From assembly GCA_034231615.1 (NCBI GenBank), contig CM067306.1, positions 30,884,617 through 30,948,616 on the forward strand: 64,000 bases of DNA. The letters are read 5' to 3'. The stretch is from Meghimatium bilineatum. Taxonomy: Eukaryota; Mollusca; Gastropoda; Stylommatophora; Philomycidae. The position numbers were made by a program, and so were the translations under genes. Numbering within the stretch: the first letter of the stretch is position 1; each line of letters starts with the position of its first letter. Shown here piece by piece: positions 1 to 64,000 of this stretch. The notes under the pieces are model-generated. The model saw nothing but the letters and a program-made list of their open reading frames with translations, was not told the origin of the DNA and made no database searches.

Positions 1-464
1 TAAAAATTCACACTGTACAGGATGTGGTAACAGTAGGTGCATGCAGCCTTTATCACACAAGCCACTGGAAAACTTCCTGCAACTCCTAATTGAAAAAATT
101 ATGTACTAACAGTATTTTTTTGTGTTTTTTTTTAAATTTTTTGTATTGTGTATGACTTAGTATATGGTTTAGGGCAGTGGCTGACAAAATATGGTCCTTT
201 AATGATGCAGTCATTGATTTGTGACAGGATTATCTGAACAGTCACAAATATGGTCTATGTGTAAAAAAAACACCTTTTTTCTGGACCACTATGTGGATTT
301 GAAAGTATTATATATACTGGACTCCTTTGTTTTAGAAAACAATATTTGGAGCTACAATGGATTTAACAAAAAACTTTTTAGCTCCATCCCACATAAAAAG
401 AGTTCAATAAGCCAAAAAAAAAGTCACCAAGCCAAAAAAAAGATGCCTACCTCCGATCTAGGGC

Positions 465-740
465 ATGACAAAAGATGACTACCACTATCTAAGTCGACAG
501 GGACAAGTAACCATAATTTTCCTGAGGACAGGACGCAATAGACTGAATAAACTCATGCACATGATGCAACTGTGTGCCATTGTGAACTTGTGGAACAGAT
601 ATCTGATCATATTCTGCACAACTGCTGTCCTCAGTATGAACAATTGAGAGAGATGTACTTGTGCAAGCAAAGATATATGGAACCAAAGAAGAGCTTCAGA
701 CATTGGTGGAGTTCATTCAGAAGACTTGTCTGATGGTGTA
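465..740 (+). mobile_element. 3' fragment of the RNase H LINE
   Basis: Reads DDYHYLSRQGQVTIIFLRTGR, parallel to DDYHIMNRPEQVIILRLRTGH in the copy at 29-33 kb, followed by a degraded Cys-rich end. Broken by frameshifts. Confidence 0.75.
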
Positions 741-764
741 GACAACAAGTAGTGAACACAAAAA

Positions 765-940
765 AGATAGCCACTACACTACAGAGTATCAGCCTCACTG
801 TAGACTCTTCAACATGTCAAAATGTCCAGTATCTATATTCTCGCAACATATTATATATAGTGAACTCAAACCCAGGTCACTTGGTAAGCAAGCACGTTAT
901 TTAGCCACTACACTACCGAGTATCAGCCTCACTGCAAGAT
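765..940 (-). repeat. tRNA-like SINE remnant
   Basis: Minus strand TAGTGGCTAAATAACGTGCT then CCTGGGTTTGAGTTC look like A-box and B-box promoters. A related stretch on the plus strand at 1925-1980 has GGGTTCGAGTTC. Not a tRNA gene: no cloverleaf. Confidence 0.5.
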
Positions 941-1397
941 CTTCAAAATGCCCAGTATCTTCTTTCTGTCACATGGCCTGTTTGCTTTGATCCCCAGGAA
1001 TTATGAGCAATAATTCTTGTTTCCTTTGGGAAGTTTTATCACGAGCTTTATTTCACACTCAGAAGACACCCCCCAACTTTCAGCAATGTGCACTACTTTC
1101 AGAAGAGGCCTCTTAATCGGAGAGGTTACAGTGTAGCCAATAAATGCAAACTATTGTTTTCCAAAGTTCATGAGCAGCTTCCTTTAGTTTTTCTGTCTCA
1201 CTTAGAATCTCCTCACTAAATATTTTAGCTGTAGGATTCTCAACAGTTTTCTGTATGTAGCTTCTATTTTTCTGCTTTTTTATTTATTGTCCTTTGGTGA
1301 TTTAATTTGTACCTCTTGTTGTGAGGTACTCTCCTTTTAACCACAGATGTGAGATCAATTTCATTATATCAGAATTTTTTGACCCATCAAAAATAGT

Positions 1398-1525
1398 GAT
1401 GATCATGGTTGAGGTAATCCTGTCACAACTCAAAATGAGACTGAATCATGGTTGAGGTAATCCTGTCACAAATCAAAGTGAGATTGTTTATAGTTGAGGT
1501 AATCCTGTCACATCTCAAAGTGACT
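1398..1525. repeat. Tandem repeat, about 43 bp x 3
   Basis: Unit ATGGTTGAGGTAATCCTGTC plus about 23 variable bases; the third copy is diverged. Confidence 0.85.
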
Positions 1526-1794
1526 GTAGCATTAAAGGACTCTTTTCCATTACTATCACTGACAAAAAATATTGGTTAATTAATGACTTTTCTGTGTTTG
1601 TCTGTTGCTATGTTGATAGCAATACAGACAGCAGCAAAAAGGTCAAGCATGCTTGACCGTGTTTATCTTTGATGTTGGTGACCAGCGTGTAAATACGAAA
1701 ATCACTTCTCTCGTACTGCTGGACTACTACTATTGTTAGGGCTACAGATGATCACCATTCAGTGGATTTCATTCTGATGGTTTGTCTGCAATTC

Positions 1795-1935
1795 TCTCTT
1801 CTTTTCTTGATATGAGACTTCATTGTCTTCCTGCGTACACTCTCCTCCATCTTTAGCCAACTCACCGGCCCTATCATTTCCTGGGACACCACAGTGTGAT
1901 GGTACCTACTGAAGTACAGTTCTAACTGTATAGCA
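1795..1935 (-). mobile_element. RNase H LINE fragment
   Basis: Minus strand reads VPSHCGVPGNDRAGELAKDG, the last RNase H motif. About 140 bp remain. Confidence 0.72.
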
Positions 1936-1989
1936 GCTAAATAACTTGCTTGCTCACCAAGTGGCCTGGGTTCGAGTTCACTATAGGTA

Positions 1990-2245
1990 GCATGTTGTGG
2001 AAATCAATGAACTCCTGCAGATTAACAGGATGCAGTCCAGAGAATGAAATGTGTTGTGTCTTGGTTTACAGTTTAACTGTAATATATACACCTAACTTCC
2101 GGACACATTCAAGCATAGCTTCTGGTTCACTTTGACCCTACATGTGATGGGACACCCAACTCCGCCCCAAAACCGTAGCTGTCTCTTATGACATGCATGG
2201 AAGATAAATGGTATTGTTATTCTTTACTCCCCTTTTGGGCCCAGG
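1990..2245 (-). mobile_element. Type A element
   Basis: GATTAACAGGATGCAGTCCAG through TTACTCCCCTTTTGGGCCC, the same layout as the complete copy at 60546-60816. A tRNA-B-box-like GGGTTCGAGTTC occurs just upstream, at about 1968. Confidence 0.75.
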
Positions 2246-3379
2246 GAAACATAGACGACACAGTATGTGAGGTTGATGATGATTCTGTTAAATTCAAACA
2301 TATAAAAGAATCTTGTTGTCAACATGACATTTTATTATTACTCCTGGAGGTCATGATTACTGAATTACCAGAACTACAACTTCCACTATCTATTTTTTTA
2401 TGGTTGTAAAGCTCTGATATAACCAAATTCGACTAGCACCTGTGGTTGAAAAGAGGGTACCTCACCATAAGAGGTACACTTTACTTAACCAAAGTCACGG
2501 TGGTTGGTGTGCTGATTCAGAACGGTGATCCTAAAATTGTTTAACAGTTTTATGACCTAATACCGTTCATAAATTCCCAGTATTTACTTTTGGTGACTAA
2601 CTTCGTGATTGTCAAATTTTCTGTGATACATCTGTAATACAGCAATCATAGCAATAATCTTTTTACTAAAAATAGCTCATCCGGAATATGTCACTCCAAT
2701 ATGGTTGGTCCCATAAAATAGTGTTTTCATGTGGTTTGTAAATGAATCCTTTAATTCAGAATTGTTTGTAGGTGAGTTTATGTTATGTATACAGATGGTC
2801 AACATTATCAGAAATATGATTCTGACTCAGAAACATTCATTCAGATAACGTAAATTCATTATAACGGTTTGAAAATTTCAAAGTACTATATCATCATTTT
2901 GTTGTTTAAAATATATTTTTTAAGATAGCACTGAAATTTTTTCTTAAATTTGCATCACCCTTGGTAATGTATTATAAGTATGTTCTGGATTATTGGTCAG
3001 TGAAGTGTTAAACTTGAGAATGGACAACCAATTTTCTGCATTGGATAAGTATTTAGAATCATTGTCAGAATATCACTGGACAAACATCATTTGTCAATTT
3101 TGTATTTCCTGGATGCTCAGAATTATCATTTGTAATGTCTCATAACAGACATTATATGATGTCACCAGATATACTACATTGCTTACAATACCACAATGTC
3201 CCATGATGCATTGTTTTAACTATGGCAGCCATATTACCTAATTATTCAATGTTTTGTTTGATCACTTGTTTAATTTTGTGTGCATAATTTATAATATTGT
3301 AATTATTCCTACTTTTCAATAACCCAATCTCTACTATCTCTCTCGATAGAATTAGTGTATTAGCGGGTCAACAAGAACC

Positions 3380-3665
3380 ACTGTTAACAATCATGAAACT
3401 TCATAAACTCTGGTGGTACAGGTACATGATGAGAGATTCTTCGATGACAAGAGATGTTCTTCAAGGTATGGTGAAGCATGGAAGAAGACAAAGTAGCCAA
3501 AAGAAGACATGGTTGGATAATACCAAGGACTGGACAGAGTGTGAAGTTTGCAAATTACATCAGGATGTTAGACGACAAAGATATGTGGAGATTTTTCTGC
3601 ACCAAAGGTCTCAAAGTGACACCCAAATGACCTTGACGGGTTACGGCTTTTAATATTATTATTAT
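3380..3665 (+). mobile_element. RTE/Jockey-type LINE 3' end
   Basis: An open 86-codon stretch reads RDSSMTRDVLQGMVKHGRRQ then KKTWLDNTKDWT and ends PNDLDG-like TQMTLTGYGF, the usual C-terminus after the RT thumb. A (ATT)n tail follows. Confidence 0.8.
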
Positions 3666-4129
3666 TATGACTATCTCTGAACAATTCCAAAAATGTTTCA
3701 ATATCTTTATGTCCGCCAGTGTCCTCATCCAAAAGACGCATACATAGAAAATTTAAAATGTCCCTTCTTGTCATCTGTCCTGACACTTGTGCCCTTGGAG
3801 CTAGACTGTCAGCTCTCTCATTACGCTAAACTCTAGCATCAACATGGCAAAATATCGACATAAGTCCCCACAGGTATGAAATCCCACAAAGTACTCCATC
3901 CCCTCATGGTGCAGTTATCCATCTGAATCTTATGAATTATGTATTAAGAGTAGAACGAATTTCACAGTAGACTAGAGGAACCTATAGTAGCTGGGGATGG
4001 ATTTTGTCGAGGTTCAGAATCCAGCATTGCTCCTGCCTGTGGGAACTTGCAGGGCAAGCACCATGACGATTTTTAAAAAGTTTGTTGTGCAGACATGTTA
4101 ACTAAGCAGGTTGCATAATACCATGGTTG

Positions 4130-4320
4130 CTGTTGCACTTCTCAGCCTGGTATATCTGACATCAGCACCTGTGCTTGCTTGAGCAGGACTTTGGTCCTGC
4201 TTGATGTAAGGGATGACCTGACCAATCTTAGTTTCCAGCCTCTGTTGTCTGGACTAAACCCCCATCTCTTCTTCAAGGAGCTGGCCTTGATGGGAATCAG
4301 TATAGATTATCAATGAGCAC
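4130..4320 (-). mobile_element. 5' leader fragment of the RNase H LINE
   Basis: Parallels 32885-33028, the leader of the full-length element: GAGCAGGACTTTGGTCCTGC, CAATCTTAGTTTCCAGCCTCTG, CTGGCCTTGATGGG. No coding part attached. Confidence 0.65.
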
Positions 4321-4879
4321 AGTGAATTCTGCATCCAGATTTTGTCCCAGAGACCATCTGTGTTTATAACTATATCATCATTGTCAGGTAATAGTTGTTA
4401 TTTTCTGTCAGCTTTTCCATCGCACGAATCACTAGATTACCTACTGAATGTTGAGATGACTTTTCAAAAACTTGACATCTCTTATGATGTGCATGGCATG
4501 TAATAACATCACTATTCTGTGTTCCCACTTTCAGGACCAGACAATACACAAGTGGCTGCATCATTCACTTATCCAGCATCCCCCTACAGATTCTGCAATG
4601 TATCATTAATCATATAAATATATTGCAGAGTTATTTATCACAGAATCTGTGGAGGGTTTTTATAACATGAATCAATTTACAGTAGTATACCATAGAACAG
4701 CACAGATCATGATGAACCTTTCTTTAGATGTGCTGTTTATATATTGATTTTGGTCAGTTCTGTAGCACTGTTGATAGTGTGCTTGCCTCGCAAATCCAAC
4801 TCGTTGAATTAGCTCATGTTTCGATGTTGATTATCCAAATTGTACTAGCATATAATCGTATGTATTAGTGGTGGGGTGT

Positions 4880-5140
4880 CTCAGACTTGTGTGGTTTCGC
4901 CACATGATTCTCCTTCCAACACTATGTTGCAGGGAACAGCTGAGGGTGGAAGAAGAAGAGAGTTTCAGAGGCCAGTTTGGATTTATAATATTAAAGGCTG
5001 GACAGGATTAATATTCTCAACACTTAAACAAAGAACTGATAACAGAGAAGCATTGCAAGATGTTTGTGGTGATGTTTCCAGAGTGGCACCCCTACGACCC
5101 TGAAGGTTATGGGTTTGATGATGATTAGTGCCAGATAAAA
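4880..5140 (+). mobile_element. RTE/Jockey-type LINE 3' end, decayed
   Basis: GGRRREFQRPVWIYNIKGWTG resembles GGRRRGRQ..W.DNIKDWTG of related ends at 3.4 kb; followed by CGDVSRVAPLRP. Confidence 0.65.
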
Positions 5141-5179
5141 TTTCAACAGTAGTTGAATAGCGGTGTCATGTACAGGGTA

Positions 5180-5890
5180 AGCTTCAATTATTTCTTCTTC
5201 AGCGTTTATTCTCAAGCTCTCACTGAATCTCTCCTCTAGCAGGACAACGGTCCTACTTCATCGTTTATTCTCAAACACCCGCTGGACCTCTATTGTAGCA
5301 GGACAGGACAATGGTCCTACTACTTCATTGTTTATTCTCAAACTCATGCTGGACCTCTATTGTAGCAGGACAATAGCTTCTTCTGCGTTCGTTCTCAAAC
5401 TCCTGCAGATTAGCAGGATGTAGTCCGGAGAACAGAATGCGTTGTGTCATGGTTTACAGCATTGCTGCGATATCTGCGCCTTTCGGCCTGACACATCCGA
5501 CTTCAGCATGGCTTTGGGTCACTGACCCTATATGGGATGGGACAGCCAACTCCATCCCATAACCTCCTTAGTCGCCTTTTACGACATGCGTGGAAGGTAA
5601 ACAGTGTTGCTATTCTTTGCTCCCCTTTCAGGCCCCAGCAACACACGGGCGAGGACAATAGTCCTACTTCTTCTTAAGCGTTTGTTCTTAAATTTCCGCT
5701 GGATAGCTCCTGTAGCAGGACAATGGTCCTACTTTTTCTTCTTCAGCATTTATTCTCAAGCTCTTGCTAGATCTCTGTTGTAGTAGGACAATGGTCCTAC
5801 TAGATTTTCAACAGGATGTAGTTCAAAGAATACACATGCGTTGTTTTATTTGCATGAATGGCCCAATACATTCATCTTTGGTGGAGAATT
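5180..5890 (-). mobile_element. Cluster of nested type A and type B elements
   Basis: Three type B tail segments in a row (5183-5375), a nearly complete type A (5375-5650), then two more type B tails (5660-5890). Each unit has CTCAAxCTCxxGCTGGATCTC followed by the palindrome AGGACAATGGTCCT. It looks like repeated insertion into the same spot or local duplication. Confidence 0.75.
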
Positions 5891-6230
5891 ATTTTATTAT
5901 ATTCATTATGTCCTGCAATAAGCAATTGCTCATCCAGAATGCCAAAAACTTCTTGTTTGATCACTACGTACTCAATAGAGTATGCTACCAATATTGGTTT
6001 TTTTTTTTTATAAACTATTATTTTGTGTAATTCTAATAACATTCCATAGTGAAATATATTATATATATATATATGAGTTGTGAACATTTTTTTTACACTG
6101 CTTGCCCGGTGAGATTGTGATTTTAGTAATTTTGAATATGCATAATAATTTGTTGGTTGTACAATGTTCTGTTAAATCTAATAAAAATATATAGAAAAAA
6201 ATCATATGGAAATTTGTAGTTCTTTACGCA

Positions 6231-6674
6231 AGGACATTGGTCTAGTTCTCACACCACATGATGTACAAGGACATTGGTCTAGTTCTCACACCACATGATG
6301 TACAAGGACATTGGTCTCGTTCTCACACCACATGATGTACAAGGACATTGGTCTAGTTCTCACACCACATGATGTACAAGGACATTGGTCTAGTTCTCAC
6401 ACCACATGATGTACAAGGACATTGGTCTAGTTCTCACACCACATGATGTACAAGGACATTGGTCTAGTTCTCACACCACATGATATACAAGGACATTGGT
6501 CTAGTTCTCACAACACATGATGTACAAGGACATTGGTCTAGTTCTCACACCACATGATGTAAAAGGACATTGGTCTAGTTCTCACATCACATGATGTACA
6601 AGGACATTGATCTAGTTCTCATACCACATGATGTACAAGGACATTGGTCTAGTTCTCACACCACATGATGTAGA
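6231..6674. repeat. Minisatellite, 37 bp x 12
   Basis: Unit contains GGACATTGGTCTAGTTCTCA then CACCACATGATGTACAA. Copies differ by single bases only. Confidence 0.95.
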
Positions 6675-6974
6675 AGATTGACTTCATTTTACTCAGCTCC
6701 ACAATATATTCCATTTTTCTCATCAGAATTGCAATGACATCTGCTGAGAGCATCACTAAGAGAAAGTAACTCTGTAGCTCTAGAGATAATCCTAAGAGAT
6801 CTCCAAAAATAAACCTGTAAACAAGATGTAACAGCCAAGTTTTGAACTAGTCATCCTGTGAATTTAAGATAAATAATTGAATTGTGATGTAATGAAGATC
6901 CCTATATCCTCAATATATTACTATGGATCATGAGATATTTAAATTTATATGAATCCCTCTCCACCAATGACTTG

Positions 6975-7360
6975 TATTGGGTCAGTGACACAACGCATTT
7001 CCTTTCTCTGGGCAGAATCCTGCTGGAAATCTAGTAGAACCATTGCCTGCTACAAGAGAAATCCAGCTGGAATTTGAGAATAAACACTGAAGAAGAAAAA
7101 TTTCTGTCTGAGCCTGAAAGGGGGAAAAAGGATAATATTGTGACCTGACATGCATATCATAAGAGGCAACTAAGGAAGTTTAGAGGTATAATTGGCTACC
7201 AAATATCAAAGTGACCCAGAAGCCATGCTGAAGTCTTGATGTGTAAGACTTAATGGCACAGATATCGCACCCAAGCTGTAAACCATTACACAATGCATTG
7301 AAGTTCACAAAAATGGTGTGGTTTTTTTTTACATTCAGTGGTAAGGATCTTCTAGCTCTG
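6975..7360 (+). mobile_element. Type B element followed by type A element
   Basis: Type B at 6975-7105 (GACACAACGCATTTCC... AATAAACACTGAAGAAGAA), type A at 7108-7300 (GCCTGAAAGGGGGAAA...). The type A tail is replaced by the 38-bp minisatellite that starts at 7361. Confidence 0.7.
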
Positions 7361-7722
7361 CAGTTGATATTAGACACACCAAACTTAGAAGCTATTTACA
7401 GTTGATATTAGACATACCAAACTTAGAAGCTATTTACAGTTGATATTAGACATACCAAACTTAGAAGCTATTTACAGTTGATATTAGACATACCAAACTT
7501 AGAAGCTATTTACAGTTGATATTAGACACCTAACTTCAGATGCTATTTACAGTTGATATTAGACACACCTAACTTCAGAAGCTATTTACAGTTGATATTA
7601 GACACACCAAACTTAGAAGCTATTTACAATTGATATTAGACACACCTAACTTCAGAAGCTATTTACAGTTGATATTAGACACACCCAACTTCAGATGCTA
7701 TTTACAATTGATGGGCACACCC
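7361..7722. repeat. Minisatellite, 38 bp x about 9.5
   Basis: Unit contains CAGTTGATATTAGACA then ACTTAGAAGCTATTTA. Starts where a type A element should have continued. Confidence 0.93.
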
Positions 7723-8099
7723 AGATACATAAGCAATTTACAGTTTCTTCCAAGTGGCATGCAAGGAACAAACCTTTACCTTCAGTCTTCCAACTGAACA
7801 CAAAAGAATCAGTGTCAGATGAGCACATCTTGTTCAAATATTGTCCACTGCCTTCTGGGACATTAATTATTTAGGAAAAGTAATATAAGCTTTACAATTA
7901 ACAAACAGACTATTCGGTACAAGTATGAAAAAATACAGACAACAGTATACAAGACAGTTTCTACCTTAAAGTCTTTTTCAAGAGAATACAAGACAAACAG
8001 TAAACAAACAGCAGTCTCACATGTTATTGATTGATACAACAGACAGAGTTGTACAAAAGAATGTTTATCAGAACATTATCCAGAAATATCAGATAGTGT

Positions 8100-8780
8100 A
8101 ATGAGTTGAATGTGACCTTTCAACCTGATAAATCAGGCTTCAGCATGGGCTCTGGGCCACTTTGACCCTCTATGGGATGGGACAGCCAATTCCACCCCCA
8201 AAATCTCCTTAGTTTCCTCTTACAACATGCATAGCAGATAAGTGTCACTAATCTTTACTCCCCTTTCGGGCCCATTATTCCAGCACTTCAATAGTAATGC
8301 TAATAAGATTGAATGGTTGTAAAGTAAAAGGTGAACCACATAAATATTTTGGAAGTCATGATGGAATTACCTGAACCGTGACCATTATTTTTAATAGTCA
8401 AAAGCTCTAATATAAGCAAATTGAGCGTACATTCGTGGTTGAAATGAGCATACCTTATCATATGAGGTACAAATTGATAGACATAAACGCACGTATGTTG
8501 TCTGGGCCTGAAAATGGAGCACAGAATAACAACACTTACCTGCCAAGCATGTGGTAAGAGGTAAATAAGGAGATTTTGAAGTGGAGTTGGCTGTCCCATC
8601 CCATATAGGCCCTAAAATAAAAGTGACCCAGAGGCCATGCTGAAATTGGAGGTATCAGGCTGAAAGATGCAGATATATAGCTACAATATATTGTAACTAA
8701 GCTGTAAACCATGGAACAATGCATTCAGTTCTCCGAACTACATCCTGCAGGATTTTGAGAACAAATGCAGAAGAATAATT
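8100..8780. mobile_element. Two opposed partial type A elements around an unrelated repeat
   Basis: Minus-sense type A at 8110-8275 and plus-sense type A at 8500-8780. The sequence between, 8285-8490, resembles 2255-2470 (GGTTGTAAAG, TATAA.CAAATT, GTGGTTGAAA, GAGGTACA), a further interspersed repeat. Confidence 0.65.
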
Positions 8781-8941
8781 GAGATAAATGCTGAACATCA
8801 TTGTGTATGCAGCTAATACACAGGCCTGCTCTATTGAACTCTTCCTGTCCTGACACTTTAAGGAAGGGGGTTCTCAACCTTTTTCAGATGGCGAGCACTG
8901 CCCACATGCAATACGGAGTATGAGGAACCCCAACATAGAAT

Positions 8942-9100
8942 ATCTTCTTCAGCGTTCATTCTGAAACTCCCGCTGGATCTCTCTTGTAGCAGGACCATGG
9001 TCCTACTAGATTTTCAACAGGTTGTCGTCCAGAGAATGGTAATGTGTTGTGTCGCCATTTTATTTATGTCAATGGCCCAACACATCCATCTTCAGCAGTA
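8942..9100 (-). mobile_element. Type B element
   Basis: CTTCTTCAGCGTTCATTCTG, the palindrome AGGACCATGGTCCT, and CCATTTTATTTATGTCAATGG. On the minus strand it contains AATAAA at 9063-9058, the nearest such signal beyond the PSMF1 stop codon. Confidence 0.8.
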
Positions 9101-9183
9101 CACAGAATATGATGAAAGGGAAAGTGAACGTGAAAACTAGCCATATAACCTTCTTTGCACCACACACCTCCTTCCTTTCTAAA

Positions 9184-9745
9184 AAAATTGTGGATTGTAA
9201 CATTATTTGTTTACGTTTGTACAACAAAATTGTGGATTGTAGCATTATTTGTTTAGGTTTGTACAACAAAATTGTGGATTGTAGCATTATTTGTTTAGGT
9301 TTGTACAACAAAATTGTGGATTGTAGCATTATTTGTTTAGGTTTGTACAACAAAATTGTGGTTTGTAGCATTATTTGTTTAGGTTTGTACAACAAAATTG
9401 TGGATTGTAGCATTATTTGTTTAGGTTTGTACAACAAAATTGTGGATTGTAGCATTATTTGTTTAGGTTTGTACAACAAAATTGTGGATTGTAGCATTAT
9501 TTGTTTAGGTTTGTACAACAAAATTGTGGATTGTAACATTATTTGTTTAGGTTTGTACAACAAAATTGTGGATTGTAGCATTATTTGTTTAGGTTTGTAC
9601 AACAAAATTGTGGATTGTAGCATTATTTGTTTAGGTTTGTACAACAAAATTGTGGATTGTAGCATTATTTGTTTAAGTTTGTACAACAAAATTGTGAATT
9701 GTAACATTATTTGTTTAGGTTTGTACAACAAAATTGTGGTTTGTA
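9184..9745. repeat. Minisatellite, 42 bp x 13
   Basis: Unit begins AAAATTGTGGATTGTAGCAT. Because 42 is a multiple of three, it stays open on both strands for 236 codons; the 14-residue repeats have no recognisable protein character. Lies 225 bp after the PSMF1 stop codon. Confidence 0.95.
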
Positions 9746-9969
9746 AAGAGAACTCATGATTTTTAGTGCTCGTGAGCATTTTTTAACTCATGGAACAAGC
9801 ACTCGATTTCATTACAAGAGCTAGGTTGAGAATGCCTGCCATAGTGAATACCAGGCATCAGCGAAAAGAAGAAAAGATTAAAATAACAAAGTCCAAATCA
9901 AACGTATAAACAAATATTTTATATCCAGGTTTTCAGACAACAAGAAACAAGGACATGCATGAGCATGGA

Positions 9970-10021
9970 TCACATAAACATGTCATCGTAGTTGGGTGGT
10001 CTCTCATGATCTGGATCTGGC
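9970..10021 (-). CDS. PSMF1: PSMF1 terminal coding exon 7
   Basis: A 52-nt coding part for residues 260-276, reading QPDPDHERPPNYDDMFM then TGA. It equals the family's PNPDHLPPPGYDDMYM ending. Acceptor ATTTTTCAG. No close AATAAA was found after the stop; the nearest on this strand is in a short element at 9063-9058, which would place the 42-bp minisatellite (9184-9745) in the 3' UTR. Confidence 0.94.
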
Positions 10022-13000
10022 CTGAAAAATAGATCACAAATTATGACTATGAGAATTTTATGCTGAAAAATAGATCACAAATTATTGGAACAGTTTACTT
10101 GTTAAAAAAACTGTACTGACATTTATTCTTCTTCATCTGTGTGTGTATTAAAACTCTTAACACTTGTGATGGCTGCCATGGCAAGGTTGAATATGATTTG
10201 GAAAAGTTCGATCAGTATTAAGTAAAGATCAATCTATTCATATTGCTAGTAAAGGTAAAGGTAGGTCCATGGCAGCAACCTGCTGTCGGGGATGAAGATG
10301 AAGTTATAAAAAAGTAAATGAACTCTTCATGTACTAAGCCGCAGTAACTATTACGTAGAATGGTCAGTTCCCTTCCTTTCTGTCTTTACCTCCCCTAACA
10401 CGTGTCAGGTACTCATTTACAGCTGAGTCGACTGGTGGAGTGGTCGTGTCAAGTGAGAAATCACAACCCGAATTTTTGTATGTTCAGATGTGGTTTAAAA
10501 CCTGGCACAATGTAACCCGGTGATAGCAAGCAAGCTCACTATCCACTGGGCTACAGCGCTCCTCATATCGCTAGTGTTAAGTATACTTTTATATGGATGT
10601 GAAAGTTGGACAGTCAATGCAGACACAGAAAGAGGGATTCAGTCTTTTTAAAACAAGTGCTACAGATGTTTGTTAAGAATTAGTTATAAAGAACACAAGA
10701 CAAATAAATTCATTCAGGAGCAAATAAACAAACTTGTGGGTTATCAAGAATCACTTTTGGTAGTGGTGAAATGGTTATGAAGATCCACTTTTGGTAGTGG
10801 TGAAATGGTTATCAAGTACCACTTTTGGTAGTGGTGAAATGATTATCAAGAACCACTTTTGGTATTGGTGAAATGGTTATCAAGAACCACTTTTGGTATT
10901 GGTGAAATGGTTATCAAGAATCACTGTTGGTAGTGGTGAAATGGCATAAGCTTATTGGGTTTGGGCATATATGACTCACTTTCAAAAATTATTTTGCAAA
11001 GAACAGTCAAGGGTGGAAGGAAAAGATGCGGGAAAAAACATCTTTGATTCAAGGAATCATCTGGGAATTATTTTTCTACACTCATCCAAATGGCTGAAGA
11101 TAGCAATGTTTGGAGAGCTTTTTATGCTGATGTTTCCAGTGTGGCACCCTATGACCCTGACAGGTTATGGGTCTTATTATTATTATTATAATATTCTGAA
11201 ACTCATGAAGATTAACAGGATGTATTTTTATGTGCTAAAGAAGGTCCACCTGGACGGACAGGACATGTGAGAATGCCTGACAAATGCATTCACAAAAAGC
11301 TGATGTACGGTTCGATTCTTAAGGGAGAACTTGCAGGTGGACAGAAGAAATGCTTCATGGGGCTCTTAAAGTGTCACTAAAGAGCTTCAACATCAGATCC
11401 CAGAAATATATCTCAGCAAAACCAGCATAGGTTGCTCAAATCATTGTGAAGCATCAATTCTCATAGACACAAAGATAACATGCTGCTTGAAAAGACAGAA
11501 CAGCCAACCCACAACCTATTCTGACAATACTTGTCCCGATGTGGCAAGGGATCCTATGTCAGAATTTAACTTTTTATTCATCTCCGCACACCTCATAAAC
11601 ATAATGTTTAGGTGTGTTGATTATTGTCTTCATAAAAAAATCATCTGGAAATATTCCCCATAAAAAGGTCTGGAAATATTCTACATAACAAATGTCAGGA
11701 AATATTCCCCATACAGAAACAGCGATCTAGAGCTGAAAATTAATTTGCTTGACAACATACGGTAGCCAATAAGATAGACTAAAAAGCAATGTGACAACAA
11801 TTCAAAAGGAGGGCAGAAGACTGGAAGATGATACAATATTTTGACTAAAAGAATTTTACAATATTTTGACTAAAAGAATTTTACAATATTTTGACTAAAA
11901 GAATTTTACAATATTTTGACTAAATGAATTTTACAATATTTTGACTAAAAGAATTTTGTATGTTCTCCAGTGTGCACAGAACAGGTTTCTTGAGGAGGCA
12001 GGTGTTTAGGAAGTGTATGTAATAAGTCACCCATGGGAAGATACAGGGTTAAATCTCCAGTATCAGGAAATGACCTGATGCTCTGGAAATGCAAAGGTTG
12101 AGATAACACAAGGCAAGCATAGAGATAAAAGGAAATAAATATATCAATAATGTCCATTCAGGCGGGGAGCTAGAATAGTGACACTGTTAACAGGAAGGCA
12201 TATCTTAAAAGATGACTAAGGAGGTTTGGGGATGGAATTAGCTGACCCATCCCATAGAGGGTCAAAGTGACCCAGAGACCATGCTGAAGTTGGATGTGTC
12301 AGGCGGAAATTCATAGATATCACAGCTAAGCTGTAAACTATGACACAGCATATTCTGTTCTCTGGACTACATCCTGCTAATCTGTAAGAGTTTGAGAATG
12401 AACACAGAAGTATAAGTGTTACCAGTGATTATAAACATGGCATATCAGCAACAGGACACAAAGACAAATGACGTTTTGACTAGAATGCCTTAATCAGGAA
12501 GAAAGACAGCAGACAAACAAACCCTTTAAATGGAGATAAACATACTTTATGACGATGTAAGGAAGAGGGAAAAAAATCAAGGAAGAGAGCTACGAGAAGC
12601 ATCAGCATGTATACTCTTCACCATACGCTGAGAAAGACCAATCATTTGTGAGTTTTTCCAGAGTGTGTCGACATCAGAAACTAATCAAAACAATATTAGA
12701 AATGTTTCTTACATGTTTTATTGATCTCGATGTACCTTCAATAATTTCAAGTCACGAACAATTATATGAATAATTATATAGCAGACTATAATGAGACAAA
12801 GTTATTGGCTTTAGTTATGAGCCGATGTTCTTGCTCACTGCGTACACCCATAGGTGCTCAGTCTCCTCCAACAAATGTTGTCAGGTATGCATACTTAAAA
12901 TCACTGTTGCTAGTTGGTTAAGACACATTCCTTGTTCTATCATATAGGAGTCCATGAGATGGTGCCTAAATTTACATATTGAAAATTAATGCTGATGTGA

Positions 13001-16000
13001 AAATTATTGGCATAATACACTTACTGAGGCCGTACACCTGGTGGTCCAATTGGGTCAAACCTGGCACCTGGTGGTACTGAACCACTGAATGTGAAAGAAA
13101 AGAAAGATATTTTACTAAGATCTATCAACTAATGTGTTTGATTATCATATTATAAAAGTAGGTCATTGCTCTATTAATTTTAATGCTGTAATCATTACGC
13201 ACTCTGCAGGTAAAGTTCTTCTTTTTGCAGATGATCAAGCAATAATGTCATGTGACATATTCCTTCCAGAACGTTGTCTTCCCAACTCTCTGAACCTCTC
13301 TCTGTCTTGGGTGATGTGGCTTGCATTTTCTAGTGATGTATTCATGTTATCTTTAATGTTGTCAGTCCATCGTCTTCTTGGTCTGCACTTTCTCCTCTTC
13401 CCAGGTACTCTTCCCTCCATTATTTGTCTTTCTAAACAGTTATGTCTCTTTATATGACCAAACAGGCGTAGTTTTCTTTTTTTTATTGTGTTTAGTAACC
13501 AACACTCTGGAATATTCAATGTTTTTATAATATCTGAGTTTCTGATTTTATCCTTCCATGATATTCTAAGTATCTTTCTGTAGCATTTCAGCTTGAAGGC
13601 GTTGATCTTCTTTGCCGCTGTTTTATAATAATAGCAATAATACAAGCAATAATAGCAAAAACAAAAGAGCAGTGATGGTATGATAATCATTACACACTCA
13701 TTTAGTATAATGTTATATGCAGGTAGCACAGTGATGGTGTGATAATCATTTAGTATAATGTTATATGCAGGTAGCACAGTGATGGTGTGATAATCATTTA
13801 GTATAATGTTATATGCAGGTAGCACAGTGATGGTGTGATAATCATTTAGTATAATGTTATATGCAGGTAGCACAGTGATGATGTGATAATCATTTAGTAT
13901 AATGTTATATGCAGGTAGCACAGTGATGGTGTGATAATCATTTAGTATAATGCTACTTTGGTGTTCATGCTGTAGTGATTTACTAGGTATTATGCACGTT
14001 CAGTATATTGTCTTTACTAAATGATCTTGAAATCTCCATGGACATGGAATGAAAGTCAACTCATCCATTGAGCCATACAGAAGATACCATCCACAAGCTT
14101 GGAAGAAAGGAATAAACCATTTTTACTTTGAGAACAGGCAACAACAGCCTCAAACAACACATGTATAGGAGACTTGGAATTGGTGACTCCAATATGTGTC
14201 TGTGTGGACAATCTGTAGAAAACATAGAAGAAATATTACAGAATTTCCCACTCTACCACACCACATGAAGAAAACAATGTCTCCAAAACAGCTCAGATGG
14301 ATAAACTATCACTAAAGGTGTATTTGACCATTGGTAAATAAAATAGTGACACAGTGCATGTACATTATCTGCACTATATCTTACTAGAAATCTAGTAGGA
14401 CCATTGTCCTGCTACAAGAGAGAGCCAGCAGGAGTTTGAGAATAAATGCTGAAGAGGAATTTTGAAGAAGATGGACAAACTTTATGGCCTTGTCAAGGGG
14501 ATGATGACAACAGTAGTCCATATAAGCAACCCATATCAATGTCTGACTCCAAATGGAGAAAAATTGAAGAATTGCCTGCATCAAAAATAGAAGCAGTTAC
14601 CTTGACCAGTTGAGACATGCTCTATACCTTTCAGCCACAGAGCCAGATCTATATATTTTATTCAGATACTATTCTGCTGTAAACTTTGCTCTTGTACATA
14701 CTATGGAAGAGTCTGTATCATTCAGATTGTCTTTGTTAGCCACATCCACTATTGTCACGGATTGTAGCTTATACTCCCTCTTATAGCACAACTTCTTCAG
14801 CATTCATTCTCAAACTCCTGTCATATCTCTCTTGAAGCAGGACAATACTCCTGCTAGATTTCCAGAAGGTTGTAATCCAGAGAATGAAAATACATTGTGT
14901 TGCCATTTTATTTGTGCCAATGGCCTGACATATCCAACTTTGGCAGAGATAGCACAATAATAATACTATTATCTGGAAATATGAAAATGTGCCAGTGGCA
15001 ATATTTTATTCTGAACTAGATATGGTAGAATCCCTTGCCCATGTGTTTCCTCAACCCAAAAGGAGATCAAAGAATAGCAACACTGTTTACCTTCTATGCA
15101 TGTCATAAGAGACGATTTAGGAGGCTATGGGGTGGAGTTGCCTCTCCCATTACATATATGGTCAAAGTGACCCATAAGTCAGATGTATCATGCCAAAAGG
15201 TGCAGATATTGCAGTTGAACTATAAACCATGACACAGCGCATTTCATTCTCTGGACTATATTTTTCTAATCTGCATGAGTTTGAGAATGACACAGAAGAA
15301 GAAGTATAATCTCTCTATAGCTCATGTTAATGACAGAAAAAACAACTGAAAACAACAAAGAATTGTATTACTATACAGATGGAAACAAAGCCAGGAGGAG
15401 ACCTTGCAAACAATGGATTACAGAAATAAAAGAGTAAACAAAAACAAACATATATGAAGCATACAAAAAAGCCATCTCCAAAGAACTCTTCTACCCCTGA
15501 TGCTGCAGGGCATAAAGGGGTATACAGCGAAAAGAAGAAAAGTGATAGCTCATGTTTATAATAAATTTTCCATATTAACAACACTTTTTCAGAATCTCCA
15601 TTATATTTATTGTTTGTACTGTATATAGCAAATTTCTGTTATTACATAAATATTTCGTTGGTCCAGGCCAAATTGTTATAATGGGATTTGACTGAATCTT
15701 TTTCTTCTGTGTTCATTCTCAAACAGCTGCAGAGCATCACTTTTACCCTCTATGGAATGAGATAGCCAAAACCACCCCAATAGCGTCTTAATTGTCAATA
15801 ATGACATGCATTGTTAGGTAACAATGACATTGCTCTTTCCTCCTATTTCGCGCTAGAAACACACAGACATGAGAAAGTGCCTGTGTGTTCCCAGTGCCTG
15901 AAAGTGGAGCAAAGAATAGTGACAGTTACCTGTCATGCACATTTAAGAGGTGACTAAGTAGGTTTCAGGAGTGAAGTTAGCTGTAGCATACTATTAAGGA

Positions 16001-19000
16001 TTAAAGTGATCCACAGACCATGCTGAAATCATATGTGTCAGCCAAAAGGTGTAAATATCGCAGCTAAGTTATAAACCATGACACAACACATTGTTCTCCT
16101 GACGAAATCCTGATTGCATATGTAGGAGTTTAAGAATGAAATATCCTGATTCTGTTAATGTTTTGTGCGACCACTTTTGTGTTCTATTTCTTTAGAACCT
16201 TTTCCTCTAAGATGAGAATCTTTCTAATTTTTGAACTTGTCCCTCTAAGATGAGAATGTGTTGTGTCATAGTTTACAGCTTGGCTGTGATATCTGCACCA
16301 TTCTGATATATTCAACTTCAGCATGGCTTCTGGGCCATTTATACCCTATATGGCATGGGACATCCAACCCCACCCCATAACCCAATAATAATTCCTTGGC
16401 AAAGAAGAGCTGGATGTGCTGGACCTCGGACGTCCAGACCACAGAGTGGCAGACTGAGATGCAAATAACACAGTTTTACTATGGAACTTGCAGCACAACG
16501 TACTTCACGCTCCCAGGCGGAAATCACACGACACATTCGTTGTGGTTATATGAGAGCGAATGCAGAAGAAGAAGAAGAAAGAAGAGCTACTCTGGCCCAA
16601 GCATGGTTCACATATAACAAACATTAAGACTTACGGAGGAAATCCTGGTGGGGTCGGACCAAATGTTCCACCAGGTCTGAAACCTGGAAAATTTCTGGGA
16701 TCCATGAACATTCCACCACCTATACCTCCACTAATGGGGTCAAGATCAGCACGCCCAACTCCAAATGGGTTTACATCAGATCTGTAGATAAAAAGTAACC
16801 AGATGATAGTTTGCATGGACCGTAATTGATCACAGACACACACTGACCAATCACCAACATGGAGACAACTTGACTAATTACTGTACAGAAACATACTGAT
16901 CAATCACTAGCAGCATAGACTCAACCAGATCAATCACAGTATCCGGTACACAAAAATACTGACCAATCACCAATATTTTGACAAACTGACCAATCACAGT
17001 ACAGAAACATACTGACCTATTGCTAGCACAAACACATTGTCCAATCACTGACACGGACGCATACTGCTTCATCACAAACTTGTAGAGACTATTATTTTGT
17101 CATGTGACATATTCTCTCCAGAACGTTCTCTTCCCAATGAACTCTCTGAACCCCCTTCTGTCTTGAGTGATGCGGCTTGCATTTTCCAACAATGTATTCC
17201 TATTATCTTTAATGTTGAAGGCTATCGTCTTCTTGGTCTGCCCTTTCTCCTCCTCCCAGGTACTCTGCCCTCCATTATTTGTCTTAATAGACAGTTGTGT
17301 TTCTTTATATGGGTCCATGTTTCACAGCCTAAGTATCTTTCTATAGCATTTCATCTCAAAGGTGTTGATCTTCTTTGCCACTGACTTACTTAGGGCCCAT
17401 GTTTCACAGCCATATGTTGCAACCAGAAAAATAAAAGTTTGTAGCATTAACAATTTTGTTTCTATTTTGTTGTATTTCCATATGTTAGACTATTATACTG
17501 ACCAATAATTAGAGTAGACTTGACTCCACTGATCAATAAATAGCTTTAAACTTTATCTTACTGAGCAATCACAGCCCAAAATTTTTTACATAGCTCTTCA
17601 ATCAATCAAGTGACATGACAAGTGGCGTTGGCAATGTTTCTCCACAACTCTCTAGCTCTTGTGTTATTAATAATTTCAGGTTCAGTTGGTGACATCTTTC
17701 TGTGCCACAGTGACAACCTATACGGAAATTTCTCTTTTTGACTTCATCTCTCTTCTCCCCTTGATCTTTCCGGTGGTTACTAAATGTAAAAGTTTTACTT
17801 TTTTTAATCACATGCCCAAAAATCTTGAATGTCTGCATCTATTTTTTTTATAATTTGTCTTTTTTTGTCTTTTTACTTCAGCAATACTGAGGGCTTCTAC
17901 ATTAGTTTTCTTGGCTGTCCATGGAATTTTGATCATTCTTCTCAAAAACTACATCTCAGTTGCAATGCACAGTTGACACTGTTCTTACTCTGACCAATCC
18001 AAGCCCAAAATTTGTTACACTGTTCTTACTCTGACCAATCCCAGCCCAAAATTTGTTACACTGTTCTTACTCTGACCAATCCAAGCCCAAAATTTGTTAC
18101 ACTGTTCTTACTCTGACCAATCCCAGCCCAAAATTTGTTACACTTCTTACTCTGACCAATCCAAGCCCAAAATTTGTTACACTGTTCTTACTCTGACCAA
18201 TCCAAGCCCAAAATTTGTTACACTGTTCTTACTCTGACCAATCCAAGCCCAAAATTTGTTACACTGTTCTTACTCTGACCAATCCCAACCCACAATTTGT
18301 TATATTGTTCTCACTCTTACCAATCTCAGCCCAAACTTTATTCTATTTATCAGTTTCAAATTCACAATTTCTCACCCTGACATGGTCTTGTCCTAAGACC
18401 AATAAAACTTACATCACAATTCAGCTAAAATTCAAAATTAGAAAATGTATAGTTTGTAAATTTAATTATTTCTTCTTATAGCCCATACTGTGTGGTGTTG
18501 GTTATCTTATCGTTTCCTAGCCTTCTGTGTTGTGTGCTGTTATAATTAATTTATAAATTAGAACAATAAAAAATATAGTAAAACACTATAATTACACTGA
18601 AAACAGAAAGTAAAGAGAAGAACCACAAAAATACTTTAAAAATATTTGCCTAAACAATATTACTGTACCTGTTCAACATCTACACTGAAAACAATGCGAA
18701 ATGTAAAAGACGATATGACATATACTGACTTCCAGTCTCTTACCATCGGCAGTCAGCAGATCCCAGAAATCAGATATGCTGACAACACAGTTCTCTTAAC
18801 AACAAACGGAGATGGTCTAAAGCAAATGTTACTATCAATAAAAGAACACAGTGCAATCCAAAACCTGTACTTAAATATGAAGAAAACAAAAATTATGACA
18901 GAAGAAAAAGTGAAAGTACAATGAAAGATAATAATTTACAATTTCGAACTAACATAACTGATTTCCAGTATTTGGGCATAAATATAAATAGTTCAGGAGA

Positions 19001-22000
19001 TTGCGCTATCAAAATCAAGATAAGAATTGCGATGGCGAGATTGAAACTTGCGCAAATGAAAAATCTTTCGCAAGGTATCAGTAGCAAAGCCAAACTATGT
19101 ATGATCAGAACATGCATATTTCCAGTGGCAATATATGGTTGTGAGGCATGGACATTAAATAAAACAATAACAAAGAGAATCGCTGCTTTCGAAATGAGAT
19201 GCTACCGAAGAATTTTACGTATACAATGGACAGATACAAAATACAAATCAAGAAGTGTCAAGATCAATAATCATCCAATGCCCAAACTATCCAAAGACAT
19301 TTGCAGCTATAATATGACTTATTAGCCATTTACGAACTCATAATAAAGGACATAACTCTAACTGAATTTCAAAAGTGGATGCAACAAATGGCCATTATCA
19401 CTTGTGTTGGACGAACAACAACAATGTACTCTGGTATATTGTATGTATTCTGTTTTAAATTTCTGGTTTACCAGGCTTTTCTACTCATTTTTTTCTTTAT
19501 TTTTTTCTAGACTCTCAAATGTCTGAGGTCAGAGGTGTTTGAAGGAGTTTTGTGTGCTGATGTCTCCAGTATGGCACCTCTACGACATTGGCTGGTTATG
19601 GGTCTTATTATTATTACCAGGCTTGTGTTCTCAGCGCCCTACTCTTTGACAGTGAAACATGGACAACCTATGTGCACCAGGAGAGATGACTAAACAGCTT
19701 TCACGTGCAGTGCATGTGTAGAATTTTTGCAGGTAGGTGGCAGGATAAAGTCATTAATACTGATGTATTGGAAAGAGCGGGATATATCACTGTTTTCTCT
19801 ATGCGCAGACTCATAGATGGGACACAGAAGAAGGATGGGACATGGCAGAATACTAAGGGGTCTACTTTATAGAGAATTAAAGTCAGAAAATATCTCATGG
19901 TTGACCTCTGCTTCGATACAAAGACTTATGCTAGATGCCATGGATTGTGTTGTATGGAGGGGAAAGATCAGGAATGGCATAAAAACAAATGAGCAATTGA
20001 TAGTCGTTATTTCAAGGGTTGCATGTATAAAAATACACACAACAACATATGATGATACTAGTGGGCCTGCGATTCCTTAAACATATTGTGGAAGACTCCT
20101 TGTGACTCAGACTGGTCTTGTGAGTCACATCCATCATCACCTTGGATTGTAGATGATATTTCTTATAGCACAATAATAATACTATCTAATTATTTCTAAA
20201 ATATTGCCTATATTACCTCAGAGGAGGAGGAATACAACCACCTCCAAAAGGACGTCTTGGATCTTCCATCAATGGTGACCTCCCATGCTGCTCTACACGT
20301 TGGCTGTTAGTGGACGAAGATGATGATTTGACTGAACTCTGACCCTTTGATCCAGTGACAATCTTTGCTATGATTTCCCTTGAAAGTGCAGCATTCAGTT
20401 CCTCCAAGCTGTTAAACGCACTATCAAAAATACCAGATAGATTAACAGTAATAAAATAGACATATTTCTATTTCCCTCTTTGTTTTGCATTCACTCCTTA
20501 ATAACCAAACATGAATATTCATGCGATTTCCTCCGGGAACGTGAAGTATGTTGTACTAGCATAATGCGTCATGTAGACCCAGAACATGCGATTTCCTCTG
20601 GGAGCGTGAAGTACATTGTGCTACCATTATGCGCCATGTAGATCCAGAACATGCAATTTTCTCCGGGAATGTGAAGTACGTTGTGCTACCATTATGCGCC
20701 ATGTAGACCCAGAACATGCGATTTACTCCGGGAGGGTGAAGTACATTGTGCTACCATTATGCACCATGTAGGCCCAGAACATCTGATTTCAGCATTTCTT
20801 GACAATGTCAGGCGGTCTACCCTAGCTTGTGACAGCCTTCCTATCTGTCACCCAGTGGCGAATATGTATCGACTCTATGCCGAGATGATTTATATCTCAC
20901 ATGTGGTGTTCCACAGCTAGTGTGTCATGCAGTTAGACGTATTGTGCCTTTGCCCATCAGTTACTGAACCTTTTCTCATTCACAAGCCTGGTTCCAGTTT
21001 AGGAAGAATTCGGCAGAAGAGTATATTAGATGAAAGCTGAAATTAATATTACGAGTATATTTGGCAGAAATATATAGTATATTAATGAAAGTTGCTGATA
21101 AAATATAATAATAGCAAAATTCAAAAAATTATTCAAAAAAAAATATTTATATTGCTTGACATATGCTCTAGCATCTAATGTTGGTTGTTTTGTATAGTAT
21201 ATCCACTTGTGCAACTATTTGGTGAGTTTCACATGTTTATATGTACAAATAAATGTTCTGTGATGATTTCATCAGGTTTTGTTGACATGCATTGAAGAAT
21301 TTGCAAAGACAGACAGACAGACACGCAGGCAGGCAGGCAGACAGACAGACAGACAGATAGACAGATAGATAGAACTGTAAGACCTTTAGAATTCTTGTGA
21401 TTGGGCGAGATACTACAGTATTTTTACAATCTCTTTTGGTGAAGACTTCCTTAGCAACATTCCCATCATCTTTTAGGAAGTCGAGCCAAAATATGGAAAC
21501 TATTTATTCGTCTTTTAAAAAAAGACAAGCCAAAGACTAAGAGTTAATGACAATCTACAATACACATAATCTTACCTGGCCATATTTGAGCGATCGTCAT
21601 TCACATAATCTCGGGACCTGAATGTTGTACTCACTGACTTCTCATCAAAACAGCGCTGTGGAGATAAATATATCTTTAATAATGGTACACAATATCAGAT
21701 TACATAGAGAGAGAACAGATCGAATGGTTTGGCCACATTATGAGATGCATCACGAAAAGTTGCCCGTACAAGCATATAACCAAATGAGATCAGGGTACAA
21801 GTCAGAGGAAGACCACGGAAAAGATGGATAGAAAACATCAGGGACATCCTGTACAGACACGGTCATAGCACAACCTAGGCCACACATCTGGCTTTAGAAC
21901 ATGAGATGGTGCTCCAATTACCCCTACGCTTAACGGCAAGAGTGGATCACAAACCACCTGGGGAAAGACAATAGACAAAATATCAATCAATAATTGATTA

Positions 22001-25000
22001 CCTTTTGATCCTTCTTCTGTGTTAACATTAAAACAGGGATAAGCAAAAATTACATGGCAAAGTCATTTTTACTGACTTGCCAGGTTGATTTTAAATTACT
22101 GTATACACTGGCCTCCAAGCTAAGAAAATATAAAATCACAAGCTATCTTAGTCAAATAGTGAAATAGGATGCTAAAACATGATAAGACGTTTAATGATTA
22201 TAACAAATGTTTTATTCATCTATAAACATGTAACCAATCAAGATCATAGGAGTACCACATTGATTGCATCAACACACATAGTTCTCCAGTGATTTATATC
22301 TTCAATGATATGGACGAGTGAGAAAATCTCTTGTCCTGTCCAGTCCTCAATGTTGTCCGTCCATGCTTTAATTTAATGTTTGATATTACTAGTTGAAAAC
22401 AGTGTGAACAAAATAAACCTGGAGACAATGCACATCATGCAGACCTTTCATGTAGCTTTGATTTCAAATGCAACAAGTCTTGTGATATTAAAAAGCATCT
22501 TAAGTAGCTAGTGACAAAATTATTATTTTCTTTAGAATTTCAAAGGAATAAAAAAAATTTCCAGGATATTCTGCTACTAAATATAAACTTATCCCTGACA
22601 GACAGATCTGAATTTGACCAGCCAACCAAATAATGTTGTCCACTATTGATATAAACACTTATTGCAAGATGCAGCATTAGCATTCAGTCCATGGCCAGAG
22701 CCTTATGACATACTGAAGTCATGCAGTCATATGTGACTACAGTGTGGTCAACCATTATATGGCTGTAAGCTGTGGGTCTCACCAATGGTTCAATAGACAA
22801 ACCAATCATGCAACAGAAAACCTTAGTAGATGACATGCCTTTATATTGAGGTTATCTTCTTATAGAAGCTTCATGGCACGTCATCTATACGATCCTGTAG
22901 TTGTAACCTTCGATAACAGTTACCATGTTGTTCCGACAGGCAGACGTTGTGCTTGAACTAGTTATGGGCACGGCGTGGGTGGGTGGAACAGCAAAGAAAC
23001 CTGTTGCAAGGGCCAGAGTTGTGCCCTGATGTCGACGTCTGTTTTGGCAGCATTAGACTCGAAACACCATCGAGTAGAATGGCTGCTGGAACAGAGGGCG
23101 GAGCACTTATGGGAATGCCCCACGTACTGTGAGGCCAGTTTCTAATCAAGAATGGCTGTAAGCTTTCACCGTAGGCAGGCCACGTAATTGTAAATAATTT
23201 CTCTCCTGCTTTTCGGAATTCTTTTTTGAAAATTTGTGTTATTGCTGGTGGCTGTTTTGAAAATGTGATAACTTGAGATTTGTAAATATTTGCACATGTA
23301 AATAACGAATGGAATACTAAATATATTGGTGTAAGTTTTGTTTGTGTGTGTGTAGTACCAGATATGTGAAAAAGTGGTAAAGATGTTTTTTTTCACAAAA
23401 AACAAATTATAATGAACAAAACTAAAACAAATTATTAAAAAAATTACTTACCTTTTTTGGAATTTTATTAAGTGGGAACACTGTAAATTACACCTAATTC
23501 TACAGTATTTATGTTGTTTCATTGTGAAATTAGCATACCGGTAATATCACTGGGGAAAATGAATAAACCATGTAGATTTGCTGTAAATTGTTCTCTGCAG
23601 CTAGACCAAGTCGTATTTTGAATCGTTCCAAAACAGTCGATATTTGGCCTCTACAAAACGAAACCAGCGTGTTCTACAGTATATTCTATTCTTGGAAAAC
23701 TAACTATCTCCCAAGAATTCATCATCCGAATCTCAATTCATACTGATTTTACTGACAATATGATAAAACAAAAGTCTATAAAACCTGATTCACTTTCATG
23801 GAGCTACACCGGTATGCAGATATGGACAGATTAGTGTCCCATCCATTGCTAGAGATTTCATCAGCTATGTCTTGTTAGATGTTGGATCAACATCTATAAT
23901 ATAATCTCTGGAACACTCTATAAATAGCGCATTTAAATCATTGAATTCCGTGTGACATCCAATCAAAACGATTGGTGTCAAGACATAATTTTCCGCAGCA
24001 CGACTCAAAACAGACGCTATAGTTGTATACAAATGTTATTGTGAAGCATGATCGTCAATCTGATCAACATCGCTATAATGAGCCAACATCAATGGTTTTC
24101 GTCAACGGAGAAATGGCCTTTCACTGCAACATTTGCATTTATTCATTCATAAAATATTGCTTATGGACTGTATGATGTCACATTCACTTTTGTTCTCATA
24201 CGGTGAGCCAGGTTGACAAGCACATTGGAAATGTGCGGCATTTCAGGGGCAACCCAATAAATTTCGTCCCAATGGGACGACGGGATCCGAACAAATCTAG
24301 TACAGTATAAACACCACACAATGCAACAGTAGTGTCCCATCCATGGCTAGAATTTTTATAAGGTATTCTTCTTCTTCAGCGTTCGCTCTCATATAACCAC
24401 AACAAATATTTTGTGTGATTTCCGCCGGAGAGCGCGAAGTACGTTGTGCTGCAAGTTCCACAGTAGAACTGTGATTATTTGCACCCAGGTTGGCCACTTG
24501 TGGTCAGGATGTCCGAGGTCCAGCACATCCATTTTCGTAATTCCTTTATTTCGGGTTTGGTCCCTAGTCCGTGACAGCCTCTATCTGTCACCGGGCATGC
24601 TGGTGTGTAGTGCCTCTTCACCAAGACGCCTGACGAGCGCGTCTATTTGGTACGAGGTGTTCCACCGTCTATGAACCCATCTCGTGCAATTGGACATACT
24701 GCCTGTGTCCATCGGGTACTGAACCATTTCTCATCCATGAGCCTGGTTCCATATGAGGAAGAACTTGCCAGCAGAGTTGGACCCTGGCTCATTCGTCCTC
24801 CTACACGAGGAGTCGTTCACAGACGCTGTGAATCCCTCGCCTAAGTTAGAGTCTCACACTACGCGTTTGAGAGCAAGGCATTCTCGAGCTAAGTGATCTT
24901 GTCGCAATAGCGCCTGAGCCCATCAGGTACTGAACCCTTTCTCTCTGCAAGTGTATTTCCGGTATAGGAAATCTTGACAGTAGAGTTGGGCCAGGACTGC

Positions 25001-28000
25001 CATTGTTGTCCCTTTCTTGCCTAAGCCCATTGGGTACGGTACCCTTTCTCTTATTTAAGCATATTTCCGTTATAAGGTATGTCTTGTTAGGTTGTAGATC
25101 AACATACAGTATAAACACTTACCACAAGATGCAACATTAGTGTCCCATCCATGGCTAGAGCTTTCATAAGGTATGTCCTGTTAGATGTTGGATCAACATA
25201 ACGAAGTGCATAGATACTGCCCTGGCTGTTCCAGTCTGTTGGCAGAGCTTCACTTCCAGCATGATTTTCATTCTGTACAAGGAAAATCCAATATATTCCA
25301 GCAAATGAAAATTTTTCAACAAATATTTCAATATATTCCAGCAAATGAAAATTTTTTTAAAAATATTTCAATATATTCCAGCAAATGAAAATTTTTCAAA
25401 AAATATTTCAATGTATTCCAGCAAATGAAAATTTTTCAACAAATATTTAAATATATTCCAGCAAATGAAAATTTTTCAAAAAATATTTCAATATATTCCA
25501 GCAAATGAAAATTTTTCAAAAAATATTTCAATATATTCCAGCAAATGAAAATTTTTTTTTAAATATTTCAATATATTCCAGCAAATGAACATGTTCACAC
25601 AAAAAAAAACTACACAAGTGCAGCAAGTTTTTTATTTTGACATTAAGACAAAATTGTGAAGCACACAACACTGTCAATCACTTTTATGGATTCCTGGACC
25701 TGAATCAATGCAATGTAACAAGACCACATTTTGTATCGATCCCTGGACCTGAGTCAATATAATGTCAACATTTTCTTGATTATAATACAGTATATTTTCT
25801 TCTTCTATTTTTGTTCTATAACTCCTGCAGATTAGCAAGATGAAGTCTGGAGAAAGGATTGCATTGCATCTTTGTTTACAGCTTTGCTGTGATATCTGCA
25901 CATTTCAAACTGGCACGTCTGACTTCATTATGGTTTATGGATCACTTTGACACTATATGAGATGGGATAGCCAATTTCACCCCATAATCTCCTCAATCAC
26001 CTATTATGACATGCATGGAAGGTAAACAGTGATGTTATACTATGCTCTCCTTTCAGGAATCTGCAAAACATGGGCGAGTATATTATAAATGATGAAACCA
26101 GTTCTGTGACAGAGTGGTACAGAGAGTGTCTTGGATGGTCAAGATATCAAGTTCCATTTTTGCAGGAGGTAGTTGCACATCCAGACCACTCAGAAAGCAA
26201 TGGCAACCTATAATATTTGTGCAAATATTGACCAAGAAAATCACTATAGCCAAAACTGGTTTATAACGACATTCTATATAATATATTCTTCCAACTTCAT
26301 AAACAATGGCCCACGTCGAAGACGGATGTGTCAGGCCACTGGTGCAATTAAAATGGCGGCACAGCACATTTCCATTCTCTAGACTACATCCTGTGGAAAT
26401 CTAGCAGGACCACTAACCTGCAACAAGAGAGGGGCAGTGGGAGTTTGAGAATGTGCATTGAAAAAGAAGAAGATAAACGATAACTGGAAGCGAAGAATGG
26501 TTGATTATAGAGTTTAAAACTTGACCTTGCAAGAAATCATCATCATTAAGTGCCTTCTCTGAAACGAAGGTTAGCTGCAATGTAGTCTCCAATATCCCGT
26601 CTCTTGCTTTGGTGGTGCACTCTGCTAGACTGTAACCTGTCCATCTCGTGATGTTTCTCTCCCACTTGCTTTGCAAGAAATACTCTACAGCAATCACAAA
26701 CCCAAGAATTCATAAAGTAATCTCTCAGATTTTTTAAATGAAATCTAAACTCAATCAGAACACGGTTCGCTGTTCTTGTGGATTGCAATGCTGTTATAAA
26801 AGGTGAAGACACGCCCCATGAAACATATTGTAGAACAGGTTTCCTGGCTACCTCACCTCCAAATTTTAAAGCTGACTTTTTCTCTCTGATATATTGAAAA
26901 GTCTTAGAGGATTGACTTCATTGTACACAAATTACCCTGTATGTACTCTATAGCATAGTATTCTGTAGCTTCAAGCGACAATCACCAGGAGTCTTTGAAA
27001 AAAATCCACTTTGCAAAAAAGACATAGCAAGTGGGATTAGAACAGTTACCTTTTCAGCACAGAGTGGGCAGTTTAACTACTATGCTACGGAGTTCCCATA
27101 CTCTAAAAATTAACACTACGCTACTGCTTTGGTAGGGGGGGGGGTTATGGATGTATGTTTAGTCTCAGAAGCGCAGTATTCCAGTGCAGTAGTATCCCAG
27201 GATCAACACGTCCTGTCATGAGCATAGCATATATGTCTAGACCAACCAGTTCATCATTCTTCTGTCAGATCTGTTGACCCATCTTCAGTGATGGCATACC
27301 TAGAATTTTCCACCACCTAGAAGTCTGCCATAAAAGAACAAAGGTGCAATATTCCCTGGCAGGTATCTCTTTGTCATCCATTGGGACCGTCTGGCAGAAG
27401 ACATAAGAAATCTAGACACGATATGCAATAAAAATGACGTTGTGACAGGTTTACAACACCCCGTCCCCTCCCAATTCTCGCCACACCTGGAAAAAAGACA
27501 GTGACCCTATTCTTTATACTTTATACCCTTACTGAACTAAAAGTCCAGGTGCCGGTTCTCACAGGGAGGTCTGAAAGGCAAAAATGAATATGCCTATAGG
27601 TTAGCATACGGATACCTAAAAAAAAACACACACACACAAATTATATTTCCATTTAACTAATTTATGATTAACGAAGATCCAAGCATCTCTATTATAATTA
27701 TAGTAAATTATATATAGAGTCTATAATAGTTATGGGCTTAGCACTTAACAAAATCCCCATGATGCTAATATACCACCTGATACTCAGGTTCAGATAGTAC
27801 TCTTAAGTACTAACTCTATTACTAAATTATACATCATATTATAATCATACTATGAGTGATAGTTCATAGTACTACTAGTACTACTGATGTATACTAACTA
27901 TACTAACTTGTGCAGTGGGCCAAGTTTCGCCGTTTCCACAACATTTCAGTCCACTTGAAATCAAATTCCAATGTACAGCAGTGATGAATGCATCATCTGA

Positions 28001-28057
28001 CGATACTATCTGTGGAGCAACACTTTTGTAAAGGAGCTCAAATCCAGGAAGAGGCAT
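9970..28057 (-). CDS. PSMF1: Proteasome inhibitor PI31 (PSMF1), complete, seven coding exons
   Basis: Coding exons on the minus strand: 28057-27908, 25272-25123, 21655-21576, 20408-20217, 16781-16635, 13084-13025 and 10021-9970. They total 831 nt, 276 codons plus TGA. Every intron is GT-AG and all phases join without a break (0, 0, 2, 2, 2, 2). PI31 binds the 20S proteasome and affects its activity and assembly; in other animals its N-terminal FP domain pairs with the F-box protein FBXO7. Residues 1 to about 150 fit the FP domain, with HW at 29-30 and an LRYVDP stretch near residue 72. Residues from about 170 are rich in Gly, Pro and Arg, as in the family, with DPxG-type and PPGARFDPIGPPG motifs and the conserved end PPNYDDMFM. 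Human PI31 has 271 residues. The start is the first ATG of exon 1 and matches the family N-terminus. Introns are large (1.2-3.6 kb) and filled with repeats. The assignment rests on recalled family sequence, not a search. Confidence 0.95.
10425..10570 (-). repeat. tRNA-derived SINE head
   Basis: Minus strand GCGCTGTAGCCCAGTGGATA then CACCGGGTTACATTGTGCC: A- and B-box-like elements at tRNA spacing. Arms do not pair well. Confidence 0.5.
10565..11190 (+). mobile_element. LINE 3' region containing an expanded minisatellite
   Basis: 10580-10740 reads LLYGCESWTVNADTERGIQ then EQINKLVG; 10945-11180 resumes HKLIGFGHI and runs to a (ATT)n tail. Between them a 34-bp unit coding in its first frame for GYQEPLLVVVKW is repeated six times. 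Confidence 0.75.
10738..10945. repeat. Minisatellite, 34 bp x 6, inside a LINE
   Basis: Unit contains GGTTATCAAGAACCACTTTT; it equals LINE codons for GYQEPLLVVVKW plus the first base or so of the next. Confidence 0.92.
11832..11958. repeat. Tandem repeat, 25 bp x 5
   Basis: Unit TTTTACAATATTTTGACTAA plus AAGAA; nearly identical copies. Confidence 0.93.
12155..12415 (+). mobile_element. Type A element
   Basis: GACTAAGGAGGTTTGGGGATG ... GATGTGTCAGGCGGAAATTC ... AGTTTGAGAATGAACACAGAAG. In PSMF1 intron 6. Confidence 0.75.
13025..13084 (-). CDS. PSMF1: PSMF1 coding exon 6
   Basis: A 60-nt exon for residues 240-260, reading GSVPPGARFDPIGPPGVRP. This matches the conserved VPPGARFDPFGPIG block of vertebrate PI31. 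Acceptor CACATTCAG, donor GTAAGT, phase 2 at the 3' end. Confidence 0.94.
13235..13665 (-). mobile_element. LINE 3' end
   Basis: Minus strand reads KKINAFKLKCYRKILRISWKD, IKKRKLRLFGHIKRHN, GRVPGKRRKCRPRRRWTDNI and ends GRNMSHDIIA. Open over this stretch. Continues at its 5' side into the 48-bp minisatellite. PSMF1 exon 6 lies just to its left. Confidence 0.82.
13680..13955. repeat. Minisatellite, 48 bp x 5-6
   Basis: Unit contains CACAGTGATGGTGTGATAAT then CATTTAGTATAATG. On the minus strand it reads straight into the LINE end at 13235-13665, giving a 228-codon open frame with no biological meaning. Confidence 0.93.
14090..14300 (+). mobile_element. RNase H LINE C-terminal fragment
   Basis: SLKQHMYRRLGIGDSNMCLCGQ then ENIEEILQNFPLYHTT, the CxCGQ...H/C knuckle of the RNase H LINE. 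Confidence 0.7.
14375..14455 (+). mobile_element. Type B element, 3' part
   Basis: AATCTAGTAGGACCATTGTCCTGC, then GAGTTTGAGAATAAATGCTGAAGAGGAA. Truncated at the 5' side. In PSMF1 intron 5. Confidence 0.7.
14785..14950 (-). mobile_element. Type B element
   Basis: CTTCTTCAGCATTCATTCTC ... CCATTTTATTTGTGCCAATGG. The palindrome is degraded (AGGACAATACTCCT). Confidence 0.75.
15035..15305 (+). mobile_element. Type A element
   Basis: AGGAGATCAAAGAATAGCAAC ... GGGGTGGAGTTGCC ... CATGAGTTTGAGAATG-ACACAGAAGAAGAAG. Confidence 0.75.
15695..16390. mobile_element. Three partial type A elements
   Basis: Minus-sense 15695-15870, plus-sense 15875-16145 and minus-sense 16245-16390, each recognised by TGGTTTACAGC/GTTATAAACC, ATATGGGATGGGACAGCC and the TTTACCTTCC-type stretches. 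Together they form an inverted cluster in PSMF1 intron 5. Confidence 0.65.
16395..16578 (+). mobile_element. Type C element, partial
   Basis: Matches the tail half of the copy at 24367-25069 in the opposite orientation: CTGGATGTGCTGGACCTCGG, then GTTGTGGTTATATGAGAGCG and a (GAA)n tail. Lies in PSMF1 intron 5, just downstream of exon 5. Confidence 0.75.
16635..16781 (-). CDS. PSMF1: PSMF1 coding exon 5
   Basis: A 147-nt exon for residues 191-240. It carries NPFGVGRADLDPISGG and GGGMFMDPRNFPGF, a close match to the family's PFxVGxxDLDPFG...GGMxxDP block. Acceptor TATCTACAG, donor GTAAGT. The most recognisable exon of the gene. Confidence 0.95.
16850..17075. repeat. Degenerate tandem repeat around GACCAATCAC
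   Basis: About eight loosely spaced copies of ACTGACCAATCAC, with ACAGAAACA between. In PSMF1 intron 4. Confidence 0.75.
17095..17430 (-). mobile_element. LINE 3' end, decayed
   Basis: Same family as 13235-13665: plus-strand text starts GTCATGTGACATATTCTCTCC, with GGGCCCATGTTTCACAGCC at the 5' side. Confidence 0.75.
17595..17945 (-). mobile_element. LINE 3' end with TTGA-type tail
   Basis: AATCAATCAAGTGACATG at the left end, then GCTCTTGTGTT, TTGATCTTTCC.GTGGTTA and TTAGTTTTCTTGGCTGTCCA; parallels 36040-36460 and 59095-59620. Confidence 0.65.
17970..18340. repeat. Minisatellite, 41 bp x 9
   Basis: Unit contains CTGTTCTTACTCTGACCAAT then CCAAGCCCAAAATTTG. It shares the TGACCAATC core with the array at 16850-17075. 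Confidence 0.93.
18690..19440 (+). mobile_element. LINE RT C-terminal region
   Basis: IPEIRYADNTVLLTTNGDG (YADN in place of YADD), NLYLNMKKTKIMTEE, then in the next frame FQYLGININSSGD, LARMIRTC-like CMIRTCIFPVAIYGCEAWTL and RCYRRILRIQWTD. One frameshift at about 18925. In PSMF1 intron 4. Confidence 0.82.
19500..20090 (+). mobile_element. Two LINE 3' fragments in series
   Basis: 19505-19615 is an RTE-type 3' end with a (ATT)n tail (DVSSMAPLRHWLVMGL). 19620-20080 is another LINE C-terminus (ETWTTY, CMCRIFAGRWQDKVIN, DVLERAG), with stops. Confidence 0.65.
20217..20408 (-). CDS. PSMF1: PSMF1 coding exon 4
   Basis: A 192-nt exon for residues 127-191. It begins SLEELNAALSREIIAKIVTG, equivalent to the SEELRSRIVSGI helix that ends the FP domain. 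It then enters a Ser-rich linker and DPRRPFGGGCIPPPLR, the start of the Pro/Gly-rich C-terminal half. Acceptor TTTAACAG, donor GTAATA. Confidence 0.93.
20520..21025 (-). mobile_element. Type C element with an internally multiplied 65-bp block
   Basis: The GCGATTTCCTCCGGGAACGTG segment that is single in other type C copies is repeated four times with a 65-bp period (20523-20790). The remainder to 21025 aligns with 24540-24790 (GTGACAGCCT, CTATCTGTCACC, TACTGAACC). In PSMF1 intron 3. Confidence 0.7.
21304..21374. repeat. Microsatellite (GACA/GATA)n
   Basis: CAGA, CAGG and TAGA tetramers over about 70 bp. Confidence 0.9.
21576..21655 (-). CDS. PSMF1: PSMF1 coding exon 3
   Basis: An 80-nt exon coding for residues 101-126 plus two bases of 127. 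It contains DEKSVSTTFRSRDYVNDD, corresponding to the QQVADLTLNLDDYID region of human PI31. Acceptor CACAG, donor GTAAGA. The reading phase fits both neighbouring exons. Similarity here is weaker than in the other exons, so this exon rests mainly on phase and position. Confidence 0.88.
21685..21990 (+). mobile_element. LINE 3' end with TCAA-type tail
   Basis: REQIEWFGHIMRC then PYKHITK and ends in AAATATCAATCAATAATTG. Directly follows PSMF1 exon 3 in intron 2 sequence. Confidence 0.65.
22645..22715 (-). pseudogene. Third partial copy of PSMF1 exon 2
   Basis: Minus strand reads KALAMD, a stop, then MLMLHLA, followed by the intronic AAGTGTTTATATC that also follows the true exon. The most decayed copy, with the exon-intron junction still visible, so it came from genomic DNA rather than a spliced transcript. 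Confidence 0.7.
22915..23155 (+). mobile_element. Fragment of an RNase H LINE C-terminus
   Basis: HHRVEWLLEQRAEHLWECPT resembles LKERSEHLWTCPECNDDD of the element ends at 38.1 and 45.7 kb. An inverted copy lies at 28434-28555. Confidence 0.6.
23815..23905 (-). pseudogene. Second partial copy of PSMF1 exon 2
   Basis: Minus strand reads VDPTSNKT, a stop codon, then LMKSLAMDGTL. High base identity to exon 2 in the same orientation, with a broken frame. Lies in intron 2. Confidence 0.75.
24300..25110 (-). pseudogene. Duplicated 3' half of PSMF1 exon 2, split by a short-element insertion
   Basis: Adjacent to real exon 2. Minus-strand pieces at 25110-25070 and 24366-24300 join across a 703-bp insertion (24367-25069) flanked by TTATAAGGTAT on both sides. 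The pieces read YVDLQPNKTYLI and KILAMDGTLLLH, against YVDPTSNRTYLM and KALAMDGTLMLH in the gene. The frame is open and a GT follows GTG at the donor position. The 5' half of the exon and its acceptor are missing, so it is unlikely to be spliced in today. Confidence 0.82.
24367..25069 (-). mobile_element. Short non-autonomous element, type C, inserted in an exon-2 relic
   Basis: 703 bp flanked by TTATAAGGTAT (24356-24366 and 25070-25080). The left end is the reversed (GAA)n tail plus GCGTTCGCTCTCATATAACC. Parts repeat at 20520-21020 and 16395-16578. Near the right end, a GAGCCCAT.GGGTACTGAACC motif occurs three times, so this copy may be internally duplicated. Confidence 0.8.
25123..25272 (-). 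CDS. PSMF1: PSMF1 coding exon 2
   Basis: Codes for residues 51-100 in 50 whole codons (phase 0 at both ends). The acceptor is TTGTACAG and the donor is a perfect GTAAGT. Key residues are LPTDWN, IYALRYVDPTS and LMKALAMDGTLMLHLV, matching human LPAGWN, LYVLRYEY and LLVKAITV-type positions. A 40-bp minisatellite begins only about 15 bp upstream of the acceptor, and partial copies of this exon lie downstream in intron 2. Confidence 0.94.
25287..25592. repeat. Minisatellite, 40 bp x 8
   Basis: Unit contains TATTCCAGCAAATGAAAATT. It sits immediately upstream of the PSMF1 exon 2 acceptor; the minus strand carries repeated TTTCATTTGCTGGAATA, offering branch-point-like A residues but few pyrimidine tracts. 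Confidence 0.94.
25795..26075 (-). mobile_element. Type A element
   Basis: CTTCTTCTATTTTTGTTCTATAAC, TCCTGCAGATTAGCAAGATG, GTTTACAGCTTTGCTGTGATATC, GAGATGGGATAGCC. In PSMF1 intron 1. Confidence 0.75.
26300..26475 (+). mobile_element. Type B element
   Basis: CGTCGAAGACGGATGTGTCAGG start, AATTAAAATGGCGGCACAGC, AATCTAGCAGGACCACTAACC, GAGTTTGAGAATGTGCATTG and AAAAAGAAGAAG tail. Confidence 0.78.
26480..26820 (-). mobile_element. LINE 3' end
   Basis: WERNITRWTGYSLAECTTKA then a degraded GDYIAANLRFREGT end, as in WESNIT-WTGCSLAECTTKT at 44.7 kb. Tail CATCATCATTAAGTGCC. In PSMF1 intron 1. Confidence 0.75.
27035..27100 (-). repeat. tRNA-derived SINE head
   Basis: Minus strand CGTAGCATAGTAGTTAAACT then GGTAACTGTTCTAATCCCAC. 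The B-box GTTCTAATCCC is good; no complete tRNA fold. Confidence 0.5.
27150..27565. repeat. Uninterrupted copy of the split repeat
   Basis: In PSMF1 intron 1. Matches the joined halves at 56740-56864 and 58414-58700. No coding potential recognised; class unknown. Confidence 0.65.
27908..28057 (-). CDS. PSMF1: PSMF1 coding exon 1
   Basis: Codes for residues 1-50, beginning MPLPGFELLYKSVAPQ and ending GNGETWPTAQ. This is the start of the FP domain, including the family's HWxLI-type segment (HWNLISSGLKC). The donor is GTTAGT, phase 0. The bases before the ATG (CGGC) are a fair start context. No 5' UTR boundary or promoter could be identified upstream. Confidence 0.93.
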
Positions 28058-28433
28058 GCCGATGAATGTAAAACAATGTTTCTATAAAATCTGTTGGTGT
28101 ATTTAGTGTTCCTACTTTCAATTTTAGTTGCTCATTTATGGTTGTCATTATTGGGAATTCCCCATTTTCATAGCCTGTTAAAAACTGTAACACTGAGATT
28201 ATATGAATCAAAACTAGTACTACACTTCTCGTCACGTTTCAGTGGTTTTCGCCTCTCTTCGTCTCTATTTGTTATTTTACAAACTTAATACTTTATGGCG
28301 TTTCTGCTACATGCAGTTTCAGTTTAATTTTGTAGTTCCATTCTGCTTTTGTTCATCCATTTCTAAAGAAAGACCTTTTCATCGAAATGTTGATCCTGTA
28401 TATTGTTCAATGTAAAACTGTTATTTCTTGATT

Positions 28434-28555
28434 AGAAACTGGCCTCACAGCACGTGGGGCATTCCCATAAGTGCTCCGCCCTCTGTTCCAGCAGCCACTC
28501 GACTCGAGTGTCAAGCACAACGTCGGCCTGTCTGAACCACAAGCTATTAAAACTG
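28434..28555 (-). mobile_element. Inverted copy of the fragment at 22915-23155
   Basis: CTTGATTAGAAACTGGCCTC and GTGGGGCATTCCCATAAGTG are the exact reverse of bases at 23100-23150. Lies upstream of PSMF1 exon 1. Confidence 0.65.
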
Positions 28556-29000
28556 CTATTTAATCCTTTATAACCCTTTTTATATAATATTAACATACGG
28601 TGCACAGTTTTACTGCAGTCTCCTGGTCATTCAATGGACCAAAACAGCATAATTGCTAAATGGAAGAAGATACAAAAATGTATGGGACAAAACAGAAAGA
28701 ATTACTGTCAAACTCATAGTCTGTCAAGTAGCAGTAATACCATCACTTATTAGCCTATATAGGCCTATCTCTGAGATGTGGACAGTATGCCTATATGTTA
28801 GGTAGAGCCATAGATACTTAACACCTTCCTAAAGCGGGCGGGAGAATCTGAGAGAATATTCCCTAAATATAAATGTGAGACAGGGCACTTGGGTTTTTTG
28901 GGGGGATTTTTTTAAACCACGAAAAACAGGGAGCGGGGATTCTATATCTTTGTTTTCTCAGTACTTCTTCTTCTTCTTCTTTCGTTCACTTGAAACATGT

Positions 29001-29890
29001 CTATATCTGTAATTCTGTCTCCTTAATAAAACTCACTGTCTTTTGTAGTTCATACAGTGTCCCATAGAGTTTTGATTCCAGTGTTGTTTCCTCTGGCCAA
29101 TATGTCTGCCTCAGCGTTTCATGCTCAGAACACTCTTGAAGTATATGTTTGGCACTCTGTGCTGCCTGTCCACATGTACACATGGCTGTGTTGCCAATCT
29201 TGAACTTTGTATACATGTGACTACGGAGTCGGTTGTGTCCTGTTCTGAGACGTAGAATTATAACTTGTTCTGGTCTGTTCATAATATGATAGTCATCTTG
29301 TGTTGGTGTTTGTGGCTTTCTTATTGACTTGATCATCTGTTTTTTCTGATGGTAGGTGATTGGTATATCTGGTTGGTCTTCGGCAGCACCTTCCTTAGCC
29401 AGTTGGTCTGCTTTTTCATTTCCAGGTATTCCACAGTGAGAGGGTATCCACTGCATGGTTATCCTGTACTGGTAAGACAATTCACTAAGTAGTTTTTTCA
29501 AGTCTGTTAGTTTTTCAGACTGGAGAGCTTGAAGCACTGACCTTGCATCTGTCAGGAATACCACAGGCTGTAGTTCAGAGTTGGAGTTCAGCAGTTTTTT
29601 AGCTGCCACAATAATTGCCTGGATTTCTGCATCATAATTATTGCAGAATTTTCCTGTCGGTGTTCTGATTGTATCTCTAGGCTTGTGTGGATATTCTATA
29701 TATACACCTGCACCTCCATTCCTCACGGCATTCTGTGCTGACCCATCTGTGTATACTCATATATCTGACCCATATATCTTGTGGATATTCCTCATCCAGG
29801 AAACTGAGGGTGACTGTCCTTCGCTGCACACTGTTCTGTTCGTCCTCGCTTAGTATTCCTTTCACATGGGTCTGAATGTATATTGGCATT
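29001..29890 (-). pseudogene. RNase H and Cys-rich C-terminus of the LINE, frameshifted
   Basis: Downstream of the TGA the original frame continues to about 29755 (TLSFLDEEYPQDIWVR), then the coding frame shifts into 29726-29001. Expected RNase H residues are seen: DAEIQAI, FLTDARSVLQAL and WIPSHCGIPGNEKADQLAKE. These are followed by the CxC-G-x-H-x-x-x-C knuckle (MCTCGQ...KHILQEC). The first catalytic Asp (TDGS) sits at the shift point in the other frame. RNase H removes the RNA template strand. Confidence 0.85.
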
Positions 29891-30015
29891 CCATGCCTTT
29901 CACTCCACGGGGTTTGTTCTGATACAGGCCTTAAAGGGCTGTCAACTTCAGGTAGGTCTGTAAGTTGTCTGCGGAGTCGTTTAGCTTGATGGATAAAGCT
30001 GCTTCTTTTCAGTCG

Positions 30016-32859
30016 TCACATTGCTAGATTTTGGAATCTTTCCTTCATTGGATGACTTGGCATACACTGAAACTTTCCTGCCTGAATTAGTACTTTTGTG
30101 TCTCTGCGTTCGCCAAGTGTTTGCATTCTTCCCATTTTCTGCATCTCTGCTATGGGTGTTGATTTCATTGCTCCCAACATTATTCTAAGTGCCTGGTTTT
30201 GCACTTTATCTAGATCTTGTAATGTTGTGTTTGATGCAGGACACCACGCAGCTGAACCATATTCCAGGTGTGGTCTTATGCCTTGCTGGTAAACTTTACT
30301 GAGTATATTTCCACTGGCTCCCCATGTGGTTCCACTTAGTTTTCTCAGGATAGCTAGCTTCCTCCTGGCTTTTGTTGTTGCTTTGTTTATGTGCTGCTTC
30401 CATGTCAGCTTATCATCAAAAGTAACTCCGAGGTATGTGGGTTGTTTGTCTTCTTTCAAGAGCTCTCCATCTATCTTGATATGACCAGCTTTTTGTTTTG
30501 GTGAGAGGGTAAAGAGTGTAGTGCTGCACTTATCTGTGTTAATGCTGACGCACCATCTATTTGCCCATAAGGTTAGGGCATCGATAGCTCTTTGTATTTG
30601 TTTAGTGGCCACTGTTGCATGTTCTTCCGTGCACCAGATCACCAGGTCGTCAGCATACATTGCCACTTTGATCCCGTGTGGTAGTTCAGCAACTAGATCA
30701 TTGATGTAAACCAAGAAAAGTGTTGGTGACAGGACTCCTCCCTGGGGGACTCCATGACGCAGTAGAACTTTCTTGCTCTTGCGACCATCTAATTGTACCC
30801 TGGCTCTTCTATTATGCAGGTATGCTTTTACCCATTTGTACATTCTTGAGCTAACCCTGCAATTTCGCAATTTCTTTAGGAGCCCTTCTTTCCAGACCTT
30901 ATCAAATGCTTTCCTGAGGTCTATCCATGCTGCTAGTACCAGTTTCTTTTCTTGGAAGGCATCCTCAATCTCTTGGGAGAGGTAGGTTGCCTGATCTTCA
31001 GTAGAGTAGCACTGTCTGAAACCTGCTTGCTGTGATACCAGAAGGTTTTCACTTTCAAGGTACCACTGCATCCTAAGATTGATAATGCGTTCCATTGTTT
31101 TACATAGACAGCTTGTGAGGCTGATGGGCCTGTAGTTGGAGACTGTGTTGCCATCTTTTCCTGATTTGAGGAGTGGTATCATTATTGCTTCTCTCCATGC
31201 CTGTGGTACATTACCTGTGGACCAGCTTGTGTTAAAGATCTGCAGTAGCTTTGCTCTTGCTGCAATTCCCAGGTTTCTAATCATTTCATTGGACACTCCA
31301 TCAGCTCCAGGGGACTTTTTCATTTTCAATTTGGATATTGCATGCTCCAGTTCTCTCATTGTGATTGGTGCCTCCATGACTTCAGGTATAGGTTCGCCTT
31401 GTCCAATGTTTTTCTGGTTCTCTCGAACCTCCTGTTGTTTGTCTGGGCTGACTTTGACGTTATTGTCTTCTGCAAAGGAATCTGCAAAGTAATCAGCTGC
31501 ATGTTTACCTGTTAAAATGTTTCTATCTTTATAAAGTGTGATCCTGGTATTTCTCCCTGTACCTTCATCATTTAGTTGTTTTACAAGTTTCCATAATTTC
31601 CTAGTATCTCTTTCTAGGTTCAGCGACTCTGTTTTTTCTTTCCAGCTGCTCCGTCTGGCTTGTAACTTGGCTCTTTGAAATTTAGCCTTTGTTTGCTGAT
31701 ATTTGTTGTGATGTTCTTGGCTAGGTCTGTTCTCAGCCTGCTGTCTAGATGTTTCCATCTCATTTTGCAGCTTTTCCAGTTCATCATTCCAGTAGGGTTT
31801 GTAGTTTTTGCGTGCCCCCCTGGGTATGGTTTTACTAGCAGCTTGTAGTATACATCTATTAAATTCACTCACTGCTCTATTGATGTCTTTGTCCAAGTTC
31901 ATGTCCTTAGCTAGAACACTGGTTAAATGCTGGTACATTTTCCAGTCTGCCCTTTTATAGTTCCACCTAGTGAGCGTGCTGCTGTCCTTGGTAAATTCAT
32001 TGTGGATTTCCAGAAATACTGGTCTGTGGTCACTACCTCCAAGCTGCTTTCCAACAACACGTGTGATGTTCCATTCCAAGCCTGGTGAGTGGAATGCCAG
32101 GTCTGGTGTAGAGGTGGTGTGCCATGCTCTCGAGTAGAAGGTTGGCGAGTCTGCTGGCTGGTTAATAAGGATGAGATTATTTTCATCCTGCCAGCTCTCA
32201 AGTTCCTCACCTCTCTTGTCGATATGATCGTAGCCCCAGCTCTGAGAGTGGCTGTTGAAGTCACCACACACTATAAGTCTCTCTTTGTCTGGAATTGTGT
32301 CTAGTGCCAATGGTTTATCATTTGGGCAGTAGTAGTTCAGGAGATGGAATTCTGCACTGTCTGTTTTTAGGTGGAGCATCTGGTATTCTGCCCCTTCCAT
32401 ATATACTTCAAGCTGACATGCGCTGATATTGTTTTTAACAAGTGTCAGAATTCCACCCTTTCGCCTGTCCTTTCTGTCAGACCGGTAGCACTGGTAGCCT
32501 CTGATTTTGAAGGCTATGTCGCTGCTGAGGTGTGTTTCTTGGATACAGCATATACTAACTTGTTCTTCACTGAGGACATTTTCAAGTTCCAATTTTTTGC
32601 TGTATCCATCTCTTTTACTGTTGACACCCTCAGCATTCCAGTGCATTATTTTTATTGGTCGTTTGTTTGTTTGGCCAGTAGCTCTATTCCCTTGCCTCCT
32701 GGCTCCTCGGGGCAATTGAGAAGGACTTCCAGTAACTGAGGTTGGGCCCTTTCGAGGTATAGGGCCCGGCACCGTCCCTGTCTGAACGTCCGCCACAGGG
32801 CAGGCACCATAACGTTTATTAGATGCAGACATATTTCCATTGTGTTTTATGCGTGGCAA
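30016..32859 (-). CDS. LINE polyprotein: AP-endonuclease and reverse transcriptase (947 codons)
   Basis: Starts MPRIKHNGNMS. A basic, Pro/Gly-rich leader of about 85 residues is followed by the exonuclease-endonuclease-phosphatase domain: MHWNAEG, CIQETHL, VCGDFNSHSQSWG and GGSDHRPV give the catalytic Asn, Glu, Asp/Asn and SDH. The RT domain follows at about residues 490-760, with PGADGVSNEM, NYRPISLTS, AWIDLRKAFDKVW, GVPQGGVLSP and the YADD active site. A thumb region (TYLGVTFDDKLTW) and a trimming segment follow. The frame ends at TGA 30018-30016, but sequence in the same frame continues toward RNase H, so the stop is probably a mutation. Enzymatic motifs look intact. Confidence 0.93.
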   Translation of the reverse strand: MPRIKHNGNMSASNKRYGACPVADVQTGTVPGPIPRKGPTSVTGSPSQLPRGARRQGNRATGQTNKRPIKIMHWNAEGVNSKRDGYSKKLELENVLSEEQVSICCIQETHLSSDIAFKIRGYQCYRSDRKDRRKGGILTLVKNNISACQLEVYMEGAEYQMLHLKTDSAEFHLLNYYCPNDKPLALDTIPDKERLIVCGDFNSHSQSWGYDHIDKRGEELESWQDENNLILINQPADSPTFYSRAWHTTSTPDLAFHSPGLEWNITRVVGKQLGGSDHRPVFLEIHNEFTKDSSTLTRWNYKRADWKMYQHLTSVLAKDMNLDKDINRAVSEFNRCILQAASKTIPRGARKNYKPYWNDELEKLQNEMETSRQQAENRPSQEHHNKYQQTKAKFQRAKLQARRSSWKEKTESLNLERDTRKLWKLVKQLNDEGTGRNTRITLYKDRNILTGKHAADYFADSFAEDNNVKVSPDKQQEVRENQKNIGQGEPIPEVMEAPITMRELEHAISKLKMKKSPGADGVSNEMIRNLGIAARAKLLQIFNTSWSTGNVPQAWREAIMIPLLKSGKDGNTVSNYRPISLTSCLCKTMERIINLRMQWYLESENLLVSQQAGFRQCYSTEDQATYLSQEIEDAFQEKKLVLAAWIDLRKAFDKVWKEGLLKKLRNCRVSSRMYKWVKAYLHNRRARVQLDGRKSKKVLLRHGVPQGGVLSPTLFLVYINDLVAELPHGIKVAMYADDLVIWCTEEHATVATKQIQRAIDALTLWANRWCVSINTDKCSTTLFTLSPKQKAGHIKIDGELLKEDKQPTYLGVTFDDKLTWKQHINKATTKARRKLAILRKLSGTTWGASGNILSKVYQQGIRPHLEYGSAAWCPASNTTLQDLDKVQNQALRIMLGAMKSTPIAEMQKMGRMQTLGERRDTKVLIQAGKFQCMPSHPMKERFQNLAM

Positions 32860-33438
32860 CCTGATTATCTGTGCGCCTTTTGGCTGGTTGCCTCCGTCTT
32901 CAGCACTCTGCTTACTTGGGCCGGACTATGGTCCTGCTCGAGTGGGAGTGCCCGACCAGTCTTAGTTTCCAGCCTCTGATGGCTGAACTAAGCCCCATCA
33001 CCACTTCAAGGTTCTGGCCTCGATGGGGTTCTCAGTACTAAATCTCACGTTCTTTTTTTTCTGTGGTGGGAAAGGCAGGGGGGGGGGTTTAATACTATAA
33101 ACCTCCATTCTTATCCACGGGTTCAATCTCAGGCACACTAGGAGACAACTATTTATTATTATTCAGCATCTATTGGTAGAATAAAACACCAAATTTTGAG
33201 GCAGTCGTGAAATCTGATACCTGTAAGCATACCCAATGTTGATGCATTTACAGACACATTGGTCATCTGGTCCGCAAGAAAAATTTCCGTTAAAAAAAGC
33301 CACCTGCTATATGGAGAAATCTAGACTGGCGTTCATAGTGTCTTTACTTGGAGACTCATTCCAGTTATGGAGATACTCAAACAGACATTCGAACACAAGT
33401 GTTATAGACGAATTTAGTGTATGCCACATAGAGAACAT

Positions 33439-33568
33439 CCCGCAAAAAGACGGATGTGTTTGGCCATTTGCGCGAATAAAACGGCGACACAACGGTCTAG
33501 CAGGACCATAGTCCTGCTACAATGGAGATCCAGTGGAAGTTTGAGAATGAATGCTGAAGAAGAAGAAT
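33439..33568 (+). mobile_element. Type B element, complete copy
   Basis: 130 bp flanked by ATAGAGAACAT (33428-33438 and 33569-33579). AAGACGGATGTGTTTGGCC start, AGGACCATAGTCCTGC palindrome and AGAAGAAGAA tail. Confidence 0.85.
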
Positions 33569-34104
33569 ATAGAGAACATAAGGCATATCTGTACATTCTA
33601 AATAAAGTAGAGATTCTCGTTCACAAGAATCACTACTTTAAATTGTAAAATGACGAAAACCTGCATGATATGGACATATATGTCATGATTCCTTGTCTAA
33701 AACAATATTGCTGGGCAGGCTTATAGTTGAAAATGAAAGGAGAGGGGAGCCAAAGACACATTTTTCTGGTCATAGATTGTATCAATAACTTCACTCAATG
33801 ACGGCTGATGACTCCCGCTTCAACTTTGCTAATTATGTTGATTGAATCACTAAGTATGCATGCATGAGAATAGTTATGTGACATCATCCATGACACTGCC
33901 TCCGTCACAACTTTTATCTCAACCGTAAAGCTCTTGTTGTAGTGAAGGAACCGCTGGTTTTCAACCTTTTATCAACCACGGCTCTCTTTCCGAACAAATT
34001 ATCCTCCATGTCCTTCCTGGTGTCTAAAACAGGTATGACTTTCATTGCAAAATCACCAAGCTTATTAAGCTTTATCGATATAAATAGTGCTCTTTATCGT
34101 TAAA

Positions 34105-34360
34105 ATAGATACCTTCCTATGGCCCGCCGGGATGTAAACAGAATAAACCAACAAGCCCTTATGTGGTCACCTGAGGGAAAAAGAAAAAGAGGAAGACCTA
34201 AAACAACCCTTAAAAACCCCATTCTTAAAGAAAGGGGATTAATAGGCTGTAAGACCATCCAGGAATTAAAGCTGCAGGCAGTGGACCGCATCATATGGAG
34301 AACCAAAACCTCTTCCCTATGTGTCGCTTGCGGCACGAAAGGAACAAACTAAATAACTAG
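34105..34360 (+). mobile_element. LINE 3' end
   Basis: RINQQALMWSPEGKRKRGRP then VDRIIWRTKTSSLCV, the standard end of a CR1/RTE-type RT protein. Confidence 0.75.
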
Positions 34361-34544
34361 GAACGGCCGACCAAATATTTTGCACCCCCCCCCCCCCCCA
34401 ATTTTAAATTATTCTTCATGACCCTCTGCATGTCAAAGTAGCCCCTAGGGGGAGCACATATGGTCCACACTGAGAAGTACTGGCCTAGACCCCCATGTCA
34501 TGTGATACTAATCAGATTGTCGGTCTATATGTCATTTTTTCATG

Positions 34545-34965
34545 TCACCTCCTGTTGTGTCTTGACGACCCTATCATGTTATATCCGCGATTTTTTAGCT
34601 CTAGATGACATCCTCTAATATCACGACCTTCTGTGTCTAGACGACCCTACCATGTTATATCCGCGATATTGTAGTTCTAGATGACATCCTCTAATATCAC
34701 GACCTTCTGTGTCTAGACGACCCTATCATGTTATATCCGCGATTTTTTAGCTCTAGATGACATCCTCTAATATCACGACCTTCTGTGTCTAGACGACCCC
34801 ACCATGTTATATCCGCGATATTGTAGTTCTAGATGACATCCTCTAATATCACGACCTTCTGTGTCTAGACGACCCTATCATGTTATATCCGCGATATTGT
34901 AGCTCTAGATGACATCCTCTAATATCACGACCTTCTGTGTCTAGACGACCCTACCATGAAGACTA
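34545..34965. repeat. Minisatellite, 76 bp x 5
   Basis: Unit contains ATGACATCCTCTAATATCAC, GACCTTCTGTGTCTAGACGA and CCGCGAT. Two alternating variants (TTTTTTAGC and ATTGTAG). Confidence 0.92.
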
Positions 34966-35536
34966 GCTCTCATAGACGTTGTAGCTCTGGATGACATGCA
35001 CTCATATCAACACATACTATGTCTTGACGACCCAACTGTATGCACCATAAAACCCTAGTCAGATTTGTCACCATGACGCATAGACCTAAGTGTAAACACA
35101 ATGACATCATCAACCTCGGTATCCCCTTTCAATCAATGTATATCCAGATGTAAACAATGCAACATCATTATTGACGTTATCCAGCATTAGTTAATTACAT
35201 AGTAATTTTACCGTTGTGTAAGTTTGCTACTGTTATCAATACAAGGCAATTCTTCTACATTTGGTAATATTGCGATTGCTGTAACATCACATAGGCCTAT
35301 TACCTTTTCGTTCTATCTGTACCATCCACGATATGCCTCGCTTGATTCTTGTACCATCAATAATCTTTAAGTGGCTATTTCTCACCCGCACGTATATGTT
35401 ACAACTTGGGCGAGAGAAATTATGGAAATAATAACAAAAGTCAAAGCATAGACATATATCTCGTTGTCACATTGGAAGTAGGCCCTGGCCAAAGATAGTA
35501 CTATAAAACCTATCAGCATAAAGTAAACATAAGAAT

Positions 35537-35649
35537 GTTCACTCTAAGAATGAAATGGAGATTGACCAAAAATATTTTTTTTAAATTTCGTTTTAAAGTG
35601 TTTTAAATATTGTTTTTAAATGTTTTACCACTTCATTCTTAGAGTGAAC
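35537..35649. mobile_element. MITE-like element, 113 bp
   Basis: Ends form an inverted repeat: the first 18 bases GTTCACTCTAAGAATGAA are exactly reversed at 35632-35649, and pairing extends to 22 bp with one mismatch. The inside is T-rich with no coding capacity. I could not identify a convincing target duplication. Confidence 0.7.
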
Positions 35650-36039
35650 AGCAGGCTGGTTTAAAAAAAAATTATTTAAGAGCATTTCGTTATATGGCCT
35701 TGGTTTTTTTTAAGGCGACTCCGAGTATGTACAAAGTATGAACTGTACCAGTAAAAGACATGTTCGCTAAATTAGGTTTCACCCCATTCGTGACGTTTTT
35801 GATTATTCTCGCTTCTTGTGGGTCAGTATTTATATATTTGTAGCCGAATTCCAGAAATAGCCACAGCCGACCAATAGATTTCACAGAAATCAGAAACTAG
35901 TTCATGTTTACGCTTTAGTTGACAGGTCTATTATAAAGCTGCTCGGTCATGGTATTAAGTAACCATGAAAAAATCACGACAATAGTTTTTTTAAAAATTC
36001 ACGAATGAAGGTGTGTTTACGTTCTGTTGAGAGGTCTGT

Positions 36040-36465
36040 ATTGAAGCCGGTCATTAGTAATCTATCTCTTAATCAATCAATCAAGTGCCATGCCGACTGG
36101 CGTGTATTGAAGCCGGTCATTAGTAATCTATCTCTTAATCAATCAATCAAGTGCCATGCCGACTGGCGTAGGCGATCATGTTTCTCCACGACTCTCTCGC
36201 TCTTGTGTTGTCAATAAACTTGGTTGGTGAGCTTCTACCGTATCACGACACAAGCCCATCTAGTAACTTTTCTCTTTGTCGACCCCTATCTCTAATCCCT
36301 TTGATCTTTCCAGTGGTTATTAAGTGTTCAAGCTGTGTTCTTCTCAGCACATGCCTTAGAAACCTTGACTGTCTGCTCTAATGTTTGATATGATTGATCT
36401 TTTTACGCCAGCATCAATGAGAACCTCTGCATTAGTTTTCTTGGCTGTCTATCTCTAATGCAGCC
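36040..36465 (-). mobile_element. LINE 3' end with TTGA-type tail
   Basis: Parallels 17595-17945: CAATCAATCAAGTGCCATGC, CTCTTGTGTTGTCAATAA, TTTGATCTTTCCAGTGG, TTTTCTTGGCTGTC. Its tail block (66 bp) is duplicated at 36049-36180. Confidence 0.65.
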
Positions 36466-36559
36466 TAATAGTATACATATTTCTTTGTTCCGTATTCATG
36501 TCATTTAACATCTAGTCCTACACAGATACCATAACATACTGAAGGAATGCCAGGACTTA

Positions 36560-37150
36560 AGATCAGTGCGAAAATGGTAAACAATCTGCGATATGCTTTC
36601 TTAGCAGAAAGTCAACAGTTCTACAAAGACTAATAGATCACTAATATGGTCTAATATCTGGAAGTCAATCAGCACACGCACGAAAATGCGCTTACTCAAT
36701 TCCTGCGTTATTCCGGTGCTATCATATGGGTGAGAGAGCTGGAAAAGCTCTTTATCTTCAGAAGAGAAATTACTGAGTTTCGAGAACAAATGTCTTCGTA
36801 GGATAACTAACACCCATTGGAGTGAATTCAAATCGAATGATAAAATCAGAGAAGAGACACATCAAAATTTCATCACAGATGTTATCAGAAAACGCCGTTG
36901 GTCCTACATCGGGTATGTCCTACGCGCAGACACCAACAGAATACACCACCAATCTCTTGAATGGATACCTACAGGCAAAAGAGCAAGGGGTAGACCAAAA
37001 GAAACACTCAGAAGAACAATACTTAGAGAAAGTAAAACAACCAATATTCATACTATTCAAGAACTGCACAGAATAGCTTTGAACAGACAGAATTGGAGCG
37101 ATCTGACCTCTGCCCTATGCGCTAACTTCATCGCAAAGGAAAATGAATGA
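36560..37150 (+). mobile_element. LINE RT C-terminal region
   Basis: Plus strand reads FENKCLRRITNTHWSEF, then RRWSYIGYVLRAD, EWIPTGKRARGRPKETLRRT and ends ALCANFIAKENE. One or two frameshifts; probably a recent insertion. (AAT)n follows at 37165-37197. Confidence 0.82.
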
Positions 37151-37204
37151 ATGAATACATCAAGTAGGATTAATAATAATAATAATAATAATAATTTTAA
37201 TACG

Positions 37205-37450
37205 AATAAATGTTCACTGTTTTGCCGTTGCCGAAAGTAGTTCTTGATAACCTACAAGTTTATTTATTTGCTGCCGGACAAATATATTTGTCTTGTGTTC
37301 TATATAGGTAATTTTTAACAAACGTCTGTAGTCTGGATCATTCTTTCAATGTCTGCATCATTAAGTGTCGAGCTTTCACATCCGTACAAAAGCAAACTTA
37401 ACGATCTGAATAGATTGATCTTCACTGTAACATTGTTCTTACTTTTCCAT
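37205..37450 (-). mobile_element. LINE fragment
   Basis: Minus strand reads LSLLLYGCESSTLNDADIER, the start of the post-RT region, followed by a degraded VIKNYFRQR segment. Confidence 0.7.
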
Positions 37451-37599
37451 ATCATATTCAACCTTGATAAATCAAGTAAATAATATAGATTAGATATAGG
37501 TATAAACATAAAACGCCATGATACTCAGTAAAATCAGAGAACATATGCTTAACATACAAATACATGGATAGATACAAGTAGATCACCACCAATATCTTA

Positions 37600-38705
37600 G
37601 ACACAGTCACACATGACGGTATGTGTGAAACAGAAATTAAAAGGAGAATATGAATGGCTAAAAGTACTTTCAATGACATGACGAAAATATTGACATCTAA
37701 ACAAATTACTAACAAATTAAAAACGAGAAGTGTAAAATGTACATCTGTTATACAGTGAAAGGTTGTAGATGGTTAATTTCATTGTTTTCGGGTAATCCCA
37801 CCTCAACGAAGCGGCATATCGCCTGTCGAGTGTACCACTCGTAATGATAGATCGAGCAGACATTTTGAACGCCCTACGGGAAAACGCACTAGCAAATTGC
37901 TGTATAAGCAACGACGACTCTTGTTCCATGACTAGAATAAAGGAATTTGCTTTGAAATGTGGTGTTGCTAGAAAGGAGCAGTTCCGTGGGCAAGAAAGAA
38001 TGTTGGTCAATCAACTGGGTACTGGGACCGTCAGTCAACGTGTAATGGCGGCTACACTCAAGGAGAGATCTGAACACTTATGGACTTGTCCAGAGTGCAA
38101 TGACGATGATCCAACGACTAACTAACTAACTCGTAATAAACGTAACTTCGTAGCTCCGACCGATAATCCATAGAAATTTCACAAAAATAACCACTTTACA
38201 AGACAACGCGATAGGGATTCCAACCACTACGCCAGGGAGACACCCCCACACCCCGCCCTATATGCATTAATTGCATCATAGGCCCCACTATATGATACCA
38301 TTAATGTATGACTCGGAAACATGAACAAACAATTAGAAGACATAATTGATACCTTTGGAATGTGGATATATAGAAGAATAGAGAGAACTTCATGGAAAGT
38401 GAAGAAACAAACAAAGAGATCTAACAGCACTTTGTATGAAAAAGATTTATTAAAGGAAATAAATATAAAACAAATAAAGTATTTTGGACATATTAGAAGA
38501 CAACATACCATCTTGTTGAAGATGAGGTAGAGGAGAGGGGAGGAAAGAATGAGGCAGGCAGAGATACAAGTGGCAAGGAAACATCACGAGCTGGACAGGT
38601 TACTGTCTAGCAGAGTGCACCACCAAAATAAGATACAGATGAAGCTGGAGGTCAGTTGTAGCCAACCCTCGTTACGAAGATAGCACTTAATGATGATGAT
38701 GACAA
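37600..38705 (+). mobile_element. LINE 3' end interrupted by another insertion
   Basis: 37605-37745 and 38292-38700 align end to end with 44330-44875 (CAGAAATTAAAAGGAGAATA, ATTAATGTATGACTCGGAAAC, WKVKKQTKRS, CACCAAAATAAGA). About 545 bp of unrelated sequence, containing a piece of another LINE, sits between. Confidence 0.78.
37785..38140 (+). mobile_element. 3' end of the RT-RNase H LINE family of 45.7 kb
   Basis: MIDRADILNALRENALANCC, then RIKEFALKCGVARKEQF, GTGTVSQRVMAATLKERS and LWTCPECNDDDPTTN, followed by an ACTAACTAAC tail. Closely related to the C-terminus at 45.7-46.0 kb. Open for 93 codons. Confidence 0.85.
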
Positions 38706-38929
38706 AAGCCAAATATGAAAGCGCGAGATGTGTAGTCAATAATTATCCACGGACACAATCAGCCGATGAAAAAGCACGTACAACCATCATTGCTCAGTTT
38801 GCGCAGCCATTTTACGCATTGCAAGACATTGTGTGCAAAGCTGTATTGCTTGCTCATCGTCGTGTTTGTAATATAGACTGCGGTCAAAGGTCACTCCAAG
38901 ATAACGCAGTCTATCACATCTTTGAATGT

Positions 38930-39345
38930 TTTGTGTCATGTGACGTATTCCTTCCAGAACGTTGTCTTCCCAATGAACTCTCTGAACCTCTCTCTGTCTT
39001 GGGCGATGTGGCTTGCATTTTCTAGCGATGTATTCATATTATCTTTAATGTCGTCAGTCCATCGTCTTCTTTGTCTGCCCCTTCTCCTCTACCCAGATAC
39101 TCTTCCCTCCATTATTTGTCTTTCTAAACAGTTATGTCTCTTTATATGACCAAACAGGCGTAGTTTTCTTTTTGTTATTGTGTTTAGTAACCAACACTCT
39201 GGAATATTCAGTGTGTTTATAATATCTGAGTTTCTGATTTTATCCTTCCATGATATTCTAAGTATCTTTCTGTAGCATTTCAGCTCGAAGGCGTTGATCT
39301 TCTTTGCCGCTGTTTTACTTAGAGTCCATGTTTTACATCTACAAA
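38930..39345 (-). mobile_element. LINE 3' end
   Basis: Very close to 13235-13620 (GTCATGTGACGTATTCCTTCC, AACCAACACTCTGGAATATTC, GCGTTGATCTTCTTTGCCGC). Confidence 0.8.
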
Positions 39346-39599
39346 ATCAATACATATACACAGAACTTAATTAAACAATTATTAAAAGAACACAACTACG
39401 GGAACGTTTTCTGTGATTAGCTTTATTACACGGTGTAGTGCTTTTTACAACAAATCGTTTCGACTCGTATATCTTGGTGATTTTTGTGTTCACAATTTTA
39501 ACGGTTTTTTTCCCTTTGATGCTCGATGTATTTCTGTGGATCTTTGAAACTTTAAAAATGATACTTGATTTGTATAATATTCTGTATTTTAATCTGAAA

Positions 39600-39790
39600 A
39601 AATAAAATTTATATTTAAAAAAAAATTATGTACATAAAAATGTTTGTGCTTTTTTTACAAGGTATGTTTTTGTTGCTTAATTTGACTGTAGTTAGTTTTC
39701 TAAAATGAAATATTCAGTATTGATACCACTTTGGTTTATGAATTCAGTTTTTGTAAAAATAAAAGCCCCCCCCCCCCCAAAAAAAAAACA
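39600..39790. repeat. AT-rich interspersed repeat, inverted copy at 60950-61080
   Basis: GTTAGTTTTCTAAAATG.AATA.TCAGTATTGATACCAC here equals the reverse of 60995-61040. No coding potential. Confidence 0.7.
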
Positions 39791-40179
39791 CCAATCACAT
39801 TATAAAGAAAAGGGTACCACGATATAGAAATATTAATATACAACTTTTCCAATTTTCGTTTACATATTATACATATCTGAACCTAAAACATTTGAAATAC
39901 TCAGTAAACACATTTTTATTATGGAAAACCTTAAATGGTGTAATAGATGGCAGAAGAAGCTATTACAAATAGAAATGAGCTTCTGTTAAATTTTGCAAAA
40001 TTAGTTTGTCTGCGCGTGTCAAATGAGTACTGAGTAAGTGACCCATATCGCAATGAAGCTATTTCTATAGTAGATGCTGGAAGTATCTACCATTGTCTCA
40101 GGGCATTGACTTACATGGAATATAGAGACCTATATCCGACCTATGTCAGTTGGTATTAAGACTTGTCTTTAATATTGTA

Positions 40180-40352
40180 TTCTTCTTCTTCTTCTTCATT
40201 GTTCATTCTCAAACTCCCACTGGATCTCTCTCGTAACATAGCAGCGGTCGTACTAGATTTCCAGCAGGATGCAGTCCAGAGAATGGAAATGCGTCGTGCT
40301 GTAGTTTTATTAGTACAGATGACACGACACCTCCGTCTTCGGTGGGCAACAT
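40180..40352 (-). mobile_element. Type B element
   Basis: (TTC)n at the left, CTCAAACTCCCACTGGATCTC, GATTTCCAGCAGGATGCAGTC, and CACCTCCGTCTTCGGTGG at the right. ATTGTAT occurs on both sides (40176 region and 40350 region), probably a short target duplication. Confidence 0.78.
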
Positions 40353-40509
40353 TGTATGAATTCTTGAAATATCAGCTCTTGAGTATTTCCCCATCAGGCA
40401 CAAGTCTGCGGGTGTAGCATATTTGGATGTTATTTGACACTCTGCATCGGACATCCACTTACATCACAGAAGGGAAATTTAAGGGCAAGTAAGGACTATA
40501 TAGTACATA

Positions 40510-40802
40510 TCTTATTCTTCTTCGTCGTTCGTGGCGTTATGTCTGTTTACAGCTTTGTTACGATACTGCACCTTCCGGTCGACATATCCGACTTCTGCAC
40601 GGTTATTTTTGTGGATGGGTTGTCCTTCTCTCTTCGATCCCTAGAACTTGTCCAGGCTACATTACTGTACTCCTGTTTTCAGACCCACTGCGTGGAAGTG
40701 TCCTAGGGTCTTGGTCAGCTTTAGTTCGCTGACCCTGATGTGCAGTTACTAGCTATGTGTCGCTAGTCCCTAGCACTCTGGAGTGCTTGGCATCGTGGGT
40801 CC
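40510..40802 (-). mobile_element. Short non-autonomous element, type D
   Basis: 293 bp flanked by ATATAGTACATAT (40497-40509 and 40803-40815). Its tail region (left) is AAGAAGAA on the minus strand. A central GTTTACAGCTTTG-TTACGATA and CATATCCGACTTC stretch relates it to type A; the rest is unlike A or B. Confidence 0.82.
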
Positions 40803-41221
40803 ATATAGTACATATGAATGAATGGCTTCAATACGACAAGAGACGTAGATCCGACTTTGATAATAGTTAAGTTATGTATAATAATATGATAATCATCTCG
40901 TTTTTGTGAGAAACGGGGTTGTATTTTTTTAATGGAAAAACTGGTTTGGAGGAAAGTGTGGTACGGTCTTCTCTTCTTTCATATTTTTTTCAGTATAAAT
41001 TAGTATAAATGATTAAATTTGGGCTCTAAGTTACTAAGGGGATAGGGCTCTGAATACCGCAAACTCCCATCCTTTTTAAAAAATAGTTTTAAAATAAAAG
41101 TCTATCTTTAAAAAAAAATTAAGTACAAATAACTTTTATGATGAGATATGCACGTTTCAACCGCGGAAGTTAGTTCAATTTGGTAATATCGGAGCGTTTT
41201 ACCATAAAATTGTAAGGGAGG

Positions 41222-41282
41222 TTGCGGGTATTCGAACCACAACTCCGAGGTATAAGGTAACTCAGAGCATTGCTACTATTAA
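41222..41282 (-). repeat. tRNA-derived SINE head
   Basis: Minus strand AGCAATGCTCTGAGTTACCT then GTGGTTCGAATACCCGCAAC; a B-box with a tRNA-like T arm, A-box weak. Confidence 0.45.
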
Positions 41283-41304
41283 CATCCCTCTTCCTTTTCT
41301 ACAT

Positions 41305-41620
41305 GATTGGATCTATCTATGTTCCTTCAACGCCGAACACGGTGCATAGGGCAGAAGCCAGAGCTCTCCATTTTGAGCGATGTGGTGCCATTGTGTGTAT
41401 TCTTGCATGTTGTTGTGACCCATAGCCATACACTCTTTGATGGTTGTTCTGCGAATGGTCTCTCTTGGTCTTCCTCTTTTTCTTTTCCCATCTGGTACCC
41501 ATTTTAATGCGTGTAGTGGCAGTCTGTTTTCATTCATTTTAACTGCGTGTCCGATGTAAGTCCATCGTTTTCTTCTTATTGTTTTAGAAACATTGCTGTT
41601 TTGTGACTTTTCTTACTTGT
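41305..41620 (-). mobile_element. LINE 3' end
   Basis: Minus strand reads MNENRLPLHALKWVPDGKRK, RGRPRETIRRTTIKECMAMG and ends in the TW..(I)AQN-type segment before a Cys. Open for 74 codons. Confidence 0.78.
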
Positions 41621-41764
41621 TTGACTTGAATTCTTCCCAACCAATATTTAAGAGTCTTCTAAGACATTTATTTTCACATAAGTTCTACTATTTCTTCCCC
41701 AGCGTCTTACATGATTGGATACAGCTATCTAAAATGCATTTTTCTAAATTGCACGTTATTCTCT

Positions 41765-41960
41765 TTTTCTTCTGCGCTCGCGCTCAAACTCCTGCAGAAC
41801 AGTAGGATATACTCTCAAGAAGTGTGTGCGTTTTGTTATCTGCTCCTTTCGGCCTGAAACATACGACTTCTGCGTAAATTTTACCCTATATATTGTGGGG
41901 CAGAAAATGCCGCTCCAAAACATCCTTGGTCGCCTCTTACGACAAGCAACTTTGTTAGTC
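41765..41960 (-). mobile_element. Type A element, partial
   Basis: CTTCTGCGCTCGCGCTCAAAC, TCCTGCAGAACAGTAGGATA, CTCCTTTCGGCCTGAAACATA and GTCGCCTCTTACGACAAGC. Confidence 0.7.
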
Positions 41961-43304
41961 GTCTGATATTTTCATTTCTGACTAATAAACACAGTTACCA
42001 ATCCTGGATTACACCAGAAGACAGCAGATTAAGTGGTTTTCACACGTTTCCAGCCTATCATCAGTTAGTGCCCCTCAAAAAGCATTACTATACAGACATT
42101 ATGGATACAAAGCCAGTATTAACAGCAGTATTAACTTTTGTACATTGCTACAGTTTCTAGCCTTAACAATACATATATAGGATATATAAAGGAAAATATA
42201 TTTGAGGCAAATTCTATGGGGCAGCCGTTTTGATCTGGAGAAGACAGTGGACTTCCCCCCCCCCCCCCCCATACAATATAACATGACCGCAGATGCGTGT
42301 AGTAGTGAAGACACGCACTGAAGACATGCAGTAAATAGCGAGTTTTCTGACCTTCCGAGTCACAGCGGAGATAATCGTGTGATTTGTAGATATTTATTAA
42401 AGGGAGTAGCTGTCCTTAAATTGAAACGATTTCCGGGAACTTTTATCAAAACAAGAGCATCACGTGACAGTAAGTTTCCAATTTGTTTTGTGATCTTTTT
42501 CAAACAGATAATTTGTGTAGATCATCTATTTAGTTGAGCGTCGGCTGTAAATGGAGTTTGCTAGCATTTATGAATTCACAGTAAGTCAGGATTGTATTGG
42601 TAATATCAATTATTTTTAAACAATTCTAAAGTAATGAGACACGGATTTAATACCCACAAAAAATACGACAATGAGACACTTGACTAACACTAGATCTAGA
42701 TCTACTAATCTAGCAGATGAGAGATGATTCATATTATCAAAGTTAAGAATTGAATGATGGACCATAGTACGGTGCAAGTGTGTACTCATGTAGGCTTACG
42801 AGTTATCTTTAAAGCATGCGAAAGTGGAGAAGAACAAGAGCTGAACATTCGAACTGGTTTCCAGTAACCCCATATGCCCCGTAAGGTTGTCATTGTCAAG
42901 TTATTGAATTGCTTCTACGTTTCATCGTTGGTAATAAATAATACTTATAAAACGTATGAGCATTACTGCATAACCGAATAGTAATACCAGTGCTTTTTTC
43001 TAAAAAAAAAAAAAAGGTGGAAATACGGTTTTTACAGAATTTGATAGTCTATATTTTAGCATGACACACCCCCTCCACATTTGACTAATACTTTGTTACT
43101 TGTACATAAGAAATTTGGAAAATAAAAAAAAAAGAAACTAAGCATATTTACTTCCTTTCCTATGAAGCATTTTGAGAAATCAAGTTTGTTTAGCTCTACT
43201 CTAATATAAAAAGCAGAACATAGTGTGGATTGATATTTGACTTGTATGTTTAGTGCATTCTGTTATGTTGTGTGGCTATGTTATCTAAAGGGTTGAACCC
43301 TATA

Positions 43305-43560
43305 TTGTGTTGTTAGAAGAGGGAGCAAAGAATAGTAACACTTGACCTGCCATGCATATCATAAAAGACTACTAATAGGTTTGAAGTGAATGTTGACTAT
43401 CTCATCACAGTAACCAAAAAGAACATGTTGAAGTAGGATGTGTCAAGGTGAAATGCGCAGATATTGCAGCAAGCTGTAACACGTGACACATTAATTTCTT
43501 TGGCCTACATCTGAAAACCAGAGTGAGTTTGAGAATGAACACAAAAAGAACTACTCAAAC
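43305..43560 (+). mobile_element. Type A element
   Basis: GGGAGCAAAGAATAGTAACAC, GATGTGTCAAGGTGAAATGCG, GAGTGAGTTTGAGAATGAACA. Diverged. Confidence 0.7.
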
Positions 43561-44299
43561 TATCCCATATATATGGACCTCACTTCTACCATCAATACAG
43601 ATATACATTAATATAATACTTACTTTAACCATGATTTATAATAAAGTCCATACTATATCCATGAGTTTAAAAGGCTCAATTTTTCAATTTCTTTCATAGA
43701 TTTTTAAATCTGTTAGTACGTGGTGTCAAAAAATCAGCCATGTTTCAGCAAATATTGTAGGATCATATTGACAGAGAAGAGTGTCATTTTATACAGAAAT
43801 CTGTACACCCATGTAAATATATAGGTGTAATAGTTTGTGCCAAGTATTTGTCACACCACAGATAATGCTTATTTGTCACAAAATAAATCAGTAACACAAT
43901 TTGTTTCACACAAAAAAACTCAGAACTGAATACAGTTTTACACTTCTTATGTTCACAAAGAGTTTTCAACTGAATAATGAACATTTTATCAAAATCTTAT
44001 ACTGTACTAAGTTAACTACGCTTTCAATTTTGGATATAAAGATAGTGTCAAGGCATGACTAACATGAATAGTAGATCTATGAGTAGTCAAAACATACCTT
44101 TATTTGAGGCGATTTTTATTACTGTGGTCATGACAATATTTTCATTGGTCACTTTGTGTCGTCTCCAACACCGACCAACAAAATTCATGGAAATAAATGA
44201 AAATATGCTGTAAAAAACGATTTTTTCTGATTTTCTTGTTTTCTCGCAGATCTTTTATTGTCAAGACTCACAGTTCAGGTAGTGTTTAATTGTCCAGTT

Positions 44300-44880
44300 T
44301 CTATCTAAGGTGAAAATAATGGCTGCAGATGTGAAACAGAAGTTAAAAGGAGAATAAAAATGGCTAAAAGTACCCTCAATGACATGAGGAAAATAGTATC
44401 TAAACAAATTACGAACAAGTTAAAAATGAGAATTATAAAATGCTACATCTATTCTATATTAATGTATGGCTCAGAAACATGGACACTAAACAAACAATCA
44501 GAAGACAGAATTGGTGCCTTTGAGATGTGGGTATATAGAAGTATAGAGAGAACATCACGGAAGGAGAAGAAAACAAACAAAGAGGTTCTAAAAACACTTA
44601 ATATGAAGAAAGAATTGCTAAGAGAAATAAAGATCAAGCAAATAAAATATTTTGGATACATTAAAAGACATGACACCTTATTGAAGACCTTACTTGAAGG
44701 TAAAGTCAAAGGGAAGCGAGCAAGAGGTAGGCAGAGATACACGTGGGAGAGTAACATCACTTGATGGACAGGGTGCAGTCTAGCAGAGTGCACCACCAAA
44801 ACAAGAGACAGGGGATGTTGGAGGTCTGTTACAGCCAACCTTCATTGCGAAGACGGCACTTGATTATGATGATGAAAATA
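44300..44880 (+). mobile_element. LINE RT C-terminal region
   Basis: Open for 134 codons: YIYSILMYGSETWTLNKQ, AFEMWVYRSIERTSRKEK, IKIKQIKYFGYIKRHD, GKRARGRQRYTWESNIT, then a TGA followed in frame by WTGCSLAECTTKTRDRG. Ends with (GAT)n. Confidence 0.82.
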
Positions 44881-44929
44881 AGATACTTCGAAATGGGAAA
44901 CTAGCTTTTGTGCTAAATTTAATTACCTG

Positions 44930-45085
44930 AAAAAAGTGACGGAGTTGACTAAAATGGCAACACAATACATTTCCTTTCTCTAGACTACATCCTGCTGAAA
45001 ATCTAGTAGGACCATGGTCTTGTTACAAAAGAGATTCAACAGGAGTTTGAGAATGAAAGCTAAAGAAGAAGAATGAAAGCTAAAG
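44930..45085 (+). mobile_element. Type B element
   Basis: GACTAAAATGGCAACACAATAC, AAATCTAGTAGGACCATGGTC, GAGTTTGAGAATGAAAGC, with the 3' AAAGCTAAAGAAGAAGAATG block duplicated. Confidence 0.72.
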
Positions 45086-45684
45086 AAGAAGCCAGTAAAT
45101 GTTGAATATGTGATCTTTGAATCTTTTCAGAGTGGACACACTTTTTTTTTTACCTCACTAGTGGTCAGATCCATGTAGTATCTATCAAAAAATTGTAAAA
45201 TTGTACTATCAACTATTATGTAATTGTACTATCAATTATACTATGTCGTATCTATCAACGAGCACAGATTGTATTTTTCACAAAATATGCTGTCCTTTCA
45301 TTGAATACACCCATATAGACCTTCAATATTTATATAATGGAATCCCTCTTTTGCCCATCCTTTTATAGCAACTCTCTGTTTAACAACTCTTTACAAAATC
45401 CTCAATTGTATTTATTCTTTATTGTGTGTATTTTAGGCCTATAAAGCAAATATTTTGTTGGTCCCGACCTAGTTGTTATAATAGGATCTGACTGTATATG
45501 GTGATAGACCTATGCTTTTTATACATAACATGGACATATTTTTTGTGGGTAGAAATGCAAAATCTTTCAGTTGGTTTTTGTTTGAAATAATAGAGAATGA
45601 TCTAGAAGTTGACAAGAATGCATTTCTATCATTCAACTAATTATTCCAAGTACATGAAGTTATATTGATGAACTATACCACATG

Positions 45685-47961
45685 TTAGTTAGTTAGTTAG
45701 TTAGTCGTCGGATCATCATCACTGCAAACTGGACACATCCATAGTTGCTCCGATCTCTCCTTGAGTGTATCCGCCATCACACTTCTGCTGACAGTACCGG
45801 TCCTATGCTGGTTGACCATCATTCTTCTGCGCCCTCCAAAATGTTCACCTCTAGCAACACCGCATCTCAATCCATGATCTTTAATCCTAGCCATTGAAAA
45901 GGAATCATCATCCACATTCGTCTCACTCTCGCGTGTTATATCTCTTAAGGAGTTCAAAACGTCAGCGCGATCCATTGCCCCATTGCCCTTTGCCACAATC
46001 GCACACGATGCCAGTTGATCCGCTCTTTCATTGCCTCGAACGCCCACATGTCCCGGCACGAAAATAAATGTAGCCGCCTTCAAGCTCGCATTTCTCAAGG
46101 CCTCAATCCACTGTTTGCGAACGAGACCCACTTGTACCTTCTTAATCATACTCATAGAGTCACTCAAGATGCAGACCTGCATTACTTTCTGTGTGCGTAG
46201 CCACTCAAATGCCTTGGTCACCGCCATAGTCTCCATGGTCATACTACTCGTAGTGACCGCAAAGGCACCACTTTCCGCCTTGATCGTTTTACCTGCGCAC
46301 TGAGCTGTAAAGGCCCAAGCACTGCGAACATGCCTAATTACAGATCCATCAGTGTATATAATCACATCCCCCTCTTTGGTATTCTCACTGATTAAAGCCT
46401 GCACTTCTTTCTCCACAGCTGTGGGACACCATTCTCTGCATTCCCTGCTAAGTGATATTACTACTCTCAAACAAGTTTCGAAATCTGTGGGTAGACCTAT
46501 CCATTCCGCACCAACTGCCACATCCTGTAATCGGCACACGCTTTGTATTACATCTTCAGCACGTCCCATCCACGACCTTCCTCTCTTGAGTCTGCTGCCT
46601 TTAACTTTTTGTATTTCGGAATGCAACGGGTGTTCCTTATCTGCATGTATTTGAAGGTACGCCCGTGCACGGCAATACTGTAATCTATGCTCAGCTGTTG
46701 GGCAGTCAAGTAGGTATCGCATAGCTCTTGTTGATGTGTCTCTTGTGCATCCCAGAATGATACGCATTGCTGCATTCTGGACTCTATCCAGTCTTTCGAT
46801 CTGAGTTTGGCTAAGAGTCAGAATTGCCAGTGCATATTCCACCACAGCCACTACCAAACCCTGGTACAAAAGAAATAACAATCTTTGCTCACATTGCGCA
46901 GCAGCCATAACCTTCATTGCTGCTAAGCCTTTGCCTGACCTTATGATAATGTGGTCAACATGTTCCCTGAAACTCAGGCTTCTGTCAAAAAACACACCCA
47001 GATATCTCATTGTGCTAGTTCTTTCTAAACTTTTCCCGGACAACGAAACTTGTGGCATGGGTGTCTTTACCATGTGATTGTTCAAGGAAAACCACGTCAC
47101 GAATGCCTTAGACGGATTAACCACTGCTCCCGTATCTCGACACCAATTTGTCAGTCTGTCCAGCTCCTTCTGTAGTTCCACGACGCACTCTTCTCGATTT
47201 CTGCCCTGTCTATACACCAGGATATCATCGGCATATGACATCGTTCTGCCAACACCTGTGATTTGATTGCCAGCGATATGTACTGTGTATACATTGAAAA
47301 GTACAGGAGATAGAGGCGATCCCTGTGGCAGGCCAGGGCTAATAACCGTTGGTGTAGATATCCAGTTACCACACTTAAGAACTACAACCCTGTGCATCAG
47401 GGCGGCGCCAACCCAACGCACGACAAAAGGATTAACTGCAAGATTTAACAGCTGGTGCATCAAGATATCCAAGGACACCCTATTGTACGCATCCTCAAGG
47501 TCTATTGCGACCGCACATGTCTCCATTCGCGAATCGAACCCCTCAAAAACATCCTGCGCAAATATGGCTGCATTTTGCCATGTCTTCTTTCCTGGACGAT
47601 ATCCTCCTAACAATGTTGGTAAACACTTATTTCTTTCAAGATAACACGATACCTTCCGGGCCACAATTTTTTCCAAAAGCTTGCCAATCGTATTCTGCAT
47701 AGTTATTATTCTGTAGCCATGTATCCTGGTGTGGTCCTTCCCAGGTTTGTGTAGTGGAACTAAATAGCTGTGCAACCAGTCTTCTTTCACTGTGCCCTTT
47801 AGAAGGCTATTATTGAACATGTCCGCCAACTCTCCCAACTCCTCATCCGTTCTTCGACTAATGTCATCGTATGTAATGCCATCTGGCCCTGGTGCTGTAT
47901 TTTTTGTACTTTTCAGTGCCTTCCTGATTTCTTCAACTGTGATTAGCATATGGTTTTCTTA
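45685..47961 (-). mobile_element. 5'-truncated LINE with intact RT-RNase H frame
   Basis: Bounded by ATACCACATG at 45675-45684 and 47962-47971, a target-site duplication. The 3' end carries a (AACT)n-type tail at 45705-45685. The element is truncated inside the region before the RT, so no endonuclease is present. It landed in a 31-32-bp minisatellite: a repeat remnant lies on its left and about 400 bp of the array on its right. A second RNase H LINE family, different in sequence from the one at 29-33 kb. Confidence 0.9.
45697..47949 (-). CDS. LINE reverse transcriptase-RNase H (750 codons, open)
   Basis: Truncated at the N-terminus; the first Met is internal to the original protein. RT motifs: PGPDGITYDDI, YRIITMQNTIGKLLEK (RPISL replaced), AIDLEDAYNRV, GLPQGSPLSP and SYADDILVY. 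RNase H at about residues 530-660: IIYTDGSV, METMAVTKAFEWL, LSDSMSMIKKV and VPGHVGVRGNERADQLA, with the catalytic Asp, Glu, Asp and His/Asp visible. The C-terminus ends with a Cys-pair segment (LWMCPVCSDDDPTTN). No stop or frameshift, so the insertion is probably young. Cannot move alone without endonuclease. Confidence 0.92.
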   Translation of the reverse strand: MLITVEEIRKALKSTKNTAPGPDGITYDDISRRTDEELGELADMFNNSLLKGTVKEDWLHSYLVPLHKPGKDHTRIHGYRIITMQNTIGKLLEKIVARKVSCYLERNKCLPTLLGGYRPGKKTWQNAAIFAQDVFEGFDSRMETCAVAIDLEDAYNRVSLDILMHQLLNLAVNPFVVRWVGAALMHRVVVLKCGNWISTPTVISPGLPQGSPLSPVLFNVYTVHIAGNQITGVGRTMSYADDILVYRQGRNREECVVELQKELDRLTNWCRDTGAVVNPSKAFVTWFSLNNHMVKTPMPQVSLSGKSLERTSTMRYLGVFFDRSLSFREHVDHIIIRSGKGLAAMKVMAAAQCEQRLLFLLYQGLVVAVVEYALAILTLSQTQIERLDRVQNAAMRIILGCTRDTSTRAMRYLLDCPTAEHRLQYCRARAYLQIHADKEHPLHSEIQKVKGSRLKRGRSWMGRAEDVIQSVCRLQDVAVGAEWIGLPTDFETCLRVVISLSRECREWCPTAVEKEVQALISENTKEGDVIIYTDGSVIRHVRSAWAFTAQCAGKTIKAESGAFAVTTSSMTMETMAVTKAFEWLRTQKVMQVCILSDSMSMIKKVQVGLVRKQWIEALRNASLKAATFIFVPGHVGVRGNERADQLASCAIVAKGNGAMDRADVLNSLRDITRESETNVDDDSFSMARIKDHGLRCGVARGEHFGGRRRMMVNQHRTGTVSRSVMADTLKERSEQLWMCPVCSDDDPTTN

Positions 47962-47974
47962 ATACCACATGTAT

Positions 47975-48372
47975 TAAATCATATTGATGAACTATATCAA
48001 CTACATCAAGTCATATTATGAACTATACCAACTACCGGTATATTAAGTCATATTGGTGTAATGTACCAACTAGATTAAGTCATATTATAAACTATACCAA
48101 CTAGATTAAGTCATATTGGTATACAGTACCAACTAGATTAAGTCATATTGGTGTAGTGTACCAACTAGATTAACTCATATTATGAACTATATCAACTAGA
48201 TTAAGTCATATTATAAACTATACCAACTAGATTAAGTTATATTAGTGAACTATACCAACTAGATTAAGTTATATTAGTGAACTATACCAACTAGATTAAG
48301 TCATGTTATGAACCATACCAACTACATGAAGTCATATTTGTTTAACTACACCAACTAGATTAAGACATGTTT
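47975..48372. repeat. Minisatellite, 31-32 bp x about 12, target of a LINE
   Basis: Unit contains AACTATACCAACTAGATTAA. A remnant unit lies at 45655-45684, on the other side of the LINE insertion. Confidence 0.9.
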
Positions 48373-49077
48373 GATAAACAGTGTAACAAAAATGAAATAA
48401 GAAAATTGAGAATGTGTTACAAATGCTCAAAACGTGATTGAATGTGAGATCATTCTGTGTTTGTTCTTCCCTATCTTGAGAAAGACCTTTTGGTTGAAAT
48501 GTGAATCCTGTGTATTGTTTTATGTAAAAATGCTATTTATAAACCCTTTATATATATATTTTTTTCCTTCAAATTTTACTTATAAATGCACAAGAGTAGA
48601 TGATAACAAATAGGATTTGAACAGGTAACAACACAAACATATTTCAACTGTAATAAGATCTCCACTGTCTGCTGATCACAGTTGCTGATAACAAGAAAAT
48701 GATATATTTCACTGACACCTGTTTGGTCACACATTTTTTGGTGTTAAGTTACAAACTACTAAAATTAGGTCAGGTGTGATTACTTCACTGTTTTCATATT
48801 TTTCAGTTGAATTAGATGGTTGTGGTTATATTCATTTTTCAAAGAGGATAACTGCTTCACAATTTTTTTAAATAATGGTTTGTTTCATTTTGTTACTGTT
48901 GAGAGTAATTTGCAGTAATCTATATTTGTATTTGTGAATAAATCTTTTATTGATAAATTTCTGAAATACTTTTTAAAAGATTATAATATTTTAAATATAA
49001 GTTGTCAATGAAATAAAAATGTAAATATAACAATATATATTTCTTATTTGCTTCATAATGTTAGATCTTAGATATTT

Positions 49078-49600
49078 CAATGTGTGAGATCTCTCAGTTC
49101 ATTTCATGTGTGACATCTCTCAGTTAATTATTTGTGCCATATCTCTCAGTTAACTCCATGTGTGACATCTCTCAGTTAACACCATGTGTGACATCTCTCA
49201 GTTAACTCCATGTGTGACATCTCTCAGTTAACTCCATGTGTGACATCTCTCAGTTAACTCCATGTGTGACATCTCTCAGTTAACTCCATGTGTGACATCT
49301 CTCAGTTAACTCCATGTGTGACATCCCTCAGTTAACACCATGTGTGACATCCCTCAGTTAACTCCATGTGTGACATCTCTCAGTTAACTCCATGTGTGAC
49401 ATCTCTCAGTTAACTCCATGTGTGACATCCCTCAGTTAACACCATGTGTGACATCCCTCAGTTAACACCATGTGTGACATCCCTCAGTTAACACCATGTG
49501 TGACATATCTCAGTTAACACCATGTGTGACATATCTCAGTTAACTCCATGTGTGACATATCTCAGTTAACACCATGTGTGAAATCTCTGTTAATACTGTG
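49078..49600. repeat. Minisatellite, 26 bp x about 20
   Basis: Unit GTTAACTCCATGTGTGACAT plus CTCTCA, with ACACC and CCCTC variants grouped in blocks. Confidence 0.95.
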
Positions 49601-49985
49601 CAGGAGATCTTGTACATTGTTCAACATAAAACTGGAATTTGTGGCATGACTCCATGGAATTTGACCCTTTTAAAATATATTTTTCAATATCTACTGTACA
49701 ATGGAGAACATATCTGGTGAACATACATATCATATTTTGTTCATGCACAGTTAAAAATGTGATATGGATAGATCCACTTGTTACCTGGCTGATATCATGT
49801 TTGTGTGATATCTTCTATTGCAGAATCATATTTCACTATTATTAATATTTAGATTTGAGATGATATCAATTTTAATAGATTATTACAGTAATTATTGAAT
49901 TATTTCATTGTAAATGTTACCCTGTTAAGAAATTGGGTATGTGGTGTGGGAACTTTCTTGTACAGAAAGTGTATATATATATATA

Positions 49986-52292
49986 TTAGGGCTGGTACTG
50001 ATGACAATTTTCTTGTTCAATTAATCAGGAAAAAATTAATTGATTAATGTTGATTATTTATAACGAATATAGATCCAACTATGTGTATCTGATCTGTAAC
50101 AATCCATGACTTAACTTCACAGTTCACACACAAATGTTGTAAATTCAAACTGTAGCACTTGACGTAAGTGATTTTTCGAAAACTTAACATAAACACTGTA
50201 GAGAGTTAGTTTAATTATAAAACTTATACAGTATACTGACTGTCAGTCACTTTATAGTAAGCATCACTTTAGCCAGTCACACAAACAAATCAGAGCGCTT
50301 ACATGTTCTGGAAGCAGACATGATCGCAGTTTATTGACGATGTACCCTGAAGAACTGAACAGTCTTTCGCATGGAACAGATGTTGCTGGTACACAAAGAA
50401 TTGTTTGCACAAAACTGCTTAGGAGAGGATAATGATGGTTTTTTATTTAGTTTCCACCACATGAGAGGATCCTCTGTTTCTGGAATGGGAGTCTCTACTT
50501 TGTACCACATCAGCTCGGCCTGTGCATCATGTGTGCATCTGATTCGTCAGCTGACGAATTCAATTCAGAGTAGCTCAGCAACAGAGTAAATTTTTGTTTC
50601 TTGACACAGGTGCTTTTGTCTCATCATTGCCTTTTTCTTCTGAGCCTGTTTGATGTCCTGCTGGGTGTCTTTTATCGTAGAAGTCCTAGAATGCATTGGA
50701 CAATTCTGTCCCCACTGCTTCACACTTCTCTCATCTTAGACAGGTGAGTTTTTTGTAACATGGATCTAAGGCCACAGCCATTTGCAACGTTGTCAAAGCA
50801 TCAATGCCTTCAATTCTGTTTGTGAAGTCATTCAATGTTGCAGTTGTGAATCATACAATATAACCTGGATCGTCATCATTAACAGTCTACACAAAAAAGG
50901 TCTCTAGCAGAAGAACAACAGAACATGTCGCATATTGTTCACTCCCAACATATTTCATAGCATCTGCAAGTGATCATAAGACTGATGTATATTTGACCAT
51001 ATTGTCCCAATCTGATTCTGTCAGTTTAGGTCCACTGTAGTGTTTTGGATGTTCGATGTGATACTGCATTATGGCATCTTTGACTTCCAACAATCTGGCT
51101 AACATCATGTAGGTACTGTTCCAACGAGTTACCACCTCTTGCTGCAATTTGTGGAACATGACATCATATTTCGACAAAGATGCACTGGAATGGCTTCTCT
51201 TCATTTCTGATGTGTTGGCCGAGCTGTGCCTGATATGTCCAACTAAGTGTCGACATTTTGCCACAAGAGGTGATTAGTCAGCTGTCTTTAAACCTGCTAA
51301 TGTGCTAAGTTGAAGACAGTATGCGATACATGGTATGTAATTATAATTCGTTTGTCTGATAGCAGTGACCATGTTTTGTGCACTGTCCGTTACAATACAG
51401 CATATTTTATCAGTGATGCCACATGTTGCAGCAAACTCTTCATAGAAATTGGCAACGTTTCAGCAGTGTGTCGTTCGTCAATAAGTAAGCAACTTAAAGT
51501 AACTGATGTCAGTTTCCAGTCAGAATTAATCCAGTGTCCCGTTATACCACAGTATGATTCATTGTTGTTTGAGGTCCAAAAGTCGGTAGTGAGAGCAATA
51601 CTGTGAATGATTTCTATAGCTCTCTTATACTCTATTAACTTCTCGTCGTACATCTGACCAATGACATTATCAATTGTAAGGCGACTGGACAAATTTAAGT
51701 CTTGTTTTGAAGAGCTATACGTAGTACTGTCTGTAGTCCATCATCTTCCACAATTGCCGTTGGACGTCCTGAACTGGCAATCCACTGTGCAATAGCAACT
51801 TTAAAGTCCGCTGAAACTTTGTTGCTTACAGGCTTGTTTGACTGACACGATAAAAAATTAGTTATTGATTGTACTTGAGAACTCTTTTGCACTTCACTGT
51901 CAACAACATGTTGATACTTGAACTGATGTTTGTGCTGAATGTGGTACGTCAGCGATGTATATGAACGCTATAAAACAAATTGTTTATGGCAGTGATTGCC
52001 ATAAATTTTGTTACCTTTGTCTACTTTGCCATCAGCAGTTAGCTTAAAAATAAAATGTTTGCTCAACTTTCCACTTAAATGCTCAACTTCAACGGTGCTT
52101 TCATTACTCGTCATTTTTGTTTACGTCTGCACGTCTAAATAAATAATAATAATACGTGGGAAAAGTAAGTAAGTAACAAACAAACAAATTAATAAGATAC
52201 TGAAAAAAAAAATATTAAAAGTATTTGCTTTAATTTTAACCGATCAAATTAATTTTAATCGATTAATTAATCATTAATTTCCGCAGCCCTAA
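49986..52292 (-). mobile_element. Decayed hAT-family DNA transposon
   Basis: Ends are TTAGGGCTG (49986-49994) and CAGCCCTAA (52284-52292), inverted repeats. Flanked by TATATATA on each side, consistent with the 8-bp target duplication of hAT elements, though the flanks are simple TA repeats. The inside encodes a broken transposase on the minus strand. Nearby subterminal ATTAATTGATTAAT-like motifs recur at both ends. Confidence 0.85.
50350..52114 (-). pseudogene. hAT transposase (ZBED-like) pseudogene
   Basis: Minus-strand pieces in order: an N-terminal BED-type zinc finger near 52114-51930 (DGKVDKGNKIY...CHKQF, then SLTYHIQHKHQ) in which one Cys of the CxxC is lost; a helical segment (51892-51695, AIAQWIASSGRPTAIVEDDG); the catalytic-fold part (51692-51390, IALTTDFWTSNNNESYCGIT with the first Asp); TRWNSTYMMLARLLE (51264-50974); and the C-terminal dimerisation end near 50600-50350 (DPLMWWKLN...LCTSNIC). 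Interrupted by stops and frameshifts. The order is that of a hAT transposase. Inactive. Confidence 0.88.
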
Positions 52293-52428
52293 TATATATA
52301 TATAAAGCCTAATCTAGAGATCTCTTCCTGCCCCAATCCCGATATATATACACCAAGATCAGCCACAAAAAGCAAGAGAATATTGTATATTGAATGTGCT
52401 GTTTCAGATGACTTGATGAGGTTCTGAC

Positions 52429-52630
52429 ATGTCAAAAAGTGAGGAAATGAATTCAAACAGCAGCCATAATGGCTATAGTAGTGAAGGAGACTCAGACATA
52501 TTGGAGAAATTTGAGTTCCCAGAAGATGAACTACTCTATGCAGCGAGACAGGGAAAAGAAGATCTGCTTCTACGTTTGTTGATAGATAATGAAGAAACAG
52601 TTGAGAAGAAAGTCAATATCAATTGTAAAG
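52429..52630 (+). CDS. OSBPL1A: OSBPL1A-like coding exon 1
   Basis: Sixty-seven codons plus one base. ATG at 52429 is preceded by in-frame stops and by a good acceptor (TGTTTCAG ending at 52408), so a non-coding 5' exon probably lies upstream. About 30 acidic and Ser-rich residues precede the first ankyrin helix (DELLYAARQGKEDLLLRLL). Ends NINCK|G, donor GGTACGC. Confidence 0.87.
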
Positions 52631-55600
52631 GTACGCAATGGTTATTTTCTCACGTTATGCACATATTTTGGTTTAGCATGCTCTGATTACCTAAGAAGTA
52701 AACAATACAGTACTTAGTGGACCAGGGACAAATCCAGCAAATAAGGAAAAACAACAAATAGGTTGTCACTTGGTCCACTACCAGTTAATCTGCAAGAGTT
52801 TCAGAATGAATGCAGAAAAAGAAGAAGAATAGAGAAAATTATATTTGAATGAAATATAAAATGCAATTTTTAACCTAAACAAAGTAACATTTGGATGAGA
52901 AGTAAAATAAAATAAAAACAAAAGAATTTTCGGTTCTTCTTCTTCTCATTCGCAGTTTAATATATCTACACAGCAAGTCTGGTTTTCTTGATAAATGCTG
53001 TATTTGAAAGCTCCTCAAGGCTCCCATACAACTTTCTGTGGATTTCTATCTCTGTTGGCCAGTGCTCCTCTTTTGACTGGTTTAGTGTACTACAGTCTTT
53101 CAGGATATTTTCCGTGGTCTCTACTGCCCACCCACACGGACACAATGTTGGAACTTAGTTTATTTGGTCTGCTGTGCCCTGTCCAGATGCCAGAGATGAT
53201 AACTTGCTCAGCTATCTCGAGATAGTGATATTTGTCTTTCAGTGATAGGTGAAAGTTATACAAAGTTGCAAGAAATGATGAATATTGTTCCAAAAGAAAG
53301 TCAAAACAAGGCTAAATCTGAATAGCAGAAAAACTGAAGTAATGGTAATATCATAGAATAAATGTTCTCCGGAATACAACATATTCAAATATTTAGATAA
53401 ATTAATATCATCAAATGGAGGATGTATTAAAGAAGTCACATGCACAAATGCCCAGACAAAGGCAATATATCAGAAGGTGAAAAACTATCCTATGTAATGT
53501 ATCTTTGTTAATTTAGGTGAGAAAGATAATTTTTATAATTTATATAGAACCAATTCTGATGTATGAAAGTGCATCTTGAACACTCAACAGAATAGTGAAA
53601 AATTATAGTGAGATAGCAGAGATGTGGTTTTATAGAAATATGTTAAGAACACAATGGACAGATAAAAAAGCGTAAAGAAGATATCTTCAGAGAAGTTAAT
53701 TCAAAAAGAGAGCTGCTTTCCCACATCAGAGAGGCAGTCCATATTTTTTGAACACTTCATGAGAAGAGGAAAGATAGAACATATTGTAACAACAGGCAAT
53801 GACCAAGAGAGAAGACACTTGACAACCTACCGGTAGCATTGTGGCATGGGAGAACATCAGTATCTGAAATTATTGACAGCATACAAAATAGAACCCTGTC
53901 GAAAGACATGATAATCGAAGCACATGACATTGGCCATAAAAAGTTTTTCAATATTGTTTGAAAAAGTTCTCAAGATAGTGATAGTTGTATTTTCATTCTT
54001 GAAGGAAAGGTAAAATAAAATATAAAATAATATTTGAGTTAACAAAATGTTAACATAGACCTATGATTTTTTTCCTCTCAATGCAGGCAAGGAGAAAGCT
54101 AATCGAGGCTGGACACCATTACATCTGGCTGCATACTTTGGTCATACAGCATCTGTTCGGGTTCTACTGGAGGTATCAGTTCAGTTTTGTATATTCTTTT
54201 GGTTTTGAATCTGTGTTTTGATTAGTTAGATGCAGTTCTGCCATGGAAGTGTTATAGACCTGAATTATTGTATTTCTATATTTCTGGTTCCGTTTTTTAT
54301 ACTATTAAATTCATCCTAGGTGTATAAGCTCAGTGTCTCAATCATTTATTGGTTGAGTTCTTCTGGTCTTTCCAGAGAGAAGGCACTTTCTTCACTCTCC
54401 ATTGATCACACTTCCATATCAATCATTCTCTGAACATGAACATTATCTCTTTCAGTCTCCTCTTCATCACTTTGTGGTGCAACCTTAACTGTCATAATCA
54501 ACTCAAGTCTGTAGGTGTCTGTTGCTTTGTCGATATCGATACAGACATCAGCAAAAAAGTCTATCATGCATGACCATGGTTAGCTTTGATGTTGGTTACC
54601 AGCATGTAAGTACGAGAACCAGTTCTCTACAACATCTTGTGTACTATACTGTTTTTTTAAAATTGTTCGTCCATCTCAAGTGATGAGAATTATTTGTTAC
54701 ATCCACTTTGGAAATTCAGTTAAGGTTATGTCCTTGATTATGAGTTCGTAAATGACTAATAAGCTCTATTCTTGCCACTAGTGTCCTTGGACAGTTTGGG
54801 CATGGGATGACCACTGTAGATGGTTTTTGGTCTACCCGTGACTTTCTAGGGAAGAACCAGTGGACAAATCACGTGACAACATACTAACTTTTAAATTTCA
54901 TATGCTATTGCACTATCTCAGAAACTTAAAAAGTCATAACTTAAAATACTGATCTAGCTATTTGTGCTCAATGAACTGGCCATCCACCTCCCACTCAGTG
55001 TGCAGCGCGCATGTCGAGTGGTCAGGGGTGGTCATTGTGCAATGTGTCAAATATTGGATGTGTCGTTATATACGACTTTATCAGAATTTCATTCCGTTTA
55101 ATTATATTTGCTATTTTTTCCGTAGAAACCTGTCCACTGATTCTTGTATTGTACCCTTTCTAGCTACTCTCTGCTGTTGAGCTGCTGCATTTCTCCTCTT
55201 TTCACCAGATACACCATGTAGCTCTATTTTGTGCTTGTTCTTCCCATGTAGCTTGGTCTATTTCAAAGGCTTTCAGAGAGGTCTTTAATTAACGAGTCCT
55301 TGTGGTGCTTCTTTTGGCCACCTTGAGATCATTTTATTCCTTTCTGCAACTCAGCATAGAGAAGTATTTTTGGCAGATGATGATCTGGCATGGGTACCAG
55401 ATAACATGCATCAGGAATCTTGTGTCTGCATCAGAATAATGTCAATGCTAGGGATACCAAATTTGTCAAAGACAGTGGTATCCAAATTCTTGTCTTACCT
55501 AGTGATGTTCATAACTTTTCTGAGACAAGTTGTGTGAATGTGTTTGAGTTTGCTCACATGTTGTAAATAGCAATATGATTACAGACAACTACCATTCAGA

Positions 55601-58600
55601 GGAAGTGGTAAAAACGCTGAATGTATTGGTTGGCTGTGCTGAGTCAGATGTGTTGGACCATTGATGCAAATAAAATGTGACAAAATGCTTTTTTGTTCAC
55701 TGGACCATATCCTGCTGGAAATTTAATAGGAACATCATGCTGCAAGGGAGTTTGAGAATTAATGCAAATAAAACCTTAAAAAACACTGACCCATCCACTA
55801 TAACATTACTCACCAATGCATTATCTCTATCATTGGCTCTGACTCCAGCATACCTTGGTTAGTAGACCCATGTGATACTTTGGACAAGCTGTAAAGAGTA
55901 ACACATTTCTTTCTTATGAACTTTTCTTAACAGTCATATTTATACAAACTTCAAGAATAGAAACACAGCCATGTGGACAGGTAATTCAAAGCACATATTT
56001 CAAGAATGTTCCAAAATGATGTAACAAACACAGGAAAAACACTGGTAGCAGAACTCTACAGATTGTATGTGATGAAAAATATAGTGATGTTTATAGAAAA
56101 GACAAAATTGAAATGCAAATGAAAGAAGAAGAATGTCAAATTGTTTCAGTCTTGTTTATTGCATGCACATACACATCTGGTAATTTTATACCTCGATTAT
56201 TTTTAAAAAATAATTTTATCAATAACCCTACCCACAGTTTGGAGCTGATGTCAACATATTGAATGCATCTGATGAGAGTCCACTTCATCTAGCTGCTTAT
56301 ACAGGAAGAGAGGTCAGTGGTTCAATTATCTGATTTCTTGTATCAATAGACTTTTTCATTTGATTGATGATGATGAAGTAATTCCTTTATCTGTGGGCAG
56401 ACAGTTCTTAACACATGCTGATGATGAAGTAATCCCTTTATCTGTGAGCAGACAGCTCTTGACACATGATGATGATGATAAAGTAATCCCTTTATCTGTA
56501 AGCAGACAGCTCTTGACACATGATGATGATGATAAAGTAATCCCTTTATCTGTAAGCAGACAGCTCTTGACACATGATGATGATGATGAAGTAATCCCTT
56601 TAGCTGTGGGCAGACAGCTCTTGACAGCCCATAGTCTTTTTGACAAAACCACGGGTCCTCCTCAGTAACCAATGTGACACTAGAACTTGTATATGGTTTA
56701 CTGTCTGAAAAGCATGGTTGTGTTACTGAGGTTTATAGAAGCATGTTTAGTCACTGAAGGGAGACATTCTAGTGCTACAGAATCATCACATCCTGCCAGG
56801 AGTGCAACATATATTTATGGGTCAACTAGTTCATCATTCTGCGCTCAGTGCTGTTGACCCATCTCTCATGTGACATAAACTTTCAAGAACGTGGTCTTCC
56901 TTATGGATTATCTGAACACTCCGTGATTCTGGGCAAGTTGACCTTCCTCAGATAGAGACAGGTTTAAGCAATCTGATATATCACTACACCATCATCGTCT
57001 TGGGTGCCCTCTTCCCCTGTTGCCATTAACTCTGCCTTCAGGTATTAACCTATCCATGCTGTTATGTCTCTTTATATGACAAAAAAATGCAACTTTCTTA
57101 TGATATTGTTAAGGAGCCATTCCTCTTCGACATTAATGGATCTTAACACTTCCTTTGTCTTTTTCGCTGTCCTTGGTATACATAACATTCTTCTGTAGCA
57201 TCTCATTTCAAAAGCAGTTATTCTCTTGCTATTGTTTTATTGAATGTCCATACCTCGCAACCATGTATTGCCACTAGATATATGCATGTTCTGACTGCTC
57301 ATACATAGTTTGGCTTTGCTGCTGGTACCTTGTCAAAGGTTTTTCATTTGTGCAAGTTTCAATGTCACCTTGTAATTCATTTCTTGATTTCAACAGTGCA
57401 GTCTTCTGAGCTATTTATGTTTGTGCCCAAATACTGGAAATTCGTTACGTCCTCTAGTTCGAAGTTATCAATGCAATTTGTATCCCAAGAGTTATCTCAC
57501 CAAATTCATATAGTGGACATGGCTAGAAGTGCCTATATGACACCATTCTAGATAAAAATAAAGGGCTACTGGTCACCATTTGTTCTATTTGTTAATCTAA
57601 TTTACTCCCACCTTGTTATATTTCGTTTATGCCAGCTAAACAGGAAAGTAAACATCTTTGGTTGTACTTTTACTTTATCTGTTGTCATAATTTTTGTTTT
57701 CTTTCTATTTAAGTCAGGTTTTGGGGTTCACTGTGTTCTTTTGTTGATAGTAACATTAGCTTTAGACCATCTCCGTTTGTTAATAGAACTGTGTCATCAG
57801 CATATCTGATATCTGGGATCTGCTGATGGTAAGAGTCTGGGTCAGGATATGTCATATCGTCTTTTGTGTGTTGCATTATGTTTTCAGCTTAGATGTTAAT
57901 AGGTACGGTGATAGTGTGCATCCTTGTCTAACTCCTTTCTGTAAATTAAACCATTCTGATATTGTTCTGTCCATTTTTACCACTGCCTTTTGTTCGTGGT
58001 AAAATATTGCGATTAAATATGTGAGATGTTTTGGAAATTCTATGTTATATTCTTCCGAAATTTTGAATGTTCTTAAGTGATTTCCCCCATTAATTTCTAT
58101 CTCCAAGGCTGAATCTACCACTTATATATTTTTCGTGCTCTAGCCTTCCTCCTCCTACTTTGACATTTATATCCCCCATTACTATCAGTATGTCCTGTTT
58201 GTTTACTTTGTCTATTATAGTTGTAACTATTAATTAAACTCATCTATTTCTTGATCTTCTGCAGCTGACATTGGTGTGTATGTTTGTGATGTTTTCTTTT
58301 TCCCTTGGATCCTGATACTTGCCAAACAATCATTAATAGGATTATAACCTAGTACAGATGGTCACAATGTTTTCGACACAAGAAAACCTACCCCGCTCTG
58401 TCAACAATAACAGTGACCCATCTGCAGTGATGAAATGTCCAGCATTCCCTGCCACCTAGTAGTCTGCCATAAGAGGAAAATGTTGCAGTGTTTGCCGGCA
58501 TGCATCTCTTCGTCATCCATGGACACCATTTGAAAGAAGACGAAAGTAATAAATTCAGACAAGACACGCAGGGACAATAATAATTTTTTTTTACAGGTAA

Positions 58601-61600
58601 CAGGTGGTCAGCTTATTCCCCAACATTTCCAAGTCACCTCCTATTACATTCCTGGAAAGAAGACAGTGGTCCTATTCTATGCACCCTGAATTAGAAGTCC
58701 AGGTTCTGGTTTTCACATGGGTATCATTTGACTGAATCTATCTATATATGTTATGTTGTTTGTTTGAGAACCCCAGGACTTGCGAGTGATTAGCTCTTAC
58801 TTTCTATATGCAGTGATGTAATTTTTCTGAGCTTTCTTTCATAGACTTCAGCTTTCGGCTTAGTAAGCTGAATGCCTATTGAAGGAGCCTTCTTTTCAGC
58901 GGGGGTATATAATTTTATAAATGATATGCTACAAAGCATCCATAAATGAGTCTCAATATAATTTTATGTCATCTACTAAGGTTTTCTGCTGCATGATTGG
59001 TTTGTCTAGTGGGCCATTGGTGGGACCCACAGATACAACCCCCATGCGTCCGTATATGTGATAATTTATTACATCCATTTCATTTGAGACTAGCTCACTC
59101 ATCATCATCAGATGTCATGCAGACTAGCGTAGGTGATAATGGATTCCGCAACTCTCTATTTATTATCTAGTATTAGGATTGATGTTGACTCTTTGGTATG
59201 CCAAGATGTTAAACTTTCGAATATTTTCTGGCATTGTCATTCTCAATGTCGATCTATTTATCTATCTGTTATCATTTTCACATGTGATGGTAAGCATTGT
59301 GGATGCAAGTTAGAGTTGTCTGTCTTTGGTCATTTGGGTTATATTGACCATGATCATCCTTGTCTCTTTAAGGTTTCTTGGATTTTTTTTCACATTTGAT
59401 TTGATTTAGTTCTTGGTCTTCCTTGTTCCCTGTAGACCAATCTTCTGCTGTTGTATGCATGAAGGGCTGGGTGTATTGGTTCCATTCTCATGACGTGGCC
59501 AAACCACCTGGTTTGTTATCTCTTGATTTAGTCTTGACATAGTCTCTTTCTATCATGATATCTTCATTTCTCCATCTGTCTCTTCTGGTTATAAATTTAT
59601 ATTTTTTGGAAATATTTTAACGGAATTAAAAAGAAGTGGTAATGTCCTGTTCAACTGACATAAGATTTGTGTTTCTATGTTACCACAAAGTCATGATTTT
59701 TTAGAAAGACCTTCCTGCCAATAACACATGTCAAAACAACATACATTTTTCATAGGATATTTTGCAGATAGTGAAATTATTTAAGACAGCACTAAATTTA
59801 GAAGAAGAAAAAAAAGAAACATTGTGTGATACCTAGAAAGTATATCAATAGTTATCTCACCAAATTCATATAGTATACATGGCTGGCAGTGCCTATATGA
59901 CACCATTCTAGATCAAAATAACCGCCGAAGACGGATGTGTCGGGCCATTGGCGCAAATAAAACGGCGACACAACGCATTTCCATTCCCTGGACTACATTC
60001 TGCTGGAAATCTAGTAGGACATGTCCTGCTACAAGAGAATTCAGCAGGAGTTTGAGAATGTACGCTGAAGAAGAAAGATCAAAATAAAGGGCTACTGGTC
60101 ACCATTTGTTCTTTTTGTTGCTCTAATTTACTCCCACCTTGTTGTTATATTTCGTTTATGCCAGCTAAACAGGAAAGTACCAAAATAATATAATGGTAAG
60201 AAACAGTAGTTTTAAGTCATTGCCTGAGAATACAGCTTCTTCAATTTGATTCACAGGAAGTAGTTGGTTTACTTTTAAAACACGGAGCAGAAACAAACAT
60301 CTTGAACAGGCAACGTCAGAAACCTCGAGATGTGGCTAAAACTCAACACATCATTGACATGCTTACAGGTGTGTACTTTTACTCAGTGTCTCAGATCATG
60401 TTCAGACATTTTCATTTTACATATGGCAAATTACTGACATTCTTTTTATATAAATTTGTTGCCGGTGACATAACCTATTCAGAGTTAACCCTATATTATA
60501 CTATTTAAGGTTTTCCATGATAAAAATGTGCTTACTGAATATTTCTTCTTCTTTCATTCTCAAATTTCTGCAGATTAGCAGGATGTAGTCCAGAGAACGG
60601 AATGCGTTGTGTCATGGTTTACAGCATTGTTGCGATATTTGCGCCTTTCGGCCTGACACATCCAACTTCAGCATGACTTTGGGTCTCTGACCCTATATGG
60701 GATGGGACAGCCAACTCCATCCCATAACCTCCTTAGTCACCTTTTACGACATGCGTGGAAGGTAAACAGTGTTGCTATTCTTTGCTCCCCTTTTGGGTCC
60801 TGGCAACACACGGGCAACTGAATATTTCAAGTGTATTAAGTTCAGTTATACATTATAAGTCTATATAAAAAAATTAGGGAAAGTTGTATATTAATATTTC
60901 TATGTAACCTTTTCCTCTATAATGTGTATTTTGAAGGGAAAAGAGTATATTTTTTTTACAAAACCTGAATTCAGAAATAAACTTAAACTAAGTGGTATCA
61001 ATACTGAGTATTCCATTTTAGAAAACTAACTAAAGTTAAACTGAATAAAAAAATATACCTCATAAAAATGTATAAATATTTTACACAATCTTTTTGGGGT
61101 AAAAATTGTTTGTACAAATTTAAATACACGCAGAACATCATACAAATCATGTATCAGCTTGAAAGTTTCAAGGATCCATCAAAAAACTTTTTCTTTCTTT
61201 CTGTTCATGTTATTCCCCTTTACGCCTTGCAGCGTCAGCGGTAGAAGAGTTCTCTGGAGACTGCCTTTTTATGTGCGTAACCATTTTTTAAAAATTCTGG
61301 CTTTAAAGGGGAACAACCATTAAAATTGTGAATTAAAAAGTGACCAATATGTATAAGTCAAATTGGTTTGCTGTAAAAAAGAAATACCTTGTGGAATATA
61401 GGGTGACTAACCAAGCATTTTCTTGACTAGTAATGTTCTTGCAAAATAATGTGTTGCTTCGAGAGTACAAATCCTGAAGGGTTATTGATTGATGATAATG
61501 ATGAATTATTTCATATCCCTTAGAAATGATATGCCTATGGATACCTTTTTCATTTATTAAGTGTTTATATTTCACTTAAAATTATACCTGGTTTCTACAG

Positions 61601-61686
61601 CTGCAGATAATACAGCCTTGTTGATGGTAGAGTCTGAGTTTCTTCAGGCAGCTGCAGCTGGAGATATAGATGCCTTGTCTGTTATG
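52429..61686 (+). CDS. OSBPL1A: Oxysterol-binding protein-related protein 1-like, first five coding exons (gene continues beyond the window)
   Basis: Coding exons: 52429-52630, 54087-54172, 56238-56312, 60257-60368 and 61601-61686. All are GT-AG with matching phases (1, 0, 0, 1, 0), giving 187 residues. The product begins with an acidic, Ser-rich leader, then DELLYAARQGKEDLLLRLL, NINCKGKEKANRGWTPLHLAAYFGH, FGADVNILNASDESPLHLAAYTGRE and EVVGLLLKHGAETNILN. That is the ankyrin-repeat array of long ORP1, a late-endosome sterol-binding protein whose ankyrin repeats bind Rab7 in mammals. The order NINCKG - GWTPLHLA.YFGH - FGADVN - PLHLAAYTGR - helix - FLQAAAAGD follows human OSBPL1A closely. The PH and sterol-binding domains are not in the window. 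Other ankyrin proteins are possible, but NCKG followed by GWTPLHLA at an exon junction favours ORP1. Confidence 0.88.
52990..53235 (-). mobile_element. RNase H LINE fragment
   Basis: Minus strand reads DKYHYLEIAEQVIISGIWTG then HSRPNKL, parallel to DDYHxxxRxEQVIILRLRTGHNRL. In ORP1 intron 1. Confidence 0.7.
53285..53960 (+). mobile_element. LINE RT fragment, heavily decayed
   Basis: RLNLNSRKTEVMVIS-like, then FKYLDKLISSNGGCIKE and YRNMLRTQWTDKK segments in different frames. Confidence 0.65.
54087..54172 (+). CDS. OSBPL1A: OSBPL1A-like coding exon 2
   Basis: An 86-nt exon, KEKANRGWTPLHLAAYFGH then TASVRVLLE. The acceptor follows a pyrimidine tract (TTTTTTTCCTCTCAATGCAG); the donor is GTATCA. 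A textbook ankyrin repeat (TPLHLAA) at the position it has in ORP1. Confidence 0.92.
54640..54830 (-). mobile_element. LINE 3' end
   Basis: Reverse of 19265-19440: GATTATGAGTTCGTAAATGAC, CAGTTTGGGCATGGGATGA. Another shared block at 54505-54610 parallels 1605-1705. Confidence 0.65.
55640..55775 (+). mobile_element. Type B element, diverged
   Basis: GATGTGTTGGACCATTGATG, ATCCTGCTGGAAATTTAATAGG, GGGAGTTTGAGAATTAATGC. In ORP1 intron 2. Confidence 0.6.
55930..56135 (+). mobile_element. RNase H LINE C-terminal fragment
   Basis: CACAGCCATGTGGACAGGTAA and AACTCTACAGATTGTATG match the CxCGQ and ELYxLY regions. Degraded. In ORP1 intron 2. Confidence 0.55.
56238..56312 (+). CDS. OSBPL1A: OSBPL1A-like coding exon 3
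   Basis: Twenty-five whole codons: FGADVNILNASDESPLHLAA then YTGRE. Acceptor CCCACAG, donor GTCAGT. Second ankyrin repeat. A 54-bp minisatellite starts about 45 bp after the donor. Confidence 0.92.
56358..56640. repeat. Minisatellite, 54 bp x 5
   Basis: Unit contains GTAATCCCTTTATCTGTAAG then CAGACAGCTCTTGACACATG and a (GAT)n run. Open in three frames because 54 is a multiple of three. In ORP1 intron 3. Confidence 0.93.
56740..58700. repeat. Interspersed repeat split by the LINE at 56865-58413
   Basis: The halves 56740-56864 and 58414-58700 together align with 27150-27565 (for example TTGACCCATCT...CAGTGATG, TAGTCTGCCATAA, CTTTGTCATCCAT-like stretches). The 27-kb copy is uninterrupted at the insertion point. 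Confidence 0.75.
56865..58413 (-). mobile_element. LINE fragment nested in an older repeat
   Basis: Bounded by TGACCCATCT at 56855-56864 and 58414-58423. Minus-strand text includes endonuclease pieces (DILIVMGDINVKVGGGR near 58170), the RT box GVRQGCTLSPYLL (near 57900), a DIRYADDTVLLTNGDGLK segment (near 57800) and the RT C-terminal region. Many stops and internal deletions; not functional. Same family as the 3' ends at 13.2, 17.1, 18.7 and 38.9 kb. It lies in intron 3 of the ORP1-like gene. Confidence 0.82.
59095..59620 (-). mobile_element. LINE 3' end, decayed
   Basis: GTCATGCAGACTAGCGTAGGTG and AACTCTCTATTTAT parallel the fragments at 17.6 and 36.1 kb. In ORP1 intron 3. Confidence 0.5.
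59845..60205 (-). mobile_element. LINE fragment interrupted by a type B element
   Basis: Aligns with 57487-57655 (TTATCTCACCAAATTCATATAG, GGGCTACTGGTCACCATTTG, GCCAGCTAAACAGGAAAGTA) once the 154-bp insert and one target repeat are removed. Confidence 0.8.
59922..60075 (+). mobile_element. Short non-autonomous element, type B, complete copy
   Basis: 154 bp bounded by AGATCAAAATAA (59910-59921 and 60076-60087). Starts CCGCCGAAGACGGATGTGT, holds GCAAATAAAACGGCGACAC, a palindromic AGGAC-ATGTCCT core, GAGTTTGAGAATG, and ends in (GAA)n. It interrupts an old LINE fragment in ORP1 intron 3. This copy defines the ends of the family. Confidence 0.88.
60257..60368 (+). CDS. OSBPL1A: OSBPL1A-like coding exon 4
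   Basis: Thirty-seven codons plus one base: EVVGLLLKHGAETNILN, then KPRDVAKTQHIIDML. It completes the second repeat and covers the third, degenerate one (compare TAKEVTHAEEIRSML in human ORP1). Acceptor GATTCACAG, donor GTGTGT. Confidence 0.9.
60546..60816 (-). mobile_element. Short non-autonomous element, type A, complete copy
   Basis: 271 bp bounded by ACTGAATATTTC (60534-60545 and 60817-60828). In sense orientation it begins at 60816 with CCCGTGTGTTGCC and ends with a TTTGAGAATGAA-GAAGAA tail at its left edge. Shares its 3' 80 bp or so with type B. In ORP1 intron 4. Confidence 0.88.
60945..61290. repeat. AT-rich interspersed repeats shared with 39.7 kb and 15.5 kb
   Basis: 60950-61080 is an inverted copy of 39600-39790. 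61195-61275 (CCTTGCAGCGTCAGCGGTAG, AGAGTTCTCTGGAGA) is an inverted relative of 15465-15540. Confidence 0.65.
61601..61686 (+). CDS. OSBPL1A: OSBPL1A-like coding exon 5
   Basis: An 86-nt exon: AADNTALLMVESEFLQAAAA then GDIDALSVM. This is the inter-repeat helix resembling the LLLAAAREGKTTELTALL stretch of human ORP1. Acceptor TTTCTACAG, donor GTGAGT. A short repeat element begins about 20 bp inside the following intron. No later exon was found before the window ends. Confidence 0.87.
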
Positions 61687-61704
61687 GTGAGTTACCATGT
61701 GTTG

Positions 61705-61885
61705 CCAAGTCCTGAAAGGAGGGAAAAATTATGGCAAAAGTTGAAGCCATGCTGAAGTCGAATGTGTCAGGCTGAAAAGCACAGATATCGCAGCACTGCT
61801 GTAAACAATAACAATTCATTCCGTTCTCTGGACTACATCCTGATAATCTACAGGAGTTTGAGAACACACACAGAAGCAGAAGAAT
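61705..61885 (+). mobile_element. Type A element beside the exon 5 donor
   Basis: AGTCCTGAAAGGAGGGAAAAA, GAATGTGTCAGGCTGAAAAGC, CAGGAGTTTGAGAACACACACAGAAGC. Begins about 20 bp after the splice donor of ORP1 exon 5. Confidence 0.7.
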
Positions 61886-61889
61886 TAAC

Positions 61890-64000
61890 AATCTATGGGG
61901 AATTATTTATAAAGAGAGTATCAAATATAGGGTACAATTCCAAAATAAGGGTCTACTTTTTTAACAAAATAGGGAATGAAATATAGTATGAAAATGGGAA
62001 GTAAAGAATGCTCTTTTAATCATGGAGCTCTTCCCTTGACTTCACTTATCCAACGATGACAAGAAAAGCGGGAGGGTTGTATGGGTGGGCAGGCTCTCAG
62101 TGGGTAGAGTTCACATAGTGCATCTAGCAACAGTCATTGCGACTGTAACATGTGTACTGCATCGTTATCTGCCGTAGGTAAACTCAACAAACTATCGGAC
62201 GCCATGTTGTATCAAGGGCTGAACCGATAATCAGTGACATCACAAAATTTCAGATCGGAGCAGAGAAGTGTGATAGTAGACCCGTATCTTAGGAATGTGC
62301 CAAATATAGAATGATGTGACATGAAATAAAAGATCCTTATTATAAAATAAATGAGTGATGAATGCAAATAGTGTTTTATAATTGGAGTGACTTGATTGAA
62401 CTTCAGACAAAACTATAAGGGCAGACTTAACACTCTGCTGACCAGCAATCCAGAACATACTTATCTCCCATTACCAAGAATGTTCACAAGTTTTTTTAAA
62501 AAAATAACAGCGCTGTCTTGAAATATTTGTAGAAAACTGAAATCATGACATAGAGCTTTGAAATTTTGAATATTTCATAATCAATATTTGCTTTCAATGA
62601 AGGCATTTTATAAATACCAGAATTATTTCAAGTACATGTTCATATTTATTATAATGCTGAGTGTAATTTTACAATACTTTCAACATATTGGGCACACCCG
62701 CAAAAATTTTGAATTATAGAATGTACTCACTAACCATGTTAAAATGCTCTAGTTTATGAGCATGGCCATAGTTAAATGACATGTCCCAGATGATCTATTT
62801 TTAATAATACATTGCTAATTTTGCTGTATTACTGAAGCATCATAAAGGTTTTTAGAAACATTGAAGTTGGCCACCAAGTGTATATAATGGAAATTGTGTT
62901 GTCATCGAACTTAGTCAGTAACGTGGTCATCTTTTTCAGCTGGTAAGCTGAAATATTAGGACTGTGCAACCTTATAACTTATAACAGAAAAATGAGATCT
63001 ATTTACTAAGACAGTTAGTAACCTACGTCCGATTCTTAGTCTGTGCTTTGGAAGATCCATAATGACATATGTCATTGAGTGGGTAACATTTATCTATCTA
63101 TCCATTCTCTGCTTTTGACGTCGCAGGGGATTGAATCAGTTTTTGGGCTATGGCACATTTAGATGCTTGATATGCAGTAATATTGCATAGGTGTCAACTA
63201 GTACAGATTTTTTTTATTGATACGGATTTTGGGCTCCAAAATATAAAAAAATGTTTGTGTAATTTTTTATTTTAAAAAAGGTAATTTGGTGATAAATTAC
63301 AGTGAATAGTGCTAATGTCGACGACATTTTTATCGTGCACATAGTGGAACGTATTAATGAGCGAAAAATTTCTATTTTTAAATTGCTATTTTAGGGCTAA
63401 ATACAGATGTTTTTATTGACATATGGAAATAAATTGTTCAAAATATGGATATATTGTGACGTATCAAAATGTTGGTAACTCCTTCAATCCACTTTCTTCT
63501 TGGTCTCTGCCTCTTGCTATTTCTATTCTCATGTTGTATGCTCTTGTTGCTTGTAACATTTATAACTGCAACAAAACTCACATTGCATCACATTGATCTA
63601 CTGCCTGTGACATTCTAGTGATTGCAATGATGAGAGATGAGCTTGTAAAGAAGACATCGATAGACAGGGAGTTAACAATGGATAATAACGATGTGTCAAA
63701 ACTGCTTCACTAGTGGCTACTAGATGTGGGCACTGTGATTAATGACACATTGTGTCTGAAATGGGGGAATTTGACATTAAACCTGGGACTAGTAAAAATG
63801 GATACCTTAAAGGCAGAAAGTTTAATCAGCTCACCATTAGAAATATTATCATGCACACCTTTCAACATCTGGTGGAACTGATGGCCTATGGATTTTTCTG
63901 AAGTGCAAAAACATTAGTTCATAACTTATTATTTCATAACTTATTATTTTATAACTTATTATTTCATAACTTATTTCTTCATGATCAAACTTTGTAAGAG
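61890..64000. other. Intron sequence of the ORP1-like gene, no exon recognised
   Basis: AT-rich, no open frame resembling the next ankyrin repeats (expected to begin with an NCxDxxGNTPLH-like motif) and no clear transposon. The final bases contain a short TTATTATTTCATAAC repeat. Confidence 0.55.

Follow-up and report, generated by a model that had tools for sequence, protein, structure and literature searches.

A probable single-copy PI31 orthologue in seven short exons of the Meghimatium bilineatum genome

Human PI31, the product of PSMF1 (PDB entries 8fz6, 4ouh and 2vt8), combines an N-terminal FP domain, which forms dimers, with a Pro/Gly-rich tail. This tail lies inside the chamber of the 20S proteasome, with D197 at the catalytic threonine of beta5 and D244 at that of beta2; replacing either aspartate by alanine (D197A or D244A) is reported to make inhibition of the corresponding site weaker, and residues D197, L198, G206, G207, M208, R242, D244 and P245 are placed at the beta5 and beta2 sites (PMC10319324). 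The same paper presents yeast Fub1 as a PI31 orthologue whose tail likewise sits in the active sites (PMC10319324). Drosophila PI31, the partner of Nutcracker, is a presumed orthologue (PMC4453063). FBXO7 has an FP domain and a proline-rich part in common with PI31 (PMC4453063).

The window considered here is the whole 64,000-nucleotide stretch of DNA that was analysed, taken from the slug Meghimatium bilineatum. On its minus strand it almost certainly carries an intact, apparently single-copy PSMF1 orthologue, predicted to encode a PI31 protein with an N-terminal FP domain and a Pro/Gly-rich tail. The locus thus adds one PI31 orthologue together with a probable exon structure in which one acceptor has been corrected.

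The gene model comprises seven minus-strand exons. Exon 1 (27908..28057, 150 nt) opens with the start codon at 28057-28055 and is followed by the donor GTTAGT, which is weak at -0.1 on a crude score; exon 2 (25123..25272, 150 nt) has the donor GTAAGT. Exon 3 (21576..21655, 80 nt) was chosen by hand from a list of candidate exons, and exon 4 in its preferred form (20217..20420) measures 204 nt. By homology, exon 5 (16635..16781, 147 nt) supplies the segment of the beta5 site and exon 6 (13025..13084, 60 nt), which bears the PPGARFDP block, that of the beta2 site. Exon 7 (9970..10021, 52 nt including the stop codon) ends the protein in PPNYDDMFM. Both motifs had been reported in the initial annotation and were located on the minus strand at 13051-13074 and 9973-9999, respectively. 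That annotation had also described seven in-phase exons of 52-192 nt encoding 276 residues, and joining the exons with exon 4 starting at 20408 (192 nt) gave this length and these exon sizes: 831 nt, 276 residues and a stop codon. With exon 4 taken from 20420, the joined sequence becomes 843 nt and 280 residues, and the introns measure, in order, 2635, 3467, 1155, 3435, 3550 and 3003 nt. All six begin with GT and end with AG, and the exons are colinear, in phase and free of internal stops.

The identity of the product was established by several searches. In Pfam, the 280-residue protein scored 78.4 bits against PI31_Prot_N, over positions 2-152 of the 154 in the profile and above the cut-off of 21, and 33.1 bits against PI31_Prot_C (cut-off 28.2; positions 4-74 of 74). 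The initial annotation had proposed a database search of the joined product, and searches against protein structures and families returned PI31: residues 2-271 of human PI31 in 8fz6 align to residues 4-280 of the query with an E value of 1.4e-36. The next structure matches are the FP-domain entries 4ouh and 2vt8, and two further chains, with E values of 0.63 and 0.65, are probably fortuitous. The earlier claim of a complete PI31 gene is therefore borne out by the Pfam domains and the 8fz6 match, except that the acceptor of exon 4 probably lies 12 nt further upstream, for a protein of 280 residues. Pfam detected neither an F-box nor a ubiquitin-like family in the product at E values up to 1, only the two PI31 domains, and we take this product, which represents the annotated exons only, not to be FBXO7 for that reason.

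Nucleotide-level comparisons point to the same gene. A tblastn search of the 64-kb window with human PI31 as query recovered a colinear series of minus-strand pieces that runs from 28051 to 9973. Five have E values between 7.8e-6 and 0.008, and the E value of a sixth, within exon 4, is 15; exon 3 was not recovered by this search. When human PI31 was aligned with splicing to the minus strand of 9000-30500, the score was 296.8; the opposite strand of this interval gave 46.6, the plus strand of the entire window 75.9, and the rest of the minus strand 41.9 and 51.2. Chance controls peaked at 67.5 (100 dinucleotide shuffles) and 70.3 (100 shuffled proteins). Because the best spliced path omits exon 3, this shuffle control supports the PI31 gene and not the choice of model for exons 3 and 4.

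That choice was made on other scores. A six-exon gene that dispenses with exon 3 and begins exon 4 at 20467 is the path preferred by spliced alignment with human PI31, but skipping exon 3 lowers PI31_Prot_N to 59.6 bits with a match that stops at position 89 of the 154-position profile, reduces the 8fz6 score to 124.3 bits from 129.4, and relies on an acceptor at 20467 whose score of -3.3 falls short of the median for the window, -1.3. We rejected this path on its Pfam, PDB and acceptor scores and regard it as very improbable. Including exon 3 raises PI31_Prot_N from those 59.6 bits to 78.4, and a hand-made product from which exon 3 was simply deleted reached 58.7 bits. Other starts for exon 3, at 21673 and 21637, were discarded because PI31_Prot_N dropped to 68.9 and 66.0 bits, and a start at 21640 was translated as well.

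For exon 4, the start at 20420 is probably the right one, to judge by PI31_Prot_N (78.4 bits versus 72.9 from 20408), by 8fz6 (129.4 bits for 280 residues versus 127.4 for 276) and by the pairwise score with human PI31 (359 versus 354), each of which favours the longer form by a small margin. The same gene with exon 4 starting at 20408, so that the 276-residue protein is made alone or alongside the longer one, is unlikely but has points on its side: its acceptor, TAACAG at 20409, keeps the frame with a score of 0.6, as compared with 0.9 for the upstream acceptor on the same crude scale, and the fraction of columns identical to human PI31 is slightly higher (96/260 versus 95/264). As both in-frame acceptors, 12 nt apart, are usable by score, their alternative use can be envisaged; that both serve, yielding two PI31 isoforms that differ by four residues in the last part of the FP domain, is improbable. 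If it were true, the isoforms could differ in dimerisation or in the choice of partner.

A different objection would be that the locus holds a decayed PI31 copy that is no longer expressed. Such a pseudogene might be suspected from the degraded exon-2 copies and repeats that lie within the gene and because no canonical poly-A signal closely follows the coding sequence, neither AATAAA nor ATTAAA occurring within about 900 nt downstream of the stop codon. This reading is nevertheless hardly credible, for the frame is open from start to stop, splice signals are in place at six of six introns, and no other PI31 match was found elsewhere in the 1.61-Gb genome among the best ten candidates. The genome, in 32 contigs, was searched with the protein at E values up to 10; the search scores the best ten candidates, so a very diverged copy could escape it, and among these ten it gave eight matches, namely the seven PI31 exons and one degraded exon-2 copy, all at the PI31 locus. 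A genome search with the Pfam profile PF08577 returned no match at the locus, and likewise none for its 14 controls. Sixfold TTAGG repeats were counted 400 times in forward and 220 times in reverse orientation, versus 159 and 37 for the backwards control; like the kind of retrotransposons, such arrays would by themselves have suggested an insect without proving it. Judged from its sequence, the PI31 gene is a real, complete and ordinary orthologue, and its expression, exact splicing and function are predicted on that footing.

The sole local oddity of the locus is that exon 2 recurs three times, incompletely and in degraded form, on the minus strand within intron 2: 22650..22704 (80% identity over 55 nt), 23830..23893 (92% over 64 nt) and 24301..24366 (86% over 70 columns). 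A 101-nt query spanning the end of exon 2 drew four matches from the genome, all at the PI31 locus: exon 2 itself, two of the three intronic copies and, immediately beyond exon 2, a 35-nt repeat. The copies were considered as alternative exons and dismissed, two containing an in-frame stop and the third being followed by GTGTTT, a poor donor. Minisatellite arrays occur within and around the gene. A 40-nt tandem array of 7.5 copies (25289-25589) stops 17 nt short of exon 2 on its upstream side, and a 42-nt minisatellite of 13.4 copies (9184-9745) lies about 225 nt past the PI31 stop; the long open frames seen on both strands of the latter arise from its period.

The gene had been presented as hidden in small exons, in a span where retrotransposon frames are longer. 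Frames longer than the PI31 exons do exist in the span, at 13235-13999 (254 aa) and 18783-19325 (180 aa), but Pfam recognized no family in 18783-19325 or in 13235-13660, the scanned part of the former, and their designation as retrotransposon frames is our own reading, made without a Pfam match. Introns of 1 to 3.5 kb between short exons are the norm in large animal genomes, and scans for long open frames are well known to miss multi-exon genes in repeat-rich genomes; the concealment of this PI31 gene amounts to nothing beyond that usual architecture.

Compared with human PI31, the protein shows 36% identity over the aligned columns and a similar composition of the tail, where proline and glycine account for 36% of the residues after position 150, versus 37% after position 151 in the human protein. 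The PPGARFDP block, a YDDM sequence near the end and the residues opposite the catalytic threonines of beta5 and beta2 are common to both. Human D197 and D244 are conserved as D207 and D254 of the 280-residue model, and 15 of the 23 human positions inspected keep their residue (G194, D197, L198, D199, P200, G206, G207, M208, D211, P212, R242, F243, D244, P245 and M269); the other eight differ (V6, G195, E196, I209, V210, F246, Y270 and L271). The residues that face the two catalytic threonines have been retained at 36% overall identity. The protein ends in M-F-M where human PI31 ends in M-Y-L, so that a strict C-terminal HbYX motif is absent, Phe replacing the penultimate Tyr. We do not count HbYX as family-defining for PI31, since two sources describe it as dispensable for inhibition by the human protein (PMC10319324; PMC12148024). 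Among peptides that activate the human 20S proteasome, a penultimate Phe was reported to be tolerated or favoured, and in monovalent peptides the third-last Tyr seemed required (PMC8907193); the third-last residue is Met in this protein, as in human PI31.

By analogy with the human protein, this PI31 would be expected to inhibit in the same mode. Its FP domain (about residues 1-150 of 280) corresponds to the one that forms dimers in human PI31, and its Pro/Gly-rich tail would reach into the 20S proteasome and span the active sites of beta5, beta2 and beta1, blocking proteolysis and itself resisting cleavage.

The window carries other features as well. About 0.9 kb upstream of the PI31 start codon, the minus strand holds a non-LTR retrotransposon (29001-32925); Pfam recognized its endonuclease, reverse transcriptase and RNase H, which extend over more than a single open frame. 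A second non-LTR element, also on the minus strand (45697-47958), has an open frame of 753 residues with reverse transcriptase and RNase H. Among ten other frames of the window scanned with Pfam, three were matched and seven were not; the frame at 60200-60508 gave no Pfam match, and an Rfam scan of the 64-kb window returned no family. Ankyrin-repeat exons of a plus-strand gene were detected at 54107-54172, 56241-56306 and 60257-60337 by tblastn with a consensus (E 2e-4, 0.001 and 0.05), and may resemble the ankyrin part of OSBPL1A.
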